DNA from: Corynebacterium sp. CNCTC7651
GTDB lineage: Bacteria; Actinomycetota; Actinomycetes; Mycobacteriales; Mycobacteriaceae
Assembly: GCF_021496665.1 (NCBI RefSeq)
Contig: NZ_CP071246.1
Span: 806,001-870,000 of the forward strand
Direction of reading: 5' to 3'
Length of the DNA: 64,000 nucleotides
Of this stretch, positions 1 through 64,000 are shown one piece after another (position 1 is the first letter of the stretch; each line of letters begins with the position of its first letter). The position numbers were made by a program, and so were the translations under genes. The notes beneath the pieces are model-generated. The model was not told where the DNA came from. It worked only from the letters and a program-made list of their open reading frames with translations, and ran no database searches.

Positions 1-2707
1 CAAGGACGCCGACGGAGAGGCTGCCTTCCGCGACGCGCTGCGCGCCGACGCCGATGACCACGGCCGTCATGACCTGGCTGATCGCCTGCATGCCGGGGAA
101 GTACGTGGCCACCAGCGCGGCGGTGCGTACGCGGAGCCGGCGGTACTCGTCGGACATGGCGGTGAAGCGGGCTTCCGCAGCTGCTTCGCCGCGGTGCATC
201 TGGGTGATGCGGATGCCGCCGATGAGCTCCGCGAACTCGCCGTTGACGGCGGAGACCTGCTGGCGCGCCGCGGTGTAAGTGCGTTTGGAGAAGCGGCGGA
301 ACACCGCTGTCGCCGCCACGATCAGCGGCACGGCGATAAGTGCGACGAGCGTGAGCGTGAGATCCGTGGCCACCAGCATCACGGACACGCCAACCAGGCT
401 GCCCACCGCCACAATCGCCTGGGCCAGGCCGGATTGGAGGAAGGAGCTCAAGGTGTCTATGTCCGTGGTCATGCGGGTGATGATCTTGCCGGACAGCCTC
501 GACTCGAAGTAGCTCAAGCCCAGCTGCTGCAGGTGCGCGTAGCTGCGCAGACGCAGGCCGTAGAGCAGGCGCTCGCCCGCCCGGGCGGAGAGGACGGTCA
601 CGGCCGCGTCCGCCGCCCACGCCGCGAGCACGACCATGAGCGCAAGCGCACCGATGCGCACGAGGTAGCCGGTGTCGGCGCGCTCGATGCCGCCGTCGAT
701 GGCCGCGCGGATCAGCGTGGGAAACGCCAGGTCCGCCACCACACCGACCACCAGCAGCGCCACCGTCGCGGCGATGAGCCAGCGCACCGCCTTGAACAGG
801 TTGGCCACCTTGAACTCGCTGGACGGCGTGCGCAGCCGCTCAAGTTCCGCGTCGGCGAGACCGGGGCGCTCCGACGCCGGCGGGAGCTTGGCCACGCGCT
901 CCAAAAGCTCCGGCGTGGCGTTGACCGGCGCGTTCCTGCCGCCGCCCCCGCCCTTGCTGCCGACGGTGGGCGCGAGCACGCGGCCTTCGCCGGTGGGCTC
1001 GGTGCCGGATGCAGCCTCGGGCCACAGCAGCTCCCGCGGGGGCTCGTGCTTATCGACGTTTGTTTCAACCGTCCCCGGGTCCATCACCCGCGCGTACGCC
1101 GCGGTGGCCACGATGTCCTCGCGTGGCCCGTCGGCGACGACGCGGCCGGTGTCCATCACCACCACGCGGTCCGCGTGGTCCACGGTGGATTGGCGGTGCG
1201 CCACCGCAATCACGGTCACGCCCTCGAGGTGTTGGCGCAGGTTGGCCAGGATGATGGCTTCGTTTTGGGCGTCGATGGCGGAGGTGGCGTCGTCAAGCAG
1301 CAGCACCGCGGGGCGGGTGAGCAGGGCGCGGGCGAGCGCGATGCGCTGGCGCTGGCCGCCGGAGAGGGTGAGGCCGCGCTCGCCGACCTCGGTGGCGTAG
1401 CCGTCGGGGAGGCGCTCGATGAACTCGTCTGCGCGGGCGAGGCGGGCGGCTTCGCGCACCGCGGCATCGAGCGCGTCCGGGCCCTGGTTGCGCAGTTCTT
1501 CCGTGGCGCCGAGGGCGATGTTGTCGAAGACGGAGGCGGAGAATAGGAAGGCCTCGTCGAACACGCAGGTGACCTTTGTCCGCAGCTCCTTAAGTGGGAG
1601 GCTGGGGTAGGGGATTGGGGTGTTCGAGGAAGCGTCGATAAGCAGGATGCTCCCTGCGTCCGGCTCGTAAAAGCCGCCGGCGAGCTGGACCGCCATGGAT
1701 TTGCCCGCGCCGGGCGGGCCGACGACGGCGACGGTTTCGCCGGGCGCGGCGGTGAGCGAGACGTCGCGTAAGACCTGGTGCCCGCCGGTGGCGAAGTCCA
1801 CGTTGCGGAAGGCGATGCCGCACGCGCCGGCGGGGGCGGTGCCGGTGGGAGCGTGTGTGGGCGCGGGGGCGAGGGAGAGGACATCCTCGAGGCGGTCGAC
1901 GGAGCTCATGCCCATCTGCATGCGCACGTACTGGCTGGTCAGCATGGCCATCTGGGATGTCATGGAGGTGAGGTAGCCCGTGAACGCCACGAAGGCGCCG
2001 ACCGTGATGTCGCCGCGGATGGCGGTGATGCCGCCGGCGACGATGGTGATTACCAGCGCGATCTTGGGCAGCTGCGCCAGCACCGGCTGGAAGCGCGCGG
2101 TGAGCTTGGCGCTGCGCATCTTCTGGCCGTAGAGCTCGCGGCCGAGTGTGTCTAGGCGGTCGATTTCGCGCTGCTCCTGGCCGAACGCCTTGACCACCCG
2201 CACGCCGGAGACGGTTTCTTCGACGTGTTGGGTGAGGTCCGCCTCCGCCTGCTGCTTGGCCCACGTGGCGGCGTAGAGCCAGCGGCGGGAGCGGTTGGCC
2301 TCGAAGAGGATGAGCGGGAGCAGCGCCAGCGCCATGAGGGTGAGCGGGATGTCCATGATGAACATCACCACCAACGTGGCGGCCAACTGCAGCGCGCGGG
2401 TGAGCAGCATTGGCGCGGAGGCGAGCACCATGTGGAACTGGTTGAGGTCCGTGATGGAGCGGGAGACGATCTGCCCGGCTTCGATTTTGTCTTGGCCGGG
2501 GCCGTCGAGGCGGTGGAGCGTGCGCAGCAGCTCCACGCGCAGCCAGTGCTGCGAGGTGGAGGCAAGCCGGCCGGAGGTGTACCGGCGGACCCAGTTGAAC
2601 GCGTAGGTGGCCAGCGCAACCGCCACCATCAGCCAGGCGATGCGGGTGACGGAGCCGTCCGCGTTGCCGGTGGCGATGTCCACGGCGCGGCCGGTCAGCG
2701 CCGGCAT
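1..2707 (-). CDS. Fused double ABC exporter (TMD-NBD-TMD...), 3' end outside window
   Basis: This is an ABC exporter with membrane and ATPase halves on one chain, probably TMD-NBD-TMD-NBD like mycobacterial Rv0194; the second NBD lies beyond the left edge. One open frame runs from 2707 to the edge, about 900 residues. The first transmembrane domain is followed by NBD1, with Walker A GPPGAGKS near 1692-1713, signature LSGGQRQR near 1350 and Walker B LLLDDATSAID near 1300. A second transmembrane domain begins near 840. Export of drugs or lipophilic compounds is inferred from the family. The start is unclear. The ATG at 2707 leaves out a hydrophobic stretch that is open in the same frame back to the EcsC-like gene's stop, and no ATG or GTG lies there, only a TTG at 2719. 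A strong AAGGAGG sits about 9 bases before an in-frame ACG at 2803. Confidence 0.88.
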   Translation of the reverse strand, partial: MPALTGRAVDIATGNADGSVTRIAWLMVAVALATYAFNWVRRYTSGRLASTSQHWLRVELLRTLHRLDGPGQDKIEAGQIVSRSITDLNQFHMVLASAPMLLTRALQLAATLVVMFIMDIPLTLMALALLPLILFEANRSRRWLYAATWAKQQAEADLTQHVEETVSGVRVVKAFGQEQREIDRLDTLGRELYGQKMRSAKLTARFQPVLAQLPKIALVITIVAGGITAIRGDITVGAFVAFTGYLTSMTSQMAMLTSQYVRMQMGMSSVDRLEDVLSLAPAPTHAPTGTAPAGACGIAFRNVDFATGGHQVLRDVSLTAAPGETVAVVGPPGAGKSMAVQLAGGFYEPDAGSILLIDASSNTPIPYPSLPLKELRTKVTCVFDEAFLFSASVFDNIALGATEELRNQGPDALDAAVREAARLARADEFIERLPDGYATEVGERGLTLSGGQRQRIALARALLTRPAVLLLDDATSAIDAQNEAIILANLRQHLEGVTVIAVAHRQSTVDHADRVVVMDTGRVVADGPREDIVATAAYARVMDPGTVETNVDKHEPPRELLWPEAASGTEPTGEGRVLAPTVGSKGGGGGRNAPVNATPELLERVAKLPPASERPGLADAELERLRTPSSEFKVANLFKAVRWLIAATVALLVVGVVADLAFPTLIRAAIDGGIERADTGYLVRIGALALMVVLAAWAADAAVTVLSARAGERLLYGLRLRSYAHLQQLGLSYFESRLSGKIITRMTTDIDTLSSFLQSGLAQAIVAVGSLVGVSVMLVATDLTLTLVALIAVPLIVAATAVFRRFSKRTYTAARQQVSAVNGEFAELIGGIRITQMHRGEAAAEARFTAMSDEYRRLRVRTAALVATYFPGMQAISQVMTAVVIGVGAQRVAEGSLSVGVL

Positions 2708-2795
2708 GGACGTCTGCAAAAACGCGCTGAGCGCGGCCGCCGTGAACGCGGCTGCGGCTGGCGCGGCGTTGGCTTTGAGCGCGCGTGCGAGGAGG

Positions 2796-3722
2796 TTATT
2801 CGTCGCCCTCGGCCTCCTTCTTGCCGGCCTTGGCGTTTTTGCCGGCCTTGGCGGCCTTGTCTTCGCCCTTGCCGCGGCCGAAGATCTGCATGATCCACGC
2901 GGCGAACTCGCGCGGGTTGGTGCTCAGCTTGGCTTCGACGGCCTTGACCTCGTCGTCCTCGTCTTCCTTCGCCGGCAGCGGCTCCAGGAAGCGCACCGGG
3001 GTGGGGCCGAGGCTGGACTGCACGTTGTCCAACACGGCGTCCGCCAGCTTGCGGTTCGCGGCACGGCCCGCAATGGCGCCCAGTCCCAGCGGCAGCAGCT
3101 TGCCCAACCAGGCACGGCGCATGTCCTTGCCCAGCGAGCGCATGGCCACGCGGGTGAGGATGTTGTTGGCCTCCGCCAAACCGGGCCCGGAGAACTTGGC
3201 CATGGTGTGTTTGCCGGGGATGGTCGATGTATCGTCGCCAAGCAGGGCGTCCACCACCGCGACCCCCTGGGTGCCCATGAGGGTGGTGAGCACAATCGCG
3301 CGGCGGCGCTCCGGGTCCGAAATGTCCTCCCCGCGCAGGTAGGCGGCGGCGACGGTGTAGAACGCCGCGAGGTCCAGAAACAGCACGGACTCCGCGGCCA
3401 CGGCGGCAGAGCCGGTGATCAGGCCGATGCCGGGCACCGCGGCGGTGGCGCCCACGCCCGCACCCGTGCCGGTGACGGTGTTGCGGAAGTGCTTGGCCAT
3501 CAGGTTCTGGATCTCCTCCGGGCTGGCATCCGGGTTCTGCCGGCGCAGCCAGTGCACGTACGCCCGGATGGTGCCGGACTGCAGGTGCACTGCCTTATCG
3601 ACGGCAGAAATAAACGCCCGCCCGATCGGACCTGCGTCTTTTTCCAGCTCGGCCGGGTCGGAGGCGAGCGCTTCCGCGATGATCTCGCTGGTATCGCTAT
3701 CTCGGTTCTTGCGGTTGAACAT
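2796..3722 (-). CDS. EcsC-like protein of unknown function
   Basis: A 308-residue protein with no confident assignment. A glycine/alanine-rich hydrophobic centre (about residues 85-115, around GTGAGVGATAAVPGIG) is followed by an amphipathic segment and a highly charged Lys/Glu tail. The centre, and the DISDPERRR motif after it, weakly recall EcsC-family proteins, which are membrane-associated and of unclear function. It lies directly upstream of the ABC exporter on the same strand, and its last codons contain the strong AAGGAGG that could serve the exporter, so the two are probably co-transcribed. A role helping the exporter is only a guess from position. The ATG at 3722 is preceded by a GAGGAGGC-type ribosome-binding site. 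Confidence 0.8.
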   Translation of the reverse strand: MFNRKNRDSDTSEIIAEALASDPAELEKDAGPIGRAFISAVDKAVHLQSGTIRAYVHWLRRQNPDASPEEIQNLMAKHFRNTVTGTGAGVGATAAVPGIGLITGSAAVAAESVLFLDLAAFYTVAAAYLRGEDISDPERRRAIVLTTLMGTQGVAVVDALLGDDTSTIPGKHTMAKFSGPGLAEANNILTRVAMRSLGKDMRRAWLGKLLPLGLGAIAGRAANRKLADAVLDNVQSSLGPTPVRFLEPLPAKEDEDDEVKAVEAKLSTNPREFAAWIMQIFGRGKGEDKAAKAGKNAKAGKKEAEGDE

Positions 3723-3855
3723 GGGTGCCTCCTCGGGGCAGGGATGTGCTGGATACGTGCGGGAAAGTATGACGTAGCAAAGTATTCAGCATCCGCCCAG
3801 GCCCCGTCATTCCAACTGAGATTGGATTGTGATGTTCGTGGCTAGGCTTGGGGCC

Positions 3856-5436
3856 ATGGATGCTGCGAAAACGTTTGACGTGCCCACCCGCGCGGGCACA
3901 GTTCGCGGTTTCTTGCACGACCGTACAGGCGTACGCACCTGGAGGGGCGTGCCGTACGGTGCGACAACCGCGGGGCAGCACCGCTTCCGCGCCCCGCGCC
4001 CGCCGGTGCCGTGGAGCGGAGTGCGCGACGCGTCGCGGTTTGCCAAGCCAGCAATGCAGGGATCTTTCGGGTGGAAAGACAGTGTGTTTGGCACTGAGGA
4101 CTGCTTGACGCTGGACATCGTCCGCCCGGACACGGAGGATGAGCTGCCGGTGGTGGTCTACTTCCACGGCGGCACCTTTGTCACCGGCGCAAGCAATGAG
4201 AAGGTGCTGCGCGGCTACTACCTATCCAAGGCCACCGAGGTGGTCTACGTCTCGGTGAACTTCCGTCTGGGTGTACTGGGCTATCTGGATTTCCGCTCCA
4301 TCGGCGCGGATTGCGTGGCCAACCCGGCGATGCTGGACCAGATTCAGGCGCTTGAGTGGGTGCAGGAGAACATCCGCGCGTTCGGCGGCGACCCGTCGCG
4401 CGTCACCATCATGGGCGAATCCGCAGGCGGTGCCGCCGTGATTCACCTCATGTGCGCCCCGGCGGCGAGGGGGCTGTTTCACGGGGCGGTGGCGCAATCA
4501 CCGCCGTCGGCAAGCGTGCACTCCAAAATGCAGGCTGCGATGTGGGTGCGCGAGCTTATCGACGGCATGGGCATGTCGCGCCTTTCCACCCTCGACGATC
4601 TTCGTGCCGCCGACGCGGAGGATTTGGTGCGCACGGGACAATCCATGCTGGTGAACGGCAAGGAGCTGGTGCAGCTGAACACCAGCTTCATGCCGACGGT
4701 GGATGAGGTGACGTTGCCGGAACACCCCATCGACATGTTTGAGAGCGGGAAACAGGCCGCGGTGCCACTGATTATTGGCACGAACTCCGAGGAAGCCAGC
4801 TTTGCCAAGGCCATGTACCAAACCGTCAAGCAGCGCCAACGCGCCGCCCGCCGCGTGCTGGACGTGTACGACCGGGAAAACGCGCAGGTAGTGCTGGACG
4901 CGTACGACAACGTCGGCGGGCGCGCGGACTTCGCAGAGCTGGTGGCGGACGCGATCTTCTGGGCGCCCTCGGTGATGCTGGCTACCGCGCACCGCCGGGT
5001 AGCGCCGACGTGGATGTACCGCTTCGAGTATGCGTCCGAAACTATGCGGCGCCTTGGCCTCGGCGCGATGCACACGTCCGACCTTGGCGCGGTGTTCGGC
5101 GACCCGTTTGCCACCAAGGCCTCCAAGATCGACCGCTTCGGCTCTCTTGCAGGCTTCGACCAGGTGAAGGAAGTGATGCAGTACCACTGGGGTTCCTTCT
5201 TCCACACGGGCGCGCCGGGCGAGGAGTGGCCGGTGTACGGCTTCCGCAGCGAGGACGAGCCGGGGCGCGCCACGTTTGTGCTGGACAGCGAGCCTTCGGT
5301 GGTGCTGGACCCGAAGGCGGATCAGCGCCGCGCCTGGGAGGCGTTTGACATGCGCGAATGGGGCGACAGCAGGGACGACATCTGGGAGTCTATGGCACTG
5401 TTCTTCGGGTTCGACTTGCCCGAGGAGGCGGAGTAG
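3856..5436 (+). CDS. Carboxylesterase, type B family
   Basis: An alpha/beta-hydrolase that splits carboxylic esters. The 526-residue length is usual for the type-B (para-nitrobenzyl esterase/cholinesterase-like) family. Visible signatures are EDCLTLDI near residue 90, an oxyanion HGG, the nucleophile elbow GESAGG at residues 187-192 (Ser189), an acidic SEE near 312 and the histidine motif MHTSDLGAVFGDP (His406). There is no signal peptide, so it is probably cytoplasmic. I chose the ATG at 3856 because a TAGGCT -10 box lies about 10 bases before it; an in-frame ATG at 3829 would add nine residues. It diverges from the EcsC-like gene. The natural substrate is unknown. Confidence 0.93.
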   Translation: MDAAKTFDVPTRAGTVRGFLHDRTGVRTWRGVPYGATTAGQHRFRAPRPPVPWSGVRDASRFAKPAMQGSFGWKDSVFGTEDCLTLDIVRPDTEDELPVVVYFHGGTFVTGASNEKVLRGYYLSKATEVVYVSVNFRLGVLGYLDFRSIGADCVANPAMLDQIQALEWVQENIRAFGGDPSRVTIMGESAGGAAVIHLMCAPAARGLFHGAVAQSPPSASVHSKMQAAMWVRELIDGMGMSRLSTLDDLRAADAEDLVRTGQSMLVNGKELVQLNTSFMPTVDEVTLPEHPIDMFESGKQAAVPLIIGTNSEEASFAKAMYQTVKQRQRAARRVLDVYDRENAQVVLDAYDNVGGRADFAELVADAIFWAPSVMLATAHRRVAPTWMYRFEYASETMRRLGLGAMHTSDLGAVFGDPFATKASKIDRFGSLAGFDQVKEVMQYHWGSFFHTGAPGEEWPVYGFRSEDEPGRATFVLDSEPSVVLDPKADQRRAWEAFDMREWGDSRDDIWESMALFFGFDLPEEAE

Positions 5437-5538
5437 CCGGGGAGCTGCAACATTTCGGCCACATTGGTTCCCCACGCGGGTGTTTCGTAGCTAGGCTGGG
5501 GCAGGCCTGAACTCAACTGGAAGGTAAAGGGTGCGACC

Positions 5539-6627
5539 ATGAGCTTTTTCGAGGATATTGCCGCTGCGCTGGACCGCGATGGCATTGAATCGCGCGTGCA
5601 CGATGAGACCATGTTCGTTCCCATCACCGCGGACGTGGAGATCCAGTTTGTGGAGATTGATCCGCATCTGCCCGCTGCAAACGTGTACATTGCCGCCGCG
5701 GACGTGGATGAGGACGATGAGGAGTTTGAGGCCGTGCTGGTCTCCGTCGTCTTCTCGGTGGAGGATGCGGTGCAGACTGTGGCCGACCACGTTGCTACTG
5801 ACCAGGTGGTGACGGTGCTGCGCGACCTGCTGGAGGGCACGGATGAGCGGATCGGCGATCTGGAGTTTTTCCAGGACGGCGTGAATCCGCAGCTTGTCCG
5901 CGCCGAGGTGGGGGAGAACGCGGAGCTGCAGGTTCTGGTTGAGGTTGTGGACGGCACCCCGTGCGCTGAGGTGCAGTTTGTGGCGCTGAGCGATTCTTAC
6001 GACGACATGATGGATGATGCCATCGGTGAACTGTGGGAGTCCGACGGGGATGCCGAGCTTTCGGACGAGGACCGCATCCGCCTTTTCGAAGCCATCCACG
6101 CCGAGGTTGTGGATGAGTCCGAGGTTTTGGACCTTGGCCGCTTCACCGACTTTGACCGCCTCTTCGAGGTCCTCTCCCTTGCCGCCGACCAGGCCGAGGA
6201 TTGGGAGGCGCAGCTGCTGCCGGTTGAGGACGACTTGGACGACGAGCCTGACGTGTACGACATCTTCGGCCACGACGACGCAGACGACGAGGACTCCGAC
6301 GACGTTGATGATGACGACGGCATCGACGACGAGGACGATGACGACGACTTCGACTTCGACGATGAGGACGATGACGACGACGAAGATGATGAGGACGACG
6401 AGGACGGTCTCGACTTCTCTGACGTAGACGCCCTGGACTTCGAGGACGACGAAGACGACGAAAACGAAGACGCTGGCGACGAGAACGCGGACGCCGACGC
6501 CGACGAGGACGCTCACCCCGCCGACACCGATTCTTTCGCCGACCCGGACGAGGCTCTCTCCGACGGCATCGACGGCCCGACCGGGATTGATCCGGACCAA
6601 GCCGTCGACAGCGAAGACGAGGCTTAG
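5539..6627 (+). CDS. Highly acidic protein with Asp/Glu-rich tail
   Basis: A 362-residue protein. The N-terminal 230 residues look like an ordinary folded domain (MSFFEDIAAALDRDGIES...) of a type found in corynebacteria without assigned function, perhaps YbjN-like. From about residue 232 the chain becomes an almost uninterrupted run of Asp and Glu, surely disordered and strongly negative at neutral pH. The ATG follows AAGGTAAAGGGTG, and a TAGGCT -10 box lies near 5490. Its stop overlaps the stop of the convergent neighbour. The tail could act as a cation or basic-protein binder, but nothing in the sequence proves this. Confidence 0.85.
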   Translation: MSFFEDIAAALDRDGIESRVHDETMFVPITADVEIQFVEIDPHLPAANVYIAAADVDEDDEEFEAVLVSVVFSVEDAVQTVADHVATDQVVTVLRDLLEGTDERIGDLEFFQDGVNPQLVRAEVGENAELQVLVEVVDGTPCAEVQFVALSDSYDDMMDDAIGELWESDGDAELSDEDRIRLFEAIHAEVVDESEVLDLGRFTDFDRLFEVLSLAADQAEDWEAQLLPVEDDLDDEPDVYDIFGHDDADDEDSDDVDDDDGIDDEDDDDDFDFDDEDDDDDEDDEDDEDGLDFSDVDALDFEDDEDDENEDAGDENADADADEDAHPADTDSFADPDEALSDGIDGPTGIDPDQAVDSEDEA

Positions 6628-7145
6628 GCCGCTACCATCCCCTCGAACAGGGAGGACGGCGACGGGATCGGCGTGTACGCGCCGTCGACAAGCCAGACGT
6701 AGCTTGCGGCGCGTGCAGACGGCAGCTCGTGCACCGCGTGAATGTGCTCCTCTGGGATGAGCGCACGCACCCACGCCTCGGTGTAGCGGCGGTCCGCCGG
6801 CAAACCTGATGCGTCCGTAATGCGTAGCTCAACCACGTATGCCGGCACCTGGGTTTCCCCGTAGCCGCGGATGCGTGCCTGCGCGCGGGGTCCGACGCGA
6901 CGGCGGGTGACCGCGATGGAGAGCTGCGGGCCTGTGCCGATCCGGGGCAGCAGCTTTGTCGGTGGGCGCCACGAGGCCTGGGGGCGGGACAGGCTGCGCG
7001 GGTGGTGGATGATTGCGTTGACACGATCGAGCATGTCTGGGTAGTGCTCGGTGATCTCGGCTGCAATTGCCTCCGGGGTGGTAAGGCGGATGTAGGAGGG
7101 ACGGGTGGACGTGTGGGCCTTGGGGCCAAATGCTGTGTTGAACAT
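6624..7145 (-). CDS. Hypothetical protein
   Basis: A 173-residue basic protein that I do not recognise. It has no signal peptide, membrane segment or clear catalytic motif. Segments such as RRRVGPRAQARIRGYGE and YTEAWVRALIPEEHIHAVHEL suggest a mixed alpha/beta fold. I set the start at the ATG at 7145; a GTG at 7187 in the same frame would add 14 residues, but has no ribosome-binding site. A TTTAAAGT stretch about ten bases before the ATG could be a -10 box of a leaderless transcript. It converges on the acidic-protein gene with overlapping stop codons. Confidence 0.65.
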   Translation of the reverse strand: MFNTAFGPKAHTSTRPSYIRLTTPEAIAAEITEHYPDMLDRVNAIIHHPRSLSRPQASWRPPTKLLPRIGTGPQLSIAVTRRRVGPRAQARIRGYGETQVPAYVVELRITDASGLPADRRYTEAWVRALIPEEHIHAVHELPSARAASYVWLVDGAYTPIPSPSSLFEGMVAA

Positions 7146-7223
7146 GCGTTGGACTTTAAAACCCCGCTCCGAGACGCTTTCACTCACGTTCGAACATGCA
7201 TTCTATTGCCTGAGCGCCGATTG

Positions 7224-7324
7224 CAGACATCGAACTACAGGCACCGAAGGGCAGGTACCGAAAAATGGCCCCGAGACGGCATAGTTCGATATCTAGGTAT
7301 AGGACTCTAGGTCTCGGCATCTGG
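7224..7324. repeat. Palindromic intergenic element, copy A
   Basis: An imperfect inverted-repeat stretch in the gap between divergent genes. ATCGAACTA near 7229 pairs with TAGTTCGAT near 7283, and CCGAGAC near 7271 with GTCTCGG near 7311. The last 18 bases (7306-7323) are the exact reverse complement of 29867-29884 in copy B. A 20-base block (7246-7265) also matches 29903-29922 with three differences. This marks it as one member of a dispersed repeat family. Confidence 0.6.
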
Positions 7325-7409
7325 ACCAGTGAGCCTTTCGCCGGAGAAAGGCGAGGTCAGGGGGCCACCTCAGCCCTGCTCAGCCAACCGGGCTACGCTA
7401 GCGAGCGCT

Positions 7410-8726
7410 ATGACAACGCCCTCCCAACCCCAAGACCGGGCCGCCGCCAGCCCAACCAGCAACGCCGCCAGCGCAACCAGCAACGCCGCCAGCCCAGCCG
7501 CCAAGCCGCCGATCCCGCGCGAGATCTGGGTACTCTCCATCGCGGCATTCATCATCGCGCTCGGATACGGCTTCATTGCTCCGGTGCTGCCGCAGTTTGC
7601 GGCGAGCTTCAACGTCTCTATGGCCGCTGCCGGCGCAGTGATCTCCGCCTTCGCGCTGGCCAGGCTGATCGGCGCACCGGGGGCGGGGCGCCTGGTGGAC
7701 AAGCTGGGGTCCCGCAAGGTCTACATCACGGGCCTGCTCATCGTGGCAGTTGGCACGTTCTTCGTCGCGTTTGCCCAGGCGTACTGGCACATTCTGGGCT
7801 TAAGGTTCTTTGCGGGCTTCGGCTCCACAATGTTCACGCTGTCGGCCCAGGCGTTGATCGTGCGGGTGACGCCTCCGAGTATCCGCGGCCGCGCCAACGC
7901 CATCTACGCCACAGCGTTTCTGCTGGGCAACATCTTCGGTCCGATCATCGGCGCGGCGCTGTCGTTCTTGGGATTCCGCGTGCCGTTCGCGGTGTACGGC
8001 TTGGGCGTGGCGCTGGCTGCGCTGATCGTATGGCTGCTCACCAATCCGAAGCCGGGAGCACAGCCGCTGCCGCCCATGAAGCCGGCAATGCAGTTCAGCG
8101 ACGCCTGGCGCCTGCCCACGTACAAGGCGGTGTTGGCGGTGGCGTTTGTGTCTGGATTCGTCAACATGGGCGCGCGGGTGGCTATCGTGCCTCTGTTCGC
8201 GGCGTCGGTGTTTGAGCACGGCGCCGCTGCGTCAGGCCTTGCGCTCACCGCCTACGCAATCGGCACTGCAATTGCGCTGCAGTTTTCCGGCAAGCTGGCG
8301 GACAAGCACGGCCGCCGGCCCCTGATCATCGCGGGCCTGGCCTCCATCGCCGGGTTTACCGCGGTGCTCGGCCTTGCGTCGAGCTTCTGGCCGCTCATGA
8401 TCATCTCCGCCTTCGCCGGCGTGGGCGGCGGCCTGATGGGCCCGTCGATGCAGGCGGTGGTGGCGGACATCATCGGCAACGACCGCTCAGGCGGCAAAGT
8501 GCTTTCCACGTACCAGATGGCTCAGGATGCCGGCCAGATTCTTGCACCGGTTGCCATCGGCTGGGTGGCGCAGACGGCGGGCTTCACCGTCGCGTTCGCC
8601 GTCTGCGGCGCTATCGCGGCGGTCGCGCTTTTGGCCTGGCTTAGGATGGGCGCCGAAACCCTGCCCGCGCTTGCGACCCAAAACACCAAGCAACCAGCCA
8701 CAAAACCAGCAAAGGCCCAGCAATGA
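7410..8726 (+). CDS. MFS transporter, drug:H+ antiporter-like
   Basis: A 438-residue major facilitator with about 12 hydrophobic segments after a 30-residue Ala/Ser/Thr-rich cytoplasmic N-terminus. The loop motif RLIGAPGAGRLVDKLGSRK between helices 2 and 3 is the MFS motif A, and the second half repeats it as GKLADKHGRRP. The family exports small toxic compounds or sugars using the proton gradient; the substrate cannot be told. The ATG at 7410 lies ten bases after a TACGCT -10 box, suggesting a leaderless or short-leader transcript. Its 3' end overlaps the nucleoside hydrolase start by four bases (ATGA), so the two are translationally coupled. Confidence 0.9.
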   Translation: MTTPSQPQDRAAASPTSNAASATSNAASPAAKPPIPREIWVLSIAAFIIALGYGFIAPVLPQFAASFNVSMAAAGAVISAFALARLIGAPGAGRLVDKLGSRKVYITGLLIVAVGTFFVAFAQAYWHILGLRFFAGFGSTMFTLSAQALIVRVTPPSIRGRANAIYATAFLLGNIFGPIIGAALSFLGFRVPFAVYGLGVALAALIVWLLTNPKPGAQPLPPMKPAMQFSDAWRLPTYKAVLAVAFVSGFVNMGARVAIVPLFAASVFEHGAAASGLALTAYAIGTAIALQFSGKLADKHGRRPLIIAGLASIAGFTAVLGLASSFWPLMIISAFAGVGGGLMGPSMQAVVADIIGNDRSGGKVLSTYQMAQDAGQILAPVAIGWVAQTAGFTVAFAVCGAIAAVALLAWLRMGAETLPALATQNTKQPATKPAKAQQ

Positions 8727-9721
8727 CCCGCGTGATCTTGGACTGCGACCCAGGCATCGACGACACGTACGCCCTGATCTACCTGGCCGCCGCGAACCAC
8801 GCGGGCCAGCTGCAGCTGGATTGCGTCACCACCACGGCGGGCAACGTAGGTGCGGAGCAGTGCGCCCGCAACGCCGCCTGGGTGCTCGCACAGTGCGGGC
8901 TTCGCACCATCCCCATCGCAGCCGGTCTGCCCGGCCCGCTGAAACTCCCGCTCACCACCACTCCGGAGACGCACGGGGATACCGGCTTGGGCTACGTCAC
9001 CGCCCCGCAGCGCCATGTGGAGCACGACTGGGACATGCTCTGGATCGACGCAATCGAGCGGGGGACGGAGGACCTCCACCTCATTGTCACCGGCCCCATG
9101 ACTAACCTCGCCGCTTTCGCGCGCCTGCACCCGCAGTACTTCGCCAAGCTCCAACACGTCACCGTGATGGGCGGTGCGGTGAATTACCCGGGCAACACCA
9201 CGCCCACGGCGGAGTGGAACTTCTGGGTGGACCCGCACGCAGCCCAGGAGGTGTTCGCCGCCGCCCACACGCCCATCACACTCTGCCCGCTGAACGCCAC
9301 GGAGCGGATGATTTTGGAGCCGGGGCGGTTGGAAGGGATCGTCGATAAGCTTGGGCCCGCGCCGATTGCGGCGGACCTGGCTGAGATCACGCGCTTCTAC
9401 TTCGAGTTCCACGAGGAAGTGGGGGAGGGCTACCGCGCGCAGATTCATGATCTGCTGACCGTGCTCCTTGCGCTCGGCGCGGTGGATTCGGGCCATTGCT
9501 TGGCGACGCTCGATGTAGAGCCAACCAGCGAACTCACCCGCGGCACGGTGGTGGCGGACCTGAAGGGGATGTGGGAGCGCGAGCCGAACGCGCGCGTGAT
9601 CACCGCCGCGGACACCGCGAAGGCGTGGGAAGTATTCGAGCACGCCTGCGAGATCCACAACCAGTTCTTCTCCGGCGACGCGGCGCTTGCGGCCGGGTAC
9701 CACCGCCAGGCGGAGGACTAG
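8723..9721 (+). CDS. Inosine-uridine preferring nucleoside hydrolase
   Basis: A 332-residue enzyme that hydrolyses the N-glycosidic bond of ribonucleosides to base plus ribose, for salvage. The Ca2+-binding signature DCDPGIDD lies at residues 6-13. VTGPMTNLA (about 113-121), VMGGAV and the WNFWVDPHAA motif are also typical. Its coupling to the MFS gene (ATGA overlap) suggests a nucleoside or base uptake/efflux and salvage unit, and the ECF importer follows 118 bases downstream. The exact nucleoside preference cannot be told. Confidence 0.93.
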   Translation: MTRVILDCDPGIDDTYALIYLAAANHAGQLQLDCVTTTAGNVGAEQCARNAAWVLAQCGLRTIPIAAGLPGPLKLPLTTTPETHGDTGLGYVTAPQRHVEHDWDMLWIDAIERGTEDLHLIVTGPMTNLAAFARLHPQYFAKLQHVTVMGGAVNYPGNTTPTAEWNFWVDPHAAQEVFAAAHTPITLCPLNATERMILEPGRLEGIVDKLGPAPIAADLAEITRFYFEFHEEVGEGYRAQIHDLLTVLLALGAVDSGHCLATLDVEPTSELTRGTVVADLKGMWEREPNARVITAADTAKAWEVFEHACEIHNQFFSGDAALAAGYHRQAED

Positions 9722-9790
9722 CGCAGCGCCACTACCGCGCTGACCTGCTACACTGCCTCACCGGACGCGCGGGATGCCGAGGTGACATAG

Positions 9791-9806
9791 GTGGCCCGGG
9801 CCACCT
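9791..9806. promoter_or_regulatory. Perfect 16-bp palindrome before ECF operon
   Basis: GGTGGCCCGGGCCACC is a perfect palindrome 33 bases before the ECF S-component start. A TACACT -10-like box lies about 40 bases upstream. In RNA its right half competes with a second pairing (GAGGTG near 9779 with CACCTC). It could be an operator or a leader hairpin; I see no known riboswitch core. Confidence 0.4.
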
Positions 9807-9838
9807 CACACACCCTTGACCCGTTTTACGGAGGATTC

Positions 9839-10666
9839 ATGTCTTCAGTCACCTCGACCCCCGCCGGCCAGCCGATGCGCGGCGGCGCAGAGTGGACCCC
9901 GGGCCGCCGCGCGCTTGTTATCGCCGGCGCGGCCGTGATCGCCCTCACCTGGCTCTACCTGGTGCTTGTTCGCCCGACGGATTGGGAGAACGTCACCGGC
10001 TCCACCCAGGGCATCATCACCCTGCTGGGCTACGGCATTGGTACCATCCTGCTGCTCATCGCCACCGTGCCGGTCCTGCCGGCGCGTACCTTGGGCCTGA
10101 TTCCTATCGCCATGATCATCAACTCCGTTGTGGGTGAGATTGTCGGTTCCATTGGCCTGCCGCTGTACCTGGATTCCATCGGCACCGTGCTGGTTGCCGC
10201 GCTGGCCGGCCCGGTTGCGGGCATGACCACCGGTGCGCTGAACAACGTGGTGTGGGGCCTGCTGAACCCGGCCGCGCTGCCGTTCGCAGCTGGCGCCGCG
10301 CTGATCGGCTACCTCTCCGGCGAGTTCATCCACCGTTTCCACGCCTTCAAGAACATCGGCACCGTGATCCTCTACGGCCTGCTGTTGGGCTTGGTCGGCG
10401 GCATGGTGGCCGCCCCGGTCGCGGCATTCGTCTACGGCGGCACCGCCGGCGTGGGCACCGGCGCGTTGGTGAGCCTGTTCCGCGAGATGGGCGCCAGCCT
10501 CATCGCTTCCGTGACCACCCAGGCGTTCATCTCTGACCCGGTGGACAAGATCATTGTCATGCTGGTGGCCTTCTTCACCGTGAAGGCGCTGCCGAAGCGC
10601 ACCGTGGACGCGTTCGCCCCGCGCGAGGGCCAGGGTTCCGCAGGCGCCACCGCCGCCACCGTCTAA
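9839..10666 (+). CDS. ECF transporter substrate-binding S component
   Basis: A 275-residue integral membrane protein with six or more hydrophobic segments, the substrate-specific subunit of an energy-coupling-factor importer. Conserved small-residue stretches such as YLDSIGTVLVAALAGPVAG and TTGALNNVVWGLLNP fit S-component folds. The ATG at 9839 follows a good GGAGG. It is followed without a gap by the T component and the twin ATPase, so this is a dedicated (group I) ECF system. The substrate is unknown. The upstream nucleoside hydrolase hints at a nucleoside, base or vitamin, but this is inference. Confidence 0.85.
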   Translation: MSSVTSTPAGQPMRGGAEWTPGRRALVIAGAAVIALTWLYLVLVRPTDWENVTGSTQGIITLLGYGIGTILLLIATVPVLPARTLGLIPIAMIINSVVGEIVGSIGLPLYLDSIGTVLVAALAGPVAGMTTGALNNVVWGLLNPAALPFAAGAALIGYLSGEFIHRFHAFKNIGTVILYGLLLGLVGGMVAAPVAAFVYGGTAGVGTGALVSLFREMGASLIASVTTQAFISDPVDKIIVMLVAFFTVKALPKRTVDAFAPREGQGSAGATAATV

Positions 10667-11347
10667 GTGGTCAACCCGCTCACCGCGCTCGCCGTCGGGG
10701 CCTCCGGGTGGATCCTCGTCATGGGGATCAACACCCCGCAGGCATCGGCGGCGATTGTGCTTATCTCCCTGGTGATCGCCACCGCGAAGACGAAAAACCT
10801 CGCCCCCGCGATCGCCGTGTTTGCGCTTGCGCTGCCCGTGGCGCTGTCCATGCTGCTCATCCACGCCCCCTACGGCGAGGAGCGCATCGCGCCCTTGATC
10901 ACCGCGGACGGCCTGTTGGTGGCCGGCGAGCTGGCCCTGCGCTTCACCGCGCTCATGGCGTGCCTGCTGGCCGCCGGCACGTTCGTGCGCACCCCGGATC
11001 TGGCCAAAGCGCTGCAGGCCCTGCCCGGCGGCAACCGCATCAGCTACATCGCCGGCTCCACGCTGCAGCTGTTTCCCCAGGGCACGCAGCGCGTGCGCAT
11101 CGCGCGCGACGTCAACCGCCTCAAGCACAGGGACATTCGCTTTTCGACGGTCATTCCAAACCTCATCATGCCCGTCCTCACCGAACTGTTGACACTGTCC
11201 TCCCACCGCGGCCGCGCCCTGGAAACCGCAGGCTACGACCTCCCCGGTCGCCGCACCGTGCTGCGTCCCGTGCCGGATAGCGCCCTGCAGCGCACCGTCC
11301 GGTGGGCCACCCCTCTGATCTGCCTGGCGGTGGCGATATGGCTCTGA
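10667..11347 (+). CDS. ECF transporter T component (EcfT)
   Basis: A 226-residue membrane protein that couples ATP hydrolysis to the S component. The GTG start directly abuts the TAA of the S gene. Hydrophobic segments fill the first half. The cytoplasmic helices contain the coupling-type motifs around ALQALPGGNRISYIAG and SHRGRALETAGYDLPGRR; the Ala-Arg-Gly helices contact the ATPases in this family. It overlaps the ATPase gene by ten bases. Confidence 0.85.
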   Translation: MVNPLTALAVGASGWILVMGINTPQASAAIVLISLVIATAKTKNLAPAIAVFALALPVALSMLLIHAPYGEERIAPLITADGLLVAGELALRFTALMACLLAAGTFVRTPDLAKALQALPGGNRISYIAGSTLQLFPQGTQRVRIARDVNRLKHRDIRFSTVIPNLIMPVLTELLTLSSHRGRALETAGYDLPGRRTVLRPVPDSALQRTVRWATPLICLAVAIWL

Positions 11348-12531
11348 CCTTCGACCTCGCGCCGCTTGCGCAGGCGTTGCGGCGCAGCGACACCGTCCAG
11401 GTGATAGCCAATTCCGGCGCGGGTTTGACCAGCCTGGCCAACCAGATCCACGAGACCTGGCCGAACGCCGCCGTCGTCGGCCAAGACCCCGTCGCCCACA
11501 TCACCTACCTGCGCGAAACCGTGATCGAGGAGGTGGCCGTGGGCCTGGAGCAGCGCGGCGTGCCGCAGGCGGAGATGCTTCAGCGCTGCCAGCGCATCCT
11601 CGCCGCCGCGGACCTCACCGACCTCGCGGAGCGCAACCCCGCCAAGCTCTCCGGCGGCCAGACCCGTCGCGTGGCCATCGCCGCCATTGCCATCTTGGAG
11701 CCGGAGGTCCTGGTCCTCGACGATCCCTTCGCCGGCCTGGACACCGACTCCGCCGCCCGCATCGCCGCGCTGCTTCAGACCCTGCCTTCCCGCATCGTCC
11801 TGCTGGGCACCCGCCCGCGCGACATGGCGGGGGAGCAGCTTTCGCTTCACGACGCTTCCTTGCACCCCTTCATCCCAGCCCCAACCACCCCTGTCTTGCC
11901 AGCGCCCGTGCCGGCTTCGGCACTGCCCGAGTTAGACCTCGGCGAAGTGGCTGCCACCCGCGGCGGCAAGAAGCGGAAGTGGTGGCAATTCCGCGCGGCG
12001 GAAGAACCGGTCTTCACCGCCGGGCCGATTGACCTTCGGGTGCGACCTGGCGAGGTGGTGTGGCTGCGCGGCGCGAACGGTGCCGGCAAGACCACGCTGC
12101 TGCGGGCGATGGCTGGCCTGGACGGCAACCCCGGCCTTGAGGCTTCCAGCGGCGTGACTGTGTCGCTAGCTTTGCAGCGCGCAGCCGACCAGCTTGCCGA
12201 ATCCACCGTCGGCGCCTTCATTGACGACGCGGACGCACTGGCCCGCCTAGCGGAGCTCGGCGTGGAACTGGACCCCGAGGAGCACCCGCTGGACCTGCCC
12301 GCCGCGCACCTGCGCTTGGCGCAGCTTGCCCAGGTGTTCTCGCAGCGCCGCCAGCTTGTGCTGCTGGACGAGCCCGACGTGGGCCTGGACCTACCCAACC
12401 GCGCCCGCGCCCACGCGCTGATTGCGGAGGGCCTAGCCGCCGGCGCAGCGGTGATCCTCACCTGCCACGACCAATCCTTCGCCGCCGAGGTGGGGGAGTA
12501 CGCGGTGGTTAGTGAAAACCATCTTCCCTAG
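11338..12531 (+). CDS. ECF twin ATPase (fused EcfA-EcfA') with one degenerate site
   Basis: A 397-residue protein with two ABC ATPase domains, powering the ECF importer. Domain 1 has a broken P-loop, NSGAGLTS, with Leu30 where the catalytic Lys should be, but keeps LSGGQ (104-108) and Walker B VLVLDDPFAGLD. Domain 2 has a perfect P-loop GANGAGKTT (Lys251) and Walker B LLDEPDVGLD, but its signature is degenerate (LPAAH, 320-324). ABC dimers build each site from the P-loop of one domain and the signature of the other, so one composite site is intact and the other lost both halves. The start at 11338 overlaps the T gene. Confidence 0.88.
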   Translation: MALTFDLAPLAQALRRSDTVQVIANSGAGLTSLANQIHETWPNAAVVGQDPVAHITYLRETVIEEVAVGLEQRGVPQAEMLQRCQRILAAADLTDLAERNPAKLSGGQTRRVAIAAIAILEPEVLVLDDPFAGLDTDSAARIAALLQTLPSRIVLLGTRPRDMAGEQLSLHDASLHPFIPAPTTPVLPAPVPASALPELDLGEVAATRGGKKRKWWQFRAAEEPVFTAGPIDLRVRPGEVVWLRGANGAGKTTLLRAMAGLDGNPGLEASSGVTVSLALQRAADQLAESTVGAFIDDADALARLAELGVELDPEEHPLDLPAAHLRLAQLAQVFSQRRQLVLLDEPDVGLDLPNRARAHALIAEGLAAGAAVILTCHDQSFAAEVGEYAVVSENHLP

Positions 12532-12617
12532 CTCTATGCAAGCCAATGAGAGTGAAGCGCTGTGAACTCCCAACTTGCTGTATAAGCTGGCTCTATTGTT
12601 TCAGGGCCTGAATCTTT

Positions 12618-12649
12618 CTTGGAGAGTCAAATGCTTGGAGAGTCAAATG
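12618..12649. repeat. Perfect 16-bp tandem duplication of RBS and ATG
   Basis: CTTGGAGAGTCAAATG occurs twice back to back (12618-12633 and 12634-12649). Each copy contains a GGAGAG ribosome-binding site and an ATG. The second ATG (12647) starts the Z1 gene. The first (12631) is in another frame and opens a seven-codon ORF that ends at 12654 inside the Z1 gene. The unit, 16 bp, is not a multiple of three. Confidence 0.9.
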
Positions 12650-12654
12650 GTTGA
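12631..12654 (+). promoter_or_regulatory. Upstream mini-ORF overlapping Z1 start
   Basis: ATG CTT GGA GAG TCA AAT GGT TGA, created by the 16-bp duplication, with its own GGAGAG ribosome-binding site. It overlaps the true Z1 start by eight bases, so ribosomes finishing it could re-initiate there, or it could lower Z1 translation. Whether it is translated is inference. Confidence 0.5.
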
Positions 12655-15289
12655 AGTTGATGAGATGACGTATGGCCTTTTCCACAGCGCCGCAATTAGA
12701 TTTGGTCCCGATGTAGCGATTCAGCGATTTAAGCTCCTGGGCGTTGTTTCCGATGATGTCGCCGATGTGATGGTCGAGCGCTATAAGACAGGAGTCGAAA
12801 GAGTTGTGGGTGTCGGGGGACCTGTCATCGCGAAAGGCGATGAATCTTGGTACCCGGGGGCGCAGCCGGGGGATCCCAGCTGGTCCAACTTCGTGGAGTA
12901 CATGGATAAAGAACGTCGCTCTGATCAGGTGCCAGAGGTGCACAGGGCTAGTGACATGATTATTGGCCTGACACCAGATCCCAAGAATGATCCGCGACGG
13001 GCAAAAGGTCTGGTTGTCGGTTTTGTGCAAAGTGGCAAGACAACCAACTTCACAGCGGTTGCAGCCAAGGCTGCGGACCTTGATTACCGAATGGTCATTG
13101 TTCTCGCAGGCATCCACAACTCGCTCCGAAAGCAGACTCAGGAACGATTGGAAGAAGTTCTCCTCGCCGGCGATCAGGGTTCGCGCTGGATTTCGGTAAC
13201 GCGACCAGAACAGGATTTTGACCTAGTCAAACTCAACGAGGACAAGCGGCAAGGTGGAAAAGCGTTTAATGCTGCGTCAATGCTCAGCGCACAAAATAAG
13301 ACGCTGCTCTTAGTTGTAAAAAAGAACCACGTCGTTTTGAGGAAGCTGAGGGATTGGCTTTCCGCAGACGGTGCACAAACTCAACTTGAAAATAACGCTG
13401 TTCTAGTCATCGACGATGAGGCAGATCAAGCGAGCGTCGAAACCCGGACTATAAACCCGTTGATTCGCGAAATACTGCAATTGATGCCGCGCAGTACTTA
13501 CATCGGTTACACAGCCACACCCTTTGCGAACGTTTTCATCAATCCATTCGAGGCTGATGACCTTTACCCAAGCGATTTTATTTACCCACTTCCACGACCC
13601 GAAGGGTATTTCGGTCCAGAAAAGCTGTTTGGGCGAGATGTTCTAGACGGAACCGGCGACGACTTCGACGGCTACGACATGATTCGAATCATCCCTGAGG
13701 AAGACGAGTTTCTCTATAGGCCGCGGAAACGTGCCGAAGTACCAGACTTTGAGCCCACAGTCACGGACGAATTGCAGGATGCAATTTACTGGTTCTGCAT
13801 GGCGACTGCAGCTCGATGGCATCGCCGGCAGTCAGCGAAAGAGCATGTCGACAGTTCCATGCTGGTGCACACCTCCTTCCAGATCGAGGTTCACGAGAAG
13901 TTTCGAGATGTTATCAGCGGGGAGGTTCGACGACTCAAAGCTGGAATCCGACGCGGTGATAAAGAGCTGCTTGCACGTTTGCGCAAGCAATGGGAAACGG
14001 AAACTGAACGCGTAAAGGCCTCAGATTTCGGTATCACAGGCGAGGGATTTGACGAGGTGCTCGGCAATCTCCCCGCGGTGCTCAATGATGTGAAGGTGAT
14101 CGTCGAAAATAGTGGGAGCGACGAGCGTCTCGAATATGAAAAGGGCAAATCAAACACGATCATTGCGATTGGAGGAAACACACTTTCCCGTGGCATCACA
14201 CTCAAAGGTCTGATTTCGAGTGTGTTCATCAGGCCGACAAATACTTACGACACACTGCTGCAGATGGGGCGCTGGTTTGGTTTCAGAACCGGCTACGAGG
14301 ATCTTCCTCGTATTTGGATGACTGACCAGCTGCGTCGTTCGTTCAGACACCTTTCCTTGGTTGAACACGAGATGCGTAGTGACATGGAGGTTTACGAGCG
14401 TCAAAACCTCACTCCGAGAGACGCCGCAGTTCGAATTCGCACCCATCCTTCGCTCCGCATCACAGCGAAGATGGGAGCTGCTGTTCCGGCCAGGACCTCC
14501 TTTAGCGGAGCGCGTCTTCAAGTTCGTGAATATGAACGGAGAAACCAAGAAGAGATTATTTCCAACTGGGAAGCTGGTGAGACGCTCATCAACGACGCGA
14601 GGCGTCGCACCAAGGAAGAGGAGATCGATGGTGGTCTGCTTTATCGGAATGTTCCCGTTGCCTCCATACTCGAATTTCTGGATTCCTACGTAATCAGCGC
14701 GGAACAGGCTGATATGGACACCGAAATGATCAAGAAGTACATCCAGGAGCGCCTCCGTTCAGAGGCTCAGCAGCTAAGCCACTGGAATGTCGCGGTCCGT
14801 GCCGGTGAGAGCGCAGAGAAAACCTTCGCGGGCCGAAAGATGAAGTTCGTGAATCGTGCACCCTTGATTGGTTCTAAAGGAACACTTGCCGATATCGGCA
14901 CCCTAATGGTTCCCCAGGATCTCGTTATCGATATACCCGGCATCTCTTCAACTGAAGCGCGCAGCAAGAAAGAAGCAGGCATGAAGGAGCTGCGTTGGAA
15001 GACAGAAGAGGTGAAGGACAAGGGTCTGCTTGTTCTCTACCCGATTGATGCGAATAGTAAGCCGAAGACGGGTAGTCCCACGCGCGAGAACATGAGCGCC
15101 GAACACGACATCCTGGGACTTGGTCTGGTCTTCCCCCGAGCGAATTACTCGGAAAGCGAAAAGGCAAAGATGCAGGTCACTCACCAGTGGGTGGATCTGG
15201 CAAGCGTCGAAACAAGCGCACCTGAGGTTGAGCTTGCCGAGAGCCCAGAGATTGTGGACAACTCGGTCGAGGTCTACGGGGAGTCTTAA
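12647..15289 (+). CDS. Z1 domain superfamily II helicase-like ATPase (defence)
   Basis: An 880-residue protein of the Z1 family, found with MutL/MORC-like ATPases in restriction and antiviral loci. Walker A is GFVQSGKTT (about 122-130), Walker B VIDDEADQ (about 252-259), motif III GYTATPF (about 285-291), and the C-terminal helicase-like segment contains GGNTLSRGITLKGL (about 507) and QMGRWFGFR. It probably remodels or translocates on DNA for the nuclease encoded next, which starts two bases after its stop. I chose the ATG at 12647 because the conserved-looking sequence starts there and a GGAGAG precedes it; the frame is open further upstream. Base composition is clearly more AT-rich than in the flanking host genes. 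Confidence 0.88.
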   Translation: MVEVDEMTYGLFHSAAIRFGPDVAIQRFKLLGVVSDDVADVMVERYKTGVERVVGVGGPVIAKGDESWYPGAQPGDPSWSNFVEYMDKERRSDQVPEVHRASDMIIGLTPDPKNDPRRAKGLVVGFVQSGKTTNFTAVAAKAADLDYRMVIVLAGIHNSLRKQTQERLEEVLLAGDQGSRWISVTRPEQDFDLVKLNEDKRQGGKAFNAASMLSAQNKTLLLVVKKNHVVLRKLRDWLSADGAQTQLENNAVLVIDDEADQASVETRTINPLIREILQLMPRSTYIGYTATPFANVFINPFEADDLYPSDFIYPLPRPEGYFGPEKLFGRDVLDGTGDDFDGYDMIRIIPEEDEFLYRPRKRAEVPDFEPTVTDELQDAIYWFCMATAARWHRRQSAKEHVDSSMLVHTSFQIEVHEKFRDVISGEVRRLKAGIRRGDKELLARLRKQWETETERVKASDFGITGEGFDEVLGNLPAVLNDVKVIVENSGSDERLEYEKGKSNTIIAIGGNTLSRGITLKGLISSVFIRPTNTYDTLLQMGRWFGFRTGYEDLPRIWMTDQLRRSFRHLSLVEHEMRSDMEVYERQNLTPRDAAVRIRTHPSLRITAKMGAAVPARTSFSGARLQVREYERRNQEEIISNWEAGETLINDARRRTKEEEIDGGLLYRNVPVASILEFLDSYVISAEQADMDTEMIKKYIQERLRSEAQQLSHWNVAVRAGESAEKTFAGRKMKFVNRAPLIGSKGTLADIGTLMVPQDLVIDIPGISSTEARSKKEAGMKELRWKTEEVKDKGLLVLYPIDANSKPKTGSPTRENMSAEHDILGLGLVFPRANYSESEKAKMQVTHQWVDLASVETSAPEVELAESPEIVDNSVEVYGES

Positions 15290-15291
15290 GA

Positions 15292-16290
15292 ATGGTTTCG
15301 CGTACACCTATAACAGATGCCTGGCACCTCCTAAAGAATCCCGGGAATCTCGGCGAACTTCAAGTGGCGGATTCCTGGAACGCAGTTCGCTTGGGAGTTC
15401 AAACGAATGGCAGAGAAGTGCTCGCGGCTATCGACGGCGAAAACGGAAGACACCTCTTGGTTCCGGCATTGAAACAAAGGTACCCGCTCGCGCCGCCGAG
15501 TGCGCTTTCTGTAGAGGTTGCGCACCAGAGTTTCAGATTTTTCGATGGTACCGCCGAGTCAGGTCGGTTTCTGGATATTTTTTGTTCTGACCAGCGACTA
15601 TATGAACAGTTCGACCACGTGATAATGGCCGTCTTAGAGGCCATCCGCGGGGGTGGTGACGGTGCAGATGTAGCGCTAATTGAAGTCGCTCGCTGGCGAC
15701 GACTCTTCGCTACCTTAGCGAGGTTGTCGCCCCTCTCTGTCGAAGAGAAGGTTGGGCTCTTCGCTGAGCTAACCGTGTTAGATGCCTTGAATAACGGAAT
15801 GGAGGGTTTCGATCCCTCCTGGTGGACTGGACCTCTGAGGCAGCCTCACGATTTCGAACTGCCTTCTCTCTCCATTGAAGTTAAAGCCATTACCGACGGA
15901 TCCGATCAAGTGCGAATCAACGGTTTGCGACAGCTGGACTCGGTTGATGGAAAAGACCTCAACTTAATACTCGCGAGCGTGATGTTTTCTCATGAAGGTT
16001 TTACGATCGGAGAACTGCTTGAGCAAATCGTTTCCGGAGATCCCCAAGAACAATCATTGCGTGAGCTTGCGGCTAAAGCCGGGATCTACGGTACAAGCGA
16101 TGACACTGATCGGATGATCATTACCGGGTTGTACCATGCTGAGGTCGAGGAGACTTTTCCTCGGATCACTCCAGCGGTTCTGGGTACGGAAGCGATTTCG
16201 AGAGTAAATTATTCGATTGATCTAGGCGCAGTACTCGCGCACGCAATGGCTATCCAGCCGGCCGATTTAGTAGGGTTCATCGATGAGTAG
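15292..16290 (+). CDS. PD-(D/E)XK nuclease, DUF4420-type (defence)
   Basis: A 332-residue protein resembling the DUF4420/PD-(D/E)XK motif family that accompanies Z1 proteins. The putative catalytic residues read Glu159 (FAEL), Asp187 (PHDFEL) and Glu196-Val-Lys198 (IEVK), followed by a QVRINGLRQL helix, typical of this nuclease fold. It is the likely DNA-cutting subunit. Its start lies two bases after the Z1 stop and its 3' end overlaps the GHKL ATPase gene by eight bases, so all three are translated together. Which DNA is cut is unknown; protection by the downstream methyltransferase is a reasonable inference. Confidence 0.82.
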   Translation: MVSRTPITDAWHLLKNPGNLGELQVADSWNAVRLGVQTNGREVLAAIDGENGRHLLVPALKQRYPLAPPSALSVEVAHQSFRFFDGTAESGRFLDIFCSDQRLYEQFDHVIMAVLEAIRGGGDGADVALIEVARWRRLFATLARLSPLSVEEKVGLFAELTVLDALNNGMEGFDPSWWTGPLRQPHDFELPSLSIEVKAITDGSDQVRINGLRQLDSVDGKDLNLILASVMFSHEGFTIGELLEQIVSGDPQEQSLRELAAKAGIYGTSDDTDRMIITGLYHAEVEETFPRITPAVLGTEAISRVNYSIDLGAVLAHAMAIQPADLVGFIDE

Positions 16291-18170
16291 CCCGCAGTGG
16301 TGGTCGCAGCCGATGCGCCCAGAGGGCGACAACACCGGCAGCGGAATCAAGAATCAGCTTGGGCGCCCAGACCGCTTGGGCGAATACGCAATTCTGGTTC
16401 GAGAAGCAGTGCAGAACTCATGGGACGCTCGTCGAGCCGGTGCTAATGTGCGCTTTTCGATTAGTCTGCGCACGCTGGGAGAGTTTGCACCTGCTTGGCG
16501 AGTGCATCTGGGGTCCTCGGCGCTCCCGGAAGAACAAAGCTCTATCCTTACAAACCTCTCCAAACAAACACCAGTTCTTATTGTTTCTGATCGAGGCACT
16601 ACCGGTTTGGGTGGGCCCCTTCGATCGGACCGCTCAAACACCTCTGGCGAAGTCGCAAACTTCGTTCAATTTATGAGAAACGTGGGTGAGGCTAGGGATT
16701 CCGAACTCGGAGGGGGAACATATGGCTATGGCAAGGGAATCTTCTATCGAATAAGTTCCGCATCTGCCATCTTGGTAGATTCGAAGAATGGGACAGATGG
16801 TCGGGCCCACCGGCGTCTCATGGATCTTGGTAGATTCGAAGAATGGGACAGATGGTCGGGCCCACCGGCGTCTCATGGGGGCCGCTCTGAGTGATGCCTT
16901 TGATTCCCATGACGGGAGAAGGTTTACCGGCCGCCATTGGTGGGGAGTCGTCAACGACGGAGTTCCTGATCCGGTACTCGATGAAGATGCAGCATTGCTC
17001 TCAGCTGAGCTCGGGCTTCCTGGATTCAAGGAGGATGAAACCGGCACCGATATTGTGATTATCGCCCCAGATCTCCAACTGGAGTCAGGTGATGACGACT
17101 TGGAAAGTCTGGGTGAACGGATACGCGGCCACATCTATTGGCATCTTTGGCCGAAGTTTACGACCGCTCAGAGACCTCATGGCATCAGGTTTAATGTTTC
17201 CGTGGAAGACCGGCTTCTCGATTTTCCAGACGTGGCCACTGTGCCGGTGATTCGCAATCTAGCCAAATCATTGGACGACATTGCGCGACGCCAAGGTGCC
17301 GATTATGAGTTAAAGAAGTACCTTCCGAATTCACTGGGCGAGTTTGCCGTTGACTATGTCATCAAGGCACCAGCCCCTATTCGAGATACCTCAATCATCT
17401 CGATCATGAGCTATTCCGAAATCGATGCCCCGTATCGCCATATCGCCAGGATGAGGCAAGCAGAACTCGTTGTCGACTACTTTAAGGCCGCTCCTATGCC
17501 GACGACTGACGTTGGCTACGTCGGGACGTTCCGAAGCAGCGCCTTCGCAGACGAAGCCTTTGCGGCCGCTGAACCTCCGACGCATGATGCCTGGTCGACG
17601 GCAGGTTTGACGGGGAATAACCTGGGGATTGTTCGCGGTGCTAAGAGCTTTCTTGAGAATGAAACTAATGCGTTAGTGGCCGCCCGGTCGGGGGCCCGGT
17701 CCAAGCTCGTTCAAGGCTTGGGCAAGATTTCAAATGAATTGGGAAATTTCCTCGCGCCGGTCATCGAGCCAAGCAACCCCTCGGAGCCCTCGGCGACACG
17801 GCCAAGTCGCTCAGGGAGCAGAACGAAAAAGTCCTTCAGGGATTTGGGACAACAGCCTATCCGGCTTGAAATGGGTAGACCCTACGCCGGGCATTTAGTA
17901 CAAATAGGTGATTCTGTTGCTCCAGGTTCTCACCTGGAGGCCACCGCATTTGTGAAACTGGCAAACGGAGGACGGGAGTCGCCGGACTCTGCGCCTGCTG
18001 GCTCCGACCAACCACGGTTCCGCGGCTGGTTTGTCCCGGATACTGGAGACCTCCTATCAACTGACTACCGCATTTCGATCGAGAACGTAGCCGGTTTAGT
18101 AATCGAGGCTAGGTTCGAACATGTTGCGGGTGCAGCAATTAAGACCTATGTCGAGGGGAAGAATGTTTAA
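16283..18170 (+). pseudogene. MutL/MORC-like GHKL ATPase, frameshifted by 55-bp duplication
   Basis: The N-terminal frame (16283-16894) shows the GHKL ATPase motifs: N-box REAVQNSWDAR (Glu41, Asn45), G1 box DRGTTGLGG (Asp103) and lid GGGTYGYGKG (143-152). A perfect 55-bp tandem duplication (16769-16878) then shifts the frame and adds a 23-residue foreign tail before a TGA. The rest of the protein continues in another frame (16788-18170). Removing one copy restores a single 610-residue ORF, matching the MORC/MutL-like ATPases of Z1-linked systems. As it stands the gene yields only a truncated ATPase domain. The duplication is exact and so recent; it could revert by slippage or recombination. 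Confidence 0.88.
16769..16878. repeat. Perfect 55-bp tandem duplication in GHKL ATPase gene
   Basis: Copies at 16769-16823 and 16824-16878 are identical over 55 bases and differ from their flanks immediately outside. Since 55 is not a multiple of three, the duplication breaks the reading frame. Confidence 0.97.
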
Positions 18171-19056
18171 GGCAATCGAGGCCCCATACCTAACTCCGGA
18201 TCCTGCGGTAGTGGCGGCAGAGAATTGGCATCTTGAAACCGGAGATGAACGGATACCATTGCCAGATCAATTCGAATCTTGGTCGCAAGGCACTTCATTC
18301 CGGTTAACGCGACGTATTGAGATCGATCTGCCTACTCTCCTTTCTCAATCTGGTCTTCCAAATACGGCCGAGATTGGCGTTAGCGTTTCATGGATGAGTA
18401 GCTCCACGAAGATCCGACGTCGGGTGTTCAGATCTGCAATCAGAGACGAGCCGATCTCGATCATCGCTAACCTAAACGGTGACGAAATTAGTGGTGAAGT
18501 AGATCTCCGCACGACGGTGATCCTGAACAGTTCTATCGAGGGAACTGACCCATGGGTTGCGTCCGAAGTGGGCTCAATCCTTCTTGCCGAAAGACGCGTC
18601 TTTGGACTTGGCTTTAGCGAGTCAGGATTCCCCATGTCGGTCGTAGATTTTGCGCTTACAACTCTGCCGATCGAGGCATCCTGGCACTTAGAGACCTCCG
18701 TAGTTCTTGAAGATCGCTTTAGCTCAAGCTTTCAGGTTCTGGTCAACGAGCGTGATGAAAAGCTGATCAAGGCCATGGAAGCCGATAAGCCAACCAAAGA
18801 ACAAAACTTGATTCTTCAAAATCTAATGGCGGGTGTTATGGAGGAGACACTTCGATTGGCATACGCATTGCGCAGCAGTGGAGAGTTGGCGTTGGACGGC
18901 TATGAGTACGGATCAGTCGGCGAGGTCCTCTCGAACCTGGTCAAGAGAACAGGAGACGTGTCGTTGGACTCACTCACGGACCCTTCGCAGCTGGCACTAG
19001 CTCGCGCACAATTCGAAGCCATGGCTAGGACATTGGGTGTCGGGAGGCAATTTTAA
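18163..19056 (+). CDS. Defence-operon protein of unknown function
   Basis: A 297-residue protein that I do not recognise. The N-terminal two thirds look beta-rich (alternating hydrophobics, e.g. SFRLTRRIEIDLPTLL and EISGEVDLRTTVIL). The last third looks helical (MEADKPTKEQNLILQNLMAGVMEE...). There are no membrane segments and no obvious catalytic motif. The ATG at 18163 overlaps the stop of the GHKL gene by eight bases and follows GAGGGGA; its stop overlaps the next start (TAATG). Its position matches that of accessory subunits in MZA-like systems. A structural or DNA-recognition role is a guess. Confidence 0.75.
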   Translation: MFKAIEAPYLTPDPAVVAAENWHLETGDERIPLPDQFESWSQGTSFRLTRRIEIDLPTLLSQSGLPNTAEIGVSVSWMSSSTKIRRRVFRSAIRDEPISIIANLNGDEISGEVDLRTTVILNSSIEGTDPWVASEVGSILLAERRVFGLGFSESGFPMSVVDFALTTLPIEASWHLETSVVLEDRFSSSFQVLVNERDEKLIKAMEADKPTKEQNLILQNLMAGVMEETLRLAYALRSSGELALDGYEYGSVGEVLSNLVKRTGDVSLDSLTDPSQLALARAQFEAMARTLGVGRQF

Positions 19057-19862
19057 TGAATAGCCCTCTGATATGGCCGAGAATGTCCCGAAATCAAGCG
19101 GAGGAGGTTTTTTCTGAGGTCCAGCTAGATGCAGGTCCAAAGATTGAGTTGGGAACGAACCAATTCGACTTTGACGGAATTGGATCTCGAGTCAATCGAA
19201 GCGATCTACAGGAAATGCGCGATGAATTATTGGAAATCGCTTCTCAATTTGGCTTCAAGGCTAGGCATGGTTATCAGCAGGTTTCCTATCCAGATCGAGA
19301 AACTGCACGGTCCATAGACCGGGCTTTTGTCGCTCGGTTCCATGACCTGGCTCCAATGCGTTGGGCCGAAGCAGGTTCCCGTGAAGTGTGGTCTTGGTTC
19401 GCTTTGGCTCTGCTGCCAGATTTAACCCATTGGCGGTGGAAGGCTGCAGTCGCAAAGAAAGCGGGAGCCCGAGAGGGGGAGTGGTACAAGCCCCGGTGGA
19501 TTGGCTCAGATCTGACACGGCATACCTGGGCAAGATATTGGTGGAGGGCAGTGCAGTTCGAGGTAGCACCGGAGCTGCTAATGGAGCTTAATGAACATGA
19601 TCTGAACCACCTTCTTGAGAGAGCAGACACTCTGGGAGCTAATCCCGGTCTAATGGTGAGTTTCGGACGCCAGCTTCTTGACCTCAACGAAACTTTCTCC
19701 GGTGATGATTCCGTGTCGCGCCGAGACATCTTCGACGATTCAGCCCGTCGAATGCTGCGGCGTCTCGCGTTTGTAGACGACATCGCTCTAGATGAGGAAG
19801 AGTCTCAATTGCTAGTCAGTGATTTTATGAACGAAACGAAGACACGGTTAAGCAAGAAGTAG
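19056..19862 (+). CDS. DUF6339-like protein of defence operon
   Basis: A 268-residue protein resembling DUF6339 proteins, which have no known activity but recur near Z1/MutL-like defence genes. It is helical and tryptophan-rich in the middle (REVWSWFALALLPDLTHWRW, residues 108-127, and RHTWARYWWRAVQFEV). No catalytic residues are recognisable. Its ATG shares a base with the preceding stop, and a 68-base gap separates it from the methyltransferase. Assignment to DUF6339 is from memory of the family pattern and is moderate. Confidence 0.68.
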   Translation: MNSPLIWPRMSRNQAEEVFSEVQLDAGPKIELGTNQFDFDGIGSRVNRSDLQEMRDELLEIASQFGFKARHGYQQVSYPDRETARSIDRAFVARFHDLAPMRWAEAGSREVWSWFALALLPDLTHWRWKAAVAKKAGAREGEWYKPRWIGSDLTRHTWARYWWRAVQFEVAPELLMELNEHDLNHLLERADTLGANPGLMVSFGRQLLDLNETFSGDDSVSRRDIFDDSARRMLRRLAFVDDIALDEEESQLLVSDFMNETKTRLSKK

Positions 19863-19930
19863 GGATACACGAAGTCATCTGGAAAGAGTGGAATCCCTAT
19901 ATTCGACTTTCATGTGTAACATCGCTCGGT

Positions 19931-21076
19931 ATGTCTTCTAGAGCCGAGGGTGGATCCAGGTGCCGCGTCGCCCTAGATCGCTGGTTCTCGAAACAGGGTG
20001 ATGCAGGTTTCGATATCGCGAATAAGATTATCGGCACTTTGCCTGATGACGTGGATGAATGGGAGACCAAACTAAAGGAATCCCACAAGAGTCTAGACCA
20101 TAAGGTTGTGGACTTGTTCTGCGGATGTGGGGGATTGTCTCTTGGTTTCCAGACCGCGGGTTTCGAAATCCTAGCTGGCTATGACTATTGGGATAAAGCT
20201 ATTTCGACTTACAACATGAACGTAGGTGACCATGCGAAGTTGCTAGATCTCAAAGACCTCGACGAATGCATTTCCGAATTGAGTAGTTGGGGAGAGCCGG
20301 AAAATTTTCCATCTATCATCGGCGGCCCCCCGTGTCAGGACTTCTCACTTGCCGGGAAACGAGAAGAAGATAAGAATGCGGATCTGACCATGAAGTTCGC
20401 AAAACTGGTTAGTCACTTTTCGCCTCCGTTTTTCGTAATGGAGAACGTACCTAATGCTGATCGCTTCCCGACTTATCGAAAAGCGATTGCGCACCTTCAA
20501 GACGAACAGTTTCACATTGAAAAATATGTGATTGATGCCTCAAAGCTGGGAGTACCGCAGAAGCGAAAGCGACTCATCGCTATCGGCTCGAAGGATAAAT
20601 ATCTTGCCAAGTGGATCGGACTGGTTCTTCAAAGCGCACTTGAGACCCGTTCGCAGATGTTGCCGCCGTCGCTCGATGATTGGTTCGGACCCGGCTATTT
20701 CCCTGAACTCTATTACCGGCATCCTAGGACCTACGAACGGAGGGGCCTCTTCTCGTCTCACGAACCGTCTCCAACTATTCGTGGGGTCAACCGCCCTATG
20801 CCGGGAAACTACAAGTTCATTCCGGCGGACCACCTTGTCATCAAGGAGACAAAAGGTTTGGAAGAGGTGACTCCCGAAGTGGAAAATGCGGTTAGGGCAG
20901 AGGCGAATCGGCTAGACACCAATCTCCGGAAGCAGATTCAAACGTTTCCAAAGGATTTTCGAATGGGCGCAGCTCAGACTGACAACGAGCAGATGATTGG
21001 CAATGCGGTTCCAGTCATGCTTGGGTATTTCGTGGCTGCGGTCATCGCTGAAGTTCTTAGCAAACTTGATTACTAG
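19931..21076 (+). CDS. DNA cytosine-5 methyltransferase
   Basis: A 381-residue C5 methyltransferase. Motif I is DLFCGCGGLSLGF (from residue 61), motif IV GGPPCQDFS with nucleophile Cys135, motif VI MENV, motif VIII QKRKRLI and motif X IGNAVPV. The target-recognition stretch between VIII and IX is short, and the recognised sequence is unknown. It probably marks self DNA so the Z1/PD-(D/E)XK/GHKL set ignores it. The start is uncertain: the ATG at 19931 has no clear ribosome-binding site and about 55 residues precede motif I. It converges on the helicase gene with a four-base overlap. Confidence 0.93.
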   Translation: MSSRAEGGSRCRVALDRWFSKQGDAGFDIANKIIGTLPDDVDEWETKLKESHKSLDHKVVDLFCGCGGLSLGFQTAGFEILAGYDYWDKAISTYNMNVGDHAKLLDLKDLDECISELSSWGEPENFPSIIGGPPCQDFSLAGKREEDKNADLTMKFAKLVSHFSPPFFVMENVPNADRFPTYRKAIAHLQDEQFHIEKYVIDASKLGVPQKRKRLIAIGSKDKYLAKWIGLVLQSALETRSQMLPPSLDDWFGPGYFPELYYRHPRTYERRGLFSSHEPSPTIRGVNRPMPGNYKFIPADHLVIKETKGLEEVTPEVENAVRAEANRLDTNLRKQIQTFPKDFRMGAAQTDNEQMIGNAVPVMLGYFVAAVIAEVLSKLDY

Positions 21077-24000
21077 ATTGCCTCTCTCTGCTTTGCGAAC
21101 AGTTCGGCAGGCATCGGTCTGCGAAGAGCCCAGTCGATTTGAATTGGCTTTTCCCCTGTGTGGGACTTTGGATCAACTTGTCCGAGAAGCTGGTAAGCAT
21201 TCGCTGTTCCTATGCTGGAGTTCCTTTCAGTTCGGACACTCAGCAAATTTGTAATTCCAAGAGTAGCCCCGTTGAGGTAGCGCTCCGCCTTCTTGGAAGT
21301 AAGAGAAACGGTCGCAGGCGAGATCCAGTGGAATGAATCCGCCGAGGTCGGGTAATCCTTATATCTGCGATTTTCGTTGAAGTTTCGAGCGTCTTTTTCG
21401 AGAGTCACGAAAATTAATACGGTTGACGAGTCCGAAATAAAAGTTTCGCCCTCCCTTGGGATGTTAAGCAGCGTGGGGAGGTCATTTTGGCTCAAAGCTG
21501 CTGTCATCTCGCCCACTGAGTAGTGGGCATGTGTGAAGAGTACGCCCTGGCCAGGTCCAGAAAGAGGTAAGGGCGTGTACGCGGCGCGGTCAAGTTGGTA
21601 ACTGAAAATCTCAGAAAGCTCGTCTGCGATGGACGGAACCGCTCTAATTAATTCCAGTGCCGCATCCCAATCTGTAGGTGGTTGAATGTTGGCCAGGCGG
21701 CCGAAGAACTGAATTACGAGCATGCGCGCGAATGCACGATCACATTCACTAAGAGACGAGTAGGGCGCTGCGCCAGGCGCAACCAGACTGGCGTATGCAT
21801 CAGCGCGGACCGGGTCATCTACGTGGAGAAATGACCTCAGGCGCCCTAGAAGAAAGTCCTCGAGCTCGTTCGGTGGAACTGTCCCCACAACATTTGAAGT
21901 CCGAAGTAGCCGAGTCCAACCACCTTGTTTCCGATTGCGGTAGATGTCTTCTATTTGAAGGCCGGTATTCGCCAAGAACTGAGACAGGTTAGTCGTAGCT
22001 TCCTGCTCGACAAGTGACCGAACCTTCCTGATATCCGGGTTCGCTAGTTGACGGATGTTACGAAGAACTCGCTCTTGAGTCACGCGGTCAAGCTGGATGC
22101 TTGATCCTCCTGGGAGATTTGGGAACTCGTCCTCTACCTCACGAGCCAGATGAGTTCCTCTTTTTCCTACTAGTGCGGAGAATCTGGCATGGAAGTCGAA
22201 CAACTTGTGCTGCTCTCCTATGAAATCTAGAACTGTGCACACCTTGCCAGGACGCTTCCTCAAACCTCGGCCCAGTTGCTGCAGGAAAACGATCGGACTT
22301 TCTGTGGGGCGGAGCATTAGGAGAGTATTGACTTCTGGGATGTCCACACCTTCGTTGAAAAGGTCGACTGTAAACAGCGCTTTCAACGTGCCGTGCCTCA
22401 AATCAGTGATGGCTTTTTCGCGTACGCTCCAATCCGTTCTCGAAGTTATTGCTGCTGAGGGTACCCCGAAAGCCGAAAAGCGATTTGCCATGTATTCCGC
22501 GTGGTCAATGCTGACGCAAAAGCCCAGCGCCTTTACCTCATCGAGGTCAAACTGGCGTTTCCGCAACTCGTTGAGTACGAGGCGAACACGGGAATCTCCT
22601 AACTTGATGTAAAACTCGCTCAGGTCCGCAACGTTGTAGGCTTTACTAGTGCGTGACCACTTCACATCGCTCAGGTCAGTTTCGTCGTTAACACCGTAGT
22701 AGTGCATTGGCGCGACGAGCCCGAGTTGGAGGGCATCCCACAACCTCAGCTCATACGCAACGCGATAGTTGAAGAAACTCTGGACGTTGATACCGTCGCC
22801 CCGTTCTGGTGTCGCTGTTAGCCCGAGGAGCTCGGCTGGTTGGACGTAGTCCAACAGTTTTCGGTACGTCGAGGCTTCTGCGTGGTGGAACTCATCGATA
22901 ACAACGATGTCGAAATGGTCCGGTGCGAAACTGTCGAGCACTTTGCTGAGACTCTGGATTGTGGCGAAGACTTGAGTTCCTTGTGAGGGCGAGGTATAGC
23001 CGTCGAGGCGCTCTCCAAAATTTGGATCTTGCAGCACCTCTCTGTATGTGCGAACGGCCTGTTTGAGTAGCTCGTTGCGGTGCGCAACGAAGAGAAGAGT
23101 TGGATACCTTTTGGATTCCTCGACCATGCGTCGGTAATCAAGGGCTGCGACGACTGTCTTACCAGTACCCGTAGCGGCGACAATGAGGTTTCGGTGGCGG
23201 CCGTGCATGCGGCGCTCGGCCGCTAGAGCTTCAAGCATCGCATCTTGATAGGGGAACGGTTCCACGCGCAACCCTGAAAGTTCGATGCCGTATTCAGTTC
23301 CGCGCTTCGCAATCTGAAGTGACTGCTTTAGACGGGCCTGGTCTTGCGACGGCACATACGAGGGGTAGTGGCTGTCCTTCCAATACGTATCGAAGACCGC
23401 CTCAAACTTGTTCAGAATCGCCGGTGCCGCTGTTCGCGAAGCCCGAACGTTCCACTCGACACCGTCGATTAGCGCGGAACTCGAAAGATTGGAGCTGCCG
23501 ATGTAGGCGGTATCAAAACCGGAGTTTCGCCTGAAGAGCCAAGCTTTCGCATGCAATCTGGTGTCTTGCGATTCGTAGCCCACTTTAACTTGCGCGCCGA
23601 ACTCCTCGACGAGGCGGTTGATTGCCTGAATCTCCGACGCGCCGCAATATGTCGAAGTAATTACGCGGAGGGGAATCTGGTTGTCACGCAAGTATTCGAG
23701 TTGATCGCGGATAACTGAGATGCCGGAGTTTTTAATGAAAGCGCACAAGAGATCGACGCTGTCTGCGGTGCGGATCTCACGTTTGATTTCTGCGGCCATG
23801 CTGAGGTCATTATTCGCGTTAGTCAAAAGGGACGCACCGGTAAGTGGGGTCGGAAGGATCGCCGGAGGATCACCTAGGCCCGTTTTGTATACCGCATACA
23901 ACAACTCTTCTGACTCCACGGCATCATCTGGATCGATGAGTTGAGCGAGGGCATTAATGAGTCCAACTCGTTCGAGAGGAGTTTTAGTCCGAGACAGCTT

Positions 24001-24195
24001 CTGCGCGAGGTGTTCAGCAATTACCCGAGTGATCGCCTCCGTATAGCGTTCCTGCAGGTCTTCGTCTACGGGCGCGATTCGACTCCGTGTGAAAGGATCC
24101 GCATTCTCAGTGGCAGCGATGCGCTCTCGGATCCTCCGCGTTACAGCGGTTTCATAAACACCTTCGGGGAGAGCTTCGTTTGCCCTGCTTGTCAT
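21073..24195 (-). CDS. PLD-DEAD/DEAH helicase with DUF3427 (defence)
   Basis: A 1040-residue multidomain protein. An N-terminal phospholipase-D-like nuclease domain has the single HKD-type motif HAKAWLF...GSSNLSSSAL (about 215-245). Then comes an SF2 helicase with AATGTGKTVVAA (about 345), VIDEFHHAEAS (about 435), LTATPERGDG and LGRGLRKRPGK, and a C-terminal DUF3427 region. Such proteins occur in defence islands and are thought to unwind or cut foreign DNA. The ATG at 24195 overlaps the NUDIX stop (ATGA), showing translational coupling. Composition is AT-rich like the rest of the island. Only one HKD motif is visible, so the PLD domain probably dimerises. Confidence 0.88.
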   Translation of the reverse strand: MTSRANEALPEGVYETAVTRRIRERIAATENADPFTRSRIAPVDEDLQERYTEAITRVIAEHLAQKLSRTKTPLERVGLINALAQLIDPDDAVESEELLYAVYKTGLGDPPAILPTPLTGASLLTNANNDLSMAAEIKREIRTADSVDLLCAFIKNSGISVIRDQLEYLRDNQIPLRVITSTYCGASEIQAINRLVEEFGAQVKVGYESQDTRLHAKAWLFRRNSGFDTAYIGSSNLSSSALIDGVEWNVRASRTAAPAILNKFEAVFDTYWKDSHYPSYVPSQDQARLKQSLQIAKRGTEYGIELSGLRVEPFPYQDAMLEALAAERRMHGRHRNLIVAATGTGKTVVAALDYRRMVEESKRYPTLLFVAHRNELLKQAVRTYREVLQDPNFGERLDGYTSPSQGTQVFATIQSLSKVLDSFAPDHFDIVVIDEFHHAEASTYRKLLDYVQPAELLGLTATPERGDGINVQSFFNYRVAYELRLWDALQLGLVAPMHYYGVNDETDLSDVKWSRTSKAYNVADLSEFYIKLGDSRVRLVLNELRKRQFDLDEVKALGFCVSIDHAEYMANRFSAFGVPSAAITSRTDWSVREKAITDLRHGTLKALFTVDLFNEGVDIPEVNTLLMLRPTESPIVFLQQLGRGLRKRPGKVCTVLDFIGEQHKLFDFHARFSALVGKRGTHLAREVEDEFPNLPGGSSIQLDRVTQERVLRNIRQLANPDIRKVRSLVEQEATTNLSQFLANTGLQIEDIYRNRKQGGWTRLLRTSNVVGTVPPNELEDFLLGRLRSFLHVDDPVRADAYASLVAPGAAPYSSLSECDRAFARMLVIQFFGRLANIQPPTDWDAALELIRAVPSIADELSEIFSYQLDRAAYTPLPLSGPGQGVLFTHAHYSVGEMTAALSQNDLPTLLNIPREGETFISDSSTVLIFVTLEKDARNFNENRRYKDYPTSADSFHWISPATVSLTSKKAERYLNGATLGITNLLSVRTERNSSIGTANAYQLLGQVDPKSHTGEKPIQIDWALRRPMPAELFAKQREAI

Positions 24196-24599
24196 TGGCA
24201 TCCGATCTGTTGCAGCATTCCTACCGCTTCCACGTCGGCGGGTGCCCACTCGAGGTTGCCGAGATCAGCGGGCGCCACCCAGCGGATTTCTGCATGCTCG
24301 ACAGCGGCTGGGGTTACGTCGAGCAAGGTGCAGTAGTAGGTGGAGAGGTTCACGATGCCGAAGTCGTACTCGTGGCTTGTGGTGACGACGTGGTTTCCGA
24401 CCTCGACGCGAATGCCAAGTTCTTCGAGAAGCTCGCGGGCGAGTGACTCCTCAGGGGTCTCGCCGGGCTCAATCCTGCCGCCGGGAAATTCCCACATGCC
24501 GGCCATCGACATTCCCGGCCCGCGTTGCGCTGCGAGGACAAGACCGTCCTTCACGAGGACAGCTCCGACGACGTCGATCTGTTTAGGCATGGGGCTCAT
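24192..24599 (-). CDS. NUDIX hydrolase (MutT-like)
   Basis: A 135-residue MutT-like pyrophosphatase. The Nudix box GGRIEPGETPEESLARELLEEL is complete (about residues 40-61), with the metal-binding REXXEE-type glutamates. Housekeeping MutT enzymes clean 8-oxo-dGTP. Here the gene is coupled to the helicase by ATGA, so it may instead supply or destroy a nucleotide for that defence module. Its composition is more like the host than the helicase is, so it may be a native gene at the insertion border. Start at the first ATG; a second lies nine bases later. Confidence 0.85.
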   Translation of the reverse strand: MSPMPKQIDVVGAVLVKDGLVLAAQRGPGMSMAGMWEFPGGRIEPGETPEESLARELLEELGIRVEVGNHVVTTSHEYDFGIVNLSTYYCTLLDVTPAAVEHAEIRWVAPADLGNLEWAPADVEAVGMLQQIGCQ

Positions 24600-24636
24600 T
24601 GTAGGTGTCCGGCTGAAATCAATCGTCGAAAAGCGA

Positions 24637-24658
24637 AAAGCCCCGCGGAGGGGGCTTT
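24637..24658 (-). terminator. Terminator of ldh
   Basis: An 8-bp stem AAAGCCCC / GGGGCTTT with a six-base loop, followed on the minus strand by T-rich sequence. It lies just after the ldh stop. Confidence 0.75.
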
Positions 24659-24675
24659 CGGGGGAAGCTCCGGAC

Positions 24676-25616
24676 CTAGTCGGTGAGACCGGTGGACTCG
24701 ACTACCTCGCGCAGGGTCTTGGCGGAGGAGGCGAACTTCTCGTACTCCTCCTCGGAGAGGCGCAGCTCCACAACGTTGCGCACGCCGTGGCGGTTGAGGA
24801 TGGTGGGGGTGCCGATGTAGATGTCCTGGAGCGCGTACTCGCCTTGGAGCAGTGCGGAGACCGGCAGGGCCACATCCTCGTTGCGCAGGATTGCGCGGGT
24901 GATGCGGGCAAGCGCGGAGCCGATGCCGAAGGAGGTGTTGCCCTTGCGCTTGATGATGTCGTAGGCGGCGTCGCGGGTCTTGACAAAGAGCTCATCGATC
25001 TTGTCGTAGATCTCCGGATCGTGCTCTGCCTCCTTCTCCAGCATGGAAGCCAGCGGGACGCCGGCGACGGTGCCGGTGGAGATGACAGGCAGCTCAGAAT
25101 CGCCGTGCTCGCCGATGATGTAGTTGTGGACCGCGGACGGGGCGAGGTTGAAGTGCTTGCCCAGGTTGTGGCGCCAGCGGGCGGTGTCCAGCACGGTGCC
25201 GGAGCCGATGACCTGGTTGGACGGCAGGCCGGTCTGCTTCCAGGTGACGTAGGTGAGCACGGGGAGTTGATGGAGTCGAAGATCTTCACGTTGCGGGCGA
25301 CTAGGTCCAGGCGGGTCTCACCCTCGCGCTGGGCAACGCCGGCGCAGTTGACGATGAGGGCGGCATCGCGGCAGTCCTCGTAGGTGCCGACGGTGACCTT
25401 GATGTTGTTGCCGGAGAACGGGACGGAGTGGGACAGGTCCTCAACCTGTGCCCAGGTGAGCTCCTCGTTGAGGTCGATGATTGCCAGGTGGTCCGTCAGG
25501 CCCTGGTTGAGGATGGCGTAGGCGTAGGCGATGCCGACGGCGCCTGCGCCGATGAGCACGACCTTGGTGCCGGGAGTGACGGGTGCCGGGTGGAGGTTGG
25601 GTTCTGGGGTCTGCAT
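24676..25616 (-). pseudogene. ldh: L-lactate dehydrogenase, internal deletion and frameshift
   Basis: NAD-dependent L-lactate dehydrogenase (pyruvate to lactate), broken. The N-terminal part (from 25616) has the Rossmann motif IGAGAVGIAYAYA and the substrate arginine in GETRLDLVARN. It runs to about residue 116 (KIFDSI), then the frame is lost. The C-terminal part, starting LTYVTWKQTG near 25256 in another frame, includes IGSGTVLD and the proton-relay histidine in GEHGDSE. Compared with C. glutamicum Ldh, about 22 codons between these parts are replaced by 11 bases, a net loss near 55 nt. The lost segment holds the conserved VATNPVD asparagine. An intact gene would encode about 331 residues. 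Confidence 0.85.
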
Positions 25617-25684
25617 GTGAAGTCTCCCTTTCGCTGGGTAGCGGGGTGTCTCTTGATTTGCAAACCCGAGTTTACGCCATTGGT

Positions 25685-25718
25685 CCGACTATTTCCGGTC
25701 AGTGCCCGATTATTTCCG
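25685..25718 (-). promoter_or_regulatory. Phased direct repeats upstream of ldh
   Basis: CCGACTATTTCCG (25685-25697) and CCGATTATTTCCG (25706-25718) are near-identical and 21 bases apart, two helical turns. On the ldh strand they precede a TAAACT -10-like box near 25671. They look like operator half-sites for a regulator of ldh; the regulator is unknown. The second lies in the last codons of the permease gene. Confidence 0.45.
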
Positions 25719-27134
25719 TTCGTGCACAGCCGGGGCTTGCGCCATGGCCTTCGGGCGGCCGGTGAGGAAGTACAGCGCGGTCATCAGGATGGTGAAGCCC
25801 ACCCCCACCGCGAGGGCCAGGTGGTACTGCGGCAGCCACGCCATGATGCCGAACGTGAACAGGATGAACGCGACGGCGAAGTACTGGCCGTAGGGCCAGA
25901 AGGGGACCGGGAACCGCAGGTTCTGCACCTGCTGGGGTGTCATGTGGCGCCTGGAAGCAAGGTGCGCCAGCAGGATCATGAGCCAGACGAAGACGGTGGC
26001 GAAGGTTGCCAGCGCCGCGATGGTCTCGAACACGTTGGGGAACGCGGCGTTGAGGGCCACGCCGACGATGAGGACGATGAGCAGGGACACCGTTGTCATG
26101 ACGGGGATGTCCCGGATGGTCTTGGCCATGGCGCGCGGGGCGAGGCCTTCCTTGGCCAGGCCGGTGAGGACGCGGCCGGTGCCGAAGAGATCGGCGTTGA
26201 TGGCGGAGAGCGCCGCGGTGATGACGACGACGTTGAGCAAGCCCGCCGCCCAGTTCACGCCCAGGGTGGTGAAGATTTGGACGAAGGGGGATTCCTCACC
26301 GGTGATGGTGCGCCACGGGTTGAGGATGAGAATGATCAGGATTGCCAGCACGTAGAAGATGAGGATGCGCGCCGGGACGGTGTTCACGGCTTTGGGGATG
26401 GCGCGGTCCGGGTCGTCCGCCTCTGTGCCGGCGACACCGATGATTTCCGTGCCGCCGAACGCGAAGAGCACGAGGATGAACGCGGCGATCATGCCCTGGG
26501 GGCCGTTGGGGAAGAAACCGCCGTCGTTCCACAGGTTGTCAATGCCGGTGTGGGTGCCCGGATCGCCCAGGTTGAACGCGAGGATGGCCGCGCCGCCGAT
26601 GATCATGGCCACCACAGCCGCGACCTTGATCAAGGTGAACGCGAACTCCAGCTCGCCGAACCAGCGCACGCTGGCCAAGTTGGCGGCGCCGATGATGAGC
26701 AGCGTGACCGTGATCCACACCCAGCTCGCCGTTTCGGGGAACCAGAACTTCATGTAGATGCCGATGGCGGTGAGGTCCGCCAAACAGACAATCATCATCT
26801 CGAACGCGAACATCCAGCCCGTGATGTAGCCGCCCAGGCCGCCGAGGTGCTCGCGACAGTACACGGCGAAGGACCCGCGGACGGGGTGGCGCACGCTCAT
26901 CTCACCCAGAGCGCGGAGCATGAAGTACACCACCGCGCCGCCGAGCAGGTACACCAGCAAGACCGAGGGGCCAGCCGCCTGGATTGCGCCGGCGGAACCG
27001 TAGAACAGGCCGGTGCCGATGGCGGAGCCGAGGGCGATGAAGTGGATGTGGCGGTGCGTCAACCCCCTCCGCGGCGTTGTTGCTCTGCGTGGTGCGGTTC
27101 CAGCGGTGGTGGTGCTGGCAGTGGGGGATGACAT
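25710..27134 (-). CDS. Amino acid permease, APC family
   Basis: A 474-residue APC-superfamily permease of the AroP/ProY/GABA-permease type with about 12 membrane segments. The first helix carries GSAIGTGLFYGSAGAI, the substrate-binding GXGXG-type signature, and a later segment has FAFGGTEIIGVAGTEA. It imports an amino acid by H+ symport; proline, histidine or aromatic residues are all possible. Its start is divergent from deaD, with a GC-rich hairpin between them. The ATG at 27134 follows CAACAGGGG, a poor ribosome-binding site. Confidence 0.9.
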   Translation of the reverse strand: MSSPTASTTTAGTAPRRATTPRRGLTHRHIHFIALGSAIGTGLFYGSAGAIQAAGPSVLLVYLLGGAVVYFMLRALGEMSVRHPVRGSFAVYCREHLGGLGGYITGWMFAFEMMIVCLADLTAIGIYMKFWFPETASWVWITVTLLIIGAANLASVRWFGELEFAFTLIKVAAVVAMIIGGAAILAFNLGDPGTHTGIDNLWNDGGFFPNGPQGMIAAFILVLFAFGGTEIIGVAGTEADDPDRAIPKAVNTVPARILIFYVLAILIILILNPWRTITGEESPFVQIFTTLGVNWAAGLLNVVVITAALSAINADLFGTGRVLTGLAKEGLAPRAMAKTIRDIPVMTTVSLLIVLIVGVALNAAFPNVFETIAALATFATVFVWLMILLAHLASRRHMTPQQVQNLRFPVPFWPYGQYFAVAFILFTFGIMAWLPQYHLALAVGVGFTILMTALYFLTGRPKAMAQAPAVHERK

Positions 27135-27181
27135 AGCGGAATGCCCCTGTTGGCTAGGTTTTTATAGACGCTCGTATATTA

Positions 27182-27205
27182 GCGCGCCGCTGTGCCGCGG
27201 CGCGC
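27182..27205. promoter_or_regulatory. GC-rich hairpin in divergent promoter region
   Basis: A perfect 9-bp stem GCGCGCCGC / GCGGCGCGC with a six-base loop between the divergent permease and deaD genes. No T-tract follows. It may shape the deaD leader RNA or be an operator; a TACGCT -10 box lies close before deaD, near 27288. Confidence 0.4.
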
Positions 27206-27303
27206 AGGCTTCTCGCCTGCTGGGGATTGCGGGATGGTTCTTGGGCGAACGTCGATAAGCGAAATAGCAGATCACCGCGCATGTAGCGTACGCTGGGGCG
27301 GCA

Positions 27304-29739
<2,436 letters not shown>

Positions 29740-29789
29740 GCGTTTGCGCTGCTAGGTCGGCGTAGTGAACGTCGATAAGCAAGAAGCTC

Positions 29790-29817
29790 AACCCTCGCTC
29801 CACTTGGAGCGAGGGTT
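29790..29817 (+). terminator. Rho-independent terminator of deaD
   Basis: A perfect 12-bp stem AACCCTCGCTCC / GGAGCGAGGGTT with a four-base loop, followed by TGTT. Confidence 0.85.
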
Positions 29818-29866
29818 TGTTCGTGGTGTGCAGGTGTCGGGGCTGCGCCGGTGAGGTGGGGGGACC

Positions 29867-29982
29867 CAGATGCCGAGACCTAGACACCGAGGGGCAGGAC
29901 CCGAGGGGCAGGGTCCGAAAAAGCGCCTTGCGGATGACGTTTTCGTGGTCTGGGCTTCGGGTCCTAGGTCTCGGTGTTTGCG
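29867..29982. repeat. Palindromic intergenic element, copy B
   Basis: The left arm CCGAGACCTAG (near 29872) and right arm CTAGGTCTCGG (near 29963) are exact complements. A second pair, GGACCCGA / TCGGGTCC, lies inside, with a 13-base bulge on the left. The outer 18 bases CAGATGCCGAGACCTAGA are the exact reverse complement of the end of copy A (7306-7323). It fills most of the gap between deaD and the protease gene (29740-30096), which otherwise holds only the deaD terminator and a GTCGATAAGC motif. Confidence 0.65.
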
Positions 29983-30096
29983 CAGATCACCGAGGAAATG
30001 GCGGGTGAGGTAGACAGATGCAAATTCCTGAACATTAAAGGCAGCTGTGGGTTACGCTTTCCCCGTCGAGTTTCCCTCAGCAGAAAGACCTTGACT

Positions 30097-31035
30097 ATGA
30101 AGCGTTCCCGCGCGCTCGTTGCCGCTCTCGGCACCGCAGCTATCCTGGCTAACCCGCTGCAGGCCATCGCTGCAGTTCCCACCGTTCCTACCCAGGGTGA
30201 TGCCCTCTTCCTTGATAGTGGTCTGACCTGCACCATTGGATACAACGACGCCGCGAAGGGTGTGAGCTACACGGCTGCACACTGCGGTAGGGACGGTGCA
30301 CGCGTGAGCCTGGTCGACCGCAGCGTCCCGGGCGCCACCTACGGAGTCAACCTGTCCCAGCCGATGGGTACGCTGCGCCACTCCAAGAACTTCGACGGTA
30401 TGTGGTCCAACGACATCGCGACGATCGAGTGGGATCCGGGCGTGAAGCTGGGCGGCAACCCGTACTCCGGCGACACCGTGCTCAAAGTTTCCAGTATGAC
30501 GCGCGGGGACAAGGTCTGCTACCACGGCGAGACCTCTCACACGGGTACCAAGAACACCAGCTGCGGCACCTTCTTCGCCGCAACTGATGAGCACTTCACT
30601 GTGCGAAGCACCGCTGCCTCGCGCGCGGGCGACTCCGGCGGCCCGATCTTTGTGGAGGGCAAGGGCCTAGTGGGCATTGTCTCCCGCGGCCCGGATGAGC
30701 TGGGCAAGGCCGGTTGGGTCCAGATCGGCCCGGTTCGCATTCCCGCCAAGGACTACATGTGGGCCACCACGCTGAATGACAGCAAGAAGCTCACCCAGGC
30801 GCAGATCGAAGCTGCCATCAAGGGCGCCGCGGGTGTGGACGAGGCGGGTCTGGTTGACGGCCTGGTCGATGGCGTGAAGACGAAGCTGGGCTTCGAAGGC
30901 TCCTCCAGCTCCTCGAACGGCGAGACCGTCGGCGGCACCGGTAAGTCGGTGGGACAGATTGTCGCCATTATTTTCACTGTGGTGCTGCCGATCCTGGGCC
31001 TGCTGAGCCAGGTTTCCAAGTTCATCCGCCTCTAG
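30097..31035 (+). CDS. Secreted trypsin-like serine protease, membrane-tethered
   Basis: A 312-residue chymotrypsin-fold protease. A signal peptide (MKRSRALVAALGTAAILANPLQAIAA, so cleavage near residue 26) leads to the catalytic triad His62 (TAAHC), Asp106 (SNDIATIEW) and Ser180 (AGDSGGPIF). Cysteine pairs fit disulfides outside the cell. After a Ser-rich linker (GSSSSSNGE), a C-terminal hydrophobic segment (VGQIVAIIFTVVLPILGLL) ends in KFIRL, so the enzyme is probably anchored in the membrane facing out. I chose the ATG at 30097 because the signal peptide starts there; the frame is open upstream. Confidence 0.92.
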   Translation: MKRSRALVAALGTAAILANPLQAIAAVPTVPTQGDALFLDSGLTCTIGYNDAAKGVSYTAAHCGRDGARVSLVDRSVPGATYGVNLSQPMGTLRHSKNFDGMWSNDIATIEWDPGVKLGGNPYSGDTVLKVSSMTRGDKVCYHGETSHTGTKNTSCGTFFAATDEHFTVRSTAASRAGDSGGPIFVEGKGLVGIVSRGPDELGKAGWVQIGPVRIPAKDYMWATTLNDSKKLTQAQIEAAIKGAAGVDEAGLVDGLVDGVKTKLGFEGSSSSSNGETVGGTGKSVGQIVAIIFTVVLPILGLLSQVSKFIRL

Positions 31036-31077
31036 GCTCTGGGTGCTCTGGCGCTTCGGCGCTGGGCCGGCATGACA

Positions 31078-31115
31078 AAGCCCCTGTTCACATCGTGGTG
31101 AACAGGGGCTTAAAA
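31078..31115. terminator. Bidirectional terminator
   Basis: A perfect 14-bp stem AAGCCCCTGTTCAC / GTGAACAGGGGCTT with a six-base loop, followed by AAAA on the plus strand. It sits between the convergent protease and DUF2269-like genes and can serve both. Confidence 0.85.
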
Positions 31116-31129
31116 GCGCTGCGGGCGTG

Positions 31130-31612
31130 TTAGGCCGGGGACGGCAGGAACATGAGGATGAGCACCAGGAACCAGAGCAGGTTGAAGATGCCTGCGCCGG
31201 CTGCTGCGGTGGCCTTCGCCTTCTCAAAGTTGCCTGCAACGTCGGACGGGTCTGCGTCCGCCGGGTCAAGCGCGCCAAGGGAACCCATGATCTTGCGCTG
31301 CTGCGGGATGACCATGAAGAACAGCAGGGCCCAAGCGATCACGGAAAGGATGATTGCGGTGTGCAGCCAGTAGTTGGACTTGTAGCTTGGCCAGTCGACC
31401 GCCAGGATCACGCCACCGAGCAGTGGCACGAGCACGGAGATCAGACCGTAGGTTTTGGTGATGCGGTGGAGGACAGATGCGCGGCCGGTGGACTCCTCGC
31501 CGCCTTGGCGAGCGCGCACTGCCTCAGCCGGGAACATGGAGGTGGCCACCATCACGGGGCCGAGGAGTATGATCGCCGCGGCGACGTGAATGAAGGTGAA
31601 AAATGTGATCAT
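31130..31612 (-). CDS. DUF2269-like integral membrane protein
   Basis: A 160-residue protein with four hydrophobic segments (FFTFIHVAAAIILLGPVMVA, LISVLVPLLGGVILAV, HTAIILSVIAWALLFFMVIP and IFNLLWFLVLILMFL). This matches small DUF2269/YozB-like membrane proteins of unknown function. The His in the first helix is typical of this group. The ATG at 31612 follows GGGGAC. No catalytic or transport role can be assigned. Confidence 0.78.
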   Translation of the reverse strand: MITFFTFIHVAAAIILLGPVMVATSMFPAEAVRARQGGEESTGRASVLHRITKTYGLISVLVPLLGGVILAVDWPSYKSNYWLHTAIILSVIAWALLFFMVIPQQRKIMGSLGALDPADADPSDVAGNFEKAKATAAAGAGIFNLLWFLVLILMFLPSPA

Positions 31613-31700
31613 GTCCCCTTACTCTACGGCACGGATAAGGTTTGCTCTGGCTAACGTAAGGGCGGTCGAGCTCTGCGTTCGGACAAGTGCCCGGGCCGGG

Positions 31701-31847
31701 GCTCAGGGGCATATGTTTAGGTCGATGGATTTACGTCGATAACTGCCGGTAGGAATTTTATGCAGAAAATTGTAGACACGTGACCGTTAAGACTGAGACC
31801 AGCAGTTATGCCCCTGAACCTATCGACTTAAACATATGCCCCTGAGC
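31701..31847. mobile_element. 147-bp MITE-like inverted-repeat element
   Basis: The outer 26 bases (31701-31726) and the inverted last 26 (31822-31847) differ at one position; both begin GCTCAGGGGCATATGTTTA when read inward. A second inner pair, ATAACTGC (31739-31746) and GCAGTTAT (31802-31809), lies inside. It is AT-richer than its surroundings and codes for nothing. No clear target duplication is visible. It could be a non-autonomous transposable element or a large hairpin. Confidence 0.55.
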
Positions 31848-31910
31848 GGAGGGGCTGGGCGGGCTGGTCGGCGGGCGGCGAGGAGCCTGCGACGGGGCTG
31901 GTCGGCGGGG

Positions 31911-32516
31911 TTAAAGGGAACGTCGTGAAGCAAGGGCTTTGAGCCCCGCGCAGGAGCGGCGCATGGCGCGCTGGTCGGCGGCGGGGAGGGGGAGCGCATA
32001 CTTCGCGGCGACGTGGGCGAGCTGGCGGGAGTAGGCGCAACGGGCGCGCCAATCGGGCGGCAGCCACTCGGAGGGCAGCTGGTCCGATTTGGCCTGGTTG
32101 GCGGCGGTGGAGGTGACAACCAGGTTGGCTGGGTCGTTGGCGAAAGCGAGGCGCTTGTCGCGCGGCCAGGTGTAGGCGCCCATGTCCCACGCGGCGGCGA
32201 GGGGGAAGAGGTGGTCCAGCTCCACGTCGGTGGGCATGATTGGCCGGCCGGTGTAAGGGTCCGCAATCGGCTGCACGTCCCAGGCGTACAGGGGTGCGGT
32301 GCAGGGTACCCCGCCCCAGGCGTGGGACATGGCGGCGGTGCGGGTGTCGCAACCGCCTGGCAATGGCGCCCAGCCGGGGCCGAAGGCGCTCGCGCGGTCG
32401 TAGCCCAGGATGGTGTAGCGGGTTGGGGTCGAGGGGACGTCGATACGCAAAAGCCCCGTCGGGAACGGGGCGATGGCGAGGGTGCAGATAAGTAGCAGTG
32501 TTAAGTACGTTCTCAC
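31911..32516 (-). CDS. Secreted HNH endonuclease family protein (DUF1524/GmrSD C-terminal-like)
   Basis: A 201-residue protein with an N-terminal signal peptide (LTLLLICTLAIAPFPTGLL). Its HNH-type motif is DVELDHLFPLAAAWDMGA (about 92-109) with NDPANLVVTSTAANQAKSD and a Trp-Leu-Pro-Pro, as in DUF1524 nucleases. The paired cysteines (CDTRTA..., CTAPL, CAYS, CAGL) suggest disulfides outside the cell. It probably degrades extracellular DNA for nutrition or competition. The gene follows putP on the same strand with four bases between. Confidence 0.85.
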   Translation of the reverse strand: MRTYLTLLLICTLAIAPFPTGLLRIDVPSTPTRYTILGYDRASAFGPGWAPLPGGCDTRTAAMSHAWGGVPCTAPLYAWDVQPIADPYTGRPIMPTDVELDHLFPLAAAWDMGAYTWPRDKRLAFANDPANLVVTSTAANQAKSDQLPSEWLPPDWRARCAYSRQLAHVAAKYALPLPAADQRAMRRSCAGLKALASRRSL

Positions 32517-32519
32517 ACC

Positions 32520-34094
32520 TTAGTTAGACGCTGGGCGGGCGGCCGCGGTTCCCTCGAGTGCGTCGCGGAAGGTGGAGTCCGGGTGTGCCAGGGCGTAATC
32601 GGTGATGGCCACGGCGCGGTCGAACTCCTGGGCAACCCCCGGCTTCGGCTGCGTGAACAGGGAAACAGCGACCATGGCGATGGTGGCGAAGATGACGCCG
32701 GGGACGATCTCGTAGATCATCGCGGAGGTGGCCGGGACGGAACCCCAGATGAACACAGTCAGCGCGCCGACGATCATGCCGGCGATGGCGCCCGGCGCGG
32801 TGAGGCGCTTCCAGTACAGGGACGCCAGCACGACGGGGCCGAACGCCGCGCCGAAGCCGGCCCAGGCGAAGCCGACGAGGCCGAGGATGGTGTCGGAGGG
32901 GTTGACGGCCAGGAACATGGCGACGACGGCGACGAGGACGACCATGGTGCGGGACAGCACCAGCAGGGTGGTCTGGGAGGGGGTTTTGTTGAAGATGCGG
33001 TAGAGGTCCTCGATGAGCGCGGAGGAGGTGATCAGCAGCTGGGAGGACATGGTGGACATGATCGCGGCGAGTACTGCGGTGAGGATGATGCCGGCGATCA
33101 GCGGGTGGAACATCAGGCGCGAGAGGTCCAGGAAGATGGTCTCGAAGTTGGTCTGGTCCGTGACGGTGGCGGTGTTCTGGGAGAAGTAGACGGTGGAGAC
33201 GAGCGCGGTGAAGATGGCGCCGACGTAGCAGATAGCCACCCAGATCATGCCGGTGCGGCGGGCGGAGGCGGCCTCCGCGGGGGAGCGCAGCGCCATGAAG
33301 CGGGTGACAATGTGCGGCTGGCCGAAGTAGCCCAGGCCCCACGCGAGGTTGCCGATGATGGTGGCGGCGGAGACGCCCGCGACCATGTTGAAGTATGTGG
33401 CGTTGCCGTCCGGGTGCGGGCCGTAGGCGTTGTCGGTGGCCCAGGTGAAGATGTCGCCCGGGTTATCCAGGGCGAACAGCGCCATGATTGGCACGATGAT
33501 CAGGGCCAGGAACATCAGGCCGCCCTGCACTACGTCCGTGTAGCTCACGGCGAGGAAGCCGCCGATGAAGGTGTACAGCACGGTGATGGAGCCGACGATG
33601 AGCATGCCGGTCATGTAATCGCCGCCGAAGGTGGACTCGTAGTACCGGCCGCCGGAGACCATGCCGGAGGAGACGTAGAACGTGAAGAAGAAGATGATGA
33701 TCACGGCCGCGGCGAAGCGGAGGATGTGGGAGGTATCCCGCGTGCGGTTTTCAAAGAAGCTGGGCAGGGTGATGGAGTTGTTGGACACCTCGGTGTAGGA
33801 GCGCAGGCGCGGCGCCACCCACTTCCAGTTGGCCCAGGTGCCGATGAAAAGGCCGATGACAATCCACAGCTCACTCATGCCGGAGACGAACAGGGCGCCG
33901 GGCAGGCCCATGAGCAGCCAGCCGCTCATGTCGGACGCGCCGGCGGAAAGGCCGGCCACGAGCGGGTTGAGGCCGCGGTCGCCCAACACATAGTCGTCAT
34001 ACTTCTTGGTTTGCAGCCACGAATAGAAGCCGATGGACACCATCACGCCGAAGTACAACACAATGGCCAGCACAAGCCAGAAATTCTCAGTCAC
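32520..34094 (-). CDS. putP: Sodium/proline symporter
   Basis: A 524-residue sodium:solute symporter of the PutP type with about 13 membrane segments. Diagnostic stretches are LSAGASDMSGWLLMGLPGA, the sodium-binding region IMSTMSSQLLITSSALIEDL and GFAWAGFGAAFGP. It takes up proline with Na+ for osmoprotection or nutrition. I chose the GTG at 34094 because AAAAGGAG lies seven bases before it; an ATG 39 bases upstream has no such site. Divergent from the SNF2 gene. Confidence 0.93.
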   Translation of the reverse strand: MTENFWLVLAIVLYFGVMVSIGFYSWLQTKKYDDYVLGDRGLNPLVAGLSAGASDMSGWLLMGLPGALFVSGMSELWIVIGLFIGTWANWKWVAPRLRSYTEVSNNSITLPSFFENRTRDTSHILRFAAAVIIIFFFTFYVSSGMVSGGRYYESTFGGDYMTGMLIVGSITVLYTFIGGFLAVSYTDVVQGGLMFLALIIVPIMALFALDNPGDIFTWATDNAYGPHPDGNATYFNMVAGVSAATIIGNLAWGLGYFGQPHIVTRFMALRSPAEAASARRTGMIWVAICYVGAIFTALVSTVYFSQNTATVTDQTNFETIFLDLSRLMFHPLIAGIILTAVLAAIMSTMSSQLLITSSALIEDLYRIFNKTPSQTTLLVLSRTMVVLVAVVAMFLAVNPSDTILGLVGFAWAGFGAAFGPVVLASLYWKRLTAPGAIAGMIVGALTVFIWGSVPATSAMIYEIVPGVIFATIAMVAVSLFTQPKPGVAQEFDRAVAITDYALAHPDSTFRDALEGTAAARPASN

Positions 34095-34230
34095 GGTCTC
34101 TCCTTTTGCACGAACGCATTGAGCGTACTGCATGGGCTAGAGCCCCATGGAGCTCTAGCGGAATGAGGTTGCGTTGGCGGGAGCGTTCTTCAAAGGGAGG
34201 CTTAAGACTTCAAATGGTATAAGGGTGGGT

Positions 34231-37200
34231 ATGCCTAAATACCTGCTGCACGGCCTGTGGCTCCCTGAGTCCGGCCTCAACCTGTGGGTTGAGCAGGTAG
34301 AGGGGCACCGCATTATCACCATGCAGAAGGTCCCGGCAGGCACGTTCCCGGCTGCGGCGCACTCGCTTTTAGAGGAAGCGACGTTCCGCCGCCGCGCCAA
34401 CATTCGCCTCCAGACGCCGAAGGGCAAGCAGGTCAGCCTCGGCGCGCCGACAGCGGCGCTGGCGCCGGAAGATGCCGTGCGCTTTCTTGCCAGCCTGGAG
34501 TTCTTGGATTCGCCCTCCCCGGCAGCCACGGCCGCGCAGCGCGAGGCGATCGCGCCGGATCTGTACTGGCTGATCCGCATGTACGCGGGTCTGACCCAGT
34601 TCATCCGCGCCGGGCGCGTGAGCATCCACGTGCCCAAGCGGGAGGACCAGTGGTACGCCCAGTGGCAGCTGGGCACGGGCGTAGCGGAGCGCGGATGGTT
34701 GGCGGAGATGCTGGCGGTGGCACCGGGCGTGCTTATTGCCAACAACCCCGGTCTGGGGGAAGACATGGCCACCACGCTCACGCATTGGATCGCTTCCGCC
34801 CGGCTGCGCACCGCGGGCGTCTTGGAGGCAGATCGCACCCACGCGCCGCATGATTTTGTGAACTCCCTGCTCACCGGCGCACCGCTGCGCCGCGGCGATG
34901 CAGCGCTGGCGCGCCGAGTGGGGCAGTGGAACGGCTCCATTACCGCGGTGAACCTGCAGCTGGTGTTCATTGTGGCGGAGCCCTCGGAGGCCACCACGCC
35001 GCCGGATACGGAGCTGACCGCGCAGGTGGTCAGCGACGCGGACCGCAACGCAGCAACCGTATGGCCGGTACGTATCCAGGTGCGCTCCGGCACGGATTCG
35101 CCCCGCCCGGTGCGCCAGTTCGACTTTGACGGCCAGACGGCGCAGAAGCTGCGCCAGGAGCTCACGCGCGCATCCACCATCACCAGCCTGGTCAATCCGG
35201 CGATGCACCCGCGCCCCACGCACGTCCCGGAGTCGAGCGAGGACGGGGACTGGGACGTCTACCTCACGTTGGATGAGATGGGGGATTTTGTCACCTACGA
35301 GGCATCCAAGCTGCGCGGCGCCGGTTTCACCGTCATGCTGCCGCGCGCGTGGGCGAGCGCGGAGACGCGCTCCAAACTCAACGTCACCCGCCAGGAGAAC
35401 CCGTACAATTCCAGCACGGTGACCCGCCTGGGCTTTGACACGTTGATGCAGTATGACTGGCGGGTGTCCGTCGGCGGCGTGGAGCTGACGGAAGAGGAGA
35501 TGACGGAGCTGGTCAACTCCAAGTCCGGCCTGGTGAAGCTGCGCGGCGAGTGGGTGCTGGCGGATAAGGCGGAGATCGCCCGCACCGCCAAGTACATGCA
35601 GCGCCTGCGCAACCGGGAAGAGGAGGACGGCGCCGTCACCGCGGGTGAGCTGCGCCAGCTAGCGCTTGAGTCCGCGGCGGAGTCGGGCGAGGTCGGCTTG
35701 CCGGAAAACATCGAGTTCACCGGCTCCACCTGGTTCACCTCGCTCATCGACGGCACAGATCGCCCCGCCCCCGAGCGCGTGGACATCCCCGACACCGTGA
35801 AGGCCAACCTGCGCGACTACCAGCGCCGCGGCGTGGATTGGCTCTACTTCATGTCCCGCAACAACTTGGGCGCCGTGTTGGCAGACGACATGGGCCTGGG
35901 CAAAACGCTGCAGTTGTTGACGCTTTTGGCGGTTGAAAGGAACGTCGATAAGCGCCAAAGCCCCACACTTGTTGTTGCACCCACCTCGGTGGTGGGGAAC
36001 TGGGCGCGGGAGGCAGGCAGGTTCGTGCCAGGGATGCGGGTGCTGGTGCACCACGGTTCGCGGCGCTTGCACGGGCAGGAGCTTGTCGACGCCTGCTTGG
36101 ACGCCGACCTGGTTGTCACTTCTTACGGCGTGGCCAACCGTGACGTGGATGATCTGGCGATGGTGCAGTGGGACCACGTGGTGCTGGATGAGGCGCAGGC
36201 GATCAAGAACGCGGGCACCAGGTCATCCAAGAGCGTGCGCGCCCTGCCGGCGCGGCACCGCATTGCGCTGACCGGCACCCCGATTGAGAACAAGCTGGCG
36301 GAGCTGCGCAACCTGCTGGATTTTGTGAACCCGGGGATCTTGGGCTCGCAAACGTTTTTCCGCAACCACTTTGCCAAGGCGATTGAATCGCAGCGCGACG
36401 TGGAGCTGGCGGAGGAGATGGGGCAGCGGCTGCAGCGGCTCACCGCGCCGTTCATCCTGCGCAGGTTGAAGACGGACCCGGCGATTATCGACGATTTGCC
36501 GGAGAAGGCCGAGCACGTGATCACCGTGGACATGACCGCGGAGCAGGCGGCGCTGTACAAGGCGTTGGTGGACACGATGCAGGCGGAGCTGCAGTCGCGC
36601 GAGGGCATGGCGCGCAAGGGGCTGGTGCTTTCCACCATCACGCGCATCAAGCAGATTTGTAACCACCCGGCGCACTACCTGGGTGACGGCTCACCGGTGA
36701 CGGTGAACGGGAAGCACCGCTCCGGCAAGGTGGAGCGGCTGATAGAGATCCTGGACCGCGCCGCGGTCAGCGACCAGCGCGTGCTGATATTTACCCAGTA
36801 CAAGGCGTTCGGCGACATCTTGCAGCCGTACTTGAGCGACTACTTGGGCGAGGACATCCCCTTCCTGCACGGCGGGGTGGGCAAGTCCGGGCGTGACGCG
36901 ATGGTGCAGCGCTTCCAGGCCGCGGGCGGGCCGCCGGCGATGCTGCTCAGCCTGAAGGCGGGCGGCACGGGATTGAACCTGACCGCGGCCTCCATCGTGG
37001 TGCATATGGATAGGTGGTGGAACCCGGCGGTGGAGAACCAGGCGACGGACCGCGCCTACCGCATCGGCCAAGAGCGGGACGTGACCGTGTACAAGATGAT
37101 TACGCGCGGCACGATGGAGGAATCCATCCAGGACGTGCTGGACGGCAAGATGCAGCTCGCCGGCGTGGTTGGCGAGGGCGAGGGCTGGATCACCGAGCTG

Positions 37201-37251
37201 AATACGGAGGACCTGGCCCGCTTGATCAGCTTTAGGGGGGACCATGGCTAA
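34231..37251 (+). CDS. SNF2-family DNA translocase/helicase
   Basis: A 1006-residue SNF2 ATPase. The N-terminal half (about 500 residues) is the bacterial SNF2-associated region. The motor has DDMGLGKTLQLLTLL (motif I, about 553), DEAQAIKN (motif II), GTPIENKLAELRNLLDF (III), LSLKAGGTGLNLTAA (V) and DRAYRIGQERDV (VI). It probably translocates on duplex DNA, for repair or transcription recycling. The next gene, a SWIM zinc-finger protein, overlaps by eight bases, a frequent bacterial pairing. A GTCGATAAGC motif near 35944 adds NVDK just after motif I. The ATG at 34231 follows GGGTGGG. Confidence 0.92.
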   Translation: MPKYLLHGLWLPESGLNLWVEQVEGHRIITMQKVPAGTFPAAAHSLLEEATFRRRANIRLQTPKGKQVSLGAPTAALAPEDAVRFLASLEFLDSPSPAATAAQREAIAPDLYWLIRMYAGLTQFIRAGRVSIHVPKREDQWYAQWQLGTGVAERGWLAEMLAVAPGVLIANNPGLGEDMATTLTHWIASARLRTAGVLEADRTHAPHDFVNSLLTGAPLRRGDAALARRVGQWNGSITAVNLQLVFIVAEPSEATTPPDTELTAQVVSDADRNAATVWPVRIQVRSGTDSPRPVRQFDFDGQTAQKLRQELTRASTITSLVNPAMHPRPTHVPESSEDGDWDVYLTLDEMGDFVTYEASKLRGAGFTVMLPRAWASAETRSKLNVTRQENPYNSSTVTRLGFDTLMQYDWRVSVGGVELTEEEMTELVNSKSGLVKLRGEWVLADKAEIARTAKYMQRLRNREEEDGAVTAGELRQLALESAAESGEVGLPENIEFTGSTWFTSLIDGTDRPAPERVDIPDTVKANLRDYQRRGVDWLYFMSRNNLGAVLADDMGLGKTLQLLTLLAVERNVDKRQSPTLVVAPTSVVGNWAREAGRFVPGMRVLVHHGSRRLHGQELVDACLDADLVVTSYGVANRDVDDLAMVQWDHVVLDEAQAIKNAGTRSSKSVRALPARHRIALTGTPIENKLAELRNLLDFVNPGILGSQTFFRNHFAKAIESQRDVELAEEMGQRLQRLTAPFILRRLKTDPAIIDDLPEKAEHVITVDMTAEQAALYKALVDTMQAELQSREGMARKGLVLSTITRIKQICNHPAHYLGDGSPVTVNGKHRSGKVERLIEILDRAAVSDQRVLIFTQYKAFGDILQPYLSDYLGEDIPFLHGGVGKSGRDAMVQRFQAAGGPPAMLLSLKAGGTGLNLTAASIVVHMDRWWNPAVENQATDRAYRIGQERDVTVYKMITRGTMEESIQDVLDGKMQLAGVVGEGEGWITELNTEDLARLISFRGDHG

Positions 37252-38065
37252 GGGCGTGCGCGGCGGCGAGGACAACGTCATCTACGCCAACTTCGGCGCC
37301 AAGCGGCGCGTGTACACCGCCGCAGAGACGGGTTTGCCGCAGATCGAGGTGACGGCGGCGAGCCTGTCGCCGGCGGCGATGCGGATCTTGAACGCGGCGG
37401 TGCGCCAGACGGACGTGGCGCGTGCGAAGCGCGGGCACGCGTATGCCGCGCACGGACACGTGATGGACCTGCGCTTCCGCACCGGCGGCGTGGAGGGGCG
37501 CGTAGCCGGCAGCCAGAACGAGCCCTTTGTGGCTGGGCTGCTGCTGCCGCGGCGCACGCCGGAGGAGCTGCGCGCGGCGGTGCGGGAGTTGGCGCTCATG
37601 CCGGGCGGCCAAGTGCGAGCGGACCGCGGCGACTTCCCGGACCCGTTCTTAGACGTCATGCTGGGCGCCAAGGCCAATGAGGTGCACTTTTACTGCGACT
37701 GCCCGGACTCGTCCCGGGTGTGCAAGCACGCGGTGGCGCTGGCGGAGGTTGTTGCGGGGCGGGTGGACAAGCAGCCCTCGCTGGTCTTTGCCATGCGGGA
37801 CCTGAACTCGCGGGTGGTGGAGGAGACGCTGCGCCGCGGAGCCCACGCTCTGGCCGCTGAGAACGCGGAGAAGGGCTCGCCCTACTTCTGGTCCGGGCGC
37901 GACTTGCCGGAGCTGCCGAATCCCAAGGTCGCCCCGATGATCGACGATTCTGACCTGCAGCTTTTGCGCACCGCCATGGGCACGGTGAGCTTCACCAACA
38001 TCGACCAGATGTTCGCGGTGTCCGACATTGAGAAGCTCTACGACATGCTCATTGACGGGCAGTAG
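37244..38065 (+). CDS. SWIM zinc-finger protein, SNF2 partner
   Basis: A 273-residue protein with a SWIM finger CDCPDSSRVCKHAVAL near residue 150 (CxCx6CxH), which binds zinc and usually DNA or protein. It overlaps the SNF2 gene by eight bases. Bacterial SNF2 motors often have such a partner, which likely guides them to substrate. Other regions have no known motif. Confidence 0.88.
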   Translation: MAKGVRGGEDNVIYANFGAKRRVYTAAETGLPQIEVTAASLSPAAMRILNAAVRQTDVARAKRGHAYAAHGHVMDLRFRTGGVEGRVAGSQNEPFVAGLLLPRRTPEELRAAVRELALMPGGQVRADRGDFPDPFLDVMLGAKANEVHFYCDCPDSSRVCKHAVALAEVVAGRVDKQPSLVFAMRDLNSRVVEETLRRGAHALAAENAEKGSPYFWSGRDLPELPNPKVAPMIDDSDLQLLRTAMGTVSFTNIDQMFAVSDIEKLYDMLIDGQ

Positions 38066-38074
38066 ATTGAAGGC

Positions 38075-39223
38075 ATGGCGCACGCGGTAACCTTCATCCA
38101 CACCTCCGACTTGCAGATCGGCATGACCAGGAGCTTCCTCCCGGCCGAGGCGCAATCGCGTTTCGACGACAGCAGGCTCCGCGCCATCGAACGCATTGGT
38201 GCCCTGGCTACCGAGCGCGGGGCGGAATTCATTGTGGTGGCGGGCGACGTGTTCGAGCACAACGCGCTGGAACGCGCCACGCTGGGTCGCGCGCTGGAGG
38301 CGCTGCGCGCCCTGCCGGTCCCGGTGTACTTGTTGCCGGGCAACCACGACCCGCTGGTTGCGGATTCCATCTTCGCCTCCGCGGAGGGCATCGAGGGGGT
38401 GCACGTGTTGGGTAGCTCGGAGCCGATCACGGTGCGCGGGGGCGTGGAGATTGTTGCCGCGCCGTTGACCACCAAGTACCCGTCGGAGGACTTGTGCAGC
38501 CTGGCCATTAGGGACCTGGAGCCGACGGAGCACATCCGCGTGCTGGTGGGCCACGGCCAGGTGGAGGGCTACGGCAAGGAGGAAACGGCGGCGCTGATCA
38601 ACCTTCCGTGCCTGGAGGCTGCGCTGGAGAACGGCACGGTGGATTACGTGGCGCTGGGGGATACGCACTCCACGCAGTCGCTCGGCGGGAGCGGCCGAGT
38701 GTGGTTCTCCGGCTCTCCGGAGACGACGGACTACTTCGAGCGGGACTCCGGCGGCGGTGAGGTTGATTCGGGCAATGCGCTGGTGGTGAGCGTCGAAAAG
38801 CAAGGGCTCCAAGCAACCGTGCAGGTGGAGAAGGTGCCAACGGGGGCGTGGACGTTTGAGGCGCGCGCGTGGGAGGTCGCGGGCGCGGAAGACGTTGCGC
38901 GGCTGGTGGCGGACTTGCGGGAGTACCCGGACAAGGCGCGCACGGTGGTGAAGTACGCGATCACGGGCACGCTGGGGCTGGAAGCGAACGCGGAGCTGCA
39001 GCGGGAGCTGGCGGCGCTGGAGCCGGTGTTCGCGGCGTTGTACGAGCGCGAGCGGCTCTTCGACCTGCGGCTGGCCCCCAGCGATGAGGAGCTGGAGAAC
39101 CTGCCGCTGGCGGGCTATGCGCGCGAGGCGATGCACGAGCTTGTCGCCCACGCCGCCGACGGCTCCGACCCGGCCGCCCGCGACGCGGTCAACCTGCTCT
39201 ACCGCCTGTCCAAGGAAGGTTAA
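38075..39223 (+). CDS. SbcD-like DNA repair metallophosphoesterase
   Basis: A 382-residue nuclease of the SbcD/Mre11 type. Metal-binding motifs are HTSDLQIG (His/Asp), GDVFEHN, GNHDP, GHGQVEGY and GDTHST. It forms the nuclease half of a complex with the coiled-coil ATPase encoded five bases downstream, opening hairpins and trimming breaks. It lies nine bases after the SWIM gene, so the SNF2-SWIM-nuclease-ATPase genes form one likely operon. It is shorter and divergent from E. coli SbcD, hence not given that symbol. Confidence 0.9.
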   Translation: MAHAVTFIHTSDLQIGMTRSFLPAEAQSRFDDSRLRAIERIGALATERGAEFIVVAGDVFEHNALERATLGRALEALRALPVPVYLLPGNHDPLVADSIFASAEGIEGVHVLGSSEPITVRGGVEIVAAPLTTKYPSEDLCSLAIRDLEPTEHIRVLVGHGQVEGYGKEETAALINLPCLEAALENGTVDYVALGDTHSTQSLGGSGRVWFSGSPETTDYFERDSGGGEVDSGNALVVSVEKQGLQATVQVEKVPTGAWTFEARAWEVAGAEDVARLVADLREYPDKARTVVKYAITGTLGLEANAELQRELAALEPVFAALYERERLFDLRLAPSDEELENLPLAGYAREAMHELVAHAADGSDPAARDAVNLLYRLSKEG

Positions 39224-39227
39224 ACAC

Positions 39228-41864
39228 ATGCGCATCCATTCCCTGACCGTGCAGAATTTCCGCGGCATCGAGCGCCTTGAGATGGCGGACCTGCCGGACA
39301 CCGGCGTGATTGTCATCCACGGCTGCAACGAGGCGGGCAAGTCCACCATCACGGACGCGATCGACCTGGTGCTGCGGGAGCGGCACAGCTCGAAGAAGAA
39401 AGAGGTCAAGGCGTGCGCGCCGGTGGGACGGGACGTGGGGCCGGAGGTGGAGCTGACCGCGACGGTGGGGGAGACCACCTTCACCATCCACAAGCGCTGG
39501 TTAAAATCGCCGCAGTCCGTCCTCACCATCACCGCGCCGCGCGCGCAGAAGCTCACCGGGCGAGAAGCGGATGATGCGCTGGAGCGCATCCTGGACGACA
39601 ACCTGGACCGCGAGCTGGCTGCCACGCTGTTTCTCAGGCAAGGCCAGTTGGACGTGGGGATTGCGGCGGCTGGGATACCGTCGATAAGCAAGGCCCTCGA
39701 CGCGGCGGCCGGGGACGGCGGGGGAGCGGAGGACACCGAGCTGATGGCCGCGGTGGAGCGCGAGTACGCGCGATACTTCACCTCCGGGGAGAAGCCGCGC
39801 GCGCAGTATGATGCCGTGATCAAGGCCGTGGACGCGGCGCGCGAGGAGCACCAGCAGCACGCGGCGCAGGTTGCGGCGCTGGCCGGGTACGTGGATGAGT
39901 ACGCGCGGCAGGAGGAGCAGGCCCGCGCGGCGCAGGCCGAACTGCCGGATGCGCGCGAGGATGCGGCGCTGCGTGCGGCGGAGGCTGCCGAGGCAGCGGC
40001 GCTGAAGGAGCGCGCGCAGGCCGCGGCGGAGCGCTTGGCGCGAGAACTGGTCACGCTGGAGCGGGCGGAGAAGGACTTGGCCGGGCGGGACGCGGTGCGG
40101 GAGCGCGCGGCCGAGGCGGCGAAGCAGGCCGCAGAGTTGGCCCAGCGCGTCGCCCCCGCGCGCGAGGCTGCGGAGGCGGAGGAGGCGAAGATTGCGGAAC
40201 TCACCGCCGCGCGCGATGCCGCCAAGACCGCGGTGGAGACTGCGCGCGAGGCGCCGCGCCGCGCCGGCCGTGTCCGCGAGCTGGCGCGGGCCAAGGAGGC
40301 GCTCGCGGATGCGGTCGAGGCGTTGGGGCGCGCCGAGAAGGCGGACGCGGAGTACGCGGCGCTGCTCGAATCCGCGCCCGAGCGCCCCATCACCGACAAG
40401 GACATCCGCGCTCTCGACGCTGCCGCCACCGAGGTCACCCTCCAACGCACCCTGCGCGAGGCCGCCGCGGCAAAGCTCGAGGTCACCGGTCCCGCCGGGG
40501 CTTCCGCGCTTATCGACGGCACCGAGCAACCCTTAAGCGAGACCCCAGCCACCCTGGCTGTGTACGACGGCACCGAGGTCGCCCTGGGCGAGTACACCGT
40601 GGTGTTCCGCGCCGGGCGGGTTGGTAGCGGCGGCGATGCGGCCGCCGGGGACGCGCTGGAGAAAGCGGAGCGGACGCTAGCGGAACTGCTTGAACGCGTG
40701 CGGTGCGACAGCGTCGAGGAGGCGCGGCGTTTGCGCGACGTGCACGCGGAGCACGCGGCCAAGTTGGCTGCAGCGCGCCAGCGCAGGGACGATCTGCTCG
40801 GCGGCAAGGATGTGGCGGCGCTGCGGGCGCAGCGGGCCGGGCTGGAGCGCGAGGTGGAGGCGCTGGCGGCTGAGCTTTCGGGGGTTGAGGGCGGTGAGGG
40901 GAACGTCGATAAGCAGGAAGCTGCCCTGGCCGGCGCCGAGCGGGAGTTGGAGCAGGCTGAGGCCGCGCTGCGCCCGTACCTGGAGCGGCCGGCGGCGCAG
41001 GCGCTGACGCGCGCGGAGATCCTGTCGGAGGCCAAGGCGGCGGAGGCGAAGGGGGCTGCGGCCGAGCTGGAGGCGGCGGAGGCGAGTGCCCCGCGGGAGA
41101 CGCTGAAGGCGGCGCTGGAGGCCGCGCGCGTGGCGGTGGCCGGCGCGAAGGCGGAGGCGGATGAGTTGGCTGCGGCGTCTGCGGCTGCGGAGCCGGAGCT
41201 GGCGCAGAAGCTGGCGGACGGCGCCGCGAACCGCGTGGTCAGCCTGGAGAAGCGGCACGCGGATGCGCGGACCAGGATCACGGAGCTTTCGGCGCGCATT
41301 GAGCTGGCGGCGGGTGCGGCGGAGCGCGCGGACCGTGCGAAGGCGGCGCTAGAGGCGGCGGAGGCCGCGCTGGCGAGCATGACGCGCCGCGCGGAGGCTG
41401 CGAAACTGCTGCGGGACACGATGGTTGCGCACCGGGACGCGGCGCGCGCGAGGTACGCGGCCCCGTTCAATGAGGCATTGCGCACTCATGCGCGCATGAT
41501 CTACGGGCCGAGCGTGGATTTCGGCTTCGGCGACGCGCTGGATATCACGCAGCGCACTGTTGACGGCACGCCGATTCCGGTCGCGGATCTCTCCGGCGGC
41601 GCGAAGGAGCAGCTGGCCATTCTCACCCGCTTCGCCATTGCGGATGTGGTGACCGCAAGCGGCGGGACCGCGCCGGTGCCGGTGATTGTGGATGACGCGC
41701 TTGGCGCCACCGACCCCGAGCGCCTGATCCGCATGAATCTCCTGTTCGAGGAGGTGGGGAAGCGTGCTCAGGTACTCGTGCTCACGTGCTACCCGCAGCG
41801 CTTCGACCGGGTGGATGCCGCGCGGCGGTTTGCTATCGAGGATCTTAAGACCGGTAGCAGGTAA
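39228..41864 (+). CDS. SbcC/Rad50-like coiled-coil ATPase
   Basis: An 878-residue SMC-like ATPase. Walker A is HGCNEAGKST (about residues 29-38). A long Ala/Glu/Arg-rich coiled coil follows, with an interrupted centre (about 410-470), and then the C-terminal DLSGGAKEQLA signature and VIVDDALGATDP Walker B. No CXXC zinc hook is visible, so it resembles the YhaN type more than classical Rad50. It works with the upstream nuclease. Because codons are so GC-rich, a 1278-codon antisense frame lies opposite; that is an artefact. Confidence 0.9.
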   Translation: MRIHSLTVQNFRGIERLEMADLPDTGVIVIHGCNEAGKSTITDAIDLVLRERHSSKKKEVKACAPVGRDVGPEVELTATVGETTFTIHKRWLKSPQSVLTITAPRAQKLTGREADDALERILDDNLDRELAATLFLRQGQLDVGIAAAGIPSISKALDAAAGDGGGAEDTELMAAVEREYARYFTSGEKPRAQYDAVIKAVDAAREEHQQHAAQVAALAGYVDEYARQEEQARAAQAELPDAREDAALRAAEAAEAAALKERAQAAAERLARELVTLERAEKDLAGRDAVRERAAEAAKQAAELAQRVAPAREAAEAEEAKIAELTAARDAAKTAVETAREAPRRAGRVRELARAKEALADAVEALGRAEKADAEYAALLESAPERPITDKDIRALDAAATEVTLQRTLREAAAAKLEVTGPAGASALIDGTEQPLSETPATLAVYDGTEVALGEYTVVFRAGRVGSGGDAAAGDALEKAERTLAELLERVRCDSVEEARRLRDVHAEHAAKLAAARQRRDDLLGGKDVAALRAQRAGLEREVEALAAELSGVEGGEGNVDKQEAALAGAERELEQAEAALRPYLERPAAQALTRAEILSEAKAAEAKGAAAELEAAEASAPRETLKAALEAARVAVAGAKAEADELAAASAAAEPELAQKLADGAANRVVSLEKRHADARTRITELSARIELAAGAAERADRAKAALEAAEAALASMTRRAEAAKLLRDTMVAHRDAARARYAAPFNEALRTHARMIYGPSVDFGFGDALDITQRTVDGTPIPVADLSGGAKEQLAILTRFAIADVVTASGGTAPVPVIVDDALGATDPERLIRMNLLFEEVGKRAQVLVLTCYPQRFDRVDAARRFAIEDLKTGSR

Positions 41865-41894
41865 GCGCGCGACGTGCGGTGATATATTCCTGGC

Positions 41895-42428
41895 ATGGCG
41901 AAAACGGCGAACTGGCTCACGGACGATGAGCAGGCACTCTGGCGGCTCATGCTGGCCGCCGGGGGCAAGGTCACGCGCACGATCGATGATGCGCTGCAGA
42001 GCAACGCGAACCTCTCCTCGTCCGAGTTCGCCGTGATGGTGACGCTCTCTGAAGCCGAGGACCACCAGTGCCGTCTGCGCGACCTGTGCAGCACCCTGTC
42101 CTGGGACCGTTCTCGCGCATCGCACCTGGTCACCCGCATGGAGAAGCGCGGGCTGGTAACCAAGGGCCCGTGCCCGGACGACGCGCGCGGGGTGCTGATT
42201 ACGCTTACCGACGATGGCATGCAGCGCCTTATCGAAGCCGCCCCCGACCACGTCGAGGTGGTGCGCCGCCTGGTGTTCGACGGCCTCGAGGTAGTGAGCG
42301 TGGACGGCATCAAGCAGTTTTTGACCAACATTTTGGAGACGGACACCTCCGACCTGCTGGCCCGGGATTGCCCCGCCTGCGACGAGGTGGAGGCGGAGAT
42401 CGCCGGGGAGCTGAACACGGGGAAGTAG
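41895..42428 (+). CDS. MarR-family transcriptional regulator
   Basis: A 177-residue winged-helix regulator. The wing and recognition helix read LRDLCSTLSWDRSRASHLVTRMEKRGLV (about 55-83), followed by PDDARGVLITLTDDG. It dimerises and represses genes until a ligand or oxidant binds. The C-terminal CPAC (about 156-159) and the single Cys in the wing could sense oxidation or metal. A TATATT -10 box lies 14 bases before the ATG, so this gene has its own promoter. Targets are unknown. Confidence 0.9.
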   Translation: MAKTANWLTDDEQALWRLMLAAGGKVTRTIDDALQSNANLSSSEFAVMVTLSEAEDHQCRLRDLCSTLSWDRSRASHLVTRMEKRGLVTKGPCPDDARGVLITLTDDGMQRLIEAAPDHVEVVRRLVFDGLEVVSVDGIKQFLTNILETDTSDLLARDCPACDEVEAEIAGELNTGK

Positions 42429-42553
42429 CTCGGGGGAGCCCCCGGGAAACTTCAGGGGCGAAGTTCAGGGTTTGCCCCGTTGCCGGCTCGGCCGAAAGTT
42501 CGGACAATGGGAAGTGTTAGAAAACACACCCTCCCCTTGAAAGGTGGCCCACA

Positions 42554-42769
42554 ATGAGCACCCCGTACCCCGCACCGCAGCCAGAGAAGCGCCTCACCCG
42601 CTCCATGTCCGACAAGATGATCGCCGGTGTCTGCGGCGGCATCGCCGATTACCTGGGCGTTGACTCCACCCTGGTCCGCATCATCTTTGTCATCCTCGCC
42701 CTGATGGGCGTTATGCCGGGCCTGCTGGCGTACTTCATCTCCTGGATGATCATGCCGGCTGAGTTCTAG
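42554..42769 (+). CDS. PspC-domain membrane protein
   Basis: A 71-residue PspC-domain protein: KRLTRSMSDKMIAGVCGGIA followed by YLGVDSTLVRIIFVILALMG and a second hydrophobic segment. Small PspC proteins sit in the membrane and are linked to envelope-stress responses. GAAAGG precedes the ATG. A strong terminator follows. Confidence 0.88.
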   Translation: MSTPYPAPQPEKRLTRSMSDKMIAGVCGGIADYLGVDSTLVRIIFVILALMGVMPGLLAYFISWMIMPAEF

Positions 42770-42790
42770 GTACTCACCGCCTCACGGAAA

Positions 42791-42834
42791 CGAGACGGCC
42801 AGCCACTCCCTTGCGGAAGCGACTGGCCGTCTCG
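42791..42834 (+). terminator. Terminator after pspC-like gene
   Basis: A perfect 11-bp stem GAGACGGCCAG (42792-42802) / CTGGCCGTCTC (42823-42833), followed by a T-rich stretch (GCTGTCATTGTTT). Confidence 0.75.
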
Positions 42835-42973
42835 CTGTCATTGTTTCCCGTGCCACGCTTGTCATCGCGCGCATGAGTGATTATGGGGGAGCAACCCTCG
42901 AGTGCCATGGCATCGCGCTGTGTGTTCTTGGGCGATTTCTTAGCAGAAACCTGGGGAGGAAAGCTGTGCTGTA

Positions 42974-43667
42974 ATGGGCCGCATGAAGATTCTTGCAGTA
43001 TCAACAAGCGCCCACCGTTACACCTCCTCCGGCCTGCGTACAGGCATGTGGCTCGGGGAGTTCACTCACTTCTACGACGTCCTCACCGAAGCAGGCCACG
43101 AAGTGGAACTGGCCAGCATCGCCGGCGGCGTCATCCCGATTGACCCGGTCAGCCTCAAGACCCCGGTGATCCAGATGGGCGGCACCAACAAGCGTTACGA
43201 GGACCCGGAGTTCATGTCGCTTCTGGACGACACTCCGGCCATCGCCGACATTCGACCTCGACGCGTTCGACGGCATCTACCTCATCGGCGGCCACGGCAC
43301 GATGTTCGACTTCGACTCTGAGGATCTCTCCCGCGCAGTGGCCCACTTCGCCGACGCGGGCAAGATCGTCTCCGGCGTCTGCCACGGCCCCTGCGGGCTC
43401 CTGGGCGTTACGCTTGCCGACGGTTCCTCCCTCCTCGCCGGAAAGAAAGTCACCGGCTACTCCTGGGCAGAGGAGAAGCTCGCACGCCGCGCGGAGGAAG
43501 TTCCGTTCAGCCTGGAAGAGCGGCTCGAGGCCGAAGCGGGCGAGTACTCCACCGCTACCGTCCCGATGACCAAGCACGTGGTTGTGGACGGCAACCTGGT
43601 TACCGGCCAGAACCCGATGAGCGCGTCGGGCGTTGGCGAGGCCGTGGTGGAGCTGCTGGGGCGCTAG
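42974..43667 (+). pseudogene. DJ-1/PfpI family amidase-like protein, frameshifted
   Basis: A type-1 glutamine-amidotransferase-like (DJ-1/Hsp31) protein in two frames. The first half (from 42974) reads MKILAVSTSAHRYTSSGLRT... to IADI near 43247. The second continues in another frame as FDLDAFDGIYLIGGHGTMFD, with the nucleophile elbow SGVCHGPCGLL, to 43667. The lesion is one or two bases at about 43248-43252. The family are glyoxalases, deglycases or chaperones. As written, translation from the start yields a truncated protein without the catalytic Cys. Confidence 0.82.
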
Positions 43668-43682
43668 ACCTGCGGGCTGGTA

Positions 43683-43720
43683 AGCGGGCCAGTGGTTCGG
43701 CCGAGCAGTCTTGGCCCGCT
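43683..43720 (+). terminator. Hairpin after DJ-1 family gene
   Basis: A 9-bp stem AGCGGGCCA / TGGCCCGCT with a 20-base loop. No T-run follows, so termination is probable but not certain. Confidence 0.5.
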
Positions 43721-43818
43721 ACCGCTGCCCACCCCGGGAGCGATTACAGGCGTGCCAACGCTCAGTGGTAACCTCTCGGTGTTGGCTTGATCGCCGTTTA
43801 GCGGTTACTGGCTAGCGC

Positions 43819-43892
43819 GTCTTCGTAGCTCAGTGGATTAGAGCATCGGTTTCCGGTACCGAAGGTCGCAGGTTCGAATCCTGTCGGGGACA
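43819..43892 (+). tRNA. tRNA-Arg (CCG)
   Basis: A 74-base cloverleaf: acceptor GTCTTCG / CGGGGAC (two G-U pairs), D-arm GCTC...GAGC, anticodon stem TCGGT / ACCGA with loop TTCCGGT (anticodon CCG, codon CGG) and T-arm GCAGG TTCGAAT CCTGT. CCA is not encoded. Accessory-looking DNA starts directly at its 3' end. Confidence 0.95.
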
Positions 43893-43900
43893 CTATGTCA

Positions 43901-43942
43901 TCAGTCGCGACATGCTTGACAGTTCAGTCGCGGCATGGTTGA
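43901..43942. mobile_element. IS-end-like remnant with direct repeats next to tRNA-Arg
   Basis: TCAGTCGCGACATGCTTGA (43901-43919) and TCAGTCGCGGCATGGTTGA (43924-43942) differ at two positions with a 23-base period, preceded by TGTCA. Such paired repeats resemble transposase-binding sites at the ends of IS481-type elements. No transposase is visible; 43943-44163 holds no gene I can support. Confidence 0.4.
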
Positions 43943-44163
43943 TAAACCAGCGTCTCGGTTTTCAATTTTCTTTGGCGCCCGTCAATCCGGCTCCGCCTGA
44001 TCACCCAGAGGCTGTGATTTCGTTCGCTTGGTGGCGGGTTATTTCAGCGCTTCGTGGCGGTCTTGTTGCTGCGATCACGCAGAACTGGCTGTGGGTTGTT
44101 GGGGCCTGAACCGAGAGGGGTGCGCCCGGTCGGGTCGGGGCCGTTTGGAACTCTGTCGCTACG

Positions 44164-44763
44164 TCAGAGCCCGAAGGCTCCGCCGCTGACGAGGATCACG
44201 ATGCCGAGGCCGATGAGAACGATGGGAAAGAGGATGTTCTCAAAGCGTTCGAGCACTTCCGCGATCGGGGGGCGGGTGGCGACGAACTTTGCCAGGGCCA
44301 CCAAGACCGCAACGAGTGCGAGGAAGATAACGCAGTAGGCGACTACTGCGAGAGGTTCCACGCTGAGGAAGACAGGGGTGTAGACACCGATGTTGTCGCC
44401 GCCATTGGCAAAAGTGACGCCTGCGACTGTCCCTACGCCGACCTTCTTGCCGGAAACCTTGGCCTCGTCGTCATCGTCGTCATCGTCTCCGCGCCAGGCC
44501 TCCCATGCGGCCCAGAGGCCGAGGCCCAGTGGTATGAGACCAAAGTATGGAATGGCTGCCGGGGGCAGAAATGCTCCGGCGCCGATGGTCACAAGGATCG
44601 CGGCGACGAGGATGCCGGCAAATCCGAGGTACTGGCCGGCCAGAATACGGGCGGTGGTGCCGCTCTGGCCTGCCCCTCGCGCGAAGAAGAGGGAGAGCAC
44701 GATGATGTCGTCGATGTTGGTAACTGCGAACAGGCCTATCGCCTGCAAGACCGTGGTGAGCAT
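44164..44763 (-). CDS. cadD: Cadmium resistance transporter, CadD family
   Basis: A 199-residue LysE/CadD-type membrane exporter. The first helix is LQAIGLFAVTNIDDIIVLSLFF; the acidic NIDD is typical, and TFANGGDNIGVYTPVF mirrors it in the second half. A cytoplasmic loop holds a run of Asp (GDDDDDDDEAK). It expels Cd2+ or related ions. Its ATG shares bases with the cmtR stop (TAATG), so the two are coupled and metal-induced. Confidence 0.9.
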   Translation of the reverse strand: MLTTVLQAIGLFAVTNIDDIIVLSLFFARGAGQSGTTARILAGQYLGFAGILVAAILVTIGAGAFLPPAAIPYFGLIPLGLGLWAAWEAWRGDDDDDDDEAKVSGKKVGVGTVAGVTFANGGDNIGVYTPVFLSVEPLAVVAYCVIFLALVAVLVALAKFVATRPPIAEVLERFENILFPIVLIGLGIVILVSGGAFGL

Positions 44764-45122
44764 TACGCGCCCTCCCCAGCTACGTCGCATCCGGGAAGCG
44801 TGCAGGCGGGATCCATGCATGGGGCGTCTTCGTCTACTGCCAAGGTGACATCGACCAATGTAGTCAGCGCCTGCGCCAGGTGCGGATCGGCGATCTCGTA
44901 TCGCGTCCGACGCCCCTCGGGCTCGGACACGACAATCCCGCAATCGCGCAAGCATGCCAGGTGGTTGGACACGTTCGGGCGTGTCAGGTCCAGATCGCGG
45001 GACAGTTCCGCCGGGTAGGCGGGATGGTCGAGCAGGGTCAAGATGATCCGGGATCGAGTGGGGTCGGCCAGTGCACGACCCAGGCGGTTCATCACGTCGA
45101 GACGCGAAGCAATAGTCAGCAT
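44763..45122 (-). CDS. cmtR: Cd/Pb-sensing ArsR-family repressor, CmtR-like
   Basis: A 119-residue winged-helix repressor, closely like mycobacterial CmtR. The metal ligands Cys57 and Cys61 (NHLACLRDCG) and Cys102 (APCMDPAC) fall at the same numbers as in CmtR; Cys107 and Cys112 are extra. It releases the promoter when Cd(II) or Pb(II) binds, inducing cadD. The ATG is preceded by its own promoter (45130-45157). Confidence 0.92.
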   Translation of the reverse strand: MLTIASRLDVMNRLGRALADPTRSRIILTLLDHPAYPAELSRDLDLTRPNVSNHLACLRDCGIVVSEPEGRRTRYEIADPHLAQALTTLVDVTLAVDEDAPCMDPACTLPGCDVAGEGA

Positions 45123-45123
45123 G

Positions 45124-45157
45124 TGCTGAACTATACAGCGATCACTGAACTAGTCAA
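45124..45157 (-). promoter_or_regulatory. cmtR-cadD promoter and probable operator
   Basis: On the minus strand, -35 TTGACT (45152-45157) and -10 TATAGT (45130-45135) with a 16-base spacer lie just before cmtR. Direct repeats TAGTTCAG overlap both elements and are the likely CmtR site. Confidence 0.7.
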
Positions 45158-45208
45158 GTTCCGGGTAGCGGTGCAACTGTGTGTGCTGCTCAAGAGACAG
45201 TGGAAGTA

Positions 45209-45788
45209 GCAGAGATGGCAGAGATTCCGGCAAAGTTGCGAAAACAGCGTCGCCAGCTCGAGATTCAAGTTGCGCACGAGCCTGGCGTAGTTCGCGAGAT
45301 CCGTTTTCAGGCCCCAAGCAATGCCCCGAACGGGACAACTCTCGATGGCCTCATCATCTTGAACCGGGAAGGCTCGACCAAACTTATCTACCTCATCCGC
45401 AGCCTAGACTCGATTCCCGTTTGCAAAGGGGGCACCTCGGGGTTCGACGACGGTTCGCGCCGCCAAGGAGAGCCTTGCCGGATGGATTGCCGAGAAGGGC
45501 AACGAGAGACAACATTGGCGACGGTGCATACTTGGTTGAACCACGCTCGTTTCTGGTGATCGGCCCATGTGCGATTTGTGCCGCGCCGAAGGCAACCTAA
45601 TTGACTAGAAGTTCCGTAGGTTTGAAAGTTTCCGCTCGAACCGTAAGTCACCGGAGGTGCTCACCTTTGACGAACTTGTCGAGCGTTCACGGTGGAGCGT
45701 GGAGCTTGCCGAGAGGCAGGAAGAGGCGGAAGCGGAATTTCCTGACTTCCCGTTCCAAGGAGCGCTCCTGTTCACGTCATATAATTGA
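45209..45788 (+). pseudogene. Decayed Shedu (DUF4263)-like gene
   Basis: Fragments in changing frames. The clearest is the C-terminal piece 45621-45788, FESFRSNRKSPEVLTFDEL then VERSRWSVELAE, which matches the C-terminal pattern of Shedu SduA/DUF4263 proteins (..RSPEVLTYDELYERA). Before it, in another frame, GDGAYLVEPRSFLVIG (near 45530) fits the preceding beta strand, and LAGWIAEKGNE lies in a third. The N-terminal part is not recognisable. Shedu is a nuclease-based antiphage protein, so this looks like a dead defence gene. Identification is from pattern memory. Confidence 0.5.
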
Positions 45789-45796
45789 CTTCTGTC

Positions 45797-45857
45797 GTGT
45801 AACCGGGGGCGAAACCCGGTGTAACCGGGGTGTAACCGTGGACCTGATATAACAGGT
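45797..45857. promoter_or_regulatory. 11-bp phased repeats plus palindrome before a tiny ORF
   Basis: GTGTAACCGGGG-type repeats start at 45797, 45819 and 45830, spaced 22 and 11 bases, with a degenerate one at 45808, so one per helical turn. ACCTG (45842-45846) and CAGGT (45853-45857) then flank ATATAA, a -10-like core. Looks like an iteron or cooperative operator. Confidence 0.5.
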
Positions 45858-45868
45858 AAGGAGGTTTC

Positions 45869-45928
45869 GTGAAAGTCCCGATGTCGAGGGTTTTGCGTTT
45901 CTACGGTGTCTCGAGATTTTTGCGCTGA
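45869..45928 (+). CDS. Putative 19-residue basic peptide
   Basis: GTG start six bases after a perfect AAGGAGG, encoding VKVPMSRVLRFYGVSRFLR and a TGA. It is strongly basic with hydrophobics spaced as in an amphipathic helix. The palindromic ATATAA promoter and phased repeats lie just upstream. It may be a leader peptide, a small effector or the remnant of a longer gene. Confidence 0.35.
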   Translation: MKVPMSRVLRFYGVSRFLR

Positions 45929-45983
45929 GGGTTACCCGGAGGGTTTTGCCTCGTCTTAAGCGAGTTGGCTAGGGAGTTTCGAA

Positions 45984-46259
45984 ATGGGATCTAGGTTCGA
46001 AATGGGTTTCGCAGGGGCGCTTGCCGCGCGGGACGAGAATGGCGCGCCATGGGTGCCGCCGTGGTGGCAGAGTTTCGTTATCGTGCCTCTCGGATTCATC
46101 GCAATGTATGTCGTGTTTCCCGTTGATAAGGATTCCGGCATTTTCACCCTAGAAAACTTGCTCATCCCAGTCGCTTGGTCCCTAGGTGGGTACTACATCT
46201 TCATTTTGCCCATCTTTTACATCCGCAAGCATCGATGGGATAAGAAGCACCGCGAGTGA
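45984..46259 (+). CDS. Small membrane protein, hypothetical
   Basis: A 91-residue protein with two hydrophobic segments (FVIVPLGFIAMYVVF and LLIPVAWSLGGYYIFILPIFYI) and a basic tail (RKHRWDKKHRE). I do not recognise it. GGGAG precedes the ATG at 45984; an in-frame ATG six codons later is possible. Confidence 0.6.
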   Translation: MGSRFEMGFAGALAARDENGAPWVPPWWQSFVIVPLGFIAMYVVFPVDKDSGIFTLENLLIPVAWSLGGYYIFILPIFYIRKHRWDKKHRE

Positions 46260-46300
46260 GCGGGTAATAAGGACGTAGTCGTTCTCTAGCCGCCAGGGGC

Positions 46301-46660
46301 CTAGTCGATCGGGGCCACTCGGATCAGGTTGCCGTCGGGATCGGCGACGACAAACGTGGTGCCGAAGACTTCCTCGTACGGCTCGCGGAATAGTCTGACT
46401 CCCTTGTCCGCCCACTCCTCGTAGGTGGGAATGACCTGCTCGGCGGGAACATTGAGACACACTTCCGTCGTTCGGTTCGTCGCCCCATCGAGGGCCTCTG
46501 CGTTGCCGGTCCACAGCGCAAGCGACACCCCATCGCCGAGCCCAAAGGTGACGTAGCGAGGGGAGACGAAGTCGATCTGGAGCTGGAGAAGGTCGCGGTA
46601 GAAGGCGACCGAGGCGTCGATATCCGAGACGTAAACTATGAACACAAACTCGCGGTTCAT
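46301..46660 (-). CDS. VOC-family (glyoxalase-like) protein
   Basis: A 119-residue vicinal-oxygen-chelate protein: VYVSDIDASVAFYRDLL at the start and a C-terminal half ending VVADPDGNLIRVAPID, with a Glu in TTEVCLNV. These proteins bind metal and act as lyases, dioxygenases or antibiotic-binding proteins; the substrate is unknown. GCAAGGAGGACC precedes the ATG. Confidence 0.88.
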   Translation of the reverse strand: MNREFVFIVYVSDIDASVAFYRDLLQLQIDFVSPRYVTFGLGDGVSLALWTGNAEALDGATNRTTEVCLNVPAEQVIPTYEEWADKGVRLFREPYEEVFGTTFVVADPDGNLIRVAPID

Positions 46661-46690
46661 GGTCCTCCTTGCTGGTGAGTCTTCGGTGTT

Positions 46691-47101
46691 CTAGCGATCG
46701 GCCTCAAGCACCATTCCCTCCGGGGTGATGTCAATGTCGATGTCGTTCCACTCGATCTCCCAGTAGCCGTCGTCATCCCAGGAAACCTCGGCGTTTCCGT
46801 TGCGGGCTGCTTCCAAGGCGGCGGCAACATCCGCCTCAGTGACGTTGTCGTCGGCCATTTCCTCGCGTGCTTCACCGGTGTAACCAGTGACGGCCGCGGG
46901 AAGGTCGGCTGCAGGGCCGGCCTGGGCGGCGGAAGCGGGCGCATCGCTCGGGGCGGCGGTCGCCGGTGCGACAGACTCTGCGGCCGGCGCGCTCGGTGTC
47001 GCAGTCACCGGTTCCTGCTGTGTAGCTGTGGAGCAGGCGGAAAGCAGTGCGGCGGCCAGGACAGCGGACATGGTTGCACAAATCTTTCGCTTCAAAGACA
47101 T
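46691..47101 (-). CDS. Lipoprotein with acidic C-terminal domain
   Basis: A 136-residue lipoprotein. The signal peptide MSLKRKICATMSAVLAAALL ends in the lipobox LSAC with Cys23. An Ala/Pro/Ser/Thr-rich linker (about 24-75) follows, and then a small domain with NGNAEVSWDDDGYWEIEWND, which looks like a PepSY-type fold. It is anchored to the outer face of the membrane. I chose ATG 47101, after GGAGGTATG; another in-frame ATG lies nine bases upstream. Confidence 0.82.
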   Translation of the reverse strand: MSLKRKICATMSAVLAAALLSACSTATQQEPVTATPSAPAAESVAPATAAPSDAPASAAQAGPAADLPAAVTGYTGEAREEMADDNVTEADVAAALEAARNGNAEVSWDDDGYWEIEWNDIDIDITPEGMVLEADR

Positions 47102-47136
47102 ACCTCCCACCGTACTGATTTCGCTGCAGTGCTCTT

Positions 47137-47260
47137 GAGGCCTACAGGGGTGTAGGCCTCAGCGGCCTTGAGCACTGAGGCCTACCGGAAAAGCGCTGGT
47201 CGCGTGTTGCTGGTGTGACTTGGATTCCGTGAGGCCTACAGGGGTGTAGGCCTCAGCGGC
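47137..47260. repeat. Two identical 30-bp palindromic repeats
   Basis: The 30 bases at 47137-47166 recur exactly at 47231-47260. Each begins with a perfect 10-bp stem GAGGCCTACA / TGTAGGCCTC around GGGG and ends AGCGGC. A partial third, GAGGCCTACC, lies near 47177. This fills most of the 304-base gap between the lipoprotein and yceI genes. The rest of the gap holds the yceI promoter (TTGACG near 47323, TTAGCAT near 47347). Confidence 0.85.
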
Positions 47261-47405
47261 AAGAGCGCAGGTGTGGCGGGCGGGGCACCAGGGTTCGCCG
47301 TGCGGCAGGAACGTCCAAAAACTGTTGACGGGCCCCCAAGCTGGTGTTAGCATCGGGCCGCAAGCCACTTATGTGGCATATCAACAAACTAACGAAAGGC
47401 TCAAC

Positions 47406-47939
47406 ATGGCTAACCTGACCGGCACCTACAACATCGACCCGGCACACACCTCCATCGGTTTTATCGTCCGTCACGCAATGGTGACCAAGGTGCGCGGCGA
47501 GTTCTCCGACTTCGATGCCACCATCACCATCGCTGAGAACCCGGCGGAGAGCACCGCATCCGGCACCGTTCGCACCGCCAGCATTGATACCCGCAACGAG
47601 GACCGCGACGCGCACGTGCGTGGCGACGACTTCTTCGCCGTCGAGCAGTACCCGGAGATGACCTTCACCGCTACCAGCTTCGATGTCGACGCTGCTGGCA
47701 ACGGCACCGTCACCGGCGATCTGACCATCAAGGCGACCACCAAGCCGGTCACCTTCGACGTTGAGACCTTCGGCGTGGAGGAGGATCCGTTCGGCAACAC
47801 CCGCATCGGCTTCGAGGCAAAGACCTCCATCCTCCGCACCGAGTACGGCATCGACTTCCAGGCTCCGCTGAACTCTGGCGGTATGCTGGTGGGCGAGAAG
47901 GTTGAGATCGAGATCGAGGGCTCCGGCATCAAGCAGTAA
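47406..47939 (+). CDS. YceI-family lipid-binding protein
   Basis: A 177-residue YceI-domain protein, a beta-barrel lipocalin-like fold binding isoprenoid-type lipids. Start GTYNIDPAHTSIGFIVRHAMVTKVRGEF is the classic YceI opening, and LTIKATTKPVTFDVE and GFEAKTSILRTEYGID follow. No signal peptide is visible, so it acts in the cytoplasm. CGAAAGGC precedes the ATG at 47406. A strong terminator follows. Confidence 0.93.
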   Translation: MANLTGTYNIDPAHTSIGFIVRHAMVTKVRGEFSDFDATITIAENPAESTASGTVRTASIDTRNEDRDAHVRGDDFFAVEQYPEMTFTATSFDVDAAGNGTVTGDLTIKATTKPVTFDVETFGVEEDPFGNTRIGFEAKTSILRTEYGIDFQAPLNSGGMLVGEKVEIEIEGSGIKQ

Positions 47940-47961
47940 TCAAAGGCCCTTCTGAGCACCA

Positions 47962-47992
47962 AAAACCGGCTGGTACGGCACCAGCCGGTTTT
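47962..47992 (+). terminator. Terminator of yceI-like gene
   Basis: A perfect 12-bp stem AAAACCGGCTGG / CCAGCCGGTTTT with a seven-base loop and T-rich 3' end. Convergent with the peptidase gene, it may serve both. Confidence 0.85.
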
Positions 47993-48048
47993 CTCATGCC
48001 GTGAACCTACTCGGCAACAGTAGCTGCAGGTGCGCCCGCGGGGCGAAC

Positions 48049-49791
48049 CTATTCTGCGGCGGGCACCTCGTCAGCAGCCCCAGCCTCAGCGGCAGCCTCA
48101 CCCTCCGCAGCAGGCGCCTCTGCGTTGCCGGCCTCGACAGCCTGCATCGCTGGCTGCTGGAAGAAGCCCGGCAGGTCGAGCGGGCCGAAGATGCCCTTGA
48201 CCAGGTAGTCCACCACGGCCTGGTCCACAACCTGGTTGCCGGAGCCAACGTGGGCGTGGCCGGGGCCGTGCACGGTGACCAGGTGGGAATTCATCGCGTC
48301 CGCGATGGCGTGGCGGCCCTGGAACACGGTCTGCGGATCGCCTGTGCCGTTGATCTGCAGGGGCTGGGTGGCTAGCTGGGAGCCGTCGATAGGCATGAGC
48401 CCCGCGATGGGGGCGACGCCGTTGCAGCTCAGGCCGGAACCCAGGGCTGCGAACGGGAGGGAGAAGACGTCGCCGGTGTGGCTGGCCCAGAGCGCCTTGG
48501 GCAGGAGACGCGGGTCGCCGGGGGCGACGTTCTCGTTGCAGGACTGCACGGACATCAGGATTGCGCGGGCCTCAGCCTGGCCCTCGGCCTCCTCGACCAG
48601 CTTCGGATCCGGCTGCGGAATCGTCTCGCCGCGCTGCTCCATCTCCGCCTTCGCCGCCTCAACCTCGGCCTTGAGGGAGCCGTTGGTGGTGCGGGCGATA
48701 GTGTCCCACGCCAGCGGGACGGGGAGCAGCTGGTGCGTCATCAGCAGCAGCTCCGAGTTCGCCTGGTTCGCGCCCGGGTTGCGCAGACGGGACGCGGCGC
48801 CCTCCGCCTCCACGCGGGCCTTGCCGGTGGAGGTGATGAAGTCTGCGCCCGCTTGGCCGGTGAATTCCAGGCCCGGCGGCAGGTCGCCGATGCGCGCCGG
48901 CGGGGGAGCGACAGTCGGGTTCGTCCCCGTCTCCGCCAGGATGGTGTTGTACCAGTACTGGTAGGCCTTCAGCGGGGTGTCGCCCATGTGGTACGTTGCG
49001 TCATTCTCCGCGACCCAGGCGAAGTAGTCGTACAACGCGTTCTGGTAGCCCAGCTCCTGGCTGGCGCCGATGCGCGTCCAGAAAAACTCCGGGTCCGCCG
49101 CCGAATCCAGCACCACGCGGTCGGTGTGCTGCGGGTACGCGGTGGCGTAGGCGGAGCCGAGGTACGTGCCGTAGGACGCGCCGATGATGGAAATCTGCTC
49201 CTCGCCCAGCGCCTGGCGCACCTGCTCCCAGTCGCGCACATTGGACTCCGTGGTAATGGTGTTGACGTAGCCGGGGCGCTTCTGATCGCACAGGTCGCGC
49301 ACCAGGCGGCCGGGGGTCACCGTGGAATCAAACTGCGTCTTCAGCATGCCCTGCGGGGTGGACAGATCCGGGTCCGCGCATTCCAGCTGGGTAGAGTGGC
49401 GCAGGCCGCGCGGCTGAACCGCAATCAGGTCGTACTGGTTCAGCAGCTCCTTCGGCCACAGCGCGTTGCCGTCCTCGGTGCCCACGTAGCCGTACGCGTC
49501 CACACCCGGGCCGCCCGGGTTGGTGAACACCGCGCCGCGGCGCGCAGCCTGGTCCTTCGCCGGCACGCGCACGAACCCGACGGTGATCTTCTCCCCGTCC
49601 GGGTTGGCGTAGTTCATCGGCACCTCCACACGCCCGCACTGCGCACCCTTGGCGGTGACGTGCACCGGGCACGGCTCCCACGTAATGGAGCTGTTCTCGC
49701 TTGCCGACGCCGCCCCGACCGGCGCCAAAGCAAGACCCACACCGGCAGCAACTGCGGTGCACAGACGGAGAGGAGAGGTGGAAGATTTCAC
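48049..49791 (-). CDS. Secreted alpha/beta-hydrolase, tripeptidyl aminopeptidase-like
   Basis: A 580-residue secreted serine hydrolase of the TAP/SlpD type. A signal peptide (RLCTAVAAGVGLALAPVGAASA) is followed by TNPGGPG (oxyanion), the nucleophile GASYGTY, an Asp in NGTGDPQT and the catalytic His in HGPGHAHVG. The C-terminus is Ala/Glu-rich (AEAPAAEGEAAAEAG) and probably disordered. It releases short peptides from N-termini outside the cell. I chose the GTG at 49791 (AAAGGATCC before it); an ATG 45 bases upstream would add a non-signal-like extension. Confidence 0.9.
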   Translation of the reverse strand: MKSSTSPLRLCTAVAAGVGLALAPVGAASASENSSITWEPCPVHVTAKGAQCGRVEVPMNYANPDGEKITVGFVRVPAKDQAARRGAVFTNPGGPGVDAYGYVGTEDGNALWPKELLNQYDLIAVQPRGLRHSTQLECADPDLSTPQGMLKTQFDSTVTPGRLVRDLCDQKRPGYVNTITTESNVRDWEQVRQALGEEQISIIGASYGTYLGSAYATAYPQHTDRVVLDSAADPEFFWTRIGASQELGYQNALYDYFAWVAENDATYHMGDTPLKAYQYWYNTILAETGTNPTVAPPPARIGDLPPGLEFTGQAGADFITSTGKARVEAEGAASRLRNPGANQANSELLLMTHQLLPVPLAWDTIARTTNGSLKAEVEAAKAEMEQRGETIPQPDPKLVEEAEGQAEARAILMSVQSCNENVAPGDPRLLPKALWASHTGDVFSLPFAALGSGLSCNGVAPIAGLMPIDGSQLATQPLQINGTGDPQTVFQGRHAIADAMNSHLVTVHGPGHAHVGSGNQVVDQAVVDYLVKGIFGPLDLPGFFQQPAMQAVEAGNAEAPAAEGEAAAEAGAADEVPAAE

Positions 49792-49870
49792 GGCGGATCC
49801 TTTCTGCTTGCCCGAGGAAAGTGTATGGAAAAACATTGGAATCCGCTTGGATTTTCCTTTCGGACACGCA

Positions 49871-49908
49871 AAAAACCGGCCGCACCCCGTGGGAGGGGGC
49901 GGCCGGCT
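49871..49908 (-). terminator. Terminator of lutC
   Basis: An 8-bp stem CCGGCCGC / GCGGCCGG, followed on the minus strand by a T-run (GGTTTTTTGCG). Confidence 0.8.
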
Positions 49909-49946
49909 TCGGCGGTTCGCGGCGGCTAGCCGGGTGCGAGTGGCGG

Positions 49947-50660
49947 CTAGTGCACAACCATCACGATCAGGTCGCGCGGGCCGTGGACACCCTCGACGCG
50001 CACGAGCTCAATGTCGGAGGTAGCGGAGCCGCCGGAAATCATGGTGGTCGGCTTCTCCGGGTCTAGGCGGGCAATCAGCTCCGGTACGCCGTAGACCACG
50101 GTCTCCGGGCGGACGATGACCACGTGGCGGTCCGGCACCAGGGACAGTGCGCGGCGGCCGCACTCCGGGCCGGCCTCCAGCACGATGGTGCCGGTCTGCG
50201 CGGAGGTCACCTTGGAATCCGTGACCGCGGCACCGATGGGGCCGAGGTCGCGGGGGTCGCTCGAAGGATCGTCGGCACGCGCCTCGCCCTGGAAAGCGTC
50301 GAAAAGCGCGGCGTCCATGCCGGGGGCGTAGACGATGTCGGTCGCCTCACGCTCCGCCAGGATCTTCGCGATGTCCTCGCCCAAGGTCTCCTCCGTGGTT
50401 TCCACCACGGTGGCCTTGTAGTCCAGGAGGCGGTCGATCAACATCTCGCGCAGTTCCTCGGCGTTCAGGTCGGACTCGGTGCGGTAGTTGCGGATTGCCT
50501 CGACGTGCGCCGGGGCGTTGGAGAGCTGCTGCGCGTTGCGGATGCGCTTCAGCATTTCCTTCTTCGCGTCGGCGTTGCGGCGCTCATCGTCGCCGAAAGA
50601 GCCGAACTTGCCTGCGCGGTCGGCGCCAGCCGCGCCGCCGGCGGTTACTTTGCTGGTCAT
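49947..50660 (-). CDS. lutC: Lactate utilisation protein C (LUD domain)
   Basis: A 237-residue LUD-domain protein, the third subunit of the iron-sulfur L-lactate oxidising complex LutABC. The C-terminal part has TGTIVLEAGPECGRRALSLVPDRHVVIV, typical of LutC. It is last in the operon, three bases after lutB, with the terminator at 49871. It is intact, unlike lutB. Confidence 0.92.
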   Translation of the reverse strand: MTSKVTAGGAAGADRAGKFGSFGDDERRNADAKKEMLKRIRNAQQLSNAPAHVEAIRNYRTESDLNAEELREMLIDRLLDYKATVVETTEETLGEDIAKILAEREATDIVYAPGMDAALFDAFQGEARADDPSSDPRDLGPIGAAVTDSKVTSAQTGTIVLEAGPECGRRALSLVPDRHVVIVRPETVVYGVPELIARLDPEKPTTMISGGSATSDIELVRVEGVHGPRDLIVMVVH

Positions 50661-50663
50661 TGC

Positions 50664-52245
50664 CTACAACTCCTCATTCGGTCCGGCGAGACGGTCAGTT
50701 GCGTTGTTCGGGTCCAAGCCGATGCCCGGGCCGCGGCCCGGGATGCCCTCGCGGCGGGCTTCAGCCAAAAGGTCCTGCGCCTCGTCCGTATCCCACCACT
50801 GGCGGAAAGACTTCTTCGGCGGCACAGCCACGTCGCGGTACTCGGTCCAGCCGCTGATCGGCGGCGGCATGGTGCTGATCTCGCCGTTGCCGCCGCCAAG
50901 GAGGCGGCCCAGGGCAACCATGCGCACGGCGCGGTTCCACAGACCAGCGTTGCCCCACAGGAGGCTGATCATGCCGAAGGCCTTGGACTCCAGGAACGGG
51001 GTCTCATTCTTCACCTTCTGGTGGCGCAGCTCCAAGCAGGATGTCCGTGATCGGGATGCGCACCGGGCACACCTCGTCGCAGCGGCCGCACAGGGAGGAC
51101 GCGAACGGCAGGGAGCCGTTCGGGTCATCCGTGGAGTCGATGCCGGTCAGCTGCGGGGTGAGGATGGCGCCGATCGGGCCCGGGTAGGTGGAGCCGTAGG
51201 AGTGGCCGCCTGCGCGCTCGTAGACCGGGCAAACGTTCAGGCAGGCGGAGCAGCGGATGCACTTCAGTGCCTCGCGGCCGATCTCGCTGGACAGGGCAGC
51301 GGTGCGGCCGTTGTCGATCAGCACGATGTGGAAGTTCTGCGGGCCGTCGCCCTCCGTCACACCAGTCCATAGGGAGGTGTACGGGTTCATGCGCTCGCCG
51401 GTGGAGGAGCGCGGCAGGAGCTGGAGGAACACGCCGAGATCGTCGTACGTCGGCAAGAGCTTCTCAATGCCCATGACGGAGATCAGGGTCTCCGGCAGGG
51501 TCAGGCACATGCGGCCGTTGCCCTCAGACTCCACGATGGAGACGGTGCCGGTCTCGGCGATACCGAAGTTCACGCCGGAGATGGCCACCTTGGCCTTCAT
51601 GAACTGCTCGCGCAGGTAGGAGCGCGCAGCCTCGGCCAGCTCCGGCGGGTTGGCGGTCAGGGTGTCATCCGTGTTCGGCATCTTCTCCACGAAGATGTCG
51701 CGGATCTCGGCGCGGTTACGGTGGATCGCCGGCACCAGGATGTGGGACGGGAAATCCTCGCCCAGCTGGACAATCAGCTCCGCCAGGTCGGTCTCCTGGG
51801 CGAAGATGCCGCGCTTCTCCAGCTCTTCGTTGAGCGCGATCTCCTGGGTGGCCATGGACTTGATCTTGACCACGTTCTTCTCGCCCGTCTCCTCGATGAG
51901 GCGGGCGATGATCTCGTTCGCCTCCTTGGAGTCGCGGGCCCAGTGCACGTGGCCGCCGCGGGCGGTGACGTTGCGCTCAAACTCCTCCAGCAGCTCCGGC
52001 ATGCGCGCAGCAACGTCCTGCTTGATGGTGGAGCCGGCGGTGCGCAGATCCTGCCAGTCCGCGACCTCATCCACCACGCCCTGGCGCTTCACGCGGATGG
52101 TGGTGGTGGCGTAGTTGAGATTGCGGCGCTTGGTTACGTTGTCCAGCTCGCGGTGGGCCGCTTTCTGGAACTTTTCGCTGCCGCGCAGGTGGTTCGGGCC
52201 GACGGCGTGCGGCGGCATCGTGGGCTTGCCAAGTGCAACTTTCAC
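50664..52245 (-). pseudogene. lutB: Lactate utilisation iron-sulfur protein B, +1 frameshift
   Basis: The LUD/ferredoxin subunit of LutABC. The GTG at 52245 overlaps the lutA stop. The frame covers the LUD domain and both cluster motifs, CIRCSACLNVCPVY and CGRCDEVCPVR. At about 51032 one extra C (G on the coding strand) turns DILLELRHQ into DILLGAAPPEGEE and a stop at 51004, giving 413 residues. The true C-terminus (ELRHQKVKNETPFLESKAFG...) lies in the next frame to 50664. Deleting one base restores 526 residues. The truncated protein keeps all cluster cysteines, so partial activity cannot be ruled out. Confidence 0.85.
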
Positions 52246-53027
52246 AGCATCTTCTCCTTCGAGTAAGCGGCCGACGTCGGCGTCCACGGGTGCTCCTTGG
52301 TGGAAGCCAGGATCTCAGCCATGTGCACGGCGCGGATACCGCTGTGCTGGCGGCTCATCGCGCCCGCGATGTTCATCAGGCAGGAAGAGTCACCCGCGGT
52401 GACGTACTCCGCCTTCGTGTCCTTGATGTGGCGGGTCTTGTCCGACACCATGGCGGCGGAGACCTCGCTCATCTTCACTGCGAAGGTGCCGCCGAAGCCG
52501 CAGCACTCCTCCTCATTCGGCAGGTCCACCAGCTCCAGGCCCTCAACGGCGCGCAGCAGGTCCTTCGGACGCTCGCCCACCTTGATGAAGCGCTTGGAGT
52601 GGCAGGAAGCGTGGTAGGTCACGCGGTGCGGGAAGAACGCACCCACGTCGTAAGTGCCGGCCACGTCCACGATGAACTCGGACAGGTCATAGGTCTTCTT
52701 GGCGGTCTTCTCAGCGCCGTCGGCAAGCGCCTTGCTCCCGTAACGGTCCGCAATGCGCACGTGCTGCTCGCGCACGGCGCCGGTGCAGGAGCCCGAGGGG
52801 ACAACCACGTAGTCGATGGACGGGTCGGAGAAGGTGTCGACGTACGTCTCAATGATCGGCACAGCCTGCTCCTGGTAGCCGGTGTTGACGTGCATCTGGC
52901 CGCAGCAGGTCTGCGACTCCGGGAACACTACTTCGAATCCGAGGCGGGAAAGCACCAGGGCGGAAGCCTTGTGCGCGTCGGGGAAGAGGGCGTCACCGAT
53001 ACAAGTAGAGAACAGCGCTACTCGCAT
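52242..53027 (-). CDS. lutA: Lactate utilisation protein A (CCG domains)
   Basis: A 261-residue protein with two cysteine-rich CCG domains, the catalytic-type subunit of the LutABC L-lactate oxidase. First set is STCIGD, SQTCCGQM and SGSCTG; second is YHASCHSKR, EEECCGFGG and GDSSCLMN. It oxidises L-lactate to pyruvate with LutB and LutC. It is downstream of lctP with a hairpin between. Confidence 0.93.
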   Translation of the reverse strand: MRVALFSTCIGDALFPDAHKASALVLSRLGFEVVFPESQTCCGQMHVNTGYQEQAVPIIETYVDTFSDPSIDYVVVPSGSCTGAVREQHVRIADRYGSKALADGAEKTAKKTYDLSEFIVDVAGTYDVGAFFPHRVTYHASCHSKRFIKVGERPKDLLRAVEGLELVDLPNEEECCGFGGTFAVKMSEVSAAMVSDKTRHIKDTKAEYVTAGDSSCLMNIAGAMSRQHSGIRAVHMAEILASTKEHPWTPTSAAYSKEKML

Positions 53028-53089
53028 GTGGGCTCCTTAAAAGGGGGGTAGGTAAACAGCGGTTATGCGGTCAAGCGATACACAGAAGC

Positions 53090-53113
53090 CCCGCCAACCA
53101 ACTGGTCAGCGGG
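53090..53113 (-). terminator. Hairpin between lctP and lutA
   Basis: CCCGC / GCGGG stem with inner ACCA/TGGT pairing, followed by GCTTCTG on the minus strand. It could partly terminate or process the lctP-lut transcript. Confidence 0.45.
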
Positions 53114-53139
53114 ACTCCAGTGGTACAGGTGTGATTTTA

Positions 53140-54821
53140 CTACGGGACAACCGGTGCGAGGCCGGAAAGGACGTTCGTCTGCAGGAACACCATCAGGCAG
53201 ACGGCGAGCAGGAAGGCGAAGGACCACGGGACGACCTTCTTGAAGATCTCGGACTCCTTGCCCTCCATGTTCACCGAGGTGGCGGCGATGGCAAGGGACT
53301 GCGGGGAGATCATCTTGCCCACAACACCACCGGTGGTGTTGGCGGCCAGCATGAGGTCCGGGTTGAGGCCCAGGCGGTCCGCCGCCGTGACCTGCAGGTT
53401 TGCAAACAGGGCGTTCGCCGAGGTGTCGGAGCGGTGACGGCCACGCCCACCCAGCCGAGGACCGGCGCGAGGAAGGCGAAGGCCGGGCCGAGGTTGGCGA
53501 AGTACTCGCCGATGGTCACGGTCTGGCCGGAGTAGTTCATCACAAACGCCAGCGCCAGGACCAGGAAGATGGTGGCTGCGGACCAGCGCATGCGGTACGC
53601 GGTGTCCGTGAACTCCTTGCCCACCTGGCCCCAGGTGAGCTTGTAGCGGCCGTTCTCGTCCCAGATCATGTAGATGATGGTCACGATCAGGCCGGAGATG
53701 ATCAGCAGCGTGCCCGGGTTGTTGATGTAGGCGAAGGAGTAGTCCGTCTTCACATCGCCGCCCGCGGCGTTGAGCAGCTTGCCGGTCTCAATGCCCGGCC
53801 ACGGGAAGGAGATCTTGAAGCTCTTCAGCCAGTTCGGGATGGTGGTGCCCAGGTTGGCAATACCGAAGATGACAACCACGATGGCGTACGGCAGCAGGGC
53901 CATCCACACGCGGTTGGCCGGCAGGTGGATCTCGTCGGAGGAGTGGCCCTCCACCTCGAGCCCCAGGCGCTGGCGCAGCTCAGGCACGCCAACCGGCTTC
54001 CAGAACCGCAGGAGCACGAAGGCGGCGCCCAGTGCCACGATGCAGGCCACCACGTCGGTGAGCTGGTACTGGAAGAAGTTGGAGGTCCACCACTGCGCGA
54101 TACCGAAGGACAGGCCGATGACGAAGGCCGCCGGGGCGGTCTCCTTCACGCCGCGCCAGCCGTCGACCAGGAAGGCAATGATGAACGGCACGAAGAACGC
54201 CAGGAACGGGGTCTGGTGGCCCACGATGGCGGCGATGTTCTGGGTCTGCTCCAGGGTACGGCCGCCCACGTCACCGGCGGTGGTGATCGGGATAGCCACG
54301 GCACCGAAGGCCACCGGGGCGGTGTTGGCAAGCAGCACGATGGTAGCGGCGCGCAGCGGCGGGATGCCCAGGGTGAGGATCATCGTTGCGGTAATGGCAA
54401 CCGGGGCGCCGAAGCCGGCGAGGGCTTCAAGCAGGCCACCGAAGCAGAACGCGATGAGCATGGCCTGGATGCGTACGTCGCCGTTGCCCATCTTGTCAAA
54501 GACCAGGCGCAGGTCCTCGAAGCGGCCGGAGGCCACGGTGATCTGGTAGAACCAGATCGCGCTGAGGATGGTCCACACGATGGGGAAGAGGCCGTAGAGG
54601 CCGCCGCGCAGCGCGGAGGACAGGGCCATGGCGGTGGGCATGTGGAAGCCGAAGATGGCCACCAGGATGGCAACTGCCAGGGCGACAAGTGCCGAGGTGT
54701 GTGCGCGGGCCTTGACGCCCAGCAGCATGATGAAGAAGGTGATCAGCGGCAGGGTGGATACCAGCGCTGAGAGTCCGACGCTGCCCCCGACAGCATCGGT
54801 GAACACCTGGAATTGGTTCAT
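53140..54821 (-). pseudogene. lctP: L-lactate permease, -1 frameshift
   Basis: An LctP-family permease that imports L-lactate (glycolate) with protons. The ATG at 54821 follows AAGGAG. The first frame covers about 11 membrane segments to GWVGVAVT. There one C is missing at about 53432 (GSDTSANALF expected, APTPRRTPCL found). The frame then reads nonsense to 53310. The correct C-terminus (NTTGGVVGKMISPQSLAIA... two more helices) continues in another frame to 53140. Restoring one base gives 560 residues, the usual length. Without it the final helices are lost, and these are conserved. Confidence 0.87.
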
Positions 54822-54943
54822 GAACACGCTCCTTGTAAGCGAGTCGGGAGGTGCGCGCGACGCGACGCGCGCCCGGGGACTGAAGCTACGGAAATCAGGG
54901 CCGGCCGGAACGCGTCTGTGTGGGGCACATCATGCATGCACGG

Positions 54944-54956
54944 CTCTGTGATCCAC
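54944..54956. promoter_or_regulatory. CTGTGATCCACAG palindrome upstream of lctP
   Basis: A 13-base palindrome (CTGTG-ATC-CACAG) about 125 bases before lctP. Half-sites TGTG/CACA resemble part of GlxR/CRP-type sites, but the spacing is too short for a full one. The rest of the 327-base gap 54822-55148 holds no gene; a TACACT -10 box for argS lies near 55133. Confidence 0.35.
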
Positions 54957-55148
54957 AGCGAATTATGACATTGTGCGAATGCTATTCATACTTATCTGCC
55001 ACTTTGGGCAACGAGATTTGGGCCACGTTTTTCTCCGCGCACGTATAGCTGGTGTTTTATCGTTTTGCGGGGGTAACCATCTGGTTGGTCCGGGGGTGGG
55101 GAGAGGGCATGGAGAAGGCCGGGAAAAGCTGAATTACACTTGGCCCCC

Positions 55149-56825
55149 ATGACACCAGCGGACCTTGCATCCACCATCCGGCAGATCACCGTGGACGTGC
55201 TGCGCGCACGCGACCTGGACACCGACGCGGTTCCGGAGGTGGTCACCGTTGAGCGCCCTCGCAACCCGGAACACGGCGATTACGCCACCAACGTTGCGCT
55301 GCAGGTGGCGAAGAAGGTGGGCATGAACCCGCGCGAGCTGGGCCAGCTGCTTGCCGACGCGCTTTTGAACCACCCCGCAGTCGAATCCGCCGAGATCGCC
55401 GGCCCGGGCTTCATCAACCTGCGCCTGGCCAGCGACGCGCAGGGGCAGCTCGTTGCGCAGATCCTGGAGCAGGGTGCCGCCTACGGGGCTTCTTCGCTTT
55501 ACGACGGTCAGAAGATCAACCTCGAATTCGTTTCCGCCAACCCGACCGGGCCGATCCACTTGGGCGGCACACGCTGGGCTGCGGTGGGCGACTCGCTCGG
55601 CCGCGTGCTGGAGGCCTCCGGCGCAGAGGTGACGCGCGAGTACTACTTCAACGACCACGGCGGCCAGATCGACCGCTTCGCCCGCTCCCTCGTGGCGGCC
55701 GCGAAGAACGAGCCGACCCCGGAGGACGGCTACGGCGGCGGGTACATCAGGGAGATTGCGCAGGCGATCGTCGATAAGCATGGCCCTGCAGCTGTCGAGG
55801 GGGACGCGGCCGAGGTGCAGGAGTTGTTCCGCGCCGAGGGTGTGGAGATGATGTTTGCGCAGATCAAGCAGTCGCTGCACGAATTCGGCGTGGACTTTGA
55901 CGTGTACTTCCACGAGAACTCCCTGTTCGAGTCCGGCGCGGTGGACAAGGCGATTCAGACGCTGAAGGGCAACGGCAACCTGTACGAGGCCGAGGGCGCG
56001 TGGTGGCTGCGCTCCACCGATTTCGGCGACGACAAGGACCGTGTGGTGATTAAGTCCGACGGCAACGCGGCGTACATTGCCGGCGACATCGCGTACGTGG
56101 CGGACAAGTTCGACCGCGGGCACACGCTGGCGATTTACATGCTGGGTGCGGACCACCACGGCTACATCGCGCGTCTGCGCGCCGCCGCCCAGGCGCTGGG
56201 GTATGACCCGGCGGCCGTGGAGGTGCTGATTGGCCAGCTGGTGAACCTTGTGCGCGACGGCGAGGCCGTGAAGATGTCCAAGCGCGCCGGCACGGTGATC
56301 ACGCTGGAGGACCTGGTGGACGCGATCGGCGTGGACGGCGCGCGCTACGCGCTGGTGCGCTCCTCCGTGGACTCCGGGCTGGATATTGACCTGGACCTGT
56401 GGACCAAGCAGTCCTCGGACAACCCCGTCTACTACGTGCAGTACGCGCACGCGCGCCTGTGCTCCATCGAGCGCCGCGCGGCGGAGGCTGGTGTTGGCGG
56501 CGAAAAGGCCGCTGACGGGTCGGGCGATGTGGACTACGGCCTGCTGAACCACGAGAAGGAGGGCGACCTGATCCGCACCCTCGGCGAGTTCCCGGCGGTG
56601 GTGAAGGCCGCGGCGGAGCTGCGAGAGCCGCACCGCATCGCCCGCTACGCCGAGGAGCTGGCGAGTGCCTTCCACAAGTTCTACGACTCCTGCCAGATCC
56701 TGCCCAAGCAGGGCGAGGACCCGGAGCCGATCCACGCCGCGCGCCTTGAGCTGGCCCGCGCCACGCGCCAGGTACTGGCCAACGCGCTGGGCCTGATCGG
56801 TGTGTCCGCGCCGGAGCGGATGTAG
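55149..56825 (+). CDS. argS: Arginyl-tRNA synthetase
   Basis: A 558-residue class-I synthetase charging tRNA-Arg. The HIGH-type motif is [14 protein letters not shown] (about 131-144), and the KMSKS motif is VKMSKRAG near residue 377. The anticodon-binding domain is at the C-terminus ([26 protein letters not shown]). The start at 55149 lies shortly after a TACACT -10 box, so the message may be leaderless. Heads the argS-lysA-hom-thrB cluster; lysA starts 13 bases later. A GTCGATAAGC motif at 55770 encodes IVDK. Confidence 0.97.
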
Positions 56826-56838
56826 GGGTTCTTAGAGC

Positions 56839-58203
56839 ATGACTGTATTTATCTCTACCCCGTACGGGGAGGATGCCGGCACGTTCAACGACCTGCCTGC
56901 CCACGTCTGGCCGCGCTGCGCCAAGCGCGAGGAGGACGGCGTGATCACCATCGCCGGGGTGCCGCTGACCGAGATCGCCGAAGAGTACGGCACGCCCGTG
57001 ATGGTGGTGGATGAGGATGATTTCCGCTCCCGCTGCCGGGACATGGCCGAGGCGTTCCGCGGCGCCGGCAACGTGCACTACGCGTCTAAGGCGTTCCTCA
57101 CGCGACGCGTAGCCAAGTGGGTCGAAGAAGAGGGCTTGGCGCTGGACGTTGCCAGCGAGAATGAGCTGCGCATTGCGCTGGCTGCGGATTTCCCGCCGGA
57201 GCGCATCACGGTGCACGGCAACAACAAGTCCGAGGCGTTTTTGCGCCTGTGCGTGGAGTCCCGCGTGGGACACGTGGTGATTGACTCCCACCAGGAGCTT
57301 GCGCAGCTGGAGGCAGTAGCGGGTGAGCTTGGTGCGAGCCAGGACGTGTTCATCCGCGTCAAGCCTGGTGTAGACGCGCACACGCACGAATTCATCGCCA
57401 CCTCGCACGAGGACCAGAAGTTCGGCATCTCGCTGGCTTCCGGCGAAGCGTACCGCGCTGCGGTGGCCGCCATCGAGGCGGAGCACCTAGAGCTCACCGG
57501 CCTGCACTGCCACGTTGGCTCCCAGGTGTTCGACGCGGAGGGTTTCAAGCTGGCCGCCGAGCGCGTGCTTGGCCTCTACGCCCAGATTTTCAACGAGCGC
57601 GGCGTGGCCCTGGACTACCTGGACCTGGGCGGCGGCTACGGCATCGCCTACATGCCGGGCGAGGAGCCGCTGGATGTTGCACTTGTGGCGCAGGACCTGC
57701 TGCGCGCCGTACAGGAAGCGGCGGATGAGCTCGGTATTTCCGCACCGACCGTGGTGGTTGAGCCGGGCCGCGCGATCGCCGGCCCCGCCGCCGTGACCGT
57801 CTACACCGCCGGCGTGATCAAGGACGTGGACACCTCCTACACCACGTCGCGCCGCTACATCGCCGTCGACGGCGGCATGAGCGACAACATCCGCCCCTCG
57901 CTCTACGGGGCTCTTTACGACGCCCGCGTGGCCAACCGCTTCACCGAGGGCACGCCGACGGCGACGCGCCTGGTGGGCTCGCACTGCGAGAGCGGCGACA
58001 TCCTTATCGAGGACGTAAAGTGGCCCGACGACATCGCTCCGGGCGACCTGATTGTGCTGGCAGCGACGGGTGCCTACTGCTATCCGATGGCGTCGAACTA
58101 CAACTCCTTCGGCCGCCCGGCGGTGGTCAGCGTTCGCGCTGGCCGCGTCACACCGATGGTGCGCCGCGAGACGGTGGAGGACATCCTGGCCCGCGAATAC
58201 TAG
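56839..58203 (+). CDS. lysA: Diaminopimelate decarboxylase
   Basis: A 454-residue PLP enzyme, the last step of lysine synthesis (meso-DAP to lysine). The PLP lysine lies in HYASKAF (about residue 79), HCHVGSQ holds the stacking histidine and GGGYGIAY is the phosphate-binding loop. The C-terminal [13 protein letters not shown] contains the active-site cysteine from the partner chain. In corynebacteria argS and lysA are co-transcribed. Confidence 0.97.
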
Positions 58204-58296
58204 AGGGCGGGTGTGCTGGGGGACCAGTTAGACTAGCGCGCAGTTGTGCCGGTTGACGGCACGGTACTGCGACTTTTGCAACGAAACGAGGATCTG

Positions 58297-59640
58297 ATGA
58301 CCAGCCCCGAGAGCAACGGTAACTACCCCGGCAAGGGCGTCGGCGAGCCTGTCGGTGTCGCCATTCTGGGCAAGGGCACCGTGGGCACTGGCGTGCTGCA
58401 GCTGCTTAAGGAGTTTTCCTACAACCTGGAGCAGCGAATTGGCGGGCCGATTGTGGTGCGGGGCGTGGCTGTTGCGAACGTCGATAAGCACAAGAATGCC
58501 CCGGAAGTCCAGGGCCTGTACCTGACGGACAACGCGCACGAGCTGATCGAGCGCGACGACGTGGACGTTGTTGTTGAGGTGATCGGCGGCATCGATTACC
58601 CGCGCGAGCTGGTGCTCAAGGCCCTGCGCTCCGGCAAGTCCGTGGTCACCGCGAACAAGGCGCTGGTGGCGGCGCACGGCTCCGAGCTGGCGGACGCGGC
58701 GAATGAGGCCGGCGTGGACCTGTACTACGAGGCCGCGGTGGCGGCGGCGATCCCGGTTGTGGGCATGCTGCGCCGCTCGCTGGCCGGTGACCAGGTGCAG
58801 CGCATCTCCGGCATTGTCAACGGCACCACGAACTTCATCCTCGACGCGATGGCGACCACCGGCGCAACGTACGAGGAAGCGCTGGCGGAGGCCACCCGCC
58901 TGGGCTACGCGGAGGCGGACCCGACGGCGGACGTGGAGGGGCACGACGCGGCATCGAAGGCTGCGATCCTGGCGTCCATGGGCTTCCACACCCGCGTGAC
59001 CTTTGACGACGTGCACTGCGAGGGCATCACGCAGATTACTGCGGACGATATCGCCGCCGCCAAGAAGGCGAACCAGACCATCAAGCTGTTGGCCATCTGC
59101 GAGCGCCTCTTGGACGAGGACGGCAACACCCGCGCCGTCAACGCGCGCGTGCACCCGACGCTGGTGCCCAACGATCACCCGCTGGCCACGGTGGACAAGA
59201 GCTACAACGCGATCTTCGTCGAGGCCGAGGCTGCTGGCCGCCTGATGTTCTACGGCAACGGCGCCGGCGGTGCCCCGACTGCGTCCGCCGTGCTGGGCGA
59301 CCTGGTTGGTGCCGCGCGCAACAAGGTGCACGGCGGGCGCGCGCCGGCGGAGAACCTGTACGCGAACTACCCGGTTGTGGGCTTCGAGGAGGTGGAGACG
59401 CGCTACCACATCAACATGACGGTGAATGACCGCGTGGGTGTGCTGGCAGATCTGGCACGGCAGTTCGCGGATTCGAACGTGTCTCTGTCCGCCGTGCGCC
59501 AGGAGGAATCCGGCGACGGCGCCCACCTGATCGTGGTCACCCACGCCGCGCAGGAGCGCAACCTGCAGGAGATCGTCGAGAGGCTCGAGGGCCACGAGGA
59601 TGTCCGCAGCGTCAACTCCGTGATCCGCCTCGGCGCGTAA
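58297..59640 (+). CDS. hom: Homoserine dehydrogenase
   Basis: A 447-residue NADPH-dependent enzyme reducing aspartate-semialdehyde to homoserine. The Rossmann motif [11 protein letters not shown] (about 20-30), catalytic Lys/Glu region [11 protein letters not shown] and [14 protein letters not shown] are present, and a C-terminal ACT domain ([20 protein letters not shown]) gives threonine feedback. ATG 58297 follows AACGAGGATCTG; TAGACT near 58230 is a likely -10 for its own promoter. thrB follows 13 bases later. A GTCGATAAGC motif (58480) encodes NVDK in a surface region. Confidence 0.97.
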
Positions 59641-59653
59641 AGGAGGATTGACT

Positions 59654-60592
59654 GTGGCAACTGATCTGCCTGTTGGCCTGAAGGCGACGGTGAAGGTGCC
59701 GGGTTCCTCCGCGAACCTGGGCCCGGGCTTTGACACGCTCGGCTTGGCCGTGGGGATCTACGACACGGTTGAGGTTGAGGTCACCTCCAGCGGCCTCGAG
59801 GTGGAGATCTTCGGCGAGGGCGCGGACGACCTGCCCCGCGACGGCTCCCACCTGGTGGTTCGCGCGATCCGCTCCGGCCTCAAGGCCGCGGACGTGGATG
59901 CGCCCGGCCTCCGGGTGGTGTGCCACAACTCCATTCCGCAGTCCCGCGGGTTGGGCTCCTCCGCAGCCGCCGCGGTCGCGGGTGTTGTGGCGGCGAACGC
60001 GCTGGCGGGCTTCCCGCTTGATAGCGACGCCGTGGTGCAGCTGTCCTCCGAGTTCGAGGGCCACCCCGATAACGCCGGCGCGTCTGCCCTCGGTGGCGCG
60101 GTGGTGAGCTGGACGGACATCCCGGTGGATGGGCGCTCTAAGCCGGTGTACCGCGCCGTGCGCATCCCGGTGTATTCCTCCATCCGCGCCATCGCCCTGG
60201 TGCCGGACTTCCACGCCTCCACCAACGCGGTGCGCAAGGTGCTGCCGTCCCACGTCACGCACGTGGACGCCCGCTTCAACGTCTCCCGCACCGCGGTGAT
60301 GACGGCCGCCCTACAGTCCCACCCCGAGCTGCTTTGGGAGGGCACCCGCGACCGCCTCCACCAGCCCTATCGCGCCGACGTGCTCCCCGTGACCGCCGAG
60401 TGGGTCAACCGCCTGCGCAACCGCGGCTACGCTGCGTACCTTTCCGGCGCCGGCCCGACCGCGATGGTGCTCCTTACCGGCGACACCGACGATAAGCTTC
60501 GGGCCCTGCTTGACGACGCCCGCTCCGCCGGCCTCAAAGTCCACGAACTTGACGTTGCCGGTCCCGTCACCGCCGAGGTCACCGGCGCGTAG
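59654..60592 (+). CDS. thrB: Homoserine kinase
   Basis: A 312-residue GHMP kinase phosphorylating homoserine. Motif 1 is [18 protein letters not shown], the ATP loop is [14 protein letters not shown], and [12 protein letters not shown] is near the end. The GTG at 59654 lies seven bases after a perfect AAAGGAGG; a TTG at 59648 is too close to it. It completes the threonine branch with hom. Non-coding repeats follow. Confidence 0.96.
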
Positions 60593-60597
60593 GGTGC

Positions 60598-60715
60598 GGG
60601 GCTGCCGCCAGCGGCGCTGAGAGTCTCCGGGGCTGCCGCCAGCGGCGCTGAGAGTCTCCGGGGCTGCCCCCGGCGGCGCTGAGAGTCTCCGGGGTTGCCG
60701 CCAGCGGCGCTGCGA
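60598..60715. repeat. 31-bp tandem repeats after thrB (about 3.8 copies)
   Basis: Units starting at 60598, 60629, 60660 and 60691 share GGGGCTGCCGCCAGCGGCGC then TGAGAGTCTCC, with minor changes in copies 3 and 4. Each holds a short GCCGC...GCGGC hairpin. No spacers separate them, so it is not CRISPR. Confidence 0.85.
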
Positions 60716-60724
60716 GCTGCCCCC

Positions 60725-60802
60725 GGCGAAAGAATCCACCGATTCCTTCGCCGAGGCCTCTAAAAGACCAGGTGGGTGCGATCCCGGGACGATTCTCTCG
60801 CC
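60725..60802. repeat. Stem-bounded module 1 with shared core
   Basis: GGCGAAAGAATC (60725-60736) can pair with GATTCTCTCGCC (60791-60802, one mismatch) or with the nearer GATTCCTTCGCC (60741-60752). Between them lies the core CTAAAAGACCAGGTGGGTGC (60760-60779), nearly the same as in module 2. A 20-bp tandem pair (60804-60823, 60825-60844) separates the two modules. Confidence 0.6.
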
Positions 60803-60852
60803 GGCGACGCTCCGCTGGGAGCTCGCGACGCTCCGCTGGGAGCTGCCGCCGC

Positions 60853-60924
60853 GCCAAAGTTTGCCGAATGCCGCTCCCGGGCCCCTAAAAATCCTGGTGG
60901 GTGCGGAACTTGGCAAACTTTGGC
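60853..60924. repeat. Stem-bounded module 2 with shared core
   Basis: GCCAAAGTTTGCC (60853-60865) is perfectly complementary to GGCAAACTTTGGC (60912-60924). The core CTAAAAATCCTGGTGGGTGC (60885-60904) matches module 1 apart from three bases. The stems have unrelated sequence but the same layout. Together with module 1 and the tandem repeats it fills the 390-base gap 60593-60982, where no gene is supported. Confidence 0.6.
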
Positions 60925-60982
60925 TCCCGGGGCGGGGGCCGGCGGCTGCCAGGGCAGCTGTCAGCGGGTGCCGGGGCTGCGT

Positions 60983-62068
60983 CTAGGGCAGCTCAGAGTC
61001 CTGGAGGCTGCCCAATCCCCCGCGGAGGCTGGCCAACCCAGTGAACCCGCGGGCTTGGAGGGCGGCCACGGCTTGGGCTGACCTCACTCCGGACGCACAG
61101 ACGAACACAGTGCCGGCGGGAGGTTCGGTACCCATCTGACCTGCAAGAATCTCGCCGAGGGGGACGTTCACGGATCCGGGGAGGTGGTAGGTGGCGAACT
61201 CGTGGGGCTCGCGGACATCGATGATCGGGGTCGCGGGGGAGAGGTCGGCCGGGGACACCTCCGGGACGGCCGAGGGGGCGGGCGGCACGTCGAGGTCGGC
61301 CGGGGAAACCTCCGGGACGGCAAAGTCCGCCCCCGGCGGGTCTGAAACCGACACCCGCTCGGTGACGGCTGGGTCGGAGACAAGGGGCAGGTACTCCCAC
61401 GTCCCGGCGAGGCTGTCGTAGTAGCCAAGGCGGCCAACAAGGGGTTCGCCGAGGCCGGTGACCAGCTTCAACGCCTCGCCGGCCATGGCGGCGCCCACCA
61501 CGCCCACCAGCGGGCCGAGCACGCCGGCCTGGGCGCACGAAGGCACGGACCCGGGTGGGGGCGGGGCGGGATAGAGGTCCTCGTAGACAGGTCCGCGGCC
61601 GGCCCAGAACACGCTCATCTGCGCCTCAAAGCCCAGGATGGACCCCCACACGTGCGGCACACCCAACCGGGCGCAGGCGTGGGAGACCACATGCCGGGTG
61701 GCAAAGTTGTCGGAGCCGTCCAAAACGACGTCGGCGCCCTCCAACAGATTCACGGCATTCGACCAGGCCAAACGCTCGCGAACCGCCTCCACCTCAACGT
61801 CCGGGTTCAGCCCGGCCAGCCGGTCGACGGCGGAATCGACCTTCGGGCGACCCTCATCGGCGCTCGAATGGATGATTTGGCGGTGGAGGTTGGAGAGGTC
61901 GAGGAAGTCGTCGTCGATAAGCGTGATGTGCCCAACCCCAGCTCCGGCGAGGTAGAGCAGTGCGGGGGAGCCGAGCCCGCCTGCGCCGATGACGGCGATG
62001 CGGGCGGCGCGGATGCGGGCCTGCGCGGCGGGGCCGATGAGGGCGGTTTGGCGCGCGTACCTATCCAT
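60983..62068 (-). CDS. moeZ: MoeZ-type adenylyltransferase/sulfurtransferase (ThiF-rhodanese)
   Basis: A 361-residue fusion. The N-terminal ThiF/MoeB domain (IGAGGLGSPALLYLAGAG P-loop, SNLHRQ, DGSDNFATR) activates the C-terminus of MoaD or other sulfur carriers. The C-terminal rhodanese domain with VCASGVRS (Cys persulfide) supplies sulfur. The linker holds a repeated AVPEVSPADL (twice, about residues 235-265) and is unusually long. Its start overlaps moaB-moaE. It serves molybdopterin, and perhaps other thio-cofactors. Confidence 0.92.
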   Translation of the reverse strand: MDRYARQTALIGPAAQARIRAARIAVIGAGGLGSPALLYLAGAGVGHITLIDDDFLDLSNLHRQIIHSSADEGRPKVDSAVDRLAGLNPDVEVEAVRERLAWSNAVNLLEGADVVLDGSDNFATRHVVSHACARLGVPHVWGSILGFEAQMSVFWAGRGPVYEDLYPAPPPPGSVPSCAQAGVLGPLVGVVGAAMAGEALKLVTGLGEPLVGRLGYYDSLAGTWEYLPLVSDPAVTERVSVSDPPGADFAVPEVSPADLDVPPAPSAVPEVSPADLSPATPIIDVREPHEFATYHLPGSVNVPLGEILAGQMGTEPPAGTVFVCASGVRSAQAVAALQARGFTGLASLRGGLGSLQDSELP

Positions 62069-63035
62069 CGATGCCCACCCACTCGGTGGTGCCGTCGGCG
62101 AGCGCCTGCTCCTTCCAAATAGGCACCTCGGCCTTCACGCGGTCGGCAACCGTCTGGCAGGCGGCGAACGCGTCGCCGCGGTGGGCGGCCGCAGCGACCA
62201 CCACAAACGCGAGCTCCCCGATGGGCACCGGGCCCGTGCGGTGCGCCGCCGCGATGCGGACGGGGAGCGAGGCTGCGACCTCCTCGAGCACGCGAGCGAG
62301 CTCGGCCTCGGCGGTGGGGTGCGCCTCGTAGGTCAAGGTAGCTACGCGTTCGCCGTGGTCGTGGTCGCGCACGATGCCCTCGAACCGCACGAGCGCCCCC
62401 ATCGCCGTGGTCACCGTCTGCGCCGCGAGCGCGTCCGCATCCAGGGGCTCATGCGTGACGACGTTCCCCAGCACCCGACCCGTCTGCTCCGCAACGTACG
62501 CCGGGTCCGCGGGCGCGGGGCTGATGGGCGCGGGCGCAGGGGTTTGGGGCGCGGGCGCCAGTTCCACGATGTGGTCTAGCAGCGGGGCGAGGACCGCACA
62601 CGCGTCGCGCACGCCTCCGGGGGAGCCGGGAGCTGTGAAGACGAAGGTGGGGCCGGCCATGCCGGCCACGGCGCGGGAGAGCACGGCGGTGGGCGTGTTC
62701 TGCACCCCGAGCGCGTAAAACGCCTGGACAACGCCGGGCATCTCCTGGGTGAGGTGGGGAGAGACGGCCTCGACGGTGCGGTCGTCGGCTGTAATGCCCG
62801 TGCCGCCGGAAGTGATGACCACGTCCGGGCGGGCGGCGAGGGCGGCGCGCACGGCGGCATCGACATCCTTGTCCGCCACCACGGTGGCGTCGGGGGTGTC
62901 AAAACCGGCACCACGGAGGAAGTCCACGGCGATGGGGCCGGAGCGATCAACATAGTGGCCGGCGGCGGCGCGGGTGGAAGCGACGATGACGCGGGCGGTG
63001 TAGGGGCGAGAGGCGGTGCGGGGCGAAGTGCTCAT
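62061..63035 (-). CDS. MoaB/MogA-MoaE fusion, molybdopterin biosynthesis
   Basis: A 324-residue fusion. The N-terminal MoaB/MogA-like domain has ITSGGTGITADDRTVEAV (MPT adenylyltransferase). A Pro/Ala linker (APAPQTPAPAPISPAPAD) joins it to a MoaE domain with TYEAHPTAEAEL, AAAHRTGPVPIGE and the catalytic KAEVPIWKEQ. MoaE is the large subunit of molybdopterin synthase. The two halves normally work at successive steps. Start ATG 63035; overlaps moeZ by eight bases at its 3' end. Confidence 0.92.
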   Translation of the reverse strand: MSTSPRTASRPYTARVIVASTRAAAGHYVDRSGPIAVDFLRGAGFDTPDATVVADKDVDAAVRAALAARPDVVITSGGTGITADDRTVEAVSPHLTQEMPGVVQAFYALGVQNTPTAVLSRAVAGMAGPTFVFTAPGSPGGVRDACAVLAPLLDHIVELAPAPQTPAPAPISPAPADPAYVAEQTGRVLGNVVTHEPLDADALAAQTVTTAMGALVRFEGIVRDHDHGERVATLTYEAHPTAEAELARVLEEVAASLPVRIAAAHRTGPVPIGELAFVVVAAAAHRGDAFAACQTVADRVKAEVPIWKEQALADGTTEWVGIDG

Positions 63036-63048
63036 AACCGCACCCATG

Positions 63049-64000
63049 CTAGAGCGGGTAGACCGTAGTCAGGTCGCCGGGGTGGAACGCGGCGCCGGCG
63101 GGAACCCTGATGAGGCAGGTCGAAGCGGTGGCTTGGGCGATGAAGTGGGAGCCGGCGCCGCCGACGGGCAGCGCGCAGCCGTCCTCGATGCGGCCGCGGA
63201 GGAACTGGTCCTTGCCGTCGAGCCCGCGCACGTCGCCCGCCGACGCCGCCAGCGGCACGCGCACCGGCTCCGGCGCGTGGCCGAGCACCGGCGCGACGTA
63301 GAGCCGGAAACTCACCAGCGTGGACACCGGGTTGCCGGGCAGCGAAATCACGGGGATGCCGTCGAAAGTGCTCACGCCCTGCGGACCCCCGGGCTGCTGG
63401 GCCACGTGGCCGTACCAGGCGTGATCGCTGAACACCTGGCGCACGACTTCGAACTTGCCGTGACTGATGCCGCCGGAGGTGACAATCGCGTCCACGCCGC
63501 AGTCCACACCGCAGTCCGCGGCTGCCGCAACCGCACCGGCAACCGCATCGCTGACGGCTTGGCGAAGCACCGAAGGGTCGTCGTCCGTGCGCACGTGGCC
63601 CGCCACCTCAATACCGGCGCGTGCGGCCAGGGCGCGCAGCATCGGCCCGTTCGAATCCGGGATGCTCGCCGCGCCCGCGCTGCCGATCTCGCGCCCGCCG
63701 GTGACCAGCAGGATCCGCGCGGGGCGCTGGGCCGCCACCTTGTCGATGCCCTGCGCGGCTAGCGTCGCCACCAGCGCAGGTCCGACACGGGTGCCGGCGG
63801 GCGCAATCACGTCGCCCGCTGCCACATCAACCCCGCGCGGGCGCACGAACTGGCCCGCGTCCCCGGGTGGGACGCGCACGGTTTCGCCTTCCGCCTGGAA
63901 CTGGGGCGGCTCGCACGCCTCCACCGGCACCACGCGCACGGTGCCGCGGGGCAGCTTCGACCCGGTCATCACCGGCGCCGCAAGCGACCCGAGCCCGGCC
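63049..64000 (-). CDS. moeA: Molybdopterin molybdotransferase, 5' end outside window
   Basis: The C-terminal 316 or so residues of MoeA, which inserts molybdate into adenylated molybdopterin. The start lies past the right edge. Visible motifs are AAPVMTGSKLPRGTV, GEFVR-type GDAGQFVRPRGVDV, VTSGGISHGKFEVV (the normal TSGGVS) and ISLPGNPVST. The end (IRVPAGAAFHPGD) is the usual MoeA C-terminal domain. It lies 13 bases before moaB-moaE on the same strand, so one operon. Confidence 0.94.
   Translation of the reverse strand, partial: AGLGSLAAPVMTGSKLPRGTVRVVPVEACEPPQFQAEGETVRVPPGDAGQFVRPRGVDVAAGDVIAPAGTRVGPALVATLAAQGIDKVAAQRPARILLVTGGREIGSAGAASIPDSNGPMLRALAARAGIEVAGHVRTDDDPSVLRQAVSDAVAGAVAAAADCGVDCGVDAIVTSGGISHGKFEVVRQVFSDHAWYGHVAQQPGGPQGVSTFDGIPVISLPGNPVSTLVSFRLYVAPVLGHAPEPVRVPLAASAGDVRGLDGKDQFLRGRIEDGCALPVGGAGSHFIAQATASTCLIRVPAGAAFHPGDLTTVYPL

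What the first reader, a model, noticed from the sequence alone, without database searches (positions are those of the whole stretch)
16769..16878. Perfect 55-bp tandem duplication switches off the GHKL ATPase of the defence operon
Two identical 55-base copies shift the frame, giving a 203-residue truncated ATPase. Deleting one copy rebuilds a clean 610-residue gene. Exact duplication means recent origin and easy reversion by slippage or RecA. It may be a phase switch that keeps an expensive or toxic antiphage system off in part of the population, or a fixed loss, or an assembly artefact.
Basis: seen in the sequence. Interest (0 to 1): 0.85.

Follow-up and report, generated by a model that had tools for sequence, protein, structure and literature searches.

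The report
Broken defence gene, exact 55-base repeat
An exact 55-base tandem repeat breaks one gene of a phage-defence-like operon in a Corynebacterium; it looks like a one-off lesion or an assembly error among others in the same genome record, not an evolved on/off switch.

Summary

The switch reading is not supported: no repeat at the site in the relatives examined, and no flanking homology to re-make it. The record holds other frame breaks: 8 of 116 compared genes by my reading, one a lactate dehydrogenase lacking exactly 55 bases 8.4 kb away. That +55/-55 pair keeps an assembly error alive. Clustering of breaks in lactate-use genes (post hoc) favours real lesions. The host encodes Ku and LigD, which could make homology-free duplications.

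Best reading: real, unprogrammed loss-of-function duplication (0.5). Assembly error 0.38. Phase switch 0.07.

The parts
16769..16823 (+). copy 1 of the 55-bp exact tandem duplication
   Evidence: zero flank homology
16824..16878 (+). copy 2, identical to copy 1
16283..16894 (+). N-terminal ORF of the broken paraMORC2-like GHKL ATPase: 203 aa, about 180 native residues with the N, G1 and G2 boxes, then an out-of-frame tail
   Evidence: box names recalled; invariant columns
16788..18170 (+). C-terminal ORF of the same gene in the next frame, 460 aa; holds the conserved ExxxH motif
12647..15289 (+). [not shown]
   Evidence: PF10593 E 1.7e-66; MzaC model hits; present in 83 of 84 relative loci
12618..12649 (+). 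[not shown]
15292..16290 (+). DUF4420 PD-(D/E)XK nuclease-like protein (MzaD-like), 332 aa
   Evidence: PF14390 E 8.8e-38; MzaD weak; 81 of 84 loci
18121..19056 (+). conserved operon protein of unknown family, 311 aa
   Evidence: no Pfam, PADLOC or NCBIfam match; 76 of 84 loci
19056..19862 (+). conserved operon protein of unknown family, 268 aa (sub-threshold DUF6339)
   Evidence: 78 of 84 loci
19931..21076 (+). C5-cytosine DNA methyltransferase (Dcm type), 381 aa
   Evidence: PF00145 E 2.3e-50; tblastn matches in 47 of 84 loci
21073..24249 (-). convergent type IV methyl-directed restriction enzyme-like protein (PLD + helicase + DUF3427), 1058 aa; neighbour, not part of the conserved operon
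   Evidence: a partial match in 1 of 84 loci
24679..25616 (-). L-lactate dehydrogenase gene lacking exactly 55 bases near 25260 compared with 6 of 6 homologs tested, one of them 99% identical

Best explanation
[not shown]
Against: A +55 and a -55 event lie 8.4 kb apart in one record, which fits an assembly-join error better than chance mutation. 8 of 116 genes broken (95% interval 3-13%) seems high for a healthy isolate and includes a 2-oxoglutarate dehydrogenase gene. Four of the 8 are single-base indels, as in imperfect long-read consensus. The 4 intact essential genes say little: 0.9 breaks expected, P(0) = 0.42. G476 also has Ku but shows no zero-homology repeats in 500 kb. The excess over G476 is itself weak: P 0.05, or 0.11 without the repeat that was given.
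Confidence: 0.5

Rival explanations
1. Assembly error. The cell has one copy and an intact gene. A contig join left a 55-base overlap untrimmed here, and a similar join over-trimmed 55 bases in the lactate dehydrogenase gene 8.4 kb away. 55 is a common de Bruijn k-mer length (recalled).
For: Exactly +55 here and exactly -55 in lactate dehydrogenase, the latter against 6 of 6 homologs tested, one 99% identical. 8 of 116 compared genes broken by indels of many sizes. Exact, zero-homology tandem repeats of other sizes also present. A 5-base tandem repeat breaks the 2-oxoglutarate dehydrogenase gene.
Against: Neither 55-base site was found elsewhere in the genome, so no repeat explains a contig end there (where 40 of 79 first-look candidates were scored). 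No other 55-base tandem repeat in 464 kb. The other event sizes (43, 39, 16, 5, 4) are not one k. Breaks cluster in lactate-use genes (post hoc). Four of four essential genes tested are intact, which is weak.
Confidence: 0.38
2. Phase switch: gain and loss of the second copy turn the operon off and on in part of the population.
For: Any exact 55-bp tandem repeat can be lost by slippage or recombination. Sequence duplications inside ORFs are reported to drive phase variation in pneumococcal capsule genes (titles of Waite 2001 and 2003, seen only in the reference list of PMC4022640). An actinobacterial defence system, Pgl, is phase variable, through a G tract in pglX (PMC4365076 passages).
Against: The unit occurs once in 116 of 116 homologs matched by both pieces. 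0 of 84 relative loci have an exact tandem repeat of period 25 or more. No boundary homology to re-form the duplication from one copy. Deletions, which cannot revert, break other genes of the same record. No population data.
Confidence: 0.07
3. The two ORFs make a working split ATPase: the N part with the ATP-binding boxes, and a C part started at ATG 16788 inside copy 1.
For: Both ORFs are open and both keep high identity to an intact relative (85% and 86% to P0002). The ATG opens the C frame in this arrangement.
Against: The C start lies 106 nt before the N stop, so no ordinary stop-start coupling. The out-of-frame N tail is not shared by the 10 homologs of the alignment. Of 35 short N-part relatives listed (best 71% identical) none was inspected singly. 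A shared Met start in three database entries is a gene-call choice in the one case checked at DNA level (P0051, whole gene in L039).
Confidence: 0.02

Closest known systems
[not shown]
   Different: Two extra conserved proteins (311 and 268 aa) with no family match in the libraries searched; here the ATPase gene is broken
Mza (MzaABCDE) anti-phage system (known to me from memory; models from PADLOC and NCBIfam)
   Different: Both far below the NCBIfam equivalog cut-offs (370 of 1500 bits, 67 of 420 bits); no hit named MzaA, MzaB or MzaE; Dcm present
CglI / NgoAVII ATP-dependent restriction-modification (PMC4267653; start of abstract and passages)
   Different: Three-gene system with a PLD-type nuclease and no GHKL ATPase
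ORF-internal sequence duplications switching pneumococcal capsule genes (Waite 2001, 2003; titles in a reference list only)
   Same: A sequence duplication inside an ORF inactivates the gene
   Different: Titles claim phase variation there; no reversion evidence here, and a different function
Tandem-repeat copy number in M. tuberculosis promoters (PMC12817950; passages)
   Same: 57-58 bp tandem units in a bacterium of the same GTDB family (family placement recalled), with varying copy number
   Different: Promoter repeats that vary within isogenic populations; here a single ORF-internal duplication

Membership tests
paraMORC2 (Iyer 2008) | N-terminal GHKL ATP-binding motifs | tested here: met
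   E31, Q34, N35, D38, A39; D93, T96, G98, G101; G134, G135, G138, G140, K141 invariant in 70 sequences; box assignment recalled. Against: no Pfam model of any kind matched at E up to 1
paraMORC2 (Iyer 2008) | strongly conserved ExxxH in the C-terminal part of S5 | tested here: met
   E402 and H406 invariant in 70 sequences; that the motif lies in S5 is not tested
paraMORC2 (Iyer 2008) | C-terminal S5 fold | not testable with these tools
   structure prediction switched off; PDB profile search gave no relevant match
[not shown]
Mza system | MzaC and MzaD present | tested here: inconclusive
   both hit, below equivalog cut-offs
Mza system | MzaA, MzaB, MzaE present | tested here: not met
   no PADLOC hit of those names for the ATPase pieces, two intact ATPase homologs, and the 311-aa and 268-aa proteins; that PADLOC holds models for all five is recalled
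[not shown]
   nuclease is DUF4420; a PLD-type enzyme lies downstream on the other strand, with a partial match in only 1 of 84 loci
phase-variable contingency locus | repeat at the site conserved among relatives | tested here: not met
   unit single in 116 of 116; no exact tandem repeat of period 25 or more in 84 loci
phase-variable contingency locus | copy number varies within a population or between strains | not testable with these tools
   no reads; best other protein hit is 86% identical, so no conspecific copy seen
assembly-join artefact | repeat of the same unit length recurs, or site is a genomic repeat | tested here: inconclusive
   no other 55-base tandem repeat in 464 kb and neither 55-base site found elsewhere, but a 55-base deletion lies 8.4 kb away

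The most novel reading that the evidence does not exclude
Homology-free tandem duplication by Ku/LigD end-joining makes a ready-to-revert OFF allele of a paraMORC restriction-like system, so NHEJ-bearing corynebacteria may generate reversible knock-outs of costly defence genes without any dedicated repeat.
Probability: 0.07. Interest if true: 0.6.

Novelty: new member of a known kind. Interest (0 to 1): 0.25.

Why it matters
If real, it is one more case of a costly restriction-like system lost by an indel, and a hint that bacterial end-joining makes clean tandem duplications. If an artefact, it warns that frameshifts in this single-contig record should not be read as biology. The operon itself is the more interesting object: a conserved actinobacterial gene set with two unnamed proteins and a paraMORC2 ATPase.

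Tried and rejected

Of 15 flagged frame breaks, I dropped 7. Three lie upstream of the matched domain (HflX, CorC-like and PrxQ reading frames). One lies in an ORF with no family match whose alignment there is poor. One was taken as an antisense ORF, and two lie in one short ORF of a mobile-like segment. The reverse control (123 genes, 46,372 residues) flagged 5: one mirrors the lactate dehydrogenase deletion, one appears by position to mirror the RNase PH-like break, and three were not examined. Essential genes were tested by family search for 4 families only.

Full report
What is there. The window holds two identical 55-base copies at 16769-16823 and 16824-16878. The match ends exactly at the unit boundaries on both sides. 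The site occurs once in the 2,453,109-base single-contig genome. In 464 kb of that genome (window plus 20 stretches of 20 kb) the only other exact tandem repeat of period 40 or more lies in a CRISPR-like array (recognised by eye). In 1.39 Mb of relative loci there was none of period 25 or more. That set is 84 loci: the best 80 kept of 199 found, and four stretches; L034 and L147 appear to be the same Corynebacterium xerosis locus.

Effect on the gene. The gene reads 16283-16894 (203 aa, native for about 180 residues) in one frame and 16788-18170 (460 aa) in the next. Each piece is 84-86% identical to the whole 600-aa proteins P0002 and P0003. Of 119 listed homologs (best 120 of 215, self left out), 116 match both pieces. 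In all 116 the two matches overlap by 16-49 residues, so the unit is present once. The other three lack the N part as annotated; one of them, checked at DNA level, is a whole gene in Tsukamurella (L039).

The host. It is a Corynebacterium by inference: same-genus genomes G071 and G453 have contigs of the same length as named C. xerosis and C. hansenii records. Related ATPase genes were found in 28 of 401 genomes of the family sample and 19 of 242 of the genus, own genome counted. The best other protein hit is 86% identical, so no conspecific copy of the operon was available for a strain comparison.

Other breaks in the record. I compared reading frames of relative G476 with the same regions of this genome: 116 genes, 43,875 residues (the ATPase gene is not among them, as G476 lacks the operon there). 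Fifteen frame breaks were flagged, against 5 in the reverse direction over 123 genes. By my reading 8 of the 15 are inside real genes (RNase PH and NAPRT named by recall). They are 2-oxoglutarate dehydrogenase, an FAD dehydrogenase, lactate permease, LutB, nicotinate phosphoribosyltransferase, HemW, lactate dehydrogenase and an RNase PH-like gene. Indel sizes run from 1 to 55. Lactate dehydrogenase lacks exactly 55 bases against 6 of 6 homologs tested; one of these is 99% identical, so a very close relative has the gene whole.

Real or artefact. For artefact: +55 and -55 lie 8.4 kb apart, 8 of 116 genes are broken (interval 3-13%), and half of those are single-base indels. For real lesions: neither 55-base site was found elsewhere in the genome, so no repeat explains a contig end. 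Three of the 8 broken genes are among five lactate-use genes (P = 0.002, or 0.003 by blocks, post hoc, two names recalled). Four of four long essential genes are in one frame, though that has P = 0.42 under random error. The host also has Ku and LigD; Ku is present in 31 of 242 genus genomes. These could join staggered, filled-in ends and so make tandem duplications without homology (mechanism recalled; a paper search gave no direct case in its listing). Four zero-homology repeats of period 15 or more occur here against none in 500 kb of G476 (P about 0.05, 0.11 without the given one). G476 has Ku too, so Ku alone does not explain them.

Switch or not. Sequence duplications inside ORFs are reported to switch pneumococcal capsule genes (titles in the reference list of PMC4022640). 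An actinobacterial phage system, Pgl, switches through a G tract (PMC4365076 passages). M. tuberculosis shows promoter repeats of 57-58 bp varying in copy number (PMC12817950 passages). So a switch is possible in principle. Here the site is not a repeat in the relatives examined, nothing in one copy would favour re-duplication, and the record carries deletions that cannot revert in other genes. I put the switch at 0.07.

Verdict. It is most likely an ordinary unprogrammed loss-of-function duplication, with an assembly error close behind. Reads over two sites would settle it.

Noticed in passing
window 24679-25616 (-): L-lactate dehydrogenase gene lacks exactly 55 bases against 6 of 6 homologs tested, one 99% identical.
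   Followed up: yes
about 1.6 kb before the window (L133), window 50700-54870, L136 ~19348, L141 ~18390, L142 ~10015 and ~15225: Frame breaks in 2-oxoglutarate dehydrogenase, LutB, lactate permease, an FAD dehydrogenase, HemW, RNase PH-like and nicotinate phosphoribosyltransferase genes: a record rich in indels.
   Followed up: partly
[not shown]
   Followed up: partly
L142:15010-15087: Exact in-frame 2 x 39 bp repeat with zero flank homology at the 5' end of a ClpS-like gene (name recalled).
   Followed up: partly
L196:3864-7110 (G000:C1 near 746 kb): Divergent Ku and LigD genes; Ku in 31 of 242 genomes of the genus, so NHEJ looks patchy in Corynebacterium.
   Followed up: partly
window 21073-24249 (-): PLD-helicase-DUF3427 type IV methyl-directed enzyme convergent with the Dcm gene; a methylase beside a methyl-directed nuclease raises a compatibility question.
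   Followed up: no
L149 (G395), about 7900-9450: The ATPase gene of this relative is split, with about 1.5 kb between its two matching parts.
   Followed up: no
L074, L103: The ATPase gene is frame-broken in Phytohabitans flavus and Microbacterium sp. ACRRU.
   Followed up: partly
L129:1742: CRISPR-like array in the host with a duplicated repeat-spacer stretch (recognised by eye).
   Followed up: no
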